Source: Solen grandis
Taxonomy: Eukaryota > Mollusca > Bivalvia > Adapedonta > Solenidae
Assembly: GCA_021229015.1 (NCBI GenBank)
Contig: CM037777.1
Span: 23,849,567-23,913,566 of the forward strand
Direction: 5' to 3'
Length of the DNA: 64,000 bases
A program made the translations under genes and the position numbers. Each line of letters opens with the position of its first letter. Position 1 is the first letter of the stretch. Positions 1 through 64,000 of this stretch are shown here, one piece after another. The notes below the pieces were generated by a model. The model was not told the DNA's origin. It made no database searches and saw only the letters and a program-made list of their open reading frames with translations.

Positions 1-404
1 TTTCTTAAATAATTTAGTAGTCTGTTTTAGGGTCAAAATTTCCAAACTCTGAAACTTTCGCTTAATTTAAGATAGCTAACGATATATGAATGACACCCTT
101 GTGGTATTGTTCGACTCGTCTCTAGAGAAGGGAATTGTTGGTTCGATTCTCACATTCTTACAAAATCAAGTCGATTAAAATTGTGTTTTTCTTTCGTGAC
201 ACTCATCATGTAGAGTATAATTTACAATTGGTCTGGATTCATCATTAGGATTGATACCATGCCATTTAAACACGTGACACTTAAGTGTTACATCAAGCCC
301 TTGATATACAAATGTTATTAGTTGTGTAGATCTATTTCATTTTATAACATCTTGTGTTCACAGGAATAAACATACTATTGTAAACAGTTTTATCTGCTTT
401 TCAG

Positions 405-1099
405 AACAACCAAGGTCATGTTTGGATCTCTACAGAGCAGACAAATACGTCAGGAGTGGTGTCTTTGTCATATTCACCCCTCGGAATGAATCCCTGGAGG
501 TATTCTGTCAGTTTGACTGTAACTCTGGCTACATGTTTCTGTCCTCAGAAAGTATGAGAACTGTACAATCCACCGATTTGCCCCTTGGGCCTGTTGACCA
601 TGTTGTCATCCGCCAACAGAGAAATGATGGTTCCCAGTTCGAATCCAGAATGGAACAGATATCTAGCTACAGACATCTACCGTTATCAGTTCAATTGAAC
701 CAACACGTGGGCTACAACAATATTCAAAACAAAAATATGGGTCCTTACTTGTACCTAGGATTCATCCCAAAAAGCAAAGTCAGTCGCGGGGACATCGAAG
801 GCTATAGTATCTTTGGACATGATATAAAATTTTCAAATTGCGATGGGAACCCAAACAGCTATTTTGCATTTCTGTTTAATCACAAAAACGCCAAGTTTAC
901 ATCTTATCGCCACGGCCCAACGCCAATCTCAAGAGAATGGATCAACAGGTCGAAGTCAGTTGCTGCATCTGCTTATTTGCCCTGTGGCTTCTTTGCGTCA
1001 TTTGAGATCCATTTTGGAGGATGTGGGGCATATGCCACCAGTAAACTGATGGATGACGTTTCTGGTGCAACTCTTGGTCTTCCATTTTCATATAAATAG
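405..1099 (+). CDS. Terminal exon of a secreted fibrinogen-like protein (unnamed)
   Basis: The reading frame opens right after a pyrimidine-rich acceptor (tatctgcttttcag, ending at 404), begins with two bases of a split codon, and runs about 231 codons to a TAG. It is therefore read as a last coding exon, not a complete gene. The start has a cysteine followed by a pattern of the type C-DLY-(x)-SGV-x-I-x-P ... V-C-F, then GYMFLSS. This resembles the first subdomain of fibrinogen-related or GON-like extracellular domains (family resemblance recalled, not searched). The later part is rich in Gly, Phe and Tyr, with three further cysteines and an FGGCGAY motif. No membrane segment is visible, and any signal peptide would lie in an upstream exon outside the window. 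The assignment to a domain family is tentative; that it is coding is much more certain. Confidence 0.6.
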
Positions 1100-1386
1100 A
1101 GCGTTTTCACAAGGAGAAAGTCCTGCAAGAAGATATTCGGATATGACCTTTTGGGAGATATTTTGACTTTATGCTACAAGAAGGGGAAGAAATCAGCCGA
1201 AATACATTTTTTTTTCTCCAAAAAAACTGTATCTAGCTATTTTCAAAAAGTCTGTTCCAGTATTTCAGTTATTTTTCATTTCATACTTAAAAAGGTAGGG
1301 GCAAAGATATGATGATATCATTGGGGATTTTCGATGGACGGTTGTTTTGTCTGAGATCAACACTACTCTTGTATTCAATCTGAACA

Positions 1387-1396
1387 AATAAATAAA
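1387..1396 (+). promoter_or_regulatory. Overlapping polyadenylation signals AATAAATAAA
   Basis: Two overlapping AATAAA hexamers lie about 290 bases after the stop codon of the 405-1099 exon and are the nearest canonical signals downstream. They plausibly end that transcript, with a 3' UTR of roughly 300 bases. Confidence 0.45.
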
Positions 1397-1399
1397 CAC

Positions 1400-2636
1400 T
1401 CTCAACAACTGATTAAATCAAATATACACATATGTACATGCCAGCTTATGCATTTTATATAAGCCTTGTAAAATAATAGAAAAATAATCTAAAAGATCTG
1501 TTTACCAGCATGTAAGTGTCATTTTTGATTTTGTCTTTGTTTGAGTCAAAAGGTCGCCATTGTTGTTGTTTATGGGAACGTTTTAGGTGTACATTTTAGA
1601 GTGACTAATTGTATCGTTAAAATTGTGATTTATATGTTCCTATGAAAGGTTATTCATCGAATGGTATAAGAATACTATACTGACAAACATTGGTTTTCTA
1701 TACTAAAGAGCCATGCACACTCAATTTTTTTTTTGTGTTTGTTTTTTAGTAAGAGCTGTGTTGACATGAGATAATACAATGACCACGATAGAACAAATGA
1801 TTACTATCACGACACATATACGGGGGCGGAAGCGGCGTACATCCCCTCCATCCTAAATACCGGCTAAGATGTGTTTAGAATACGTAAATTCACATATTAC
1901 TTTTTATGTGACAATTAAATATTATGCTCAATTCGCCGCCCCCTCTCCGACCAACACGTACGGCAATCTTCATAGGTCAGCCCCACCACCTACACCCTCC
2001 ATTTTTTACATTTACGTTGCTGGATAAAATGCGTATCTTCTTCCCTAAATTGATACCCTTTACAAAATGCCGTTATATTTAGTTAAATGCAAGTAAATTC
2101 ACAGCTTCATGGCGACTACTGGCTCCGTGTTCTCATCCTAAAGTATAATTTTCATGCTCAAACTTAAAGAGGACCTGTATATTTAATAAAGATTTGAGCG
2201 TGATAATTGGGTTTCAGCCTGGGGGACTAGGTATGGTTTTCATATGAATGGGGGTTATCAAAATAATAACATCAATTCATTAACGTAGTTTACATTCTAT
2301 TAGACCACTCGAAAGTCAATCTAATGGGAAACATAATCTCAATGGAAACAGTTTCACAGTGGTCTTGAATGTTTTGATAAGTAATAGTACCTGATTAGCC
2401 TTTTACCTGATCTGGCTGGATTCCATCAACAAAACTTACCGATAAGTCAAACTTAAATAAATACACTGGAGCGAATTCCATCATTATTATCTCTCTGATA
2501 AAAAATACCTTTCAAGAGCTATACGTGCTGTTGGTGGAATTCGAGTCTGGTTCTAGACCGGACCCTTGAAAGTTTTAAGATGTTTTATTTTGTCATGAAT
2601 TAGTTTCGAACCAATACAAATAGTGTACTTTAAGTT
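1400..2636. other. Intergenic sequence, nothing recognised
   Basis: AT-rich sequence with no open frame of interest, no splice-bounded exon and no repeat that I can match elsewhere in the window. Confidence 0.5.
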
Positions 2637-2638
2637 AA

Positions 2639-2848
2639 GGTGTCTGGACAGTGTAGTGACACGCATTTCGCTTTTCACCACTGCGTCCGGAGTTCGATCC
2701 TAGTCTTGTACGAAAGAGGGCGCGGTTGTCGCCCGTCCAGACACGTGGATATTTCTCAGGTACCCGGGCTTCCTTCCACAATAACGACACAACCTAGGCC
2801 ACGATCCATTTCACCGAGAGCGATTTACATTTGTTGTAAAAAAAAAGT
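2639..2848 (+). mobile_element. tRNA-derived SINE
   Basis: The first ~70 bases have the layout of a tRNA-derived RNA polymerase III promoter: an A-box-like stretch at the start and a B-box-like ggagttcgatcc at 2689-2700. A body follows whose ctcaggtacccgggcttcc / ccacaataacgac portion looks like the conserved central domain of invertebrate SINEs. An A-run at 2838-2846 closes it. It is not a functional tRNA because the two sides of the cloverleaf do not pair. No second copy of this exact family was seen in the window. Confidence 0.6.
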
Positions 2849-3957
2849 TTAAACGTTTTTAACATTAAGCTTTTTATGTGTCTATAAAATGCTTTGGTCT
2901 AAATTTTTTTCAGGCAACGTAAATTTTGGAAATGCATACATTTGGTACTTTCTCACGTGTCCGCTAGAATTAAACTAATGTATACAGAAATTGTGATGGT
3001 CCACTTTTGACATTGAACGTTGAAAAGTAAAACGGTAAAAAAGTAACAAATCAGATAGTTGGTCCTTTATGTTACGTTTCATATCATCTCTGTGTCTTGT
3101 CTTTTTTTTTCTAGTCCCAAACCCATCATCAATCATCCAGTGACATCCACTATGACGCAAAACCCAATTCCTAGAAAGATTCACGCATCGTCAAATGATA
3201 ATAATATAGTTGTACTACATGGAGGTTATCTATTCAGAAAGAAATAGAATGTATTACTGCTATTCGTTGCCGGATGTGTAATTACCGCGTGTGTCCTGAG
3301 TATTTAAAAGTTACGAAAGAGGCAGAATATATTTAAAACAGGATGTGGAAAACAGTAGTTGGCAGAATACATCAAAACAGAATGTGACAAGCATATGCGA
3401 TGAACCAACAGCCATGCAGACGACACACTTTTGTAATGATGAATTCCATGTGGTTGGTGGTAAACATGCCCAGAAACCGCCGGTGGTTTGACGAATAAAA
3501 CATAAAACGTGGTAAATTCAAATTTGAATAAAACCATACATATAACCAACATTAATTCTTAATAAAGAAGACGTGGAATGCATGATAAATATTTTGGGAA
3601 TTAATCCTAAATTGAAGATATTGAAATGTTGAAGTAATTCTAATTGTCTAATTAGGCTGCCAAATATATTAAACCTTTACGTGATATAGATTAGCAAACA
3701 CAAGAGAGACTGTCTGATCAGGGTCTTCGCTGTTTGCACGGATTAGTTGCTCAGAATTTTCAGTCTGTTCGAAAAAAAAAAAAAGATATATTGTTTCATG
3801 TGAAATTTTTATTCATACAAGTTCATTAAGTCATACATTTGTACATAAATATTCATGAGGTAAAGGGTTAAAACATGCTTTCGCGTAAAATGAGAATCTC
3901 TTTATTTGAACAGAAAATAAAAGTCTATGTTCTTGAAATATGATCTTAAGAAAAAAA

Positions 3958-4034
3958 AAGTGCCAATCGGCCGAGTGATTTGAGAGTCCGCTATAATCGC
4001 AAGTTCGTGTGTTCGATTCCCGGCTCGAATTCCA
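3958..4034 (+). repeat. tRNA-like sequence (Leu/Ser-type A box), pseudogene or SINE head
   Basis: The stretch contains aatcggccgagtgatttgag (close to the TGGCCGAGTGG A box of Leu/Ser tRNAs) and gtgttcgattccc (a B box) with normal spacing. The presumed acceptor strands pair poorly, so a working tRNA gene is unlikely. No SINE body was recognised downstream. Best read as a tRNA pseudogene or a truncated SINE. Confidence 0.4.
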
Positions 4035-4419
4035 CAAACAATATTAAGCGCATAATAATATTTAGATTATTAAGCTAGGTAAATACATATTCGACTATAA
4101 CTAATTTATGAAATATTCAAGTACATGATTCAGCTGAAACGAATAATTATGTAATAACAATAATTGTTAAGAAATGAAATATTTTCGTATTTTATTAGTA
4201 AAACAAGATTAATGAAATTCGCCCTTAAGTGTTCAAGTTTTACTTAGCGTTAAGAATTGTGAGTGGATTTGACCCCGATCGCAATATATCTAATGGTAAT
4301 ATATATATAATGGCACTGTTATACGAGTAATTAGAAATTCATACGAGTCTCGTTTAATTTCATACGAGTGTCAAAATAGCTCTTTAGCATCTTTCTGCGA
4401 TTTTCCTGTGACGTTTGCA

Positions 4420-4484
4420 CGATATCGTACGAGCTACATATCTATGTGACCACACAAAAATAATTGTGAGCTCGTACGAATTTG
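4420..4484. repeat. Short inverted repeat with CGTACGAGCT arms
   Basis: cgtacgagct and agctcgtacg (inner ends around 4437 and 4468) are exact inverted copies separated by about 30 bases. Just upstream the word atacgagt recurs three times (4321-4370). The stretch could be the edge of a small inverted-repeat element. No matching partner was found nearby. Confidence 0.35.
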
Positions 4485-4553
4485 TTATATTTCTAGGAGA
4501 TTCCATAGTCATTCGATTTCATTACATCTACGGACAGCGCACGAGTAACGTGA

Positions 4554-4940
4554 ATGAAGCATAATGTAGATGTTGCAATTATAGGACTGCCACTCAAGAG
4601 GCCCAAGGGTTCTGCTGAGGCGGGGTCTGTGCCCCCATCAGGGGTCAAGAAGGATTGTCAGACTGTGATATCCAGGAATGAAAATCAAGGAATCCTAACA
4701 GGCCCTGATTGTGATCTCTCTGGCAAATCTGCTTGCCCAACTGTTACATGTACATATTATCCAGTCTCCCCCTCTGATAGTTCTGCTGTACCCCTCAAAC
4801 AAGACAAACTTCCCCAGGTGGAGACAGAAGTAGTTACTCAGACTCCTGAACAGTATGTCATTCCAGCAAGAAGGGCTGACTCTTTGAACCCTCTTGCGGA
4901 GCCATTCACTCCACGACGACCAGTAAGAAGAAGGATTTAG
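4554..4940 (+). CDS. Proline/arginine-rich ORF next to LTR-element 3' end
   Basis: A 128-codon ORF begins at an ATG and ends at TAG. The C-terminus has NPLAEPFTPRRPVRRR, a basic, proline-rich tail like those that end retrotransposon polyproteins (recalled similarity, weak). The protein has four scattered cysteines but no recognised enzyme motif. About 760 bases after the stop lies a candidate polypurine tract and LTR (5701-6072), so the ORF is most simply the last coding part of a truncated Ty3/gypsy-like element. A chance ORF or a host gene piece remains possible. Confidence 0.35.
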   Translation: MKHNVDVAIIGLPLKRPKGSAEAGSVPPSGVKKDCQTVISRNENQGILTGPDCDLSGKSACPTVTCTYYPVSPSDSSAVPLKQDKLPQVETEVVTQTPEQYVIPARRADSLNPLAEPFTPRRPVRRRI

Positions 4941-5700
4941 TCCCAAGAAATTCAATCCAGACGAATGGATTTTGTGAAACTTCTGTCACCTGTTTATATG
5001 TCTACCCCTGTTTTTATTAAAGGTAATAACATTAGCTGAAGATATTGAGGATGTTACTATTGATTTTAGTGTTTTTAAAAGTTTTATTAGTGTTGTTAAT
5101 GTAAGGGGTACTAAGAGTTTGAATATGATTTGTATGGTTTTATGAGGTAAAGCTTTTACACAAAGTTTCATGCATATTTGTGTTAGCCCGTATTCATGTA
5201 AAAAGAATGGCTGTTTATGGGAAACATTTCTGTATGTCCTATGACTTCAGTATAATTTCAAAGTTTTCGGCACCATCTTTCATTTCTCGTATATCGTGTA
5301 CTATAATGGTTACGTTGTTGTAGTAATATTAATGTTTTGTTGAATAACAAATCTTTGTGCCAGTGTAGAAAATTAAAACGCTAATTTCACCTTTTTTCAA
5401 GTGATCTTTAATGTTATTAATATAAAAAATATATTTATATATATTTCCTTACCTTTCAAGTAGATTTGAGCTCTTATAAGCTATTTCTGTTTGTTTAGAT
5501 ATATACTAGTCTTCTGACCTATAGACATAGAGTTAGTTACATTAGTCCGCTGTAGCAGTTTACTTTTTGTGTTGTATAAACGTTTCTGTTACTCCTGATA
5601 TTGTTGAACTTAACAGTTCCCAATTTTTCCTTTTATTTGGTGGACTGAGCTTTATGTTGTCACATAAAGTGGTGTAAAATGTTGGGACGACATTTTTCCT

Positions 5701-6072
5701 AAGAGGGGGGGGATGTCACAGGGTCATATCGTCTTTGTATATAACTAATATAACTATGAAATGAATTCCTATTATTACGCTGTAGATGTTATGTTGTGAT
5801 GTTATCGTTAGTTCCTTATCTACATCATTTATCACTTATCTGCATCATCATTCATCTGGCATGCACTTCATTTGTTTTTGGACATTTCGTATCACCTGTG
5901 GTCATTCATTTCTTACCAATATTCACTTAACCTGTTTTGGTAACCCCTAACCTATATTTAGAATTCCCGCGGTGAAAGGTTCACGCATGTGCACTTCACA
6001 ATACAAGCTTATGGATGGCTGACGCCACTATCTGGCTCTCTCGAGTTATTTGTTCGCATATTGCGTATTACA
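5701..6072 (+). mobile_element. Candidate polypurine tract and 3' LTR of a retrotransposon
   Basis: A purine run (aagagggggggga, 5701-5713) is followed directly by TGTCACAGGG, the usual arrangement where a retrotransposon's plus-strand primer abuts its 3' LTR. An LTR beginning TGT at 5714 and ending in ACA (tattaca near 6072) would be about 359 bp. The right edge is a guess. No matching 5' LTR or reverse transcriptase is in the window, so the element would be a 3' fragment. Confidence 0.35.
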
Positions 6073-6094
6073 GACCTCAGACCCCATACCCGAG

Positions 6095-6190
6095 TAGAAC
6101 TCATGACCGGGAAACCAGGAGGAAGACCGGTGACATAGAAAAAATCCCAAATACTTGAAATACAGTCGGTTGGACGTTAAACCCATTTTC
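6095..6190 (+). mobile_element. Diverged SINE tail
   Basis: The segment ...acttgaaatacagtcggttggacgttaaaccc matches, with changes, the 3' tails of the other SINEs in this window (for example around 11800 and, inverted, 44930). The body upstream is too decayed to follow. Confidence 0.4.
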
Positions 6191-6199
6191 TTTTTCAAA

Positions 6200-8960
6200 A
6201 CATAAATCGACCGAATTACTTATCTGGTCAATATGAGAAAATAAAGTATATGTTAACAGGATCATTGATTGGTTGGTTATGAAAAGACTAATGTTAAACA
6301 AATATTACAACACGTACTAAACATGAAGATAATACAACAACTATTCTACTACCCAGAGTTTGTTTTTAAAATAAGATAAATCCACCCGGTACATTTTCTT
6401 AAAGTTACCATATAGATTGACATATTTTCTTACATATATACTCGTAAGTATGCTATTTTTGTACTGATAAAAATAAATCCATATTTTGCCACAAAGCGAA
6501 AATACAAGAAATAACCAGTCACTCGCATTGTCAGAACATTGTTTGGAAACCATAATTGTCATAATGAGCATATACAGGAACAAGATCAAGTCACAAATTA
6601 GGACGTAATAAAGGTTTATTCTGTTTAGTCTATATAAGTCTATATAAAATCGAATATCTATGAGAAAAAGTTTTAGACTTGCCGCAAAGGTTGTCCCTTG
6701 TTATTCGTAAATATTGGAGACATTTTACTGATTTTGATAAAAATTATACTGATTTCCTCCTTTGATTTAAACAAAGGATAACACAATTGCTTTAAAGGAA
6801 ATAAAACAAAACCAAGATACAAATAGTGACAATTTTAATATCTTTGACAAAATAATAGTCACCAGAAGTTAGTTTCAAAGAGGTGCAAAATGCATAGGGG
6901 AAGTATTATGCTTCTGGAATTGAAATACATATTTTTTTAATGGATTTCAACCAATCACTAAAAATCAGAAATAGTTCTTAGCGCTTAGCGTTCTCAATGG
7001 CTAATGGGCCCGGCTGGTTATCAACTTTTCACAAATGTAACTGGTCATGAGAATTGTGTGCGGAACAAGAGATACTGATTGATTGCTATGTTAAGGTACC
7101 GGAATAATATACAATTTACCAGTGCAGTAAATGACCAAGCATGCCGCAGAATATCTCTTTTAAAAAGATTTCTAGTTTCTAATTTATGAGGGAAAGATAA
7201 TCTGTCAAGCGCTATAATCACATCGCAAGACACATGGAAAGACGACAATGATTATTTCCCTTGAGTTTAGAGTCACTCTTCAGCGGTTGAAATGCTTTTG
7301 CTATAACCTCCGTTAATTCGAAATAAGCCTTTTCTAAACTGACAATTAACGCGGATGGTGTTAGTGGTTTCTTCTAACAATCGTAATTAAAACCGATTTG
7401 TAATACGAAAGGATGAATACTCGGATATTTCGTATAACTGTATTATATTATTATTTTGATACATTCATCAGGATGAGATTTAGTCCTGCAAACTTTTTGA
7501 AAGAAATATACGAGTTGATGCCTACTCTTCACCAATAACGGGATATGCCCTGTTGGACCCTGCAAGACACTTGTCAGAAGTTATAACTCAAAAGTTGGTA
7601 CTCAAAAGCAGTTCATCCTAGTAATACGTTAGCTGGTGCCATTAAAGTGTTTGACATCCCCAGCAGAGTTTCAGTATCAGTAACAATATCGATAAGCACC
7701 TGTTTGGAATGTCGATATCATGACAACGTAGCTAACACTGTCTTTCAGTGCAGTGACCCTGTTTTTACATGTAGTTAGAACTGCATGTTTTTTGATCCAG
7801 AGGTGGATGGCATTGTTGAAGCACCAATTGATGTGTTGGAAGAATCAGACTTCATCTACAGTACCATTAACAACCGCAATGCCAGGCCGATGACTGAGAC
7901 TTTCGTTAGACTTTCACTGTCTTCGGAACTAGTACAATCCCTCTTGAATAAAACATCAGTATACATGTATATGTATTCTTGAAATAGATAGAACGAAAAT
8001 GACTATATTACTCACAGGATAGATTCAAATGATGGAGAAAATACTGGTGCCCATTTTAATTTTACTTTTATTATAGTAATGTTGCACAAGCAGATTAGTT
8101 TCAAATCATTGTATGATTTTTGACAGGGTATGTATTGAAAATAATAAACTGAAATACCGGTAATTAGGAGATACACGTTAATGTATTTCTTGTTAAACTC
8201 AGATAAATAACAATGCGATATAAGAAATTCTGTTTTAGGCCATCACACTGTTCCAAAATAATTCACATGGTATCTCAAATGTACGTGTTCAGGCTTTACA
8301 TAAACATATAATCCACTTCTGATCTGCCAAAATCTGCTTAGAATATTTATTTATTAATGTATAGACCTTTCCAGAGGATCGGCAATATCCGGTATAAGTC
8401 GCTAATTCAAATTAACCAATTAAGTGACTGGGGTAAATATCAAATACATGTTTATTTCCCATTGAGGAATGTGTGGAATTGTTACACCAGCACGTAGATA
8501 AGGTGTTCGGGAAGTGCTCGTGGGTTTATGACTCATTTCGGGGTTAAATGGTCTATTTCTGTAAAGTAATAGGTTTAATTTTTTTCTTTAAAAAAAGTTT
8601 TTTTCAGAAGAAATATTTAAGGACAAATAAATCAGATATCAGTTTCCATGGCAGATTTAGAAAAGATAATACTTTGATTTCAGACTTATATGATGTTAAT
8701 ACGTTCAGTTAGTAATATTATACCATAATTGTTGTTACTTTTAAATAAAAATTATAATATATAAAAGATTACACATTGTTTCAAGAAATAACTTTAATAA
8801 CAAATTTATATTAAAAGTAATAATAGTATTTGATTTCTCGCCGTTTAATAATTAATGTGTATGTATATGCTATGTATAAAGAATAAATTAATGGGTACTG
8901 AAAAAGTAGTAAACAATATTAAATATGTATTAAAATATACATTTTACCTTGACATTACAT
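6200..8960. other. Non-coding; left edge of the gene-scale duplication
   Basis: No gene is visible. From about 7880 the sequence can be followed in a second copy near 27190 (for example ccctcttgaataaaa at ~7938 and ~27234). The duplication that carries the two PTGR1-like genes therefore extends past their 3' ends by at least 1 kb. Confidence 0.4.
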
Positions 8961-9049
8961 TATTTTATTTGTGCGCCTTTCTGAGAAAAAAAATCGCTGA
9001 TTTTATAATTTATGTTGTGACAAACTAGCCGAAATCAGCCGATCGCACA

Positions 9050-9282
9050 CTACACTTTCACAACTGCCTTTCCAAAGTTTTTGCCCTCAAATAGTTCAAT
9101 AAAAGCTCCTGGCATCTTGTGAAATCCCGTTGTTATGTGTTCCTTGTATTTTATGTTCCCTCGTAGAACCCATTCCGACAGCTGTTTTATTCCTTCCGGT
9201 AATAGGTGTCCATATTTGGTCATCATGTCAAAACCTTCCACAAAAAGCTGCATCATATTTACTTTGTGAAACGGATAAGGTC
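9050..9282 (-). CDS. PTGR1-like: PTGR1-like copy A, exon 8 (C-terminus)
   Basis: A 233-base terminal exon after ttttttccag|. It reads from PYPFHKVNMM to WVLRGNIKYKEHITTGF and ends EGKNFGKAVVKV-stop (TAG). The ending matches the family C-terminus (GK-x-x-VKV/A). The frame joins correctly to exon 7. Confidence 0.9.
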
Positions 9283-9479
9283 CTGGAAAAAAGTGAAAGC
9301 TATCTCTTAAAACCAATACGTTTAAGAGAGTCTACAGAAATCAATGTAAGCCGGACGTTAGATAAATCTCAGCTTTCATGATTCAGTTAATTAAATCGCT
9401 TTTGATTCAAGTGAAAATGTATTGTGATATTCATGATGCCAGAAATACGGAAATAAGTAATTGACGTTTTACACACATA

Positions 9480-9502
9480 CAGAGAGAGAGAGAGAGAGAG
9501 AG
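9480..9502. repeat. (GA)n microsatellite
   Basis: About 11 uninterrupted GA units in intron 7 of copy A. Confidence 0.9.
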
Positions 9503-9548
9503 GACATAAATATATGGATATTGGAACAAATATAGTGCAAAGCCTTAC

Positions 9549-9657
9549 CTGTTGGGGTGACCTTGACGTAATTGTAGGTACTTATTCCCCCACAGATTGC
9601 AATCCGGCCAAACAGTCGCATATGTTGTAGCACAGAGGAGGTGAAGTCTCCCCCGAC
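9549..9657 (-). CDS. PTGR1-like: PTGR1-like copy A, exon 7
   Basis: A 109-base exon from gccag| to aacag|gtaagg reads VGGDFTSSVLQHMRLF, then [13 protein letters not shown]. This is the segment with the conserved GRIA-CG-ISTYN strand. It ends in phase 1, matching exon 8. Confidence 0.9.
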
Positions 9658-9852
9658 CTGGCATTAGTATATATTTGAAAGGACAAATAAAGCGACGGTT
9701 CCTATAGATACGGTTGAAATAAATCAAGAAAATAAATATTTAATGTTAAATATTAGCATATTTTAATGTTAAACGTACTGAGCGAATTAACAGGTTCTAC
9801 CTTACTATAAAAGTAATGGATATTAAAAAAATACACAAGGGTCAGGACTGCC

Positions 9853-10925
9853 ACAAAATACGCCCATCATGGTATGGGGACTCTCAGAAATAGCTCAGAG
9901 AAACAAGCTACTGTCCATAAATAAGCAACATAATTCCAAAATCCCATTAGTTACTGAATGTTAATCATAAAAAAAAATGTTGATACATTTCTATTAATTA
10001 ACTGCAAGATCTGACAACACCTCATAGGGTCTAAGGACTAGGGACAAGCAAATTTTCAAGTATGTTGTGTACATCAAGGGCCATAACTTCAAAGTCATTC
10101 ACGCAATAATGCTGAATATCGAACTCATCCGCGATTTTATAGCCATGCACATGCGTGGAAAGTTTGAAAAGGATTGGTCTAACGGTATTGAAGTAAGAGC
10201 CCAGACAATCACAATTTCAAGTATTTTGTGTACTCAAGGGCCATAACTTCTAAGTCATTCACGCGATAATGCTGGATATCGAACTCATCCGATATTATGG
10301 CCATGCACGTGTGTGAAAAGTTTGAAAAGGATTGGGCTAACGGTATTGAAGTTAGAGCCTGGACAATCACAATTTCAAGTATTTTGTGTACATCAAGGGC
10401 CATAACTTCTAAGTCATTCACGCGATAATGCTGGATATCGAACTCATCCGCAATATTATGGCCATGCACATGTGTGAAAAGTTTGAAAAGGATTGGCAGG
10501 TATTGAAGTTAGAGCCCGGACAATCACAATTTCAAGTATTTTGTGTAGTCAAGGGCCATAACTTCTAAGTCATTCACGCGATAATGCTGGATATCGAACT
10601 CATCCGAGATATTATGGCCATGCACATGTGTGGAAAGTTTGAAAAGGATTGGGCAAACGGTATTGAAGTTAGAGCCCGGACAATCACAATTTCAAGTATT
10701 TTGTGTACGTCAAGGGCCATAACTTCTAAGTCATTCACGCGATAATGCTGGATATCGAACTCATCCGAGATATTATGGCCATGCACATGTGTGGAAAGTT
10801 TGAAAAGGATTGGGCAAACAGTATTGAAGTTAGAGCCCGGACAACAAATGTTCCACGCCCGCCCACCCACCCACCCGCCGTGAGTGTTCACATAATACGC
10901 CCATCTTAAGATGGGCGTATAATAA
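9853..10925. mobile_element. Non-autonomous element with 160-bp core repeats and ATACGCCCATC ends
   Basis: The element starts with atacgcccatc (from 9858) and ends with a perfect 26-base palindrome at 10894-10919, whose second half is the inverted copy of that start. Between them lie about five ~160-bp tandem repeats. The plan (short inverted ends, a tandem core, a terminal palindrome) resembles the bivalve Pearl/Helentron-derived elements, whose core monomers are also about 160 bp (recalled family knowledge, homology not checked). It sits in an intron of copy A, and the matching intron of copy B is short and lacks it. Confidence 0.65.
10042..10842. repeat. Five tandem ~160-bp monomers
   Basis: Units begin near 10042, 10205, 10364, 10521 and 10681, each 157-163 bp and containing caagggccataacttc, gatatcgaactcatccg and gtttgaaaaggattgg. 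The last four units are very alike and the first is more diverged, as expected of an array growing from one side. ORFs across it come from the repeat length and are not genes. Confidence 0.9.
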
Positions 10926-11034
10926 TAATTAAGCTTTAATGAGTGTCATTTGAGACATGACAAAAATTATCGAACATTACAACTTCGATACCAGAATTCT
11001 GAACTGAACTGGTTTAGGAAATGAAGCACTGTTA

Positions 11035-11430
<396 letters not shown>

Positions 11431-11612
11431 TGATACATGTATGTTGTTAAAACATAAAAGTAACTGTTTTTCGCTTTTGCTATTGACCCATTTTTTTTCA
11501 TCAGAGTTCGACCAATCAGAAACGCACCTGCTTAAATACAGTGTTCTCGCTGGCTAATGGTCCAGGCTTGTTTACTTACTTTTCACAATGTTACTGGACA
11601 TGAAAACTGTGT

Positions 11613-11848
11613 AAAGTCGCTGACTTTAACACTCACTCAGTCCCTCACCGCGTAGGTTCGAATCCCGGCAGGGTCATTCGGATTTTTTATGTGAGGAAGC
11701 CTTCCATCTGGCTTGCGGTGGGTCGATGGTTCTACCCGAATGCCTCCATGCATTCGGGGTCTTCCTTCACCTGTAATTAGCCGGACGTCACTATATGACT
11801 GAAATACTGTCGAAGCGACGGTAAACTCAAATAGTCATGTCAAGTCAA
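11613..11848 (+). mobile_element. tRNA-derived SINE, 5'-truncated
   Basis: B box ggttcgaatcc at 11655-11665, then a body with gaggaagccttccatctggcttgcggtgggtcg and the tail atgactgaaatactgtcgaagcgacggtaaactcaaatagtc. The same element occurs inverted and more complete at 26878-27125. This copy lacks the A-box part. Confidence 0.8.
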
Positions 11849-12213
11849 TACTGTTTACAAATTCAGAGATACAGACTGTTTTCTATGTAACGGTACTGGG
11901 ATTAAGTACAAATTTTACAGTTTAGCTTGTGCTTTTCACAAATATTACCTTCTCCAAAAGTTATGAGAAAAAATGTATTCATTTTACAATGTTGCCTCCA
12001 CAAAAAAACGTCCAGAACGCATCAATCAATATACATTTACAGCCTATGTTTACTTATTTTTGAGTCCCGATATTATGTGTCTCGGCTTTTAGTCTACTGT
12101 CCATTTATGGTAGAATAATGCGAGAATCTGTATCATTAATTCGGTCCCTAAACAAATTAATACCATTTTTTATTAAGTTATTATTTCTGTTATACTTAAT
12201 TTTCTATAATTTT

Positions 12214-13012
12214 TGTGTCGCCTGCATAGCATGGCAGACACATAGGGATCACTTTGTCCGTCGTCGTCGTCGTCGGCGTCGTCGGCGTCACACTTTCTTG
12301 TCCGGAGCATAACTCGAAAAGTATTTGAGGTATCACCTTGAAACTTAAAACATGGATAGATCACATTGAGGTGGAGTGCAGTGCACAAGAATGATAACTC
12401 TGACTTTCGTATTTTCTGAGTTATTACCCTTTGTTGATTCTGAGATTTTATTTTTGTCCGGACCATAACTCAAAAAGTATTTGAGGTATCACCTTGAAAT
12501 TTAAAACATGGATAGATCACATTGAGGTGGAGTGCAGTGCACAAGAATGATAACTCTGACTTTAATATTTTCTGAGTTATTTCCCTTTGTTGATTTTCAG
12601 ACTTAATTTTTGTTGGGGCATAATTGAAACGTATTTGAGGTGTTGACTTGAAATTATCTCAAGGCTGAGTGCAGTGCACATGAATGATAACTCTGTTTCT
12701 CTTTTTCCTTGAGTTATTGCCCTTTGTTGATACTCAGACTTCATTTTTGTCTGGAGCATAACACGAAAAGTATTTGAGGTATGACTTTGAAACCTCACAG
12801 GTGGAAAGATCTCATGGAGTGCATTGTGCAAGAATGATAACTGTTGTATTTTTGGAGTTATTTCCCTTTGTTTATTTTTTTGGATTTAATTCTTGTGTGG
12901 TGCATAACTTGTAAAGTATTTGAAGTGTTGCCTTAAACATTTATAGTAGATAGATCTCTTTGGTCTGAGTGCAGTACACAAGAATGATAACTCAATAATG
13001 ATAATGATGACT
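12214..13012. mobile_element. Hairpin-started element with (GTC)n and ~150-bp tandem repeats
   Basis: An imperfect hairpin (tgtgtcgcc...ggcagacaca, 12214-12242) is followed by a GTC-rich microsatellite (12258-12290) and five repeats beginning near 12296, 12453, 12607, 12745 and 12891. Each repeat holds gcataac...aaagtatttgaggt and gagtgcagtgcacaagaatgataactc. Units diverge towards the right. No coding function; it lies in intron 5 of copy A. Confidence 0.7.
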
Positions 13013-13303
13013 ACAAACTTGCAACATATATATAATTAACGTCATAAGTGCTTAATGACGTCATAATTTTTCTTACAGTTAATGTTTTGAATTCTAACAC
13101 GACTTGCATCTTTATCTCTATACAGAAAGAAGGAGAAAAATTGTGTGTAAATTCGCAACAACGCACTGGAATCAGCGCGCGCGATGCGTAATAATATCTA
13201 TTCCCTTACAATTACCTCCCCCGTATACTGCAGTTATGAATGAACGTAAACATCGTAGTAAAACTGACCTACTTTAAACAATATCGTTCGTCTGCATCGT
13301 AAA

Positions 13304-13673
13304 ATGGCTGAATTACGGGGTAGTAATGACACATGGAGAGTTGTTGATAGACAACATGACGGTATCGTTCTTAAGTATGTCATTCAATCGCTTCATTCCG
13401 GAGAAATAAAAAGGGTTTTCAAACACGAATTGTTTGAAAAAAATACATCAACCTACAAAGAAATCAATGACTTTTTTCAACAGCTATTAGGTTTTGACGA
13501 AGAGCTGCTCTTTGATGAAAGATTTGAGCCAACATTTACCAATTGTGACACATGTGAGCCTCCAAAAAAGAGGTTCAAAACTGTATCTGACAAAGACATT
13601 GTCACAATTAAAGAACAAAATATGGAGCAAACAACCAACAGGCAAACCAAATGGGCAGTAAAATTGCTAAAAG
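13304..13673 (+). CDS. Tyrosine recombinase (Crypton/DUF3504-like), exon 1
   Basis: From ATG MAELRGSNDTW to K123, ending at AAAG|gtttgt in phase 1. The segment is charged and carries a Cys-x-x-Cys (CDTC) followed by PPKKRFK, a likely nuclear localisation signal. If the intron is not removed, the ORF stops five codons later. The join to 14792 gives ...AVKLLK-E-WLLESGLD, a continuous recombinase N-terminal (SAM-like) region. This start is the first ATG in frame and sits about 77 bases inside the inner inverted repeat. Confidence 0.7.
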
Positions 13674-14791
13674 GTTTGTATGAGTTCAAATAAAAATATA
13701 AAAAGTTAATAGAATATATAAAAATTAATTAAACAGGTGAAAAAATTCACACCATTGAATTCATTGATATTTAAGATTGAAAAAAAAAAAGATAAAATAT
13801 GATAAGTCATTCATTTCTTTTTTTAAGTTTAGATTATAATAATCTATTTATAAATTGAAAAATAACAATTGATTTTTGACAGGCATTTAAATCTAAATAA
13901 AAAAAAAAAAATTGAATGTGACTTTCAACAGGTATTGTTCTTTTTTCAATTTTTCTATCTCTCTAGTAACAGTAAGAAAGAGAAGGCACCACCTCCCTAT
14001 CCAGATATACATGTACTGTGATTATCCAATATTAAAGAAAACTTAATGAAAAAAACAAACAACAACATTAAAACATTTTTTTAAAATTTAATAAGTAACA
14101 AAAAGCAATGAGGAATTTCCTAATAAGAATATATGAAGGATACTCTATGGAAAAATGCCCACATACCCAATTATCTTCTGTAAAATTTCCAAATAACTGG
14201 CACAACCAGTAAAACATGTACATACATACATACAGACAGACAGACAGAGACAGATAGACAGACTAAAATACTTGAGATTAAGAGAATAAAATACTTTAAA
14301 CATCAAAACTTATCTGTAGACCTGGCAAATGTCCTAAAGTGAGATTTGCTGAAGGTTTAAGTCTTGAGATAGAATTAAAAAAAAATTCTCAGTATTTTTT
14401 TAAATTTACCTGCACTACTGTAAAGAACTGGACACATTGCATGCCTATTTCCTGATTAAACATGGCACATTAAGATGTGTCCTTTTATTTTATCAGAATT
14501 AAATAATAAAACAAATCAAATGAGTTAGACTGCATGAGGTATATGAAAGATACAAAAAAATACACAAAAAAAATTTATTAAGATTTTAAATTCAATACTG
14601 ATATTTTTTTTCCAAAAGGAACATTCATTTTAGAAATGATTAAAATGTTTTAATGGAACATCTTAAAAGATATGTTTAAATATTTTTTCTACAAAATATG
14701 AATTCTATTTATCTTTTTCAATAAAAAGAATGTATTTACTATTAAATAAGGACTTCAAGTTAATATAATATTATGTCTTTCTTCTGAACAG

Positions 14792-15969
14792 AGTGGCTGT
14801 TAGAAAGTGGTCTGGACACAGACTTTCAGCACCTTGAACCTCCCATCCTAGACAATGTTCTGCAGCAGTTCTACTCTGCTGTCCAAACAAAGGACGGAAG
14901 TGATTACTCAAAATCTGCACTTGTTGGTCTCAGAGCAGGCCTTAATCGTTTCCTCACAAGCCCTCCTTTCTCAAGACAAATAAATCTAATGAAAGACAGA
15001 GAATTTATGTGTTCAAATCAAGTGTTGACAGGATTGATCAAAGGTCTTAAGCGACAAGGAAAGGATGTAAGTAAACACAAGGAACCAATCACAGATGAAG
15101 ATATAAAAAAACTTTACACTAGCGGCGTTTTTTCTGAGGATACCCCAGAAACTCTTCAAAATAAAGTCATGTATGAGGTAATTTGTCAGTTCGGTAGGCG
15201 GGGCAGAGAGGGTCTTGCAGAATTAAAAAAGGATTCTTTTGTTTTTGCTAAAGATTCTAAAGGTTGTCGGTATATAAAAATGGCTTTCAATGAAGCAGAC
15301 AAAACCCACCATGGTTTAGACACAAGAGAAAAAAGCAAAGAGGCATACATGTATGAGTCAAATGGCCCTTTCTGCTCGTATAGATCTTTTGAAAAATATT
15401 TGTCAAAGCTTAACCCAGATTGTCCTCGTTTTTTTCAAAGGCCTCTTGTGAAAGTCAATGCCTCTTCATCTGTCTGGTACGCAAACAGTCCTGTTGGGGT
15501 AAACAGATTGTTTACATTCATGTCAAGGATGTCTGAACAGGCCAATTTAAGCCAGAGATACACTAATCATTGTATCAGGGCTATGGTAACATCACGTCTC
15601 CACCAAGCTGGGTTTTCCAGTACTGCAATCATGGGAGTAACTGGGCACAGAAATGTCCAAAGTCTGAGTTCTTATATCAAGCCATCAGAAGAGGAAAGAA
15701 GGCGACTTAGTGAAAGATTAACCTTCAACATACCAGATCAAGCTGGAGATTCTACACGACCAATAACATCTGCGTCAAATTCTCCTGTAGCACATTCCGG
15801 TCACCGTGACATTTCGCGTGACATTACACATGTGTCTCCAGCAAGCCCGAATTTCAATCCAGTTGACATCACAATGAACACATCCAATTCAAGAGATGCA
15901 AGAGCATTCACAATGTTTGCTGGCAATATCACAGGTGGCACAATCAGTGTAAACATATACAACAAGTGA
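14792..15969 (+). CDS. Tyrosine recombinase (Crypton/DUF3504-like), exon 2 with catalytic domain
   Basis: Begins after ttctgaacag| and runs to TGA. With exon 1 it makes 515 residues. The catalytic set of a tyrosine recombinase is present: Arg in GRRGREGL, His-x-x-Arg in NHCIRAM, His in VTGHRN and the nucleophile Tyr in SSYIKPS. The blend of GRRGREGL, NEADKTHHG and these motifs matches the eukaryotic DUF3504 family found in Crypton transposons and in domesticated genes such as KIAA1958 and ZMYM proteins (family knowledge recalled). The frame has no stop or shift, so the copy may be recent. The enzyme would cut and rejoin DNA through a tyrosine link to integrate a circular intermediate. Confidence 0.8.
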
Positions 15970-16323
15970 AATAAACACATGTGTTGAACCGTTCCTCATT
16001 TGAATTTGTGTTAACACTGTTGCTTTAATATTGACGTCATCAAAGTGTGTGTAATACACATTTATAGTTTATCTAGCTGTTACATTTTGAACATCGATTT
16101 GTTCATTGGTTAAAAATTAATTTGAAGAAACCAAAAAATATCGTTACAAATAAAATATTTAATTTAAAAAAGTGTGCCATTTTTGTTACTTTTTTATTTT
16201 TTCTCAGCTACATTATACGGGGGAGGTAAAACGATCGGCAAACTAGAGGTAAGTTCTTCGGTTTAATGTTGCTACGCTTAATAAATGAATCCGAAAAATA
16301 TTATGGAAAAATGTGTTAGAATC

Positions 16324-16494
16324 GAAATAATCTGTCTCTACCGGTGCGTTGTTGTTTATTTACACACAGGTTTGTCGTTCAGGTTCGAATAATTATATCA
16401 CTCGGGCTTCGCCCTCGTGATATAATAATTCGCCCCTGAACTCCAAACCTGTGTGTAAATAAACAACAACGCACCGGTAGAGACAGATTATTTC
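16324..16494. repeat. Long palindrome at the right end of the Crypton-like element
   Basis: Two ~80-base arms (16324-16406 and 16411-16494) are inverted copies with a few unpaired bases and the turn gggcttcgccc. The arms contain the accggtgcgttgttgtttatttacacac sequence that also matches the element's left end, inverted. It could fold as a cruciform or hairpin. Confidence 0.85.
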
Positions 16495-16590
16495 TTAATT
16501 CATAGTCATTCTGACACTCCTCTGATGAAGACTGTATAGTCGAAAGTGCTCGGGAAAATTATTACATATTGCACTGTTTGAATATTTTAT

Positions 16591-16606
16591 TCCCCCCCCC
16601 CAAAAA

Positions 16607-16670
<64 letters not shown>
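16591..16670. repeat. Compound microsatellite C/A-run, (TA)n, (TG)n
   Basis: A C-run, an A-run of over 20, about 12 TA units and about 11 TG units follow in direct succession. Confidence 0.9.
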
Positions 16671-17155
16671 ATTTGGTGTTATTTTGTACCTCACAAAATA
16701 TAAATCTTCTAAAAGTATCATATGATTTTCCACACCCATCAACACTATTTGTTCAATTAAACATGTCACCAAATACAATTTTTAAAGATATCAAAATTAG
16801 ATTAAAAAAACAAGCATAAACATTATATAAACCGCCTTAGTTTTTTTTTGTCACCAGCTTAGTGTATCTCACAAGTACGGTATGTACCTCGATTTGTATG
16901 CAGAGAGATGCCTTAGTGAGATATGGTTTTCCAAGGTTTACCTAGGTATATAACCAAACCAAATAACGAAATCTGACCCTAAACCTAATGTGTACACTGG
17001 CCGAAAAACAGCAACAACAATTATGAAAAATGGTTAACATAGTAATATTATTTGTAAATTTAATATATAAGATTAACTAAAACTCAATCTTATTTTTTGT
17101 AAACAAAAATGAAATAACATGAAGAGAAAATTTAATATAATTAAGAAATATATTA

Positions 17156-17772
<617 letters not shown>

Positions 17773-18677
17773 TAATGATTACTTGTAACTCTGTTCTAGT
17801 GGTAGCATACATTTCTACATCGGACAACTTTGCGTGACTATTTTCAGAAACAAATTTCCCTCTTTATTACTACGCATAGAAATAGTTATTCATTTAGTTT
17901 TGTTTTAGATGTAAATACAACTGCACTATTGAAAACGAAGTGGAAAATGAAACAGAAATGTGTTAATAATCGATGTTTGGTGTAATATTTTAAATAAACT
18001 GTAATAACAAATTTATAATTGAAGCGTACACCGAGAGACTGTCGGCAGTTTTATCATGAAAGAAAGCGCGAGTTAAGCTTACTAATAAGTTGAGATACTG
18101 ATAACCGTGTGGATTTTTTTTTTTTTATTTTTTTTTTACCTCATATGACTTTTGCCTCTATCGAATTCAACCCTGCTTCATTACATTGGTATTTACCTCT
18201 TTGAAAATTCAGATATTTTTGATGGAGGCTATATGTTCCCATTACCTGGTAAAATACATGTAACATGTAACTGTTTGGTTGGTGAGTTAGACTGATATAA
18301 GTTTCAAAGATTGGATACGGCTGCAGGATCCAGGGACAACAAAAGGGCATAGTTGCGGTCATATGCACTTCATCTAATATTGAAATAAATTTATGTTTAT
18401 TGTTGAATGGCTATAATCACAACAACTGTTTTACACAGTTGGCAAATTCCATGCATCGTCTTATTTTCATTCTGACAAATTTACATCAAACTATGATTTT
18501 ATATCTTTGAGAAGTTGAGGGCAGTTTGTCCTACTTTCTATTTTTTTTATTATTTCGTTGAAAATTTGAAAAATACATCGCATAAGATAAAGCGAGAGCT
18601 TGTTGCTATGACAGATTACGTCATGCTAAAGTGTTTCAGCTTTTAACAAATCATGAATATCATGCTGCCGATTTTGT

Positions 18678-18919
18678 TTAACCCTTTCCCTCATATAGAC
18701 TCATTTTGACGCACTCAATAGGTACCACACAAAGCCTGATCTGCAGAAAACCACAGTTAAACCTGACCAAATTTAATTACAAAATCCTCATATCCAGACC
18801 ACTGAGGAGCAGCGAACAGCATAAAACCTGATCAGCCTGCGAGTTACTCGCAGGCTGATCTGGTTTTATGCTGTTCGCATAGGTTTTTACATGGTGTCCT
18901 CTATGAGGGAAAGGGTTAA
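18678..18919. mobile_element. TTAA-flanked MITE (piggyBac-like ends), copy 2
   Basis: 242 bp, same orientation and structure as 17503-17744. Internal arms gcgaacagcataaaacctgatcagcctgcgag pair almost perfectly with ctcgcaggctgatctggttttatgctgttcgc across the turn. Its better preserved terminal pairing suggests it is closer to the source copy. Confidence 0.85.
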
Positions 18920-19070
18920 TGAATTGCTACAGTCAGTCACGCGGATCTGTTAGTCAACCCAGGAGTGGATCTGTACTGTGCATCGCGGGACAGACGTTTT
19001 ATGTGTTAAACGTTTTTCAATATCATATAAGAAAAACAAAAAAATAATCCAATTTCGTTTATCCCTTTTT

Positions 19071-19738
19071 AGCTCACCTGAGCACTTGTGCTCGGGTGAG
19101 CTTTTGTGATCGCCTTTTGTCCGTCGTGCGTCGTGCGTCGTCCGTCGTCCGTCGTCAACAATTGCTTGTGAACACTCTAGAGGCCACAGTTTTGGCCCAA
19201 TCTTCATGAAACTTGGTCAGGATGTTTGTCTACATGATATCTCGGATGAGTTCGAAATTGGGTCATGTGGGGTCAAAAGTAGGTCACAGGTCAAATCTTG
19301 AAAAACCTTGTGAACACTGAGTTCGAAATTGGGTCATGTGGGGTCAAAAAGTAGGTCACCAGGTCAAATCTTAGAAAAACCTTGTGAACACTCTACAGGC
19401 CATAGTTTTGGCCCAATCTTCATAAAATTTGGTCAGGATGTTTGTCTACATGATATCTTGCATGAGTTTGAAATTGGGTCATGTGGGACCAGGTCAAGTC
19501 TAAGATAAACCTTGTGAACTCTCTAGAGGCCTACATTTTTGTCCCAGTCTTCATTAAACTTAATATGAATGATGACTGCATGAATTCCCAGTTGAGTGCA
19601 AATTCAGGTAGGATCAATATGTAGGTCACTTAGTCAAATGTTAGAAAAACACTTTTAGATGCCAGATTTTTTGTCATTATGCCTAACACAGCCATCTTAT
19701 TCAGGTGAGCGACACAGGGCCATCTTGGCCCTCTTGTT
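19071..19738. mobile_element. Helentron-like non-autonomous element (AGCTCACCTG family)
   Basis: Starts with gctcacctga (19072-19081), whose inverted copy tcaggtgagc lies at 19701-19710. Near the start is a hairpin gctcacctgagc...gctcgggtgagc and a (CGTCSGTCG)n microsatellite. The core has tandem units with cttgtgaacactctagaggcc and ggtcatgtggggtcaaaa. Near the end, agggccatcttggccct (19716-19732) can form a stem-loop followed by cttgtt. Subterminal inverted repeats plus a terminal stem-loop fit Helentron-derived elements (family knowledge, not searched). Confidence 0.7.
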
Positions 19739-20435
19739 AATATCAAGCATGAAAATCGAAAAAAAAATTTCAAACACGATCAACGAAATGACGGTATCGA
19801 CACGGACCGTAATAAAGATTCCGGGACTCTAATGTATAAAGTTAAGAATCATGAAAACAATATTATTAAACGAAAGTATATTTTAAGGAAAAAAAAAAAA
19901 AAAAGCAAAAAACTTTATATAATGTATAAAATGTTTACTACCAAATCTATGTATTACACAGAAACAGGACTGAGAAGAAGAAACCCTTGCATCTTTCAAT
20001 TTGTTGATCTTTCAGTTTTTATTCTTTAGGAAACTCGTTTTTGGTTTATTTACATACCAAATCTCGAATCTTTAAAAATCGTTCTGTCTGTAAAATATGG
20101 AATGTACAATCATAGGACTTGCTTCAAAATTTGCAACATTCTTATTGTTGAATAAATATGTAAACATTTCGAACTTTTATCAGGCGTTCAGCGTTTAATA
20201 ATAATTTGCATGTGAAGCAAGTACCAAAATCAAACGTCAATTTACTTGGTACATGACCTTTGAAAACAACTATTAGTAAGAAAACGTCTACTAGCGTTTT
20301 GTATAATAAGAGGGTAGATGTGATACGACAATAATTGACGTTGCACTCAAGTTACAATCCATGGACATGTATGGTAAATAAAGAGAGAGAGTGAGAGAGA
20401 GGGGGGTCTTTAAATTCAAGGGGAGGAGGTAATCG

Positions 20436-20549
<114 letters not shown>

Positions 20550-20578
20550 TTTAACTTGAAGGGGAGGTAATCTCTTAC

Positions 20579-20660
20579 CCTGTTAATCCAATACACCCTA
20601 ACACGACGGTCGCCGGAAGATTACCAATGTTCGGTAAGAGGCGCAAGTTTTCAGTACCCC
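20579..20660 (-). pseudogene. PTGR1-like: PTGR1-like copy A, truncated exon 4
   Basis: Only the 3' part of exon 4 remains: RLLPNIGNLPATVVLGCIGLTG followed by the donor gg|gtaaga. In copy B the exon continues upstream by about 80 more bases to its acceptor. Here the matching sequence stops near 20655-20660, and the next recognisable intron sequence (tctataatacttataatcc) follows almost at once. Roughly 200 bases relative to copy B, including the acceptor and the GWRT segment, are missing. Confidence 0.75.
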
Positions 20661-21476
20661 CAAGTGACTTCCTTTCCCTGTCTATAATACTTATAATCCA
20701 TTAAAATATAAAATTTATGGTAGAAATAGTGTTGTATATCGATCACTTAATGATATATAGTTTAATAATAAAACAAGGAATGTGTTTCTTTTTCAAAAAT
20801 GTTTTTAAATAAGAATTATTATGCCTTTTAATTTGGACTAAATACAGCTACCATTGAAAGTAATAAATATCAATGCTACATCGCATAAATTCGATAATAT
20901 GAAAAAAATACTTAAGAACGATATGGTCTTCCATAATATTACTAAGCAAGTGCATATATACAAGCTATATTCAAACCGGGTTTATATTTTCAAAGATGGC
21001 AACAGTGGAAAAAACGGATTACCAATTTAAAATGCAAAAATTGTTGCTGATAAACGTATGGAATAAGGTGAAAGAAAAATATCTCACGATAGGTACCAGT
21101 TGTGTACAATATCTTTTTTTGTGTACTATTTTAAAAATGTTTAGCGTCTAGTATTGAATTTATCTTGGTGCTTTAACATTTTCTATGGTTTTGTTTACCT
21201 TTGTTTTAAGTGGAATGGAGAATGATCTTCAGGAAATTAAGCAAATCATGCAGTTTTTCTGTGCAGTGCCTGTTTTATTTTATATTGAATTTCTATGTCC
21301 CTTTGTGAAGCGAAGGCTAAAAATTGTTGCCTGTAAGTTATTATGTTTTATTAAGTCGATCAATTATTGAAGATGAAACAATTGTGAAACTGTCTGGTGT
21401 AAGTATCTTATCTGAAAAGATGATACTGAATTCATGTCAGAGCTACTTATCCTCCCCTCCCTTATAAGCTGCCTAC

Positions 21477-21536
21477 CTTGCGACCTGTTCGCCAATCATT
21501 GTGGTTCCGAGTGCTTCATCTGTAAACTTTGCAATT
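21477..21536 (-). CDS. PTGR1-like: PTGR1-like copy A, exon 3
   Basis: A 60-base exon reads IAKFTDEALGTTMIGEQVA with clean borders (ttaacag| and aag|gtaggc). It corresponds to the substrate-domain segment around the TMMGQQVAK region of vertebrate PTGR1. Confidence 0.85.
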
Positions 21537-22155
21537 CTGTTAACATAAATATAAAAAAATCATGAAATTACCAATACAAAGAGAAACAAGTTGTCCGAAG
21601 ATTGCAAAGCTCGCCGTGACCATAAGTAAATGTTCAAACTCAAGTTTCATGGAAATTAAGGTTTCAAATACAGAAAGAAGTACATGTATTTAAATAATCC
21701 ACAGATCTAAAGCAGATAGGGCCGTGACAACTCCTATGATAAACCTCAAACAATGAAGAACGTTGTACATTTTATTCATGTAAGATATATAAATAATAGG
21801 CCACACACCTAAATAGGAACTCGTCTTTCAAAGGTATCTATTTAATGTATAACGATGGTACAAACAAATAGGTACACGTGTAGCTTGCTCGACAGAGGCA
21901 GAATTTCGATATCCGGTATTGGAAATCCCACGATCAGTTATAATGTGCTGCGTTGTAAACAAGCCTTTGCTTCGCTACGCGCTCGATAAAATATGAAATT
22001 GTATCACCACTCAATGAGATATAACCCATATACACACAAAACAAACAAATATCCTCTATTTATGTTTGCAAAACGAAGAAAAAGATGACGATGATGATGG
22101 CGAAGAAGAGAGATGAAAGCCAGCTAGTTATTTGCACGGATGCATGGAAAATTAC

Positions 22156-22201
22156 CTCATATAGGGATCAACACTCAGGAATTCTGCCTGTGTAAGCACC
22201 T
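22156..22201 (-). CDS. PTGR1-like: PTGR1-like copy A, exon 2
   Basis: A 46-base exon between cag| and |gtaatt reads VLTQAEFLSVDPYM plus split codons at both ends. It matches the family block before the conserved Asp-Pro-Tyr-Met-Arg. Length and phases are the same in copy B. Confidence 0.85.
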
Positions 22202-23719
22202 CTGTAAATGACAAAAACAAATTAAGATAACTCGCCTATATATTTTTACAAAGATATGGCCTGGTTTGAAAAAAACAAAAACAACAAACTATTACATATA
22301 AGACAGCAATAAAAACAATAAAGCATTCATGCCGAGACATACAAAAGTCTTAATTATGGATTTTTTAAATGTGTTATATAAATTAATTTGCAAATATTAA
22401 CACAGATAGTTGTAAATATCAACACAGATACTGGTATTTTAGCTTAAACACGCCAAGGTCAAAAATGTGTGCAAACATGGCTGAATGACACACATTTTGT
22501 TATTTGTGATATATGATGATGATATTCAGTTTACATGACCTATATACAAGACATGATATAGATAACGAACTTGATCATGGTGTATTCAACGCATCCTTTG
22601 TTAAAAACATCTCACGTTCCATAAAGTAAATAACTTTAAATATTTTTGATGTGGGATTTTTGCAAATAATCTTGTTTTAATTTGATTTTTACCCTGAAGA
22701 AGTCGAAAACGTCAAGATCACCCACTGTTGTTGTGTAGATCATCTTCCCTCTTCTGCTGTAGTTATTTTTTTCTAACTTGTATATAACTTTTTTTTATTC
22801 AGTATAGAAAACATAGGATTGTCAGAGGTGCTAAAGTTGGCTTTAAAGGTATGGATTTAAAAAGTTAGCAAAGTTGGAACAAAAAACTCAGGAGGTCTTA
22901 ATCGTGGGACATACGACTCTGACAAAAGTTCACCTACTCTGTATAAGCTACGCTACATGAGGATCTGAAGACGACGCATAGACGTACATAATCTTGATAC
23001 ATTTCGTCAGCCATTCAGATCGTAGCTTTCAAGATTTTGAAAATGTCCAAGTGCTTTTTTTTAACGCAGTAATATATGAACTATCACGGACAACCTGAGC
23101 ATGTAAACATGGCTGAACATACGCAGGTATATACAAGTGGTGTGGCAGAGACTTACCATATGCAGTTGTAAGTATCGCAAAATAGTCCTTCTGCATTAAT
23201 CAAACAGATAAATATATCAAGTTGTTTAGGTTTAACTTCATTCCCCATCTTCTCTAAAAGATTCTAACGCTCTGTCGATGTCTGTCGTTTGAAATTTTGA
23301 CTGATTAGCGGAATATCCTTTAAAAGACGTTCTCTGATTGGCTGAGATTTTAATAGATTATATACTAGGAAAAACAATTCTAATGGGTCATCTTCAGATC
23401 TTACCGTCGGAAGATCGTGTATTTTAGTCAGATTGCCATTAAATTCTGCTTAAAAGTATTTTTCCAGAAATAGATGCTTTGACTTCCATCAACAACACTC
23501 AGCCTTAAGTTGTGTTTAAATTCTCAAATTAGGTAGACATGCATTCAACCATCCATTTTTTATTTTTCGAAACAGTCCAAGTACGTGAAAAAGTTGACAT
23601 AAATCATTGCTGCCCAAATAACTAATAATTTTTATCAAAAACGAGAGACAAAAATATTTGGGGAAACAAAGATGATGGTATTCGCCAAAAAACAACAAGA
23701 ACCTTACGTATATTTGTTT

Positions 23720-24620
23720 TACTTAGCGCCAAGTATGATTGGTGGAATTCGAGCCTGGTTTTTATAGCGAATTGCCTTATATCCGAGTTCCTCTTTAAAA
23801 ATATTTGATTGACCAATGAAAACTTAGCTTTTATACCATGCGGGTAATTCGGTGGTATTACATATAATTAACCTATGAGAACGTAGCTTTTATACCAAGC
23901 GGGTAATATTGGTGGTGTTAAACTTTTATTGACCAATGAGAACTTAGTTTTTATTCACAGCGGGTAATATCGGTGGTAGTATGCTCCGGAAGTTGTCGAC
24001 ATTAATTTCGAACATGGGAAATACGAATTCAAAAATTTACGGGTGCATGACAGAAAAATTGACGTGGAAAAAGAAACATAAATTTTAGAATTAGAACAGA
24101 TTTGTTCTAGCCTCAACTTTTTATTAGGAGGATCATTAACAGAAATATGTACCTCGTAATTGGAAATAAAGGTGTTTTTACGCTATCAAAGTCGAAATAA
24201 TGCAGAAATCAAATACGCAATTACGCAGAAAATGTATTATAACGAGAATACAAGGTGTTATTTTTGCTGGAAAACGCATAATTACGCGAACCAAAGGTAA
24301 TTTACAGGATCCAATTCACATATGTGTTTTAAACATCCAGCCCTACAATCAATGTAATGGAAACTGACAATTAAAAGAATTAGCTGTACATTCAACTTAC
24401 AAACGCATTTGTTTTACGTAACAACGCCTTGGTCTTACGTTATGACGAGTTTCAATCTCGCGTTATTACGCCCTTTTCCACGTTAGTTCTAGTATGACTT
24501 TTTAAGCCGGTAAGTATCCCCTTTCTGCATAATAACGCCTTATATTCTGGTTATAATGCATTTTTTTTTCAAAATACGCATTTCCCTGCGTTAATACGAG
24601 CTAAGTAGCGTAAAAAGTTA
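23720..24620. repeat. Upstream region of copy A with degenerate 'taatacgc' repeats
   Basis: Contains three diverged ~60-base units with gaccaatgagaacttagcttttataccagcgggtaat (23810-23970). They are followed by sequence full of variants of gcgttattacgc/gcgtaataacg (24160-24620). Both parts recur upstream of copy B (36310-36884), where they run into the assembly gap. No function can be assigned. Confidence 0.55.
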
Positions 24621-24777
24621 TTTAAGATATGCATTAGTCGGAGATCAAAATGGTTTTTGTACCATGCATGTCTCAAAAGACATAAACTCCGATTAATTAA
24701 ATTGCACTCAGTGGATCGTGAAAATCAACCGATTACATCGTGAGTGGAGCAGTGTTACGTAATTAAGAAATAAATAC

Positions 24778-24888
24778 CGCCATCTTTGAGATTCGTGTCC
24801 ATTTCCTCCTCCACCAGTTGGAAGTTGTCCACTGTAGGTATCCCACAAATTTCTCCTTGTAAACCCATCTCTGTGTCCGTACCGCCAT
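24778..24888 (-). CDS. PTGR1-like: PTGR1-like copy A, exon 1
   Basis: Starts at the ATG complementary to 24886-24888 and reads MAVRTQRW...KFVGY, then needs a one-base shift to continue PTVDNFQLVEEEMDT-LKDG before the donor (GATGGCG|gtattt). The frame break falls inside the family motif FVGYPT: adding one C after the tyrosine codon restores it, so one base is missing near 24836. The exon ends in phase 1, and the split codon with exon 2 gives Glu (KDGEVL), as expected. Confidence 0.75.
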
Positions 24889-24959
24889 CTTTACACGAAG
24901 TCTTCTGCCTTGCATATGCTCAGTACACGTTATACAGTCGACGATGTACAGCAAATTTT

Positions 24960-26870
24960 ATCTTCACTATGCAATATGCAAACACATATATTCATTATAT
25001 TATGTTAAGATGGTTTGCATTCACGCTTTAGTGAGTAATCTTTAAAGCGTTTTTTTTCTGCAACTATACTCACAGGTTTCTACACAATTACTAAAGTTTG
25101 TGTGAATTAACCGGGCACATACCAACGTTTGTTTTGCTGTCTGCTCAAAATACTTAAGCCGAAAGGAGTGTGTAAGTTGAACAAAAAAATGAAGAAAGTA
25201 TTGGGATTTTTGTTTTAATATATTTTTAAGTTATTCAGACAAATCTGGCCTACCAATTAGCTATTTTAAAGTTTAGATTATTTTTATTTATTGGTCCAGC
25301 ATCTTTAAGGATACCGCAACCCTAAGAACAAGTGTTCTTAAATTAGCCTAATTTTTCATAAAATGGTGTTATTTGACTTTTTTTAAATTAATCAAAAATG
25401 ACTTAGTATTATGCGATAAAAGAACGTTTAGTGGGAGCAGCCATTTTCTTATCGTGTGACCATTATCTAAATCAGTATCAAGTCATATCGGTCTCGCCAG
25501 CAGGTAAAAGCCGGCGAAGTGATGTTGGCCAACTTTGTCTTGAAGAAAAGGTAAATGATGCTCTTTTATAAGTATTTAATTTTTTTGTGCGTGTGTTATG
25601 TTACATTTATTAACAAAATGTTTAATAAATACTTCTGTACAAGATTGTGTAGAATATTGGTCCTGCGAAAGTACCCATAAAAATAGTATTATGTAGATCT
25701 GCTGTTTATCACAGCATTATGTTTGGAGAAGTAAATGTCACTTTTTTCAACTGAACTGAAAGTTTACTCACTTGTGCGTGTGAGTGACCGAATTCTTTTG
25801 ACAGTTATATGCAATATTTGTTATATATGCTACTTTAAAAACTAACCCGCATAAACAAAAGAATTCACAGCATGTCTTGATTTAAATATAAACACATGGC
25901 TGACACATATGTGTTGATTACATGGGACATCGAAAACAACTCGTCATATCATTATGCATAAGGGAGTTTCAAATGGTTTCATACCGTGCTTACCGTGTAT
26001 CGTGTATTGTATATCGCATAATGTAAATCGCAGATCGTGGATCGTATGGTATCAGATTAAAAACGCATCGCATTGTTTCGGATCGAATCGCATAGGTAAA
26101 TCAAACTTGCTATCGTATATTGTTCGTATTTCAATTGTAATTCAATCGTAATTTTGACAACTGATACGATAGCACCACGGTAAATACTCGCACTACTTGT
26201 GACAACTTCACTTTTTCGAAACCGCTAAAACAAAACAATTCACTGTTTATTACATTGTTCGCACCTCACAATACTTATTGTAACTCAATACGATGAAAAA
26301 GTGTGAATGTTGAAGAAGGAGAGTTACAGAACGTCTGCTGATATGACACGTGTACAGCCATGTGGTGATACATAGAGTAGACTGTGTCGAAGCTATCTCG
26401 TATTCGTGAAATAATATAACTCTGATATGTGATATCACATATTGAATGTTTTTTCCTCTCATACAGAAAATTGCACGATTATAAAACTGGACTGAGTACA
26501 AATCAAGGCGCTGATAGCGCTGTGAGATTAGGGGGTTTAATGTGACGATGTCGCTTTTCTTTTGTTTATCAAGATGAATTCAATAAACGATTATCAAATA
26601 TTCAAGCGATGCCAATAAACCAAATGTTATAAACACGCTTTAATCTTTAAAACGGCCGTTGCAAGAAAAGATGAACGCATCATTTGTTTCAATGGACTGT
26701 TAACTATAAGCAGAACAGAACAGTTATGTAACTTTAAGTACTTTTCTCTTACTCTCCTTATTTCTCTTGCATAGAATTTATAACATCTGCAGCTCGTCAT
26801 ACTCTCTTTCACTTGAGACACACACAACTTCCTTACCTACAGCGCTTTGATTACATGTGGTAAGAACTGC
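24960..26870. other. Intergenic between the two gene copies; one possible small inverted-repeat element
   Basis: No gene seen. At 25989-26184 the words ttaccgtg and cacggtaa face each other around a stretch rich in atcgtat/atacgat, which could be a small MITE but may be chance. The rest is AT-rich without recognisable content. Confidence 0.35.
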
Positions 26871-26877
26871 ACAATTT

Positions 26878-27125
26878 GACTTGACTATTTGAGTTTACCG
26901 TCGCTTCGACAGTATTTCAGTCATATAGCGACGTCCAGCTAATTACAGGTGGAGGAAGACCCCGAATGCACGGAGGCATCCAGCTAGAACCTCCGACCTA
27001 CCGCAAGCTAGCTGAAAGGCTTCCTCACATAAAAATCCGAATGACCCTGCCGGGATTCGAACCCACGTGGTGAGTGGCTGAGTGACTGTTAATGCCAGCA
27101 ACTTTACCATCTCGGCCACAGAGAT
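26878..27125 (-). mobile_element. tRNA-derived SINE, near full length
   Basis: On the minus strand it begins with the A box tggccgagatgg (complement of 27107-27118, Leu/Ser-tRNA type), then B box gggttcgaatcc (27053-27064). The body and tail cgaagcggtaaact-like end are shared with 11613-11848. It is the most complete SINE of this family in the window. Confidence 0.85.
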
Positions 27126-27199
27126 GGCTTGATGGACAATGCTTCTTCAACAGTAACATAAACAAATGCAATGACAGATCGGTGACTTAAACTTTCGTG

Positions 27200-28024
27200 T
27201 GAGTCTTTTACTGTTACTGGGAACAAGCATAGTCCCTCTTGAATAAAATCTAATTTAAATAGAATTGCAGTATGCATTAATTGGAGACAGTCAGATCAAT
27301 TTGGCGTTTTCCTGGACAGTAAGGTTCTGTAGTATAATGTTAAAGGGCTAATACTAATTCATATATAGTTTGCACAAGTAGATTTAATTTTAATATTTTT
27401 ATTTCTAGCAGAGCATATTTGTTTTTAAAATTGTTTGTTATAATTTGGAAATACACGTAAACGATTTTTTTCTTATCTCACTTTGAATTACATATTTGTT
27501 AAACACCAATACGTTCTTCTGAAATTTTTTATTTTGCATTTTTATAAATGTAAAAAAAATATTCACATAGTATATCTGATGTGAAAAAGTAACGATATTG
27601 TAAAATGTTCAGGCTTAATCTTGTAAGCTTATATAAGACCAAATTTTCCTTGAACTATATAATTCCATTTTTATTTCTGAATTATTAGGTGGTACTGTGA
27701 TTCTTATTGAAAATAATTTTCTTTTGCCATGCTTCACATTGTTATTCTAATAAAGTTACAATTTCAGTTTGGGTAAAAATACAAAAAAAAATACAGCAGA
27801 TTAAGAAAAAAAATAATTTGACCTCAAGCCAGATTATATCATAATTTTATTACTTTGTTACACTACCACCATATAAATGAATTATTAATCAAATTGTGTT
27901 TTTCCTTTTTAGTAATAATGGGAACAATCAGCATTCAAAATGGTATTATGTCGCAAACAGTGAACACTTATAATATCATTTCATAATAAGCCTAAAAAAG
28001 TTATTGAAACTACATGATCCCCCA
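27200..28024. other. 3' flank of copy B, duplicated non-coding sequence
   Basis: AT-rich. The first part matches the region from about 7880. On the minus strand a candidate AATAAA (complement 27846-27851) lies about 175 bases past the stop codon of copy B. Confidence 0.4.
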
Positions 28025-28256
28025 CTACACTTTTACGATTGCCTTTCCAAAGTTTTTGCCCTCAAATAGTTCAATAAAAGCGTCTGGCATCTTGTGAAAT
28101 CCCGTTGTTATGTGTTCCTTGTATTTTATGTCCCCTCGTAGAATCCATTCCGACAGCTGTTTTAATCCTTCCGGCAATAGGTGTCCATACGTGGTCATTA
28201 GGTCAAAACCTTCCACAACTAGTCCCATCATGCTTATTCTGTGAAAAGGATAGGTC
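28025..28256 (-). pseudogene. PTGR1-like: PTGR1-like copy B, exon 8 with one-base deletion
   Basis: After acttttttcag| the exon begins gacctatcc where copy A has gaccttatcc. The loss of one T near 28252 throws the splice-determined frame out. From MMGLVVEGFD on, the other frame is open through HITTGF and EGKNFGKAIVKV to TAG. Only the first few bases are affected, so one base is enough to break the protein before its last 75 residues. Confidence 0.85.
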
Positions 28257-28881
28257 CTGAAAAAAGTGCATATTATCTAAAGCACATTATATTTCATAAT
28301 GATACAATTTTCCTGAAAAAAAAACAACAACACATATTGACATAAAGAAATGGTTTATCATGCGCAAATATCTGCTGTAAAATAGCATTGAAAATGTTAA
28401 TCAAATCACGCAGTTAAGTATTTTAGATGGATATAAAAATAATCTCAATGTTTTCATTTTGCAGTAGGGAGTCTTTCAAAAGACGGCCTGTTATGTGAAA
28501 TAATTCGAATTTTGAAAACTGTTGCCGATCATTATTTGTTTATCTGTTACGTCATCAATTTAAGCACCTGTGATTCGAGAATGAGGTCTTTGAAAAAAGT
28601 CAGGAAATCGACGAAGACATGCGGAATATGCAAATAGGTATTTTTGTAAAGAATTGGATGATCTTTAGTAAAATATCCTTTCTTACTCATGATTTTTAGT
28701 AAAGTTGTCGTCAACAGTTTTGTTCAGATTGCATCTCGTAAAAAATCTACAGGATATATTTTGCTTTACAGTCCGATAAATGTATACACTGCTTTAGGAA
28801 GAGTAATAGGCCTGTTTATGAGTGTGTTTATAGAAATCATTTTAATCCGGACTAAAGACTTATCATGAACTCTGTTATTTA

Positions 28882-29205
<324 letters not shown>

Positions 29206-29944
29206 TCAAGGACAAAAGACGTACTGAATATTTTGGCCTTATTTTTCTGCTAAGATATCTATCCCCATTTTGGCCTACTAAAGGTTGGCTGACGCAAGCC
29301 AATGTCTAATAAATATTTGAGCGATGTTCATTGGTAGATATTCTTATAGATAAACATCCGGAAAAAAGTTACGTACTATTGGTTTTTGAGTCAACAAGCT
29401 GAAATATTTGCTTCGTATTCACGATTGAAAAAAGTATCCTGATGAAATAACATTTTTGTTGAATATATAGTATTTTGTTAGATGCACATTGAGACCTGCT
29501 TCGGGCCGAACGTTATAAATATCTGCACAATCAAAAATCATATATAGTCTATTTCATCGTCTCCGTATAACTGAAATACGGTAAAAGGGACGTTTTGCAA
29601 ACTTATTATCTGTGATTATTCTGGCTTCTTAGAATAAAACGCTTCACGCATAAAAAAACGCACATCATATAACTGTCCTACATTCTCCATTGCATTAATC
29701 CCCATCAACGCCGCATATCTTTTTTTAAAAAGAGATAATTCTTGTTTATGTTAAATGTACTAGGCGAATTATAAGGTTTGACCTAATTGCAATATATATG
29801 GATATCCCAAAATCTCTCAGATAAAATTACCATATAATGATTGAGCTATTGATGTCCTTTTCAAACTATATGATGAATATAATCAACCATTATAATCGAA
29901 CAATATCATGATATATCTTAATTCTGGAAAGAACTGGTTTATTA

Positions 29945-30190
<246 letters not shown>

Positions 30191-30652
30191 AACATGAGAC
30201 GAGAATGTTATAAAAAAAAACATTATACAATTTTAATAAAAAAGGAAGAACATAATTGAATTAAAATAAAAAAATATGTGAATATGGTTTAATAAAAAGT
30301 CCAGCGTTTATCAATGATAGGCTTAACGCAATATCAAAAAGCTTTATTACCATTATATCAACCCATGACTTTTGTGTAGCCATCTTAATATGATACACAA
30401 CTACGGCCTGTATCTCGATTTGTATGCAGATTGATGTCATAGTGTGGTATGGTTTTCCAAGGCTCACTAAATTATGCAACAAAACCGAATTACAAGATCT
30501 GACCCGAAACTTAAGGCTTACACTCGCCCATAAACGGCAACAACAATAAGGATAAAAGTGATGGTGACGGTAAATAATTTTGTGAAATCAATGTAAAAGA
30601 TTTACTATAGCTAAATCTAATTCTTTGTAAATGAAAATGAAATAACAGTTTA

Positions 30653-30841
<189 letters not shown>

Positions 30842-31138
30842 CTATTCTTAAACGTATCAAAATATATTTTTTGATAATGATTGCTTGTAACTCTGTTCTA
30901 TGGTAGCATACATTTCTGCATTATTTTTTTAAAAACAAATTTCTCTCCTTGTTACTACGCGTAGAAATATTTAGTTTCTACATTATCACACAGTGATCTT
31001 AATTTGTTTTCTTTATTTAAGTATGACTGCATTATGGAAGTCGACATGTTATTGATATATATTTGAAAAATCAGTGAGACAAAGGTTATTCCAAGTATAT
31101 GATCCCATTAACTTGTAAATCAACATTTTGGATGGAGG

Positions 31139-31141
<3 letters not shown>

Positions 31142-31180
<39 letters not shown>
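31142..31180. repeat. (AT)n microsatellite
   Basis: About 19 AT units, in an intron of copy B. Confidence 0.9.
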
Positions 31181-31181
<1 letters not shown>

Positions 31182-32206
31182 GGTTCATAAAAGTTTTAAA
31201 GTTTTTTTAGGCTAATGGAAATGCGTTTAACACTTAAGATTTGTCAGTGTGTGAAGAAAAAACATTTTTTTTATATCTTTCAATTTTTATTTTTTAAGAA
31301 ACTCATAGCTGAAAATCTATTTTGTTTACTAAACATTTTTTTTTAATAAAAATACTGAATCTTTAAAAACGGTCTGTCTGTAAAATATGGTAAGTACAAT
31401 CAAAGGAACTTCTTCAAAATTTGCAGCAATTTTATTGTTGAAAAATATGTAAACATTTATAACTTTTATCACGGCGATTAGCATTTAATATTTATCAGTG
31501 TGTAAAGAAGGAACCCATTTGTTATATTTTTAAATGTTTGTTTGTTAAAATAATTGTAGTTAAAAATGTCTTTTTTAACATTTTTTGTTAGCATATTGAA
31601 TCTTTTAAAGCGCATTGTCTTTAAAACAAGGTTAGAACAATCAAAGGACCTTCTTCAATATTTGCGGCATGTTATTTATTTAAATATTTTTAACTTTTAT
31701 CACGGCAATTAACATTTAATATCTATCAGTATGCGAAGAATAAGCCCATTTTTTATATCTTTCAATTTAATTCATTAAGAAACTTGTAACTAAAAATGCT
31801 TTTAAAACAATTATAAACATATGGAATCTTTAAAAGCGTATTGTCTGTAAAAGAAAAGAAGGTATATACAATATTTGCAGCATTTTCTTTGTTAAATAAA
31901 TATGTAAAAATATGAACAGTTATCACGGCGTTTAGCATTTAATATTAAACAGCATGTGAAGCAAGTACCTAAAATCAAACTTCAATTTACCTTGGTACTT
32001 GGCTTTTAAAAGAATTTATAAAAAACAACGTCTACTTGTGTTTTGTATAATTAGAGGGTAAATGTGATATGACAATTATTGACATTATACTCAAGTTGTA
32101 ATCCATGGACATGTTGGTAAGTAGAGGGGAGGGGGAGAAATTCAAAGGGGAGGTAATCACTAAGTAGAGAGAGAGTCTTTAATTTCAAGGGGAGGTAATC
32201 TCTTAC

Positions 32207-32367
32207 CCTGTTAATCCAATGCAACCTAAAGCGACAGACGTTGGAAGATTACCGATGTTCGGTAAGAGGCGCACATTTTCAGACTTCACCTTCGAGACGG
32301 TTCGCCAACCCGGCATCCAATCACGTGACTCCCGATCGGGAAGTCGTCTGACTTGCTGTCTGTCACC
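32207..32367 (-). pseudogene. PTGR1-like: PTGR1-like copy B, exon 4 with one-base deletion
   Basis: 161 bases from atcacag| to gg|gtaaga. The first frame reads VTDSKSDDFPIGSHVIG. The second, shifted by one base, reads PGWRTVSKVKSENVRLLP and then LGCIGLTG. Both halves match the family (V-x-SK...F-P-G and GW-T...LGTVGMPG), so one base was lost near 32314. This is the only place in the window where the full exon 4 can be seen. Confidence 0.85.
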
Positions 32368-33290
32368 CTGTGATGAACGATACCCACCCTAGTTGGTTAC
32401 ATAAGTCTTTTAACCCTTGGAAATTATATGACAATTCTGTCTGGGTGCCTTTTTACAAAGTGTAGTTCCTAGATAACAGAAGAGTTTGTATCCCTCTACT
32501 CATTGTCTATAATACTTATAATCCATTAAAATATAAAATTTATGGTAGAAATAATGTTGTATATCGATCACTTAAGGATATACCAATTTAAAAATAAAAC
32601 ATATTTTCTCAAAATTGTATTTAAATAACAATTATTTTGCCGTTGAGCTGATATTGCAAATAATGAATACTAAAGCTACATCGTACAATAATATGACAAT
32701 ATATTTACATACGAGACACAAGTCAATATATGACACAAATGGTCTTCCATAGTAAGTGAGTGCATAAATACGCACTATATTCAAACCGGGCATATCTCTT
32801 CAAAGATGGCAACAGTGGAGAAACGAATTAAAATGCAAAGTTTGTTGCTGATAAACGTACGGAAAAAGGTTAAAGAAAAAATATCTCATGATTGTTACCA
32901 GTTATGGTACATTTTGAATGTGAGGACGCTGTTACGCGTTGTTTAGTAGTGTATTCTTCCTGGGTGTTTTTAATGTGTTTTATGGATGTGTTTACCTTTG
33001 TTATTGTTCGTCGCGTTTATGTGGAATGAAAAAATATAATAATTCAGGAAAATGAGCAAATTATGTAGTTTTCCTCAGTGTCTATTTATACTTCATAGCC
33101 CTTTGTGAAGCGAGGGTTAAACTGGCTTCGTGTAAGATATTATGTTTCATTGAACAGATCCATAACTCAAGCTGTATCAATTGTTTAATGTTACGGTTTG
33201 TGAGGAAGTGTTTAAAGTGAAAAGATGATAATAAATTCATGTGAGAGCTGCTTACCTCCCTTTATAAGCTTTCCATTAAAGTAGGCCTAC

Positions 33291-33350
33291 CTTGCGACCT
33301 GATCCCCAGTCATTGTGGTCCCGAGTACTTCATCTGTAAACTCCGCAATT
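33291..33350 (-). CDS. PTGR1-like: PTGR1-like copy B, exon 3
   Basis: 60 bases reading IAEFTDEVLGTTMTGDQVA between taatag| and aag|gtaggc. Four or five residues differ from copy A, all without breaking the frame. Confidence 0.85.
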
Positions 33351-34347
33351 CTATTAATATAAATATAAAATCATCCTAAAATTAAAAAAGAGAGAAATAA
33401 GAAGTTGTCAGAAGACAACAAAGCTCGTCGTGACCAAATCCTCAAACTCAAGTTTCATTTCAGATACAAATAGAAGCTATTTAAATGATCCATATATCTC
33501 AAACAGATAGGGCCGTGACAACTTTTATAACAACTACGAAATAAATCATATAAAAAAGATTTTGTGCATTTTATTCATGTAAGATATGTAAAAAAAAGTA
33601 ACACGTATAAACACTTACTCGTCATTCAAGCATATTTGTCTATTATATAACGATGGTACGAGCAAACAGGTGGCACGTATAGCTTGTCCGACAGAGGGCA
33701 TTGGATTTGGATATCCGGTATTGGAATTCCCACGATCAGTTATAACATGTTGCGTTGTAAACAACGCAATATAAAAACAGTGAAGATGATTTAGGGATGC
33801 AATGGAAAATAAAGAAAGACAACCTATGTCTTGGAACGCTGTGCTTAAAGAAGCCTTTGCTTGTACTTATATAATTTTCTTTCATCAAAATGTTTTCCAG
33901 ACGAAACTACACTCAAGTTGCAAAATGTATTGCTTTTCTGAGTTTGAGTTTTTGTGCATAATTGCATATACTATCTTCAGTTACAATGGTCTTGACCTTA
34001 GACTGAATGACCTATTGACCTCAAACCCAATTACAATCTTTGTCTACCCACTAACTACATACATTTTCTTATTTTGGTTTCAATATCTTCAAACTTAAGT
34101 TTTTGCGCAAAAACAGAAGTTTGACGCCCCGTCCAAGGATATACCCGAGAACAATCAACGAACGTAAAACTGCATAATGCGGGAAAAATAGTTCAGAGAA
34201 AGTGATTTGAATGAATAGATATTTTGCTTCGATTCTAAATACTTATTTATATAAACCGATTATATCTCTCTCTGGGAGGAGGAAGGAGAAGAGGAAGAAG
34301 AAGGATGAAAGTTAGCTAGTTATTTGCACTGATGCATGGAAAATTAC

Positions 34348-34393
34348 CTCAAATAGGGATCAACGCTCAGGAATTCTGCCTGTGTTAGCACCT
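34348..34393 (-). CDS. PTGR1-like: PTGR1-like copy B, exon 2
   Basis: 46 bases, cctttcag| to |gtaatt, reading VLTQAEFLSVDPYL. The Met of DPYMR in copy A is Leu here. Phases as in copy A. Confidence 0.85.
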
Positions 34394-34399
34394 CTGAAA

Positions 34400-36043
34400 G
34401 GAAATAAAAAGTATTTTTAAAATTAATAGCATTATAACATTGTTTATGACACAAACAAATTTAAGATAATTCGCATGTATCTTTTTACAAGCATAATTAT
34501 GCCATGGTTTTAAAGAAAAACTAGTACAATGTGACATATCGATTGAACCTAGATATTTTATGTCATTTCAGTGGTCTTTATTTCTTTAATGGGTTGCTCA
34601 CAGATTTGTCCCTCACTGACGTCAGATTTGCTATCAAATCAAGGGAAATGCATCGGAAACTGCGTAGAGTTTTCACTCGGTTTAATAGACAAAAAGGCAT
34701 AAATATCATACGCACTGCCGGTGATAAAGGAATCCATTCGAATTCCCTTTATCTTAATTAACTGACACCTAGGCCTGTTGTCAGTTTGCATCATGTGTAC
34801 CGCTAATCAAAACAAAACAAAGTATCAAATGTAAGTCGCGTGTAACACATAGACTCACTGGTTTGCAGAATCAAGAGACTGGTTTGCATAATTAACACGG
34901 GTATTGCGCAACCAGTCTGATAATAATCGAGAGGCGTTATCTCCCTTGGACAAGATCCCGCTTTAGCTAGTTTTACTTTGCAACCGAGACCGAAATTGGT
35001 GCTCGTATTATTGAGGCAAAAATGATAACAAACATACGGACCGCAAATTTTGGCCGCAATACAATACATGCCGAGACATACAAAAGTCTCTATTAGGGAT
35101 CTTTAAATGTGATCGACAATGAAGCATATATAAAAATATATTTGTGTATAAGACATGATATAGATAACGAACTTAAACATAGTGTGTTCAACTTGTCCTT
35201 TGTTAAAAACCTGTCACGTTCCCTAAAGTAAATAACTTAAATACTTTTGGTGTGGGATTTTCGCAAACTATCTTGTTTGGACTTATTTTGTCTTGTACAT
35301 AACCTTTTTTTCATTCAGTATAGAAAATGCAGTTTTGTCAGAGGTGCTAAAGTTGACTTAAAAAGTGTGGATTTTAAGAGTTTGCAATGTTGGAACAAAA
35401 ATCCCAAGAGGTCTTAGCCGTGGGACATTAATCTGACTAAAAAAAAAAAACAACACCTACTCTATATACGCTACAGGACGTTCATATTCTTAGTACGTTT
35501 CGTCAGCCAATCAGATCGTAGCTTTCAAGATTTTGAAAGTGTTCAATTTCTGTCTTTAACGCAGTAATATATGAATTATAACGGACCATCTGAACATGTA
35601 AACATAGCTGAACATATCAGGTAGACTTACCGTATCCAGTTAGAAGTATCGCAAAATAGTCTTTTTTATTAATAAAACAGATAGATATACATGTATCAAG
35701 TTGTTAGGTTTCAGTTCGTTTATTCCAATATTCTCTTAAACAGATTTTACGCTTTGTCGATGTCTGTCTTTTGACATTTTGACAGATCAGCCGAATTTCC
35801 TTTGAAATACAAAATGTACGTTCTCTGATTGGCTCTTATAGCTTTTACTCGGATTGCCATTAGATTCTAATTAAAAATATTCTTTCCAGAAACAAATTGT
35901 CGAAACCAATCAACAACACTAAGCCTTAAGTTGTACTAAGTAGAAAAACATTCCACCATCCCACTTAAAATTACGAAACAATCCAAGTACATGAACAAGT
36001 TGACATAAATCATTGCTGCCTAAATAATTCACACTATTTATCA

Positions 36044-36083
<40 letters not shown>

Positions 36084-36884
36084 GTATTTTTTTCATCACA
36101 GAAATAAGGATGATGCTATTCACCCAAAAGTACATTTTGTATTACTAAGCGACAAGTATGATAGGTGGAGCCTGGTTTTTATAGCGAAATTGCCTTCTTT
36201 AAGGGTTCCTCTTAAAACGAGATGTACAGTATAGTTATTAAGATGATAATAATTAGTGTATACAGTTCTAGCATTAAGATAATTGGTTTGCTTCCTATTT
36301 TTTTATTTTAAGAATCTGATTGACCAATAAAAACTTAGCTTTTATACCCAGCGGGTAATATCGATGTTATTAAATCTTATTGACCAATGAGAACTTAGCT
36401 TTTATTCACAGCGGGTATTATCGGTGGTAGTATGCTCCGGAAGTTAACAACTTTGATTTCGGATATGAAAAACACGAATTCAATCATTTCTGGGTCGTAT
36501 GACAGAAAAACTGAAATGGAAAAAGACGCACTTGTTTAAGAACTTTAAACGGATCTGAACGAAGTGATCTAGCCTCAATTTTCTATGGTAGAAAATGCAG
36601 GACTTGGTTTTTGTTTGTTTGTTTTTGTTTTTTAACTTTTGCAATGAGGCAGTTACAGTATATACGAAAGCCTATTAGGAGGATCTTTTAACTCGTAAAA
36701 ATGCAGAAAAATCACGTTATTACGCCAAAGAGGCATTACAACGAGAAAATAAGGCGTTATTTTACGGAAAAAAGGCATAATTCATCACGAACCTTTAATC
36801 CTTAATAACGCAAAACAAATCCATTATAACGTAAAAAGACATAAAAACACAAAGCTGAAGCTTGTAATACCGCAAAAGGGCGTT
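34400..36884. other. Intron 1 / upstream region of copy B
   Basis: Follows copy A block by block (for example cgcaaaatagtc...cagt near 35645 and 23175, then gaccaatgagaacttagctttta near 36380 and 23935). A segment at 34500-35070 has no match in copy A and is probably inserted. A (GA)n microsatellite lies at 36046-36078. Exon 1 would be expected roughly 300 bases beyond 36884. Confidence 0.5.
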
Positions 36885-36984
36885 NNNNNNNNNNNNNNNN
36901 NNNNNNNNNNNNNNNNNNNNNNNNNNNNNNNNNNNNNNNNNNNNNNNNNNNNNNNNNNNNNNNNNNNNNNNNNNNNNNNNNNNN
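36885..36984. other. Assembly gap of exactly 100 N
   Basis: A run of 100 N marks a join of unknown size. The left side matches the copy A upstream region to within ~310 bases of exon 1; the right side is unrelated transposon-derived sequence. Confidence 1.
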
Positions 36985-37129
36985 TCTTGAGGTAAATTAT
37001 TGGTGAAGAAGGCACTTCCAAAGACAGAGCATAAAGACTTCGGACACAATTACAAAAAATAATGGGTACCCTTGTCCAGACAAAATGTTGCAAAAGAGAT
37101 AAGTCAGAAAGACAATTTGAAAATGAAGA

Positions 37130-39190
37130 AGTGGAAACAAGAACCACGCAACTCGAAAATAAAGACTTGGATACAAGACACGATAATGATTAATGTTGCA
37201 CAGTTTTGGAAGTGAACAATACTAAAAATGACGGTGATCCTGAAAATAATGTCCATGTCGATAAAAAAGAGGAAATAAATTTGAGATTAAAGAATTTAAA
37301 TAAAGAAGGAAAGAAAATAAGTCGGACAGTATAGATTTTAGTGACGTTTCTGATAATGATGATTCGGACAAAGATCCTAGCTAGAAACCTGAAAAGAAAG
37401 GTATGGAAATCTCAGAGGATCATATAATCTTAAACATAAAGAAACAAAAAAGAAAGAAAACAATCAACGTCAGAAATTGATATTCAAAATGAAAAAAACT
37501 ATTCCCATTATACAAGAGGAAGTTGTTTTGACAACCAAAAGGAAACGATCAAGAATATCAATCAAAAGAGAAAACCAGAGGAAACGCATGAAAGGTATGA
37601 ACTATTTAGGTTTCGGAAAATGACGACTGAGATTATTGTAACGAGCGTTCAGGGTGTGTGTGTTAGTCCCACGTACATGTTCAACTGCATGTTTGAAAGG
37701 TAAGGGTGGGCGTACATGTTCAGATATCACAAATAGTTACAGAAAAGAGGTATTTTAAAGTTTCTGAGAAAATATGGATTGGGCCGAAAAGAGGGTCTAT
37801 GTGTTGTCATTGTTTCGGAAACAAACAACACGCCCTGATAAACAGGCCAGTAGGAGGCATAACACATACGAGTATATTTACTATTTGAAAATTGATAGAG
37901 AACTGTGTTGTCATTGTTTCGGAAACAAACAACACGCCCTGATAAACAGGCCAGTAGGAGGCATAACACATACGAGTATATTTACTATTTGAAAATTGAT
38001 AGAGAACAGGTTCGTGTATGTATAGAGTTATTTCTAAGTACTCTATGAATTAAAGAAGATGTGATGTATGGTTGGATCAACAAGGATATTGATGGAGTTG
38101 GCATTCCCAAATGAACATCAAGTAAAAACAAGGCCCATAGGAATACCACAATCAGAGACTTTGCAGAACAAATCCTTTACAATTTTCCAAAGCTTCCGTC
38201 GCACTATTGCAGAATTAAAAAAAAAATATTTAGAGACGCATCTATCAACATTTGAAGATGGGTACAATGCATATAAGGAGCAGCTGAGGTTAGATTGGAT
38301 TAGTACCAATTTATATTTAGGAGAACTGCTTTCAGGGAAATTTTCGATGAAATGAACTTAATCCATATTCAAACCGAAGAAAGGTCAATATGACCTGTAG
38401 TCTAGTTTTAAGGTAGGTAATGTCAGTGAAGATGTATACCAGGCGCATGTGAAACGGAAAGATAAGGCTCGTTAGTCAAAGACTGATGACAAGACTATAA
38501 AGCAGAGCAATTCAAGAGACAAACAGTGCTGACGATGGATGTTCAAAGCCTATTATTGCGTCCTAAACTTGTAGCTAGTTGTATGTATTACAAAAATAAA
38601 TATTTGATGTCACAACTTAACTTTCTTTGACCTTGTAAGTAAGGACTGTACATGCTATTTCTGGATTGAAACTGCAACGGATTTAACAGCAACTACATTT
38701 ATCTCGTGCATTATTATTATTTGGAGAATTTAGACCTATCAGAAATAGATATAGTTATTCTTTAAAGTGATGGGTGCGCTTATCAGAACCGCAATATAAC
38801 TCTAGCAAACGCACACAGTGATTTTGTCGTTTAACATTGCATATTCATTGAACAAAATATCTTGAACGGGGTCACACTCAGATGGAGTGCGATTCTGTTT
38901 ATGTCCACACCGAGACAAAATTGAAAAACAATGATATATATGTTCCATCTCAGTATGTTGAGATAATGAAATGTGTACGTCCGAAACAGCCAAACACAGT
39001 AAAGTACTGTGACCAAACATCATTTAAACTAAATCATTTCACATCAATTAGACCAGGAGTCGGGCTTGGCTCCGCAGTTGTAGCTGACATTTGGCAGTTA
39101 AAATACTTACAAGATGGAAATTTTCAGTACAAGACTAGTTACGATGAACTGGAATATGAATTTATTCGTAAACCTCACAAACAAACCTGA
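37130..39190 (+). pseudogene. Decayed multi-copy transposase-like gene
   Basis: Successive frames, broken by stops and shifts, give the ordered blocks of a protein family that recurs in many copies in insect and mollusc genomes (recalled). They are a lysine-rich N-terminus (KRKRSRISIKRENQRKR, ~37542), PSHYCR (~38195), KYLETHLST (38221 on), a Cys-Tyr-Phe-Trp block (~38650), DGCAYQNRNITLANA (38769-38813), YLERGHTQMECDSV (~38861-38902) and SIRPG (~39045). The last block is open to a TGA at 39188-39190. Conserved acidic residues in DGCAYQNRN and ECDSV suggest a DDE-type nuclease, but the superfamily name is not certain. At least two stops and several shifts make it inactive. Confidence 0.65.
37801..38008. 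repeat. Perfect 104-bp tandem duplication
   Basis: 37801-37904 and 37905-38008 appear base-for-base identical (gtgttgtcattgtttcgg ... gatagagaac). In an otherwise decayed pseudogene this must be recent, or an assembly artefact. Confidence 0.85.
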
Positions 39191-39331
39191 AATGTCACAT
39201 CACCAAACATTCCATCACTCATGTGCCAAATTAATGCCCTCAAAATGGCTGCAAAGTTATTGATTTCAAAGGGCTGTAACTTCAAAGCAAGTTTTCTTAC
39301 ACTTAAAATCAATTTATGGTAGGATCGTTTT

Positions 39332-39793
39332 CACGGCAGGGAATCACGTGACTTTTATGGTAACGCGCACGAACGTCATGGCGGACTAAAACCTCCGATT
39401 CAAAAGGAATTTTCAGGTAATTTTATATCTGATCATTCATACTTTCGAATAAGATATTCCGCAGCCTACGCGGAATGGAATATTGTTATCAGCCATACCT
39501 TATTTTTGTCCTTATGCCTATAGTTTTCTCAAACACTTAAAAATTCGAACGTCTTTTTCAATTTTGGCAATTATTTTTCGGATAACTTCCACGGACAGTA
39601 TGTATTTTTGTAACGAACATGGTAATATAAAGGATAAATAATTCAGGAAAAAGTCTCATTATATAACTTCATCTGTGAATGTATTTTTCCGCTTTTTGAA
39701 TTATCACTACTAGGTTTATTTTATGAATAAAAAGTGGAAAATGATTTGGGTAACGCCCACGGAATGAAACATTCCTGATAACCCCCACGGAAA
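39332..39793 (+). repeat. Left inverted terminal repeat
   Basis: 462 bases from cacggcaggg to acccccacggaaa. It contains four copies of a ggtaac-(3/4)-cacgg type word (39359, 39580, 39749, 39777) and a small palindrome attccgc...gcggaat near 39455. Confidence 0.9.
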
Positions 39794-40083
39794 TCCTTAA
39801 GTAAAACAATATTACTTTTAAATGTAACTGAAATATTGATTTAATCAAATTGTAGCCTATTCACTTATATGTGTGAGAATAGAAATGTCATTTGATATAT
39901 ACATGCACTGAACTTTAAATGAAATATAAAACTATTGAACTACCCTGTTTATAAGTACATATTTATATATAAAGTTTGTTCTCATAGTAGTAAACAAAAC
40001 TCTGATAAAAGTTAATATTCAGATGAGATAAATATTCACAGAATATCTTTTCAGAATTTCTTATCATTTTTTCTTTCAGAAAT

Positions 40084-40158
40084 ATGGCACGTAAAAAATC
40101 TCGCCTAACTCTCCAGACAACTAAGAGTCATCTGAAAAGAAGACGGACATCCGGGTAA
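40084..40158 (+). CDS. Short basic ORF, possible first exon of the recombinase
   Basis: From an ATG, MARKKSRLTLQTTKSHLKRR, with a GTAAAT donor-like sequence at 40158. Basic N-termini of this sort precede recombinase domains. Another frame just downstream (40190-40318) reads a similar basic SPMKSPYKSPLYKESPVRKK. Intron or frameshift cannot be told apart from sequence. Confidence 0.35.
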   Translation: MARKKSRLTLQTTKSHLKRRRTSG

Positions 40159-40384
40159 ATGCCACAAACCTACATTTCTTAAGTCACCAATGAAATCTCC
40201 TTACAAGTCTCCATTATACAAAGAGTCACCAGTTCGGAAGAAAATTAAACTTAATTTTGCTAGAAAATTATTTGTCTTAGGAACTGCGATATGTTTAAAC
40301 CAACTGAAGTGGAAATAGTTTTTTTTTTTAAATTATTTAAGATGTTTAAATAGAACAACATACAGTTGTATAAACACACATAAA

Positions 40385-41131
40385 GTGTCTAAACTGGAAA
40401 CTTTGAAACTTGTTAATAATTCTTTGAATATAAATTCGGTGATGATTTCACGTTTCATGAAGGGGATGTTTAATTTTAAACCACCAGTCCCGAGATATAA
40501 TTTTACGTGGGATGTTTCTGTTGTACTCAATATGTTGAGAAAATGGACTCCATTAAATTCACTTTCACTGAAGCATTTAACTTTTAAGTTGGTTGCACTG
40601 CTAGCATTGTCAACTGCTGCTAGAGCACAGACTTTAGTGGCTTTGTCTTTGGACTTACTGAGTTGACATACAGATAGTGTGGTTTTTTGTTGTGGAGATA
40701 AGTTGAAGTCTTCAAAGCCAGGTGTTCAGTTTTATTTAGAAATTAAAAAATATACAAATAAAGACATTTGTCCAGTTAGGACCCTTGATTATTATATAAG
40801 ATCTACTTCATCTGTAAGGAAGGACCAACAATTGTTTGTGTCATTTGCAACTTATAAAGCTGTGTCTAGTTCTACTATTGCTAGATGGCTTAAGTGTGTA
40901 CTGCAGTTAGCAGGTATAGATATAGACACGTTCAAAGCACACTCTTTTAGAAGTGCTTCGACATCAGCTGCCTTTAAGGCTGGTTGTTTTATCAGAGACA
41001 TTTTGAAAACTGAAAATTGGTCCTCTGCTAAGAATTTTGAGAAGTTTTATTTAAGGGAGGTTGAATGTATGACATCAGACTTTAGTAGATCTGTACTAAA
41101 TACTACAAATTTAGCTTTGTTATTTGTGTGA
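40385..41131 (+). pseudogene. DIRS/Crypton-type tyrosine recombinase with one in-frame stop
   Basis: One continuous frame is interrupted only by TGA at 40664-40666. Before it are RFMKGMFNFKPP, RYNFTWDVSVVLNML and ALSTAARAQTL (catalytic Arg). After it are DSVVFCCGDKLKSSKPG, HSFRSAST (His-x-x-Arg), ENWSSAKNF (Trp in place of the last His, as is common in this family) and FEKFYLREV (nucleophile Tyr). The order and wording match the recombinases of animal DIRS-like elements (recalled). All catalytic residues survive, so the stop is probably recent, or it could be read through or be a sequencing error. No gag or reverse transcriptase is near. Confidence 0.75.
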
Positions 41132-42387
41132 AGCATGATGCTTCTCAGAAGTTTTTGTTATTTTCATCCAAGGAACAATTCATTGTTTTGGAGAGCAATG
41201 GTTGCTTTTTGTGTTACATGTATATTAAGTGAGTTATATTACATGTATTTTTTTATATAGTTTGAAGATTTTGTTATCAGTGGATGATAAGATTATGTAT
41301 TTTGATGATATTTTGTATTAGATGTGCAACTATTTTGAAATATTAAGTATAAAGCACATTTATGTTTTGTTTATTATGTTGACTCTCTTTAAAGATGCCA
41401 ATTGAATATATATTAGAGGCCGAAGGCCTTATGAAAATAATGGAACCCCCATCCTAGCACTTGGTGTAACGGATGGGGGCCATTATTGGAATGGGGCCAG
41501 AGGCCAAAAATATATATATATTCCCTCCCTGTTACTAGCCCCCCGCACATGAATATGATTTTAGTGTCAACATAATTTCTTTAAAGCTATGAGTTAACCT
41601 GTGCAGTTTCGGGTGGTTTTATGGAGATATGTCACGTGATGTAGTGTTGTTTTTAACTTAAAGGGCGATACAGTCGTGGTAAGTTTTATTCGTAAACAAT
41701 TGAATGATCTTGGGTAAAAGATTATTTCTTATTTATGCATTTTTATGACTTAGATGATAACGAGAATGCATTTCAAAACGAAACTGTGGCTCACATTTTG
41801 CTTTTCTGTTTCATGAATTTAAACTGCTTTTTGAGGCTTAATGGGCCTTAAATGTAAAATATGAATGAACATTGTTATTTCAAAATGTCTTAGAAAATGA
41901 CTTTTAGAGGGGTACTTTTGCAAAGCGACACATGAACAAACTGCGTGCAAAAATGTCAACCGTAAAGGCATAATAAATTATGCACTTCCGGACTTTAAGC
42001 TCAGACTTTCGTTTCAACTATGTATTGTCTCATATTGAGAATTCATCAGAATACTAGCTTTTATTACCCTAATGCACAATGTTTGACAGAACATAATAAT
42101 TTCAGTGCCCCCCCCCCCCCCTTTTTTTTTTTGTAAATGATCCCCTTTAATTGAATGCAATATGTGTTTTATGCCCTCATCCTTTTCAGATGGTGACATA
42201 AGGCATTTCACGAAATGCACGTTTTATAAGAGTTATATTGCCTCAATGACTTCTACATGCAGAACACAGTATCAAGAATAGTATTGTTATTGATATTTCG
42301 TCGTCTTTTTTACTATGAAACTCTTAGATTTTATTCACTCAGTATATTTTGGGTTTGATCAAAGCATTTGTTAATAAAACAAAATAT
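41132..42387. other. Non-coding 3' part of the recombinase element
   Basis: No ORF. At 41419-41510 inverted words (gaggccgaaggcctt / ggccagaggcc; cccccatcc / ggatggggg) suggest a foldable segment. A C-run and T-run lie at 42110-42130. Confidence 0.5.
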
Positions 42388-42851
42388 TTTCCGTGGGGGT
42401 TATCAGGAATGTTTCATTCCGTGGGCGTTACCCAAATCATGTTCCACTTTTTATTCATAAAATAAACCTAGTAGTAATAATTCAAAAAGCGGAAAAATAC
42501 ATTCACAGATGAAGTTATATAATGAGACTTTTTCCTGAATTATTTATCCTTTATATTACCATGTTCGTTACAAAAATACATACTGTCCGTGGAAGTTATC
42601 CGAAAAATAATTGCCAAAATTGAAAAAAGACGTTCGAATTTTTAAGTGTTTGAGAAAACTATAGGCATAAGGACAAAAAATAAGGTACGGCTGATAATAA
42701 TATTCCATTCCGCGTAGGCTGCGGAATATCTTATTCGAAAGTATGAATGATAAGATATAAAATTACCTGAAAATTCCTTTTGAATCGGAGGTTTTAGTCC
42801 GCCATGACGTTCGTGCGCGTTACCATAAAAGTCACGTGATTCCCTGTCGTG
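42388..42851 (-). repeat. Right inverted terminal repeat
   Basis: 464 bases, the inverted copy of 39332-39793, ending ...ccctgtcgtg. Differences are isolated substitutions and one-base changes in T- or A-runs. Confidence 0.9.
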
Positions 42852-42948
42852 GTTTTGCATGGTGAAAATCTATATATACACCTATTGCTTTTTCTCAAGG
42901 AAAGTAACTGTTTTGCTTACATTTAATTAATTCGTCTGCTAAACTGTC

Positions 42949-43955
42949 ATGGGTAGGAGAGGCAAAGATTTGACCCCATCTGTGAAAGAACCATATTAAA
43001 GTTACAAATGTACATAGACAAGATTATAGTGGAAAAAAGGTAGAATTGTTAAATTAAGTAGTTCTACTTTAAATAAGTGTGAAAACGACTTGAAAGTTTA
43101 GAAAACATTAATGTAAACAAGCAGGTGGGGAAATATGAAAAATAACAGAAGGGAGACTTTGACTGAAATAACAGGTGAATATAATAAAAAATACACCATA
43201 TATACTGTCAAAAAGAACTGTCCAGAGAAAACTGCATTTTTATGGATTCGTCAGAAGAGTTGTAGAGAAGACCACCACGATTGTAGTTAGAAATAGAATA
43301 GAGCGGTGAGCTTTTGCAAGATCTCATTTTCACTGGAAAGCTAAAGACGACTGGTCTAGAGTTATATTTTCAGATAAAACCAAAATAATTATTGGTAAAG
43401 ATAAACGTGTTTATGAATGAAAAACTAATGAAAAACAAAATGGCGACCCAAGTGTCTAGGTGTTTACAAAGGAAGTTCTGTGCCCCTATTGAGTGTTATG
43501 TTCTGGGGATGTCTGACCTATGAAGGCGTTGGGATCTTGGGACCTGTTGAGGGAAACATTAATTCTAGAAAATATATTGAAGTGCTTGATTAACATCTGT
43601 GGCCGGTAATTGCTAAACTTCTACCTGACAGGGCCTACATTTCCCAAGAAGATAATGCCACGGTGTACACTTCCCGAGAGACAACCCTGTGGAAACAGGA
43701 AAATCAAATTCTTCGCATGAAATGGCATCCCCAGTCGCCAGACATCAATATAATGGAAAATGTATGGAAGACTTTGAAACTGAAACTACAAAAAGGAGTA
43801 GGTGACATTTAATCCAGACAGGATCTTATTGAAAATGTGTTGCAGATTTGGAGATCATTGACTCCGATATATAATGTACATAAAATCACTCTATCAACAA
43901 TTACCAAAGAGAATGAGGGCAGTGGAATGTATGTATGTATCACCAAGTATTGAAA
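42949..43955 (+). pseudogene. Decayed Tc1-type DDE transposase
   Basis: Starts MGRRGKDLTPSVKE, then stops. Further blocks in shifting frames are KDDWSRVIFSDKTKI (first Asp), SVMFWGCLTYEGVG, QEDNATVYTSRETT (second Asp) and WHPQSPDINIMENVWKTLK (the final acidic residue, Glu). The spacing of the last two fits a DD34E Tc1 enzyme. Several stops in frame make it inactive. Confidence 0.85.
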
Positions 43956-44074
43956 ATTTGAAGTGAGTTACTTTATTGATTGTTGAGTTATTGACAATTT
44001 ATTACTACCCATATAATGATGAAAACTTCCAACACTTGTGGCCATTTTGAGGAATTTATTTGGCACCTGACTGT

Positions 44075-44860
44075 ATAAGTATGATATTTGGTTTTACGCA
44101 ATGTTATCTCAATGAATTTTCAGACATTATTGTTAATGTTTTAGTTTGTATCGTGAAAAATGGTAACACAATTATGCCTAAAGTTTCTAATCATCAAGGC
44201 TAGTATCTACAAAAATTTGTTATTCTAGTTTCAATGGCAAACCAAGTTTCTACAAATTAAGTTAAATAGTGCATCTCATCAAAAGCCTAATTCTATTTCT
44301 AGGCAGGAAACATTTATACGGCAATATTTAAGCCAATGTTTTCATATGCCAAAGCCCATAACTTTCGTCATTACGCCGAAGACCCACATGTGTTGCTTTA
44401 TGATATGAGTAAAAAAAATGGCGTAAGTCACAATAAAAAAATATTTCACGTTAAAATATGGAATGGTGTTTAAGCAAAAATTACATTGTGCTTGGTTATA
44501 ATGATATTGTGCTCTGTGAGAATGTCATTGTTTTTGATGACCATGCCATTATGCTATGTAGTAATACCATTGTGCTTTGTGAAAACGACATTGTCTTTGA
44601 TGACAGTGTTATGTGCTTCGTGACCTTTCGTATTTGCCTTCTTCAATCTTTAATTACTTGAAGTTAAGTCTGTTTGATAGCAATGTTCTAACAACCTATC
44701 CAACATCAAACAAACGCTAACCCGCATGCACCATGCCATAAGATATCACCAAACATAATGCAACGACGCATGATGTAAACCAAACTGTGTTACGCCTCAT
44801 TCTATCAACAGATGTCCCTTTCAAATCAAAGTGTCGAAAGGTACCATTTTTCTACAACTT
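44075..44860. other. Non-coding, with short internal repeats
   Basis: 44458-44600 repeats variants of attgtgctttgtgaaaatgacattgt-tttgatga, which creates a short ORF of repeated IVLCENDIVFDD wording. I regard it as a decayed simple repeat, not a gene. Confidence 0.4.
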
Positions 44861-44864
44861 TAGT

Positions 44865-45160
44865 ATGTCGCGACCAAGAATCGAAACCACGACATCCCGA
44901 TTCCGGGGGCGGTTGTTTTTTTTGTTTTTTTTGGTTTAACGTCCCACTGCCAGTATTTCAGTCATTTGGAGATGATGTCTACTTGAGACAGATATAGTGC
45001 TGCTACACTGCAAGATCATGCTGTAGACATGTGGCATGATACCACACCCAGTCACATTATCCTGCCACCGGGCAAACCTATCAAGGAACTACCCTTATAT
45101 GCTGAGCGCCAAGCAAGGGAGCTATACCAGTACTATTATTTACGAAGAATTGTTTGTTTG
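44865..45160 (-). mobile_element. SINE, minus strand, next to another SINE head
   Basis: The tail gtttaacgtcccactgccagtatttcagtcatttggagat (44933-44974) and body ccacacccagtcacattatcctgccaccgggcaaacctatc (45042-45082) match the SINEs at 54077, 60813 and 63252. Immediately left, gaatcgaaaccacgac (44878-44893) is a B-box complement, so a second SINE head abuts the T-rich tail. Confidence 0.7.
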
Positions 45161-45289
45161 TACACTGCCTTCTAATAAGTCAGGACAGTACTATTTTCTA
45201 TATCATCGACAATCAAACAACCTGTTTCTCCACAACACACCATTTTGGACGATCGATTTCCAAACATTTAAGGTTTTAGAAGCCTAATG

Positions 45290-48200
45290 ACGCTCGGCTA
45301 ATTTCGACACATTACGTGATATTCGGCGATAATCGGTAATGTTCGTATTTAATGTCGGAAGCATTTCCGTGACAAAAAATAAATATCATGCTCGGTACAA
45401 AACGTAAAAATACTGACTTTTGAGGATTTTAGGGGTTTTATAATTGAATTAGACTTTAGCTTTTATGCCTGCTGACTTATTCTAAATATAAAGAGTTGTC
45501 CAAAACATATCTTTAAATTTTTCATAGAGATAATTTACAACTTGTCTAAATGGCGGCCCCCGTTCGTGACCAATCTCCAAGCAGAGTTGTCGTTCTTACC
45601 TCACTAAGCCATTAATGTAATCATGGTAAGCCGATGTATAAGAGAGTGGTTCGTGACTACCGCGGTCGCTTCAAAAAAAAGAAAGTATGTTTAAAAAGCT
45701 TGAAGGAAGTAAATTAATCATGAAGGAGCATAACTACAGCCAAGCTGATGTCGATTTTGAAATTCACAGTGAATTCGGTTTTCCGGGTCGGTTTATGTAT
45801 TTTATGTAAAGTTGTATTCACATGGTCAAACAGATTTTGTAAAATCTTCAATAATATAATCAGCTTAAAGGAACAGATATGTTGTGGTAATTGAAACTCA
45901 TATAATCATTTTATATAATTGTGGAATTAATATAGCAGTTATTGAAATACTGTGATATACTGCCCATCCCGAACTTTTACTTCGCGGCTACGGGCACCAC
46001 AGTAGAAGTTTATACATATTTATTTTTGACTGTGTGATTTATTTATTGGAAATGTTACAATAGGATTTTATATTTCTCCTTTAAGTAAACTACTTCCCAT
46101 TTAAAAATACATTTTTTTATATTTTTAAGTTTGATAGGGCATGAGAAATTTTTGCTCATTTTCAGTACATTTCATTCTTCAAACGAAGCCATTGCCCCAG
46201 GTTTTCCAAATACATATATTTTTATGTATCACATTTGCCTTATTTTGTCTAATTTTAATATAGAGGATAATGTACACGTGCTTTCAATTTGCAGTTTGTG
46301 TATTATTCTTCTTTCAAAAGCAAATCATGTGCGAATTAAAATGCACCTTGTACTTGTATTAAAATTTGGCTTGTTGCCAGTGTGATGGTTGTATAAAATA
46401 GTGTCTTTACTGAAAAACCTGACAATAAACCTTTCCAATATGTTATATGGTGTTCATGATATGTCGTGGAAAATTATTATATCACTCTTTATAATTGGCT
46501 TTACCAAATGATATTTTTACGATTATTTAAAGTTTGCAGCTGTTGTTGAAAACGTCAAAAACTGATGTCGGCCAAATGAAAACATTAAGAATTCATTGAC
46601 AAAAAAAAACTTGAATAAAAGCAAACGGTGTCTATCTAATGTTAACTTATTTATTCTACATATAATTACGGACCCATTGATGTCTTGAATTTTATTTTCT
46701 ACAAAAATTGTGAAAAATAATGGCGTTTTTTTTACTTAGGTATCGGAACAATTTGCTGGATTTTTTTTAGGAATTTAAAAAATAACCAAAAAAAAAAAAT
46801 CATAAAAAAATAATAGACAGTAAAATAAATTTACATTTAAGTCTGTCAATACATGTAGTTTATGTTATTACTTTTAATTCTTAAATCTTGCCATTAGGCT
46901 TCTAAAACCTTAAAGCTAAACCCAAATGCTATGGATGTGGACTAAGGTTAATATTTATCACATTTTCCGTTAAAAGAATATGTCTTTTGCTTCTAAACCA
47001 AACACAACGCGGGCATTTATATTGTGTCGTTTCGTCCTGCGTATATAGTATAGGGAGAGACCAATATTATATTTCAGTAGAAATGTTGCAGGTTGTCATT
47101 TCATTTTACAATGCATACTATGCTTTTCTAAGAAATACTAAAACACCAATGCTAATATGATAAAACCAATACCAAAAACATTTAAATACGGATTCAAGGA
47201 AAGGGTCACATTACAGCACATGTACCTTTTGAGATTTAATATTTTACATTTGAAAAGCCTGTATTTTGCTTCATTTCTGTTTTTATTTGACAGAGCAATT
47301 TTTAGAAAGCGGGTTTTATCACAATATTTTAATGTTACGTTATTGTTGTGTGACTGTTTATGTGAAATTCATTCAAATACTGTCAATTCAATTCAATATA
47401 AATATATTGTCTCAACTGAAGTTTCCATCACTTTTAATACATTTTCCTACTTTAGAAAATTAAGAAGAATAGTCGGTGAAGGACGGTTCTGTCATATACA
47501 TGATAAACCTTGGTGAAGGACATAGCGTGAGACTGAGTTGAGAGATATAGAATATTGATGCTCCACTTCAAAGAATCGATTATTCTTTCATCAAATGGTG
47601 ATAGCATAGGTTAAAACTCCGTGTGGTCAAAAGGGTATTATGGTTTAGATTTGAATGTCCTTATAAACAATGCGATATAATATTTACATAAAATTCACAA
47701 TTTTATAATATATCATATTATAATAGTTAAACCAGACAGTATTTACTGGCAGTCAATCTTTCTTAATACCCATTTTTACCTGAAACCATTCTGTATGTCA
47801 AATCATAGTTATTTTTCATTGCATTTTGAAACGTCCTAAAGACATCCTTGTCCAAACAATAGTGTTGTAATCTTAAATTTGCATACATGCCAAATAATTG
47901 CTATAGCCATTAATCTATATTGGTCGTTAATGACCTGAATGAATTAAAAAGTAGCCAAAATATTGTTACATCACCCAGTCACCTTGGTGAGGAAGGTTTT
48001 ACTATTTAGCTGTCCTTTGCAAGCAATAACCTTCTTGACATGTATACAGTGTTTACTGGAGACAAACTTACAAGTGATCAGTGCCCTACAATGAAATACG
48101 AAAACATGAAATCAAATAATAAAGATGATTTAGTTAAAATATGTCAGTTTATAAATTTTAAAGGTGCTTTTCAAATTTAAAATAGGATTTGAATGCACAA

Positions 48201-48900
48201 TCTAGCTAAGTTTGTCCTAAACGTATTATAAGTTTTTACTGTAGATATATATGCACTTGCTACGGCTTCTTTGCAAACATATTCAAAATAAATGTTTAGA
48301 ATGAGTAAAACACATTGTATTCTGTGTGTGTGTGTGTGTGTGTGTGTGACCATATGCAATAATGTTATATAATTTGTGCAACTATGCACTCTTGTACACG
48401 TTGAGAGTAAATGAAATGTGCCTGTCTGTCCTTTTTTTTTGTATTCACACATTTTAATTCCACACCCAGAGAATTTTGAAAATAATGGCACCGTTTTAAA
48501 AGCAAAAAAAGTATATACTGATATTTCCATAAAAATAATTATTCTGAATATTCTAATCTATTGACATTTCCGATATCCGAAAGAAATTCGAATGTTAGAA
48601 TATATGTTCCATCCCCTAATTTTGATATATATCTTCATTGTGCATGACATTTCAGAATTCGCTTTTAGTTTAAAAAAGTAGTTTCTGGTGTTCCATTTAA
48701 TATCATATTAATTGCCAGATTCGCATTATAAATACATATGGCCATTTAAAATGGATACATAGAACAGATTGTCAAAACAACTCAATTAATAATGTAAATT
48801 TAACATATAAAACTTACGACAATGAATAATAGTAATGTATACTGTGAAGCATAGAAAAAAAAGTACATCAGTTATATTTTCAGTATCCTTTCAAAAGAAT
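45290..48900. other. AT-rich intergenic sequence
   Basis: No gene or mobile element recognised. Short ORFs here (for example 47157-47516) have the composition of chance AT-rich frames. A (GT)n microsatellite lies at 48322-48348. Confidence 0.45.
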
Positions 48901-48908
48901 CATTTATT

Positions 48909-49384
48909 AGTCCCCTACCGGTGTTCACACCGGAGGGGACTATAGGTTTGCCCTCCGTCTGTCCGTCCGTCTGTCCGTCTGTCCGTCCGTCCGTCCGTCC
49001 GTCTGTCCGTCCGTCTGTCCGCTCAAATCTGGATCCCGCGATAACTTAATAACTAAGCAAGCTAACTTGATGAAACTTGGTATATGACTAGATGGCAATG
49101 TGTAGATTATGCACGTCATTTTATTTTTGTTCTTCGACTAAAATTGTGGTTGCTATGGTAACGGAAATATGAAAATATGGCAAAAATGGGATCCCGCGAT
49201 AACTAAGCAAGCTAACTTGATGAAACTTGGTATATGACTAGATGGCAATGTGTAGATTATGCACGTCATTTTATTTTTGTTCTTCGACTAAAATTGTGGT
49301 TGCTATGGTAACGGAAATAGTGAAAATATGGCAAAAAATGGGACTGATTACCATATTGAGTCAAGGTGGAGCCGGTAGGGGACT
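48909..49384. mobile_element. AGTCCCCTACCGG hairpin/minisatellite element
   Basis: Begins with the hairpin agtcccctaccgg-tgttcaca-ccggaggggact and ends with the inverted copy ccggtaggggact (49372-49384). In between are a (GTCC/GTCT)n microsatellite (48953-49022) and two tandem units of ~155 bp (from 49031 and 49189) that contain tgatgaaacttggtatatgactag. Same building plan as 12214-13012 and 19071-19738, with unrelated sequence. Confidence 0.75.
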
Positions 49385-49439
49385 TTATGTGTTGCATACA
49401 ACACCAGTTACTTGTTTAACTGACGTATTTCTTACATCT

Positions 49440-51110
49440 TGATTGACACTACTCGGCATTATCTTAACAAAATTTTGCAATGCAGGAAATGGTATATCAA
49501 TACAACAGTTTTGTTTTAAATCACGATACAATCTGATATTCACATTCAGCATAGCTCAATTCGCAGATTCAGCTATCTATCTCAGTATTTAGGTGTATGC
49601 CAAAGTAAAGTCCAAACGAATGAAGACACAGCCTTAAGTTAGATCTATTTTTCATAACCACTACATTGATAACACTTCTAAGCTATTTCTCTCACATTAA
49701 ATTCCTTTATTTAAACATATTTAAAGTAAATAATGGTTGGTTAAATATGGTCCCATTCCATGATTGTAAGTACAGGCAATTAAGTTGTTGTTTACGTAAT
49801 TTAATGGAATTACTAAAACTAAAACATTCCACATTAAACTGATACCATGATTATCTAGCACTATATTAATGCCTTTATATATAGGATTTTCTATATAAAA
49901 AAAAAAGGAAAACACTTATTACCCTAAAGTCTGGTGAGTCTAATTGTGTTAATTTATTCATTTTGTCTGTATCTTACTTTTAATTAAGTCTAAAAGTAGT
50001 TAAAGGTAACTTATACGTATTTGCTGAATTATGCCAATTGGTTTAAAACTTCAAAAACGTAAAGCTTGTAACGATTTTGATTCAATATGTAAGTGTATTT
50101 GAATTTGACCAAAAGAGAATATCTAGGTCACGTTGATGTTTGAGATATAATTCCTTGCATGTATCGACACTATTCCTTATGTTATCTATCACATTCTTTG
50201 TACTTGTAAGTTTCAGATCATTATACAAACATTAGGGATATCATAGAATCAAACAGATTTGATTTAGAACTAATATCAAGGTAAACGTTATCTAATACAG
50301 AATAATAAATGCTTGATCATACAGAGCTTTCACATCATATATTATACAAAACTTACAATAAATGTATGTAAAAGAGTCGACAATATCAATGATTTCCCCA
50401 GTTCCCCATTTATTGTCCACACCTAACCATGCATGGTTTAACATTTTTAAAATACGCGATTTTTTTTTTTTAAAAATGAGTAAATATGGTCCATGCGAAA
50501 ATATAAAAAATATTCATTATTAGATTTCCATGAAACCGAAACGAATCACTAACGAATCGATTTTGTTGTTTATGTTTATGTTGTTTCATCATTCCTTGTT
50601 CATTATCGGAATAGATTGTCGCTACGACACATCCAGTATTCTTGTTAAGACTAAACACATCACAAATACAGGTTTATTAATGCGTTGAGAGTTCTAATTA
50701 ATGCTCTTTGTAGTACCAATAAAGACCGGTCTTGATGTAAACGTCATTTACTACAAAATCTTTCTGGCTTGTATGTCTCTTAGGGACTCGTAACATTCAG
50801 GATCTCGCACTTGCGCCAAAACAATGCGCAAATTATTTTTTTGCTTCTTCTCATCTTTGGGACTATCTCTTTTAGCTTCTGGGAAAAATTCAATCATTTT
50901 AGTCATCAGTATTACTATTACGATTAAACTGCAAAACTGCATTGGCTGAACAGTTTGAAGTAAATTCACAGCAAATCAGTGTTACTAAGATATTTAATTC
51001 AACATAAATGTAATCAATTATTTCTAGATTTTAAAAGTAAATCTAGTGTTATTTTGTTTGTAATTGTTGATGATTTTTTGTTGTATTAATTTGTATTACC
51101 GTCGTATGGG
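49440..51110. other. AT-rich intergenic sequence
   Basis: Nothing recognised; ORFs are short and without motifs. Confidence 0.45.
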
Positions 51111-51117
51111 AAAATAA

Positions 51118-51186
51118 TTTCCTTGAAAAATCTTGCCCTCAACGAAATCAACCAACCGTCGGATTCGCAGTCCTGTTGTTATCACT
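51118..51186 (-). pseudogene. Possible relic of a third PTGR1-like exon 8
   Basis: On the minus strand the frame reads VITTGLRIRRLVDFVEGKIF, comparable with HITTGF...FIELFEGKNFG in exon 8 of the two copies. At DNA level ttgccctcaa and gttgttat are shared and lie 6 bases closer together than in the intact exons. No neighbouring exon was recognised, so this is tentative. Confidence 0.35.
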
Positions 51187-51675
51187 GAACCACATTACCC
51201 ATTGTTGCTTTTGTGTTTATTCAATATATGATTGCTTGCTTATCCTGTATGTCTAAAGAATATGTTATCATACAATGATTTCAGAATAAGACGTATGCGA
51301 GACATCTCAAATGAATGTCTGTTACGGGGAATCCTAAAGTGCTGATACAGCTTTCATTCGAACGCCAAAAATTGCTGATCAATGGAATGCCAAGTTGCTC
51401 AGGGCGAAACATTCCCTTCCCCAGTACAATCGATCGCAGCACGATGATCTACAGTACTTGTAAAGTGTGGCAAAATTCCATGACAAGCTCTCTCGCATTT
51501 TTTATATAGTTATATAGTTTCGTCGACTTAATAGCTCTATCAACAGCACTTTTGATGATTTTTACTTGTTTACTTGTTTACTTGTATCTCAAATAAAAAT
51601 GGAAATAAACCAAAAATTCAAACAAATCTGGAACATGTTATTCATTGATGAAAGCATTCTTATGTTTTGTATTTG

Positions 51676-51790
51676 GGTGTACCGCCGCTGAGACAGAATT
51701 TTAGTCACAAAACGACGTCCAGCTAAAAACAAGTAGACCCGTAGTGCACATTTCCACCCTGGTAGATCCAGCTAAACGGACTCCTTACGT
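51676..51790 (-). mobile_element. Diverged SINE 3' part
   Basis: gccgctgagacagaattttagtcacaaaacgacgtccagcta resembles the inverted tail of the 26878 SINE (gtcgcttcgacagtatttcagtcatatagcgacgtccagcta). The rest is decayed. Confidence 0.5.
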
Positions 51791-51799
51791 GGAAAAGTC

Positions 51800-53640
51800 T
51801 GAGTGTCTTAAGTATCGCAAGAAAAAAGATAAAATCGACTACATTTGTTCGTTTTAGATTACAATGTATGTAATATAGATGGAAATGGATATATATGTTA
51901 TGCCATATAATCAAACTACTCATAAGAACAAAATATTAAAAGTTTCAAGAACGATATAATACAACGATGTATAATTCAACTTCCCAACAAGTTGAGAACT
52001 GCTTTCAAATAAAGCCTTGTAAAATTCCATCTGAAAATGAGGATATCGTAACTGGAAATAAAAATATATTGATATTTTAATAGCATTTTGACATTGCAAA
52101 GCGCGCGTATCGAGCGATTATCTGCGATTAGGATATGATCAATCTCTATCTGTATATCAACAGTTTGTGAGCTCAAGTGCGGATAACGAATCCCAAGTGA
52201 TGTAATTATTTACACTTAACCGATTATTCCAATTCAAACCAATTATTCGATTTTTTCCCATTTAAATATGAACGGTTTCTGTAGTTTTTTATATAAGCTT
52301 GAACAATTCAAAAATAAATTTGGAGCTGTCTTAATACCGTATAATGTTGTGAGAATTAGAAATCTGAATGTAACCATTGTGATGAGATAACAAAATATAT
52401 TGACAAATCGTCAAAACAAATACTTTATTTATTGAGTGCACTTAACTTGTTAAAATACATAACGAAATCAGACATATAATATTTGCATAAATATATAAAC
52501 GTGTGGTGACTTTGACAATTTTACTTCTTCGTCATTTAAATTTGACTAAGAATTGCTCGTTTATTAGCTTTGATAACTGACATTTATATACTTTGGTTTA
52601 CGGGTAAAATATTAATTAAATATTGTGAAATTTATTAAAGAGTTTAGTCTAGATTAAAATCAGTGAATGTTTTATGAGAAAATGAAGTTTATTTAATAAA
52701 GTAATAGACGCAATCTATTTCATACATGAATGTCGACAGCATACTGTTATTGAATTTGAATATGATAGAAAGAAATAGTTTCACTTATATTGTAAGAATA
52801 GCACGTAAACACGTTTTGTATTATCCTGTATCAAATTCTTCGTATATTCTTACTTGAGCTTATTTGACATTCTAATTAGCAAGATCATACATTCATTTTA
52901 TATTCATTTAATATTTAATTACTTAATCAAATACATGTACATTAAATAATTAACAATACTATCTATTCATAGTTAGATATATCTTACTTTCAGTTACGAA
53001 CCATGTGACATTTTTTCTTGTTATTTTTCAAAATATTTATGGCAATGAAAAATATAATATACAAATAAAAGCCATGTAGCAGTATACCATAAACATTTAC
53101 ATCTAAATGGTGGATACGGAATGGCTGCCAGTAAGTGAAACAAGACGTAATGTTCGATTTCTATTCATCATTATGACAATTCTGGTCTGTTGCAGGGCCA
53201 GTCACTAATTTGTCTGAACGGCTGTTGGAAAGGTTGGAATAGAGCAGGTGGAGCGGCCGGACTGATTTCGTTAGAGAAGAAATAACGTCTACGTTTTTAC
53301 CAAAGAAAACGCATTTTCAGTGGTTTATTCTAGTAGATTTAAAGGCCCATTATTCTTTCAAAAGCAGTTATATTTCTGTCGGACATGGAAGCAACATGTG
53401 TGTAACAGTTTTGCTGAGAGCTGCAATCTGTACATACACGTTGACAACAACATCACTACAATGCATAAATAAGAAAAAAATATTTTACTTAATATCATTT
53501 TAGAGGCATAATTCTGGCCATGGCTTCAAGTTACACATCAAAGAAAAAAAAGCATTTGAAAAAAAGTGAGCTCTAGGAACAAACGTTCATTAGTCAATTA
53601 ATAGATCATATGCAAGACTTAAATTATGATATATATTTCA
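51800..53640. other. AT-rich intergenic sequence
   Basis: Nothing recognised on either strand. Confidence 0.45.
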
Positions 53641-54075
53641 ATATATTTTATACATTCCGTGACGATGGGTTTAGCGTGATGAAGTCCTTATTAAGACTGC
53701 ATCACCTGAAGATAGAAAAAAAGGAGAAATAAAACAGCAAAAACCAAACAGACATGCATAATCTCACACAATACAAATGTTCATTATACATAAAACTGCA
53801 AATCCTAACCAGACTAAAGATCGTGAAGTTAAATCTCGTAGTAGAAAGGGTCTATAGAATGATGTTAGAGACGGTGCTTTGGAAAAAAAACAACTCCAAA
53901 CCAATTACCAGTTTATACATAGGGTGTCTTATTACGTAGGTAATGGCATCACTATTTCATGAAATAAAGTATTTGCCTTTTTTACATTCATATGCTGAAA
54001 CAAAAAATAACAGCTGCTGGAGAACCCAGAGTTTTGGTTTATTACTATGCCATTTAATTTGGATTTTTTGTAAAT

Positions 54076-54076
<1 letters not shown>

Positions 54077-54115
<39 letters not shown>

Positions 54116-54357
54116 ATTGGGTTAAACCTCCAAATAAACAGTATTCCAGTCGTTTTAGGAACATTTCATCTACATGGTATACGTAAAGTGCTGCCTCACT
54201 GCTCGCACTGTAGACTACTGGCTGGCTTCATACCATACCAAGTCACATGACCCTGACACCGGACCAACCAGTCCTTGAACTCCTATATGTGCTACACGAC
54301 AAGCACATAAGTTTATACCAATACAGTTAACGACTTCTGTATGTCTACCTTGGTACC
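54077..54357 (-). mobile_element. SINE with poly(A) tail (poly-T on + strand)
   Basis: A T-run of ~37 (54077-54114) abuts gattgggttaaac, the inverted SINE tail. The body cataccataccaagtcacatgaccctgacaccggaccaacc (54220-54262) matches 45042 and 60822. The tRNA head is not recognisable at the right end. Confidence 0.7.
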
Positions 54358-54741
54358 TTTTCGTCTTTATTTTGAATTCAATTTCACAACTGAAAGATCA
54401 TTAAGAAAAATAAAGAATGTAAATTTTAGAATTATTGTGAAAGACATCTCCATAGCAATGAATGTCAAACACCGACTAGACAGACAGGTGGTCATTGCAC
54501 ATTGAAGATAAAGTAAATAATATAAAGTACGTGTTTGCTTATTGGATTTAGATGCAGACAAATTAGCATATTGACCACTCTTGGCAGATACTCGGAAAAT
54601 ATGACTAGGTCTGTAAAGTGTAAAGCTGCCATGAGTAATACTTTATATCAATATGATTTGGATTGAATTTTACACACACTAAGAAATAACAAACTCATTT
54701 TTGTTTCGATAAGACTACTCGTATATGTAAAAGTTATTGTA

Positions 54742-54820
54742 TATATTTTAAATTTTATGGAATTATCGCAAGCGACGCGAAGCGGAGCGCTGCGATAAAT
54801 CCATAAAATTTAATATATAA
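54742..54820. repeat. Palindrome with gcgaagcggagcgc turn
   Basis: Arms tatattttaaattttatgga-ttatcgca and tgcgataaatccataaaatttaatatata pair over ~29 bases; the turn is agcgacgcgaagcggagcgc. Repeated at 63812-63892 with compensated arms. Confidence 0.85.
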
Positions 54821-55239
54821 ACGACAACATATTTACAGATTGTCAAGTACGCCATACGACTTGCCTTTGACCTCGCATTATGGAATCAATTTCCGTTTGA
54901 TTGACAGTACACGTGGTGGTTCAGAGTCAGTATCAGTGGTTACATTTTATAAGGATACATGCAAAACGTGACGCAATCATCTGCCTATACGATTTTAATT
55001 AAAAGCTTGCCGGAAAAACATATTTTTTTCAAACTCTTTCAATTTAAGTATGGTGATCTGTGATACTTGTGATGACATGCTTCCTTGACGTTGTTTTATT
55101 TACTCTTTAGTGAGTAAATGAAGTACCCACCGAGTACAAATAATTTTCGTTGCAAAATTTATCTGAAAAAATGCTCACATCACCAACAATGGAAAAAAAA
55201 CAGATCCCAAAACATCTTTTTCACTAGTGACGTTCGCCT

Positions 55240-55288
55240 TTGTAGCGGATATTGTAGTCCAATTAGTAGCGGATATTGTAGTCCAATT
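55240..55288. repeat. 23-bp tandem duplication
   Basis: tagcggatattgtagtccaatta occurs twice in direct succession. Confidence 0.85.
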
Positions 55289-55299
55289 AAAAAGAGTGT

Positions 55300-58200
55300 C
55301 ATCACTGACAAACGATTTCCAAACATAAAAGATTAATTTAAAAATATGAAAATTCACTGAAGTCTATATCCATCACTTATTTCATTTAAAGGAATATATG
55401 TTGCTACAAGGGCAAACCTAGTTCAGATATTCATAATGCATCAATCTTTAGTCGTTCCATCATAAGTATGTGTGGACCATGATCAACGCCAAAATTATTT
55501 CTCGATATTAATGTTGCACATAATTATTTTCACCGAACAATTCATGGTTTTCTATGAAATTCTATAAGAAAGGCAAACTTTTGAAGAGTGAATTTAATTG
55601 TTTTTAGAACAACAAAGTTTCAAATGCTGCAATGATAAAAAAATAAAAGTGTCTATACTGAACACATGAAAATACTGATTGCCAGTATTGCAGGCATCTA
55701 GAAGTTATAAGGAAACCATCAAATTACAGGCTATGTACACAAAGTAGAGGTATGGATTATTCCTAACGTATGATTTGCATTTATAACGTGTACTCTGTAA
55801 AACACTTCAAGAATAATACATAACTTTAAAATCGAGAATATAAATAGATAAGATAAACTGAGCAAAAGAAAGATGCCAGTAAGAAAGATATCACATTTCT
55901 GTTGAGAAATGATTTTGGCAGTGATCCATCTCAATAGCTACAAGTTGGCGTGAAAAATTCTCTGTGATATAACTGTATATTTTATATCTTAAATTTGAAC
56001 ATCTGTCTCTAAACGTTCAGGAAATTTAAATACTATTTGTACGAGACAAGCGGGGTCCATTCGTGATTGTTAAAAATACAGTAAATTATTCTAAAAAAGT
56101 ATAGTTATTTTGAAGGAATCGTGTATATTATATTTGGATTGTTAATGTCAAGTTAGCTATCAATTAATACATTTGAATTTGAACTCGTTTTAACAATTGG
56201 CATATGTTTAATGTATCCATATCTGGGGATAATCAAATGCAGGGCGGCTGGCATGTAAATATGCTACTTGACTATTAAGCGGTCAGGCAAGAGAACAAGA
56301 GAAAGTGGCCGCTCAAAAGAGGTGACCGGAAAATGAAACTTAAAATTATATACAACAAAATGCTATAGTTTGGTAATATCAAAATTGCAGGTTGACCGAT
56401 TAGTACAGCAAATACAGGTTCAACTCTATTTTTGAAGGAAAAACACACAAAGAAAGTATAATTATACCAACATTCTATAATTACACAAATGTATATATCT
56501 AAAGCCGCGTCTAAACGCATGTGTTAATTACTCGCATGTTAAGTACACTGTTATGCTTGCAATAGTTAAATTATAAAGTTATCGCCCTAACATTAAATCG
56601 AAAAAAAAAATAACAGAGTTATTAATCAAATCAAATAAGATACTTTTTATGTTCATATATTCTTTCTGAATCATTGGTTTCGAAAGGATTTCCCCGTTTG
56701 AATCTACTCGGTTGTGTTCATGCGTGCGACCCAATACGCTATAACGTAATAATTGTTATTGTCACGTACCGGCTTAACAACTGCATTCATGTGTAGAAAA
56801 AGAAACCAAATATTTTATGAAGCGTACAACGATTATCTTAATTATTAAGTTAAATGATGCAATTTATGGCACTACGTTATCGCAGATCGCATTTTCAATA
56901 TTGTTTTCTCCTTTTCTCTTTTTTAATATGTCTCAGGAGATAGACATACATACATACAAACATACATACATAAAACGATTGTTTATTTTTAGAATTAATA
57001 TTTATTTCATTTTTCATTCATGAGGCCCAATTGGTTATTTTTTGGAAAAGAAATACATTTTCAGGAGGTGAGATTTTTTTTGTTTGAAATTGCAATAAAT
57101 TAAGTATATTCATATATAGTGTAAATACAAATATTGTTACTCATAAATGTATCATATATTTAGGCTTAAATTATGTCTTTTCAACAAAAAATCAAAACGT
57201 ATCGAAATAGGTTGTATATGTTGGCGATGCAATTATCCCGATTACATCATGCCTTGTCGTTCATTGTGTAGATTATCCATCTAGTCGTCACCCTACCGCA
57301 CACAGGAAGAAGTGACGACTATCACATGTCGTGCAGCATGGTCCAAAGGAGTTGGTTCAATATCGGAAAAAATGGACCAGATTTATCTTTATGCTTTTCA
57401 CTTGAATTCAGTATTTTACAGTGCTTTTAAACATGGCTGATATGTCAAGTATAAATTAGTGTTTTAGGTTATAGATAGGAGTGTCAAAGGCATATAAAGC
57501 TACTTTGAACGTAGGTTATCTATGAACAGATTGCTATTTAAATATTTTTTTCAGTTTATAAATTCATGTGTGTATATATTCTTTTTTTAAATAAATAAAT
57601 GTTGTTTTTTTCTTATATGATATTCCAACTTCCATATTTAATTCATATTTTTATATCAAATATTTTGTAGTAAAAATGACAATCCACCATGGAGAACTAC
57701 AACGTGTTTTTGGTATGGACGTTTTATATTAACTGTAGTTTAGATGGCATCAACGAAAACGGAAATTAATATCTATTTCAATACCCTTCATCATATACGA
57801 AATTAATAAACAATTCAGAGCGAAGATTACCGAAATTTCAATTCCAGACACTCAATTGATCGATGCACTGGGGGAAATCTTTTTGTTCCACAATAGATGA
57901 TTTGCAATTCCCTGGGGCAAAATTAAACGTTTGTCACGTGCTCGTGATTATTTCAAATGAGGTATTGAAAACGGCATCAAATTTCACTAATCTTTGTGCT
58001 CTATGCAAAATAGAGCTGCGCAAAAATTAAGTCGTTACCATACACATCTCTAATACCTCAAATTTATTCAACTTTAAAACTCTTTAACAATGCTAATTAA
58101 TTGAAAGAGATTAGTAGATATAAGTGGGCTTCGCAGTAAGGTAGAAGGAGAATGATTGGTTTAGTTTATTTCTTTTATAATACAAAGATGTCCTATCATC

Positions 58201-60340
58201 TATAAAATTATCAATACGTCTCTAGAGATCGTTGTTTATCATGTCAAGTTTGGCACTTGTAACCTTTGAGTTTTACAAAGGTCAAAAATAATATTTGACC
58301 TTTTGAACTTGCCAGCAGTTAATGTAATGTGTACTCTATTCGTTCTTGCCGGTCAAACTGTTATTTTGGCGTATACTTGTACAAAAGAGATTCGGATGCA
58401 TTCCCAGCGTTTCCAAGTTGAATATCTAATAGCATGAAATATTACAACCATGGATTATGTCGAATTCCACATGAACGTTATGGAACTTAATACAATGGTA
58501 CAATCATGCAATAAGCATACATAATATATGCGTTTAAAATAAGTATGATTGCCATATGAGGGACATATCAAAGTTTGTCCTAATCTCTATCTGTGACCCC
58601 ACAAGACTACATCATCAACTTGTGCAGTTGAGTCTTAAACAATATCATGCATGAATAGCATTAAATCAGTCTTCCGCTTTGTAAGGCAACCCTTGAGGCC
58701 AACATAATACAAAATCACCTCGCCATTGTTAGGAGGATCGACAGAGATACTGGACCATTGCATCTGAAAACAAACGGTATTACTTGTAAAGGCTCCTTGT
58801 AAGGTTGATTAAAACAAATGTGCATGCCCACGGGATCCGTTTTCATAAACCCTACAAAGAACAGGGAAATGATAGACTGTCCAAGTTACTAGAAGCTTTG
58901 AAAGTAGGATACCAACTACAATCAAGCTATCTGACATTGTCTAGCATATTACTTCTCCCGCATAAGCCTCATCCCATCGTCCGTAATGTTAATTCAGCCG
59001 AAATAACCAGAAATACAACGCGTTCACTCTGAGGACGGCAGGTCTTACTCACTCGGATTTTTCAAAAAAAGAAGACTCTTCTTTTTCTATTGTAATGGCT
59101 AGCAATAATTTTCTGATTATTACGGCCATATCAAGGATAACCCTCACGTTTTTTTTATGGTGAAGAAATAGCACCGGAAGAGACAGTGGTTGGTTATAAG
59201 GGGGACTCGGCTGCGATACTCTAGTTCATTTTCCAAAGTGGATTCCTTGATTCATTTCCGTACCCTGTGTATAGCACCGATAAACGGGAGACAAGTTCCT
59301 GGGTAGAATCTAAACTGAATACTCCGAGTTCCCATAATAACCCAAGTTTGCCGAATGCCAGGCAAGGGTGCATATGGTATCAATTTTATATGTCTTTCGG
59401 TTTGACGCGGTCACCGGAGGAAGTGTTAACATGAACGAAGTAGATGATTTTCATCATTTGGGTACCGTTTTCACTTAAACTGTGTCCTTTCTGAAAATCA
59501 ACTATTGGCAAAGCTCAAGAACGTTACATGTGTATGTCTTATTAAAAATTGTATGCAACTACAGATAAAGCTAAAATAGTATATCAATTTGTTTGATTAC
59601 AAAATGCATTTAATCATTCAATTTAGAAATTTTGAGATTTAAAAAAGGTGCAAAACATTGAGAAATATACCAATAATGCACTTTTACATTTCCACCCGAT
59701 ATCTCCTGCCCACTTTTGACCTATTTACGGATGATGACGCAAGATAACGGAAAAACGTTTACGCACAATTTCTTGTTGAGATAACAAACTGCTGGAAGAT
59801 AGGTTTCGTATTCACGGAGTATTAATATATTTGGACTAAGTTAAAGCTTAAAAATAAAATATATAACTAAACAGCTGTTTCATTAAAACAATTCTCTTAG
59901 ATGCACTATCAAACCACATATTTCGAGGTGACGTTATGGACATCTGCAGTATATTAAATAATGTGTCACTGTCTCCGTAGAACTAAGAGAGAGTTGTAGT
60001 ACGTTTCATTACAAATGTGTTTACTCTGCCGATTGCGGTGGAGGGGTCGCTTTACATTTTATAACCGTTCCATATTCCTCATAACTTTAATCCCCATCAA
60101 TGCCGAATTTCTTTTTAATGGATATTTCTTCTTTTTTATATAACGTAAAAATATTTAATGTAGAAGGAAAAGTTGGGGGAATGCGGTTGTTGTGCCAGTG
60201 GAGAATATTTCTGAATTTAAAAAGTGTGTTGGGTGTATGACAAAATACTGATTCAAAGGACTTTAATGGTGAAGGTATCCACTTTATATGAAAAGATATT
60301 CATGAGCAATAAAATTATAACCAGTTGAAAAAATGTACAG
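55300..60340. other. AT-rich intergenic sequence
   Basis: No gene recognised. 59170-59420 is less AT-rich and on the minus strand has repeat-like wording (a cggtttgacgcggtcaccgga head-like end) but no second copy is in the window. Short ORFs have no motifs. Confidence 0.4.
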
Positions 60341-60344
60341 CCAG

Positions 60345-60418
60345 ACAGAGAGTCGAAGTCAGTACCATTCGCATACAGGGGTAGTGCTCTACCGACTGAG
60401 GTATCGGACCGCTTATAA
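60345..60418 (-). repeat. tRNA-like sequence (pseudogene or SINE head)
   Basis: On the minus strand: gcggtccgatacctcagtcggtagagcactacccc, an A box (tacctcagtcggtagagc) in the right place, and a weaker B box acttcgactctc. The T arm is degenerate, so a functional tRNA gene is unlikely. Confidence 0.45.
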
Positions 60419-60812
60419 AATTCTCTAACCGATAGTGGTTATTTATAGGGCGTTACAAAATAACAAAACGTGACAATATTTTTATTAACACTTAATTATC
60501 AGCAGCAGAATGTGATAGATTATGACAACAAACGCAAAAATTCGATTTTAAAGTAAATCATCTTTTAGAAACATATGGATTAGGTTTTGATTTTGATAGT
60601 GTGTTGGTAAGTTTGAACCAAATCCCTCCTGTAGTGAAGGAGAAGTTGTGTTTTACTTACATGTCTACATAAAAAAATGTAACAAATTGTCATAATTCTT
60701 GAAATGTTCATGTGAGCACAAATACAAATATAAAGGTAGGTATTGTGGGCAAGTTTGAGTTACATTCCTTCTGTAGTATAAGAGGAGTAGCGATCCCAAG
60801 GTATTGATAACG

Positions 60813-61015
60813 GATGAATACCACACCCAGTCACATTATCCTGATACTGGGCCAAGCAGTCCTGGAACAAGAACTACCCTGTATATATTTTGAATACCAA
60901 GCAGAGTGCTACCCGTACTATTTTAACGACTTTGGTATGCCGCGGTCGAGGATCGATCCCACGACCTCACCTTCCTGGGACGGACACTCTATCCTCTCGG
61001 TACCAAGAACTATGT
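60813..61015 (-). mobile_element. SINE, minus strand, with recognisable tRNA head
   Basis: The body ccacacccagtcacattatcctgatactgggccaagcagtcctgg matches the SINEs at 45042 and 54220. At the right, ggtcgaggatcgatcccacgacc (60946-60968) is the complement of a B box, and ctatcctctcggtacc (60989-61004) is the complement of an A-box-like sequence. This copy supplies the head missing in the others but lacks the tail. Confidence 0.7.
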
Positions 61016-61099
61016 GCTCTATTCTGAAATCAGGAAGACGCCGCAATAGAATTGAAAGCTACAACAAAGCATTACTTCCGATTGGAATGACATGAAAGT

Positions 61100-62360
61100 A
61101 AATTCAGCCTTTAAATTCAGTTAAATGACTCGTAGGAAAATATCTACAGTTCCACACGAGTAAATAAATTCGTTGGTATCCTAGCTCTACTCTGGCCTAT
61201 CGACCGTTCTACTTCCATTCTGTTTATTCAACCATTTTGCTGCACTATCAGGTATCCATAATGCAGTGATGGATTAAAAGAATGATAGGCATGGAAAAGC
61301 GTTGAACAATATCCCGGCATAAATTTACTTTATTTCTTAATCGTATTACTGTGTCAACTATGTCATGTCATTTTTATGTACTGTACGTATTTATGAGAAC
61401 TTTTTTTATTCATTTAGTCATTTGTATAACTCTGCTTTGATTGCATTTTATGTTTAATGCTATGGATTTTTTCTTACAGACGATTTGTCTTTGTTATCAT
61501 TATGAAGTATGTTTTGTCGGAATATAGCTATGCGAGCTGTTCTCTGTTGTATATAACCGACATAAAACATACATAAAATAGATATTCTTTAATCTTCTAT
61601 CTTGACTGAAAAATTTTAGCGAAGTAAACTCAATTTGTTTTGTTTATAATTTTGATAAGCCTTTAAAGATAAAATGAAGTAAACAATTTGACTTTTGAGA
61701 AAAAATTAAGGTGTTCATGGTTTATATTTCTTTATGTCGGTCGCAATGAGAATACCTCACTGGGGGATGTCCTAACAGTTCTGTGGGTATCGGTATTTAC
61801 AAAACATAGTTACGATATCGTCACCTGATTATTAGTAGCTGATGTTTATTCTTAATGTATTTGTATACACCTGGGGATGTATTTGTAATAGTTTGGTTTG
61901 GTCCATTCTCGTCTTTAAATATTAATGATCACCTTTTTGCTTGAGTGAGTTAATAGTATTTTACTTAAATAAATAATGAAGCTTATTACATTATCTTAAC
62001 ATAGATTGGTATATAGTCTGTTCCAGTTTAATAAAGTAAACGTTAAATAATTGCCATTTTATACCCTACTAAGTAAACAAGATAATTTTTGTAAGCCGTG
62101 TTCCACAGTATCACTAAATTTTTTATAAAGTTTCAAAAAGTTTTTTTTAAAAAAACCCAATGTTCCCAAAACCTGTCAGTATAGTACTAAAAAGTTTCTA
62201 AAATACTTCAATATGGCATACATGCTAAAGAAAAAACAACATTTTTTTACAGATCAAGAAGGCATTAATTTAATTAGTTGTCAAGGGATTATGGGAAATG
62301 ATCTCGTTACCAGCGTAACATGACAAATATTGCTCTCTTGAACCTTGCCATTTGACACCT
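61100..62360. other. AT-rich intergenic sequence
   Basis: Nothing recognised. Confidence 0.45.
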
Positions 62361-62364
62361 TTTT

Positions 62365-62522
62365 TCCCAAATTTGATTAAAATGTCTTTAACATATTACT
62401 AGAATTTTGAATAAATATTACACACTGGAGTGCGCGCAAGGTTCAGCAAACAAATTAAAATATCTTAAACATATGACTAGAATTATAAATGAAGAAATAT
62501 GACATTTGATGTGCGCATAAGA
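62365..62522. repeat. Diverged ~75-bp tandem pair
   Basis: aaaatgtctttaacatattactagaatttt...gagtgcgcgcaag is followed by aaaatatcttaaacatatgactagaattat...gatgtgcgcataag. An old tandem duplication. Confidence 0.6.
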
Positions 62523-63248
62523 ACTAAATAAGAAGAATAAGAACGTAAGAACCCATGACGATGGGTGTAGCGTGATGAAGTACTTCTTAAGACTGCATCA
62601 CCTGAAGATAAAAAATAAGAAGAAAAAAATAGCAAAAACAAACAGACATGCATAATCTAAAACAATACAAATGTTCATTATGCAAAACCTAACCAGACTA
62701 AAACATGAAAATAAACAGCTCACAAAAGGAGGTTTGAGTGGGAGGGTAATTAGCAAAATTAATATGATCCTGAAGAAATTAAACATATTTCAGGTCCCCG
62801 ATTTACCAAAAAATCACAAATAGATTTCCTTGATAGGCCGGAAAGGCAGAAAACGATGCAGCGTTAGATTTACACGACTAAAGTAATAACTTTCACCTTC
62901 AGGGGGAACAGGGGTGCCGAAAACGATCTATCTCCACTTCAATAAAGGTATTTATGTCAATAAACAACAAATCCCAATTATGGGCCTTAAACTATAACTA
63001 ACAAATAAACAAACAGGTCCTATTTAACTATCTAAATTGAAATCGTGAAGTAAAATCTCGTAACAGAAAGGGTCTGTAGAATGATGTTAGACACGGTGCT
63101 ATGGAAAGATTCCAACGAATTAACAGTTAATACATAGTGTGTCTTATTACGTGGGTAATTACATACATATGCTGAAACAAAAAAATAACCGCTGGTGGAG
63201 AACCCAGAGTTTTTTTTATTACTATGCCATTTAATTTGGATTTTCTGT

Positions 63249-63251
<3 letters not shown>

Positions 63252-63279
<28 letters not shown>

Positions 63280-63500
63280 GATTGGGTAAACGTCCAAATA
63301 AATGTATCCAATCATTTTGGGAACGTTTTATCTACATGATATATGTATATATACGTACATGTATAAAGCTGCCTAACTGCTCACACTGTAGACTACTGGC
63401 TGGCATCATACCATAGCCAGTCACATGGCACTGACACCGGGCCAACCAGTCCTGGAGGTTATACCAATACAGTTAAAAATGACTTTTGTATGTCTAACTT
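63252..63500 (-). mobile_element. SINE with poly(A) tail, duplicate of 54077
   Basis: T-run 63252-63279 followed by gattgggtaaacgtcc and the body catagccagtcacatggcactgacaccgggccaacc. Copied with the surrounding block, not an independent insertion. Confidence 0.7.
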
Positions 63501-63811
63501 GGTACCTTTGCGTCTTTATTAAAAAAAAATAAAGAATGTAAATTTTAGAGTTACTGTGAAAGACATCTCCATAGCAATGATGTCAAACACCGACCTGACA
63601 GACAGGTGGTCATTGCACATTGAAGATAAAGTAAATAATATAAAGTACGTGTTTGCTTATTGTATTTAGATGCAGACAAATAGAATATTGACCACTCTTG
63701 GGTAATACTCGGAAAATATAACTAGGTCTGTAAAGTGTAAAGCTGCCATGAGTAATCGGAGTATACTTTATATCAATATATGTTGGATTGAATTTAACAC
63801 ACACTTTTTTT

Positions 63812-63892
63812 TTTATATATTTTAAATTTTATGGAATTTATCGCAAGTAACGCGAAGCGGAGCGCTGCGATAAATCCATAAAATTTAAAATA
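63812..63892. repeat. Palindrome, duplicate of 54742
   Basis: tatattttaaattttatggaatttatcgca pairs with tgcgataaatccataaaatttaaaatata around agtaacgcgaagcggagcgc. Confidence 0.85.
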
Positions 63893-64000
63893 TAAACGAC
63901 AACATATTTACAGTTTGTCACGTGTGCCAAACGACTTGGCTTTGACCTCGCATTATGGAATCAACTTCCGTTTGATTGACAGTACACGTGATGGTTCAGA

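Follow-up and report, generated by a model that had tools for sequence, protein, structure and literature searches.

A long-TIR DNA transposon that probably carries a broken DIRS1-like tyrosine recombinase gene as cargo

We found that an element of about 3.5 kb in the window, the whole 64-kb stretch of DNA that was analysed, is very probably a non-autonomous DNA transposon with long terminal inverted repeats (TIRs), in which a 1413-bp DIRS1-like piece replaces part of the interior; it was likely moved in trans, with its tyrosine recombinase (YR) as dead cargo. A new class of YR transposon is not supported for this element. Element coordinates count from its first base (element position 1 is window position 39332), and its parts, in window coordinates, are as follows.

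39327..39331, no strand: left target-site duplication GTTTT, an exact 5-bp repeat at both outer edges of the element
39332..39793, + strand: left TIR, 462 bp, starting CACGGCAGGGAATCACGTGAC, 456/462 identical to the right arm
39583..39793, + strand: zone of the sub-terminal motif TAACNNCCACGGA, which occurs at 39583, 39751 and 39779 (mirror positions 42598, 42430 and 42402)
39794..40271, + strand: left interior of the TIR transposon, with element 1-873 (to 40204) 97% identical to the copy L013 and protein similarity to 40273
40084..40273, + strand: 5' remnant of the transposon's own YqaJ-protein gene (MARKKSRLTLQ...), out of frame after a 14-bp deletion when compared with L013
40272..41684, + strand: DIRS1-like retrotransposon fragment, 1413 bp, probably captured, 97.0-97.4% identical to the DIRS loci L031, L032 and L033 and 91% to L034
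40273..41131, + strand: 3' part of a DIRS YR gene, disrupted by a frame change near 40320 and a TGA at 40664-40666 and lacking the N-terminal ~80 residues
41387..41525, + strand: DIRS internal complementary region (quasi-palindrome), matching the contig L001, itself and the right ITR ending ATT in L033
41526..41684, + strand: DIRS spacer leading from the internal complementary region to the right ITR, aligned in L031-L034; the right ITR is missing
41682..42387, + strand: right interior of the TIR transposon, lying in element 2351-3520, which is matched in other copies
42388..42851, - strand: right TIR, 464 bp, pairing with the left arm and repeated in its own genome
42852..42856, no strand: right target-site duplication GTTTT, an exact copy of the left 5 bp

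The near-identical inverted ends reported in the earlier note were confirmed by alignment of the two arms (462 columns, 456 identical, 6 mismatches, 2 one-base gaps). The flanking GTTTT repeat that it described is exact as well, the first copy ending at 39331 and the second beginning at 42852; two randomly chosen window positions share a 5-mer with probability 0.00166. All 6 matches of TAACNNCCACGGA in the 64-kb window lie within the two TIRs, and these motifs are likely to be transposase binding sites. Scanning the window for Rfam families and tRNAs gave no match.

The 460-bp ends are multi-copy, with at least 40 matches in their own genome (40 scored of 467 candidates), so the absence of any other copy, which the earlier note had allowed for, did not hold. 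Copies were surveyed in 20 fetched stretches, L010-L029. Exact 5-bp target duplications flank 9 of the 13 paired copies and have nine different sequences (GTTTT, ATTTT, GTCTT, ATTAT, GGAAT, ACGTA, ATACT, TATAT and AATTC); 6-bp duplications flank two more, and the remaining two, L017 and L018, have none at the BLAST ends, with L018 showing a TGAAA duplication once its end is shifted by one base. At the nucleotide level, element 2351-3520 is 94-98% identical in L010-L015, L022 and L025, and 84% in L017. L013 (2496 bp) has no YR; it is 97% identical to element 1-873 and to 2351-3520, which are separated there by 443 bp belonging to L013 itself. Terminal inverted repeats on dispersed copies, together with target duplications of set length and variable sequence (5 bp in 9/13), are the marks of a TIR transposon. 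A chance inverted duplication without mobility is refuted by the many dispersed copies with target duplications, and its probability is negligible.

The same copies bear on the possibility that the element represents a distinct class of DNA transposon, driven by its own YR acting on the long inverted ends via a circle. The YR does sit between long ends, and joined ends plus GTTTT would mimic a YR core site. However, copies with the same ends and no YR have moved, and the varied 5-bp duplications indicate joining of the ends through staggered cuts rather than at a fixed recombinase core. In addition, the YR is broken and truncated, its DNA is a DIRS copy, and in the 20 stretches it occurs only as a DIRS fragment. 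We therefore regard this possibility as highly improbable; the suggestion of a distinct class in the earlier note is right in that the element is a DNA transposon, and does not hold in that it is not YR-driven.

The earlier note had also described one recombinase gene with all its catalytic residues. The conserved R, K, HxxR, W and Y columns, which we take to be the catalytic residues, are indeed retained (R95, K123, H201, R204, W227 and Y237 in read-through numbering), but the gene is not intact. It is split by the stop into ORFs 40385-40666 and 40679-41131, and similarity begins no earlier than residue 80 of its relative P0008. L031, in contrast, has an uninterrupted 367-aa YR frame across the stretch broken here. 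The piece retains 39 of the 40 columns that are invariant among 19 chosen relatives; judged from these residues alone it resembles a recently live gene, which fits recent capture and would still be compatible with use of the YR. The YR ORF matched Pfam Phage_integrase at E 0.0018, weaker than Pfam's own cut-off, and a PDB sequence search with the YR gave no match at E<=1. A six-frame Pfam scan of the element was empty at E<=0.1, in agreement with the earlier note that there is no reverse transcriptase. Among viral contigs, 3 and 64 stretches fit the YR patterns, none of them encoding a relative; for the 20-base TIR pattern there were 0 matches.

A composite is also conceivable, whose DNA is mobilised by a DDE transposase while the YR serves to resolve intermediates, as in the Euplotes Tec elements, described as such a combination in the available text of PMC3212892. 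Here a TIR transposon and a YR are physically together, but the YR is missing from the other fetched stretches save L010 and is truncated and frame-broken in the window, which leaves this reading with very little chance of being correct.

The YR, the internal complementary region and the spacer are all of DIRS nature, as would be expected if the element were a DIRS retroelement that had lost reverse transcriptase and RNase H and kept its own inverted ends and recombinase. Positions 41387-41504 are 76% identical (E 2e-13) to the same place in the Solemya DIRS contig L001, and in L031-L034 the spacer is followed by the complementary region in inverted form. RNase H/MT lies upstream of the YR in L031, L033 and L034, and L033 has a reverse transcriptase (RVT_1 4.3e-17). 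A search of overlapping frames for the MT motif of DIRS elements matched 3 of the 120 YR relatives listed (P0006, P0095 and P0035), near the N-terminus as in L001 in the first two and chance-like in P0035; 15 of 2400 shuffled proteins also match, hence the test is supporting only.

The ends, however, are not DIRS ends. Alignment scores of the internal complementary region against the TIR or interior equal those of shuffles, and no match inside the element resembles an internal complementary region of the TIR ends beyond shuffles. The resident DIRS element L033 terminates in a short right ITR ending ATT, absent from the window element. The 460-bp TIR is missing from 18 of the 20 DIRS-hit loci, with the window element and L010 as the two exceptions, and also from L050; conversely, the same ends are found on copies that lack DIRS sequence. 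According to the available part of PMC3266345, DIRS elements integrate without a target duplication, and GTTTT flanks the element here. What identifies a whole DIRS1 element, namely ITRs matching the internal complementary region, reverse transcriptase plus RNase H, and the lack of a target duplication, is thus not found. A reduced DIRS retroelement is very unlikely; of the recombinase-only DIRS form proposed in the earlier note, the origin of the YR survives (97% to L031-L033) and that of the ends does not. The insert resembles the DIRS1-like elements of Mollusca, LgDIRS and AcaDIRS, as far as PMC3266345 describes them in its available text, in having the YR 3' part and an internal complementary region, and differs in being an internal fragment only, without reverse transcriptase, RNase H or ITRs, inside the TIRs and duplications of another element.

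The fragment is internal and foreign, with a genomic source elsewhere (97% to L031-L033), as in Pack-TYPE-like capture. YR/DIRS sequence is absent from 19 of the 20 stretches L010-L029 when compared with DIRS proteins and the window's DIRS piece; the sole carrier, L010, contains two oppositely oriented DIRS pieces, one of RNase H (up to 546 bp) and one of YR and internal complementary region (about 640 bp). Its RNase H piece is a DIRS fragment between these same TIRs; no reverse transcriptase between the same ends, as the earlier note had envisaged, was observed. L010 also has two right-hand halves, as expected from fusion of neighbouring copies. The window element and L010 each have target duplications of their own, and among the DIRS matches examined no second copy has the window's insert. 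They look like two DIRS-carrying copies of one TIR family, with seemingly separate captures.

The DIRS piece may have been copied or joined in while a gap in the transposon was being repaired, a route suggested by L013, which holds its own 443 bp at that place, and by the absence of a DIRS end; alternatively, neighbouring copies may have fused, as has been proposed for Pack-CACTA. Instead of one-step fragment capture, a whole or truncated DIRS element could have inserted into the transposon and lost its ends by later deletion. The starting materials would be the same, sequence identity cannot separate the two, and there are truncated DIRS copies that end almost here: L032 is 5'-truncated 9 bp upstream of the start of the window piece and has no transposon TIRs at its locus, which suggests that the left break may predate arrival in the transposon. 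L032 and L033 are probably not independent insertions, since the DNA beyond the DIRS end is common to both. On the other hand, insertion would require deletions removing each DIRS end plus adjoining transposon DNA, and the two opposite-orientation pieces of L010 are more easily made by template switching. We consider insertion followed by deletion possible, if unlikely.

With capture as the preferred reading, the element would be moved by a transposase that binds the TIRs and is supplied by other copies, leaving the YR as a passenger. The transposon's own gene is represented by a remnant that stops where the DIRS piece starts. It matches P0125 (56% over 36 aa at 40166-40273, E 5.7e-7) and the protein of a 9.1-kb relative (40054-40146 and 40181-40273, E 4e-5). 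As a protein query the N-terminal piece alone gave 3 candidates and no match; a query including the longer piece of the YqaJ-family protein retained in L016, whose left TIR is 98.5% identical, did find relatives. An apparent 126-bp intron (40155-40280) that would place the YR in frame with the N-terminal peptide was rejected, because its donor is explained by the 14-bp deletion in the continuous reading frame of L013.

The 9.1-kb relative (C6, 9105 bp) has 563-bp TIRs matching at 95%, an AATTC duplication and a YqaJ match (E 8.8e-7), with the gene in four open pieces. It belongs to a related family, with ends ~74% alike over 59 bp to those of the window element. By eye, none of the ORFs of >=90 aa listed for it resembles a YR. 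L057 has 277-bp TIRs, a TATAT duplication and a 364-aa N-terminal part of the YqaJ-family protein; no TIR was recognised at two further copies of the protein gene, L052 (C4) and L053 (C2). The family protein has conserved FDG motifs and the YqaJ domain, with no clear DDE match; in Pfam scans of 21 members, YqaJ was found in 3 and TNP-like_RNaseH_N weakly in 2 (best 0.0055). Only the nuclease part of its low-confidence AlphaFold model (mean pLDDT 60) is interpretable, and the five structural matches at E<=0.001 are four lambda-exonuclease-type chains and R354. The engine would be a DDE-type transposase, probably this large YqaJ-domain protein; in the 9.1-kb relative it is flanked by the 563-bp TIRs. 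A complete, autonomous copy bearing exactly these TIRs was not encountered.

Capture of pieces of other elements by TIR transposons is known mostly from plants. Transib and RAG-like transposons share with the window element a 5-bp duplication and ends starting CAC; Transib TIRs are far shorter. Among the proteins scanned here, none gave a RAG1-like Pfam match, the putative catalytic part being modelled at low confidence. Pack-CACTA, in the available text of PMC13317346, is likewise a TIR element with captured foreign DNA inside as a passenger; the cargo here is a retrotransposon fragment and the host is likely an animal. Kolobok, present in molluscs, includes the KolobokE lineage with a lambda-exonuclease-like nuclease, and has TTAA duplications and 5'-RR..YY-3' ends according to the available part of PMC9587614, whereas the family here has varied 5-bp duplications and 5'-CA..TG-3' ends. 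ISL2EU is a TIR transposon encoding a YqaJ domain; in the accessible sections of PMC4482050 its duplication is AT (2 bp) and a second ORF carries YqaJ. Here the duplication is 5 bp, and YqaJ lies within a large protein, the putative transposase. Cryptons also have a YR and are described without TIRs and with short terminal direct repeats in the available text of PMC3212892; the window element has TIRs and its YR no DUF3504 match. A separate window ORF, 14788-15966, does match DUF3504.

No description of this TIR transposon family was found in the open-licence literature searched. It is doubtful, but conceivable, that the family constitutes an undescribed animal superfamily, with CAC..GTG ends, 277-563-bp TIRs, 5-bp duplications and a transposase of ~1,000+ residues with a built-in YqaJ/lambda-exonuclease nuclease. 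Such a nuclease may lead to gap-prone repair and thereby to repeated pickup of pieces of other elements such as DIRS. Our results remove a false lead towards a new YR transposon class and reveal its origin, one mobile element holding the gene of another; they also point out a long-TIR transposon family, not placed in a superfamily here, with a nuclease-bearing protein and relatives in bivalves.

The element at window positions 39332-42851 had been presented in an earlier note as a novelty, an element with long ends that carries only a recombinase. We confirmed the inverted ends, the adjoining GTTTT and the tyrosine recombinase (YR); the apparent novelty was not borne out and comes from two elements combined in one, a DIRS piece inside a host transposon. 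The features are as follows.

39332-39793, left terminal inverted repeat (TIR), with GTTTT abutting its outer side
40385-40666 and 40679-41131, pieces of the YR in the ORF listing, an interrupted reading frame
42388-42851, right TIR, with GTTTT abutting its outer side

The two repeats, between which the YR is situated, agree at 456 of the 462 aligned positions, and their alignment has two gaps of one base each. The same genome is rich in copies of these 460-bp ends, at least 40 being scored among 467 candidates (1.32 Gb in 811 contigs searched), and 20 stretches with TIR matches were fetched for comparison. Target duplications were assessed in 13 paired copies, namely 11 with TIRs 77-100% like those of the window element and two relatives. 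Nine of the 13 are flanked by exact 5-bp direct repeats, each with a different sequence, and two by 6-bp repeats; the chance of equal 5-mers is about 0.0017. At the BLAST-defined ends, L017 and L018 showed no flanking direct repeat, and in L018 a TGAAA duplication appears once its end is shifted by one base. Because the duplications vary in sequence, staggered cutting by a transposase is favoured over a fixed YR core. Judged from sequence, the 460-bp ends are a property of a multi-copy transposon family, separate from the YR. About 67 kb separate the TIR copies C1:12714335-12714798 and C1:12781931-12782388, which have mutually reverse-complementary flanks, as an inverted segmental duplication would give. 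In the window itself, 7850-24124 and 26876-36586 are mutually repeated at about 69-90% identity, as from tandem duplication, and exactly 100 N at 36885-36984 mark an assembly gap.

The YR points to a different origin. A protein search found 285 relatives, of which 120 were listed, those named coming from Dreissena and Patella. Read through its interruptions, the YR shares 44-62% identity with 19 aligned relatives chosen from the 120 and retains 39 of the 40 columns invariant among those 19. Its frame changes at about 40320, and similarity to one relative, P0008, begins only at residue 80 of that protein; in a resident DIRS1-like locus, L031, the stretch broken here is spanned by an open YR frame of 367 aa. 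Among 24 pattern matches in a genome collection, a single contig encodes a relative: NZ_MPRK01000170.1 (L001), from the assembly of the Solemya elarraichensis gill symbiont. It is likely contamination by the bivalve host, since a DIRS retrotransposon stands there in a bacterial genome assembly. This contig encodes a reverse transcriptase (PF00078, 2.6e-18) and a YR 49% identical to that of the window, followed by a quasi-palindromic stretch whose inverted partner lies where the contig ends. Window positions 41387-41504, behind the YR, are 76% like this stretch, whose layout corresponds to the internal complementary region of DIRS elements. In a table of five mollusc DIRS elements, four combine ATT ends with an AAT junction, and across all five the inverted repeats (ITRs) measure 66-175 bp (PMC3266345). 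Neither the 460-bp ends nor the rest of the window element matched the internal complementary region above shuffles; as the ends lack such a match, YR and ends come from different things, and we assign the YR to DIRS. Elsewhere, at 14788-15966 on the forward strand, matches to DUF3504 (8e-12) and Phage_integrase (1e-6) mark an open frame of 393 aa as a second, Crypton-type YR, separate from the element.

Positions 40273-41525 have full-length matches in the same genome, at 97% in the resident loci L031, L032 and L033 and 90% in L034. The identity covers 40272-41684 and ends there at both sides. RNase H/MT lies upstream of the YR in L031, L033 and L034, and L033 encodes a reverse transcriptase (RVT_1, 4.3e-17). 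The right ITR of L033 ends in ATT about 190 bp behind the internal complementary region; an ITR of this type is missing from the window element. The 460-bp ends are present in two of 20 DIRS-hit loci, the window element and L010, and were not found in the stretch upstream of L033 (L050). The middle piece was thus copied from a resident DIRS.

At the left junction, sequence up to 40273 codes for the start of another, non-YR protein, and DIRS sequence runs from 40272 on. The protein P0125 matches 40166-40273 (E 5.7e-7), and the protein of a 9.1-kb related element matches 40054-40146 and 40181-40273. At the right junction, AGT at 41682-41684 is compatible with both sources. The transposon-gene and DIRS frames do not join, so the window copy as it stands would yield no fusion protein. 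Another TIR copy, L013 (2496 bp), aligns at 97% to element positions 1-873 and 2351-3520, with 443 bp of its own and no YR between these flanks. Because the window element has DIRS sequence where L013 has its own 443 bp, and no DIRS end is present at the insert, capture of a fragment is favoured over simple insertion. In L032 (from 1491), DIRS homology ends 9 bp upstream of the left break of the window piece. Its 5' side is cut off, there is no upstream RNase H/MT continuation and no transposon TIRs were found at the locus, so that a DIRS copy with nearly the same left break exists outside the transposon. L032 and L033 have common downstream DNA and are therefore probably related by duplication. 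Near the TIRs of two other copies, an ORF with a weak MULE match (L024, 5611-6039; 0.0009, below cut-off) and one with no clear match (L023, 1438-2256) are perhaps further captured or nested pieces.

The host transposon has a putative transposase. The left TIR of L016 matches that of the window element at 98.5% identity, and this copy holds part of a protein with relatives in Dreissena, Mytilus and Pinctada (28 proteins at E<=0.01). Together with the named relatives of the YR, they point to a bivalve as the likely host organism. In one relative, P0131 (919 aa), conserved FDGKKL and SFDGQWH motifs flank a YqaJ nuclease domain (8.4e-9, which passes Pfam's cut-off; lambda-exonuclease family match 1.2e-9, below NCBIfam's cut-off). 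At E<=0.1, YqaJ was called in three of 21 aligned members, many of them short, and a weak TNP-like RNase H match in two. The P0131 structure model is poor (mean pLDDT 60), and of its five structure matches at E<=0.001, four are to lambda-exonuclease-type chains and one is to R354; no clear DDE fold emerged from the domain and structure matches. A related element of 9105 bp in the same genome (C6:61456916-61466020), with AATTC on both sides and a 563-bp TIR match (95% alike), has this gene split into four open pieces and also carries a C2H2 zinc-finger ORF; its ends (CACTGTGGGGAATCACGTGAC) are about 74% like those of the window element over 59 bp. A third related family (L057, 554-3530, 2977 bp) has 277-bp TIRs and TATAT duplications and encodes 364 aa from the N-terminal side of a member of this protein family. 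Among the own-genome copies examined, none that was complete had exactly the TIRs of the window element. On the features tested, we rejected DIRS element, Crypton, Kolobok and ISL2EU as placements of the host transposon. Its CAC ends and 5-bp duplications are reminiscent of Transib, a likeness with no support from protein-family matches, and no description of the family was found in the open-licence literature.

Within the 20 fetched loci, only L010 matches DIRS proteins or the DIRS piece of the window. Flanked by an ATTTT target duplication, it has right-hand halves of the transposon at both ends, an arrangement expected if neighbouring copies had fused; fusion of this kind has been put forward for Pack-CACTA (PMC13317346). 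At 1414-2609 it holds two adjacent DIRS pieces in opposite orientations. One codes for RNase H and is 98.4-98.9% identical to L031, L033 and L034 over 456-546 bp; the other, about 640 bp of YR and internal complementary region, is 95.5-96.0% identical to L031-L033 and 83% to L034. Since the latter is no closer to the window's piece (95.5%) than to the resident DIRS copies, the captures in L010 and in the window element look like separate events.
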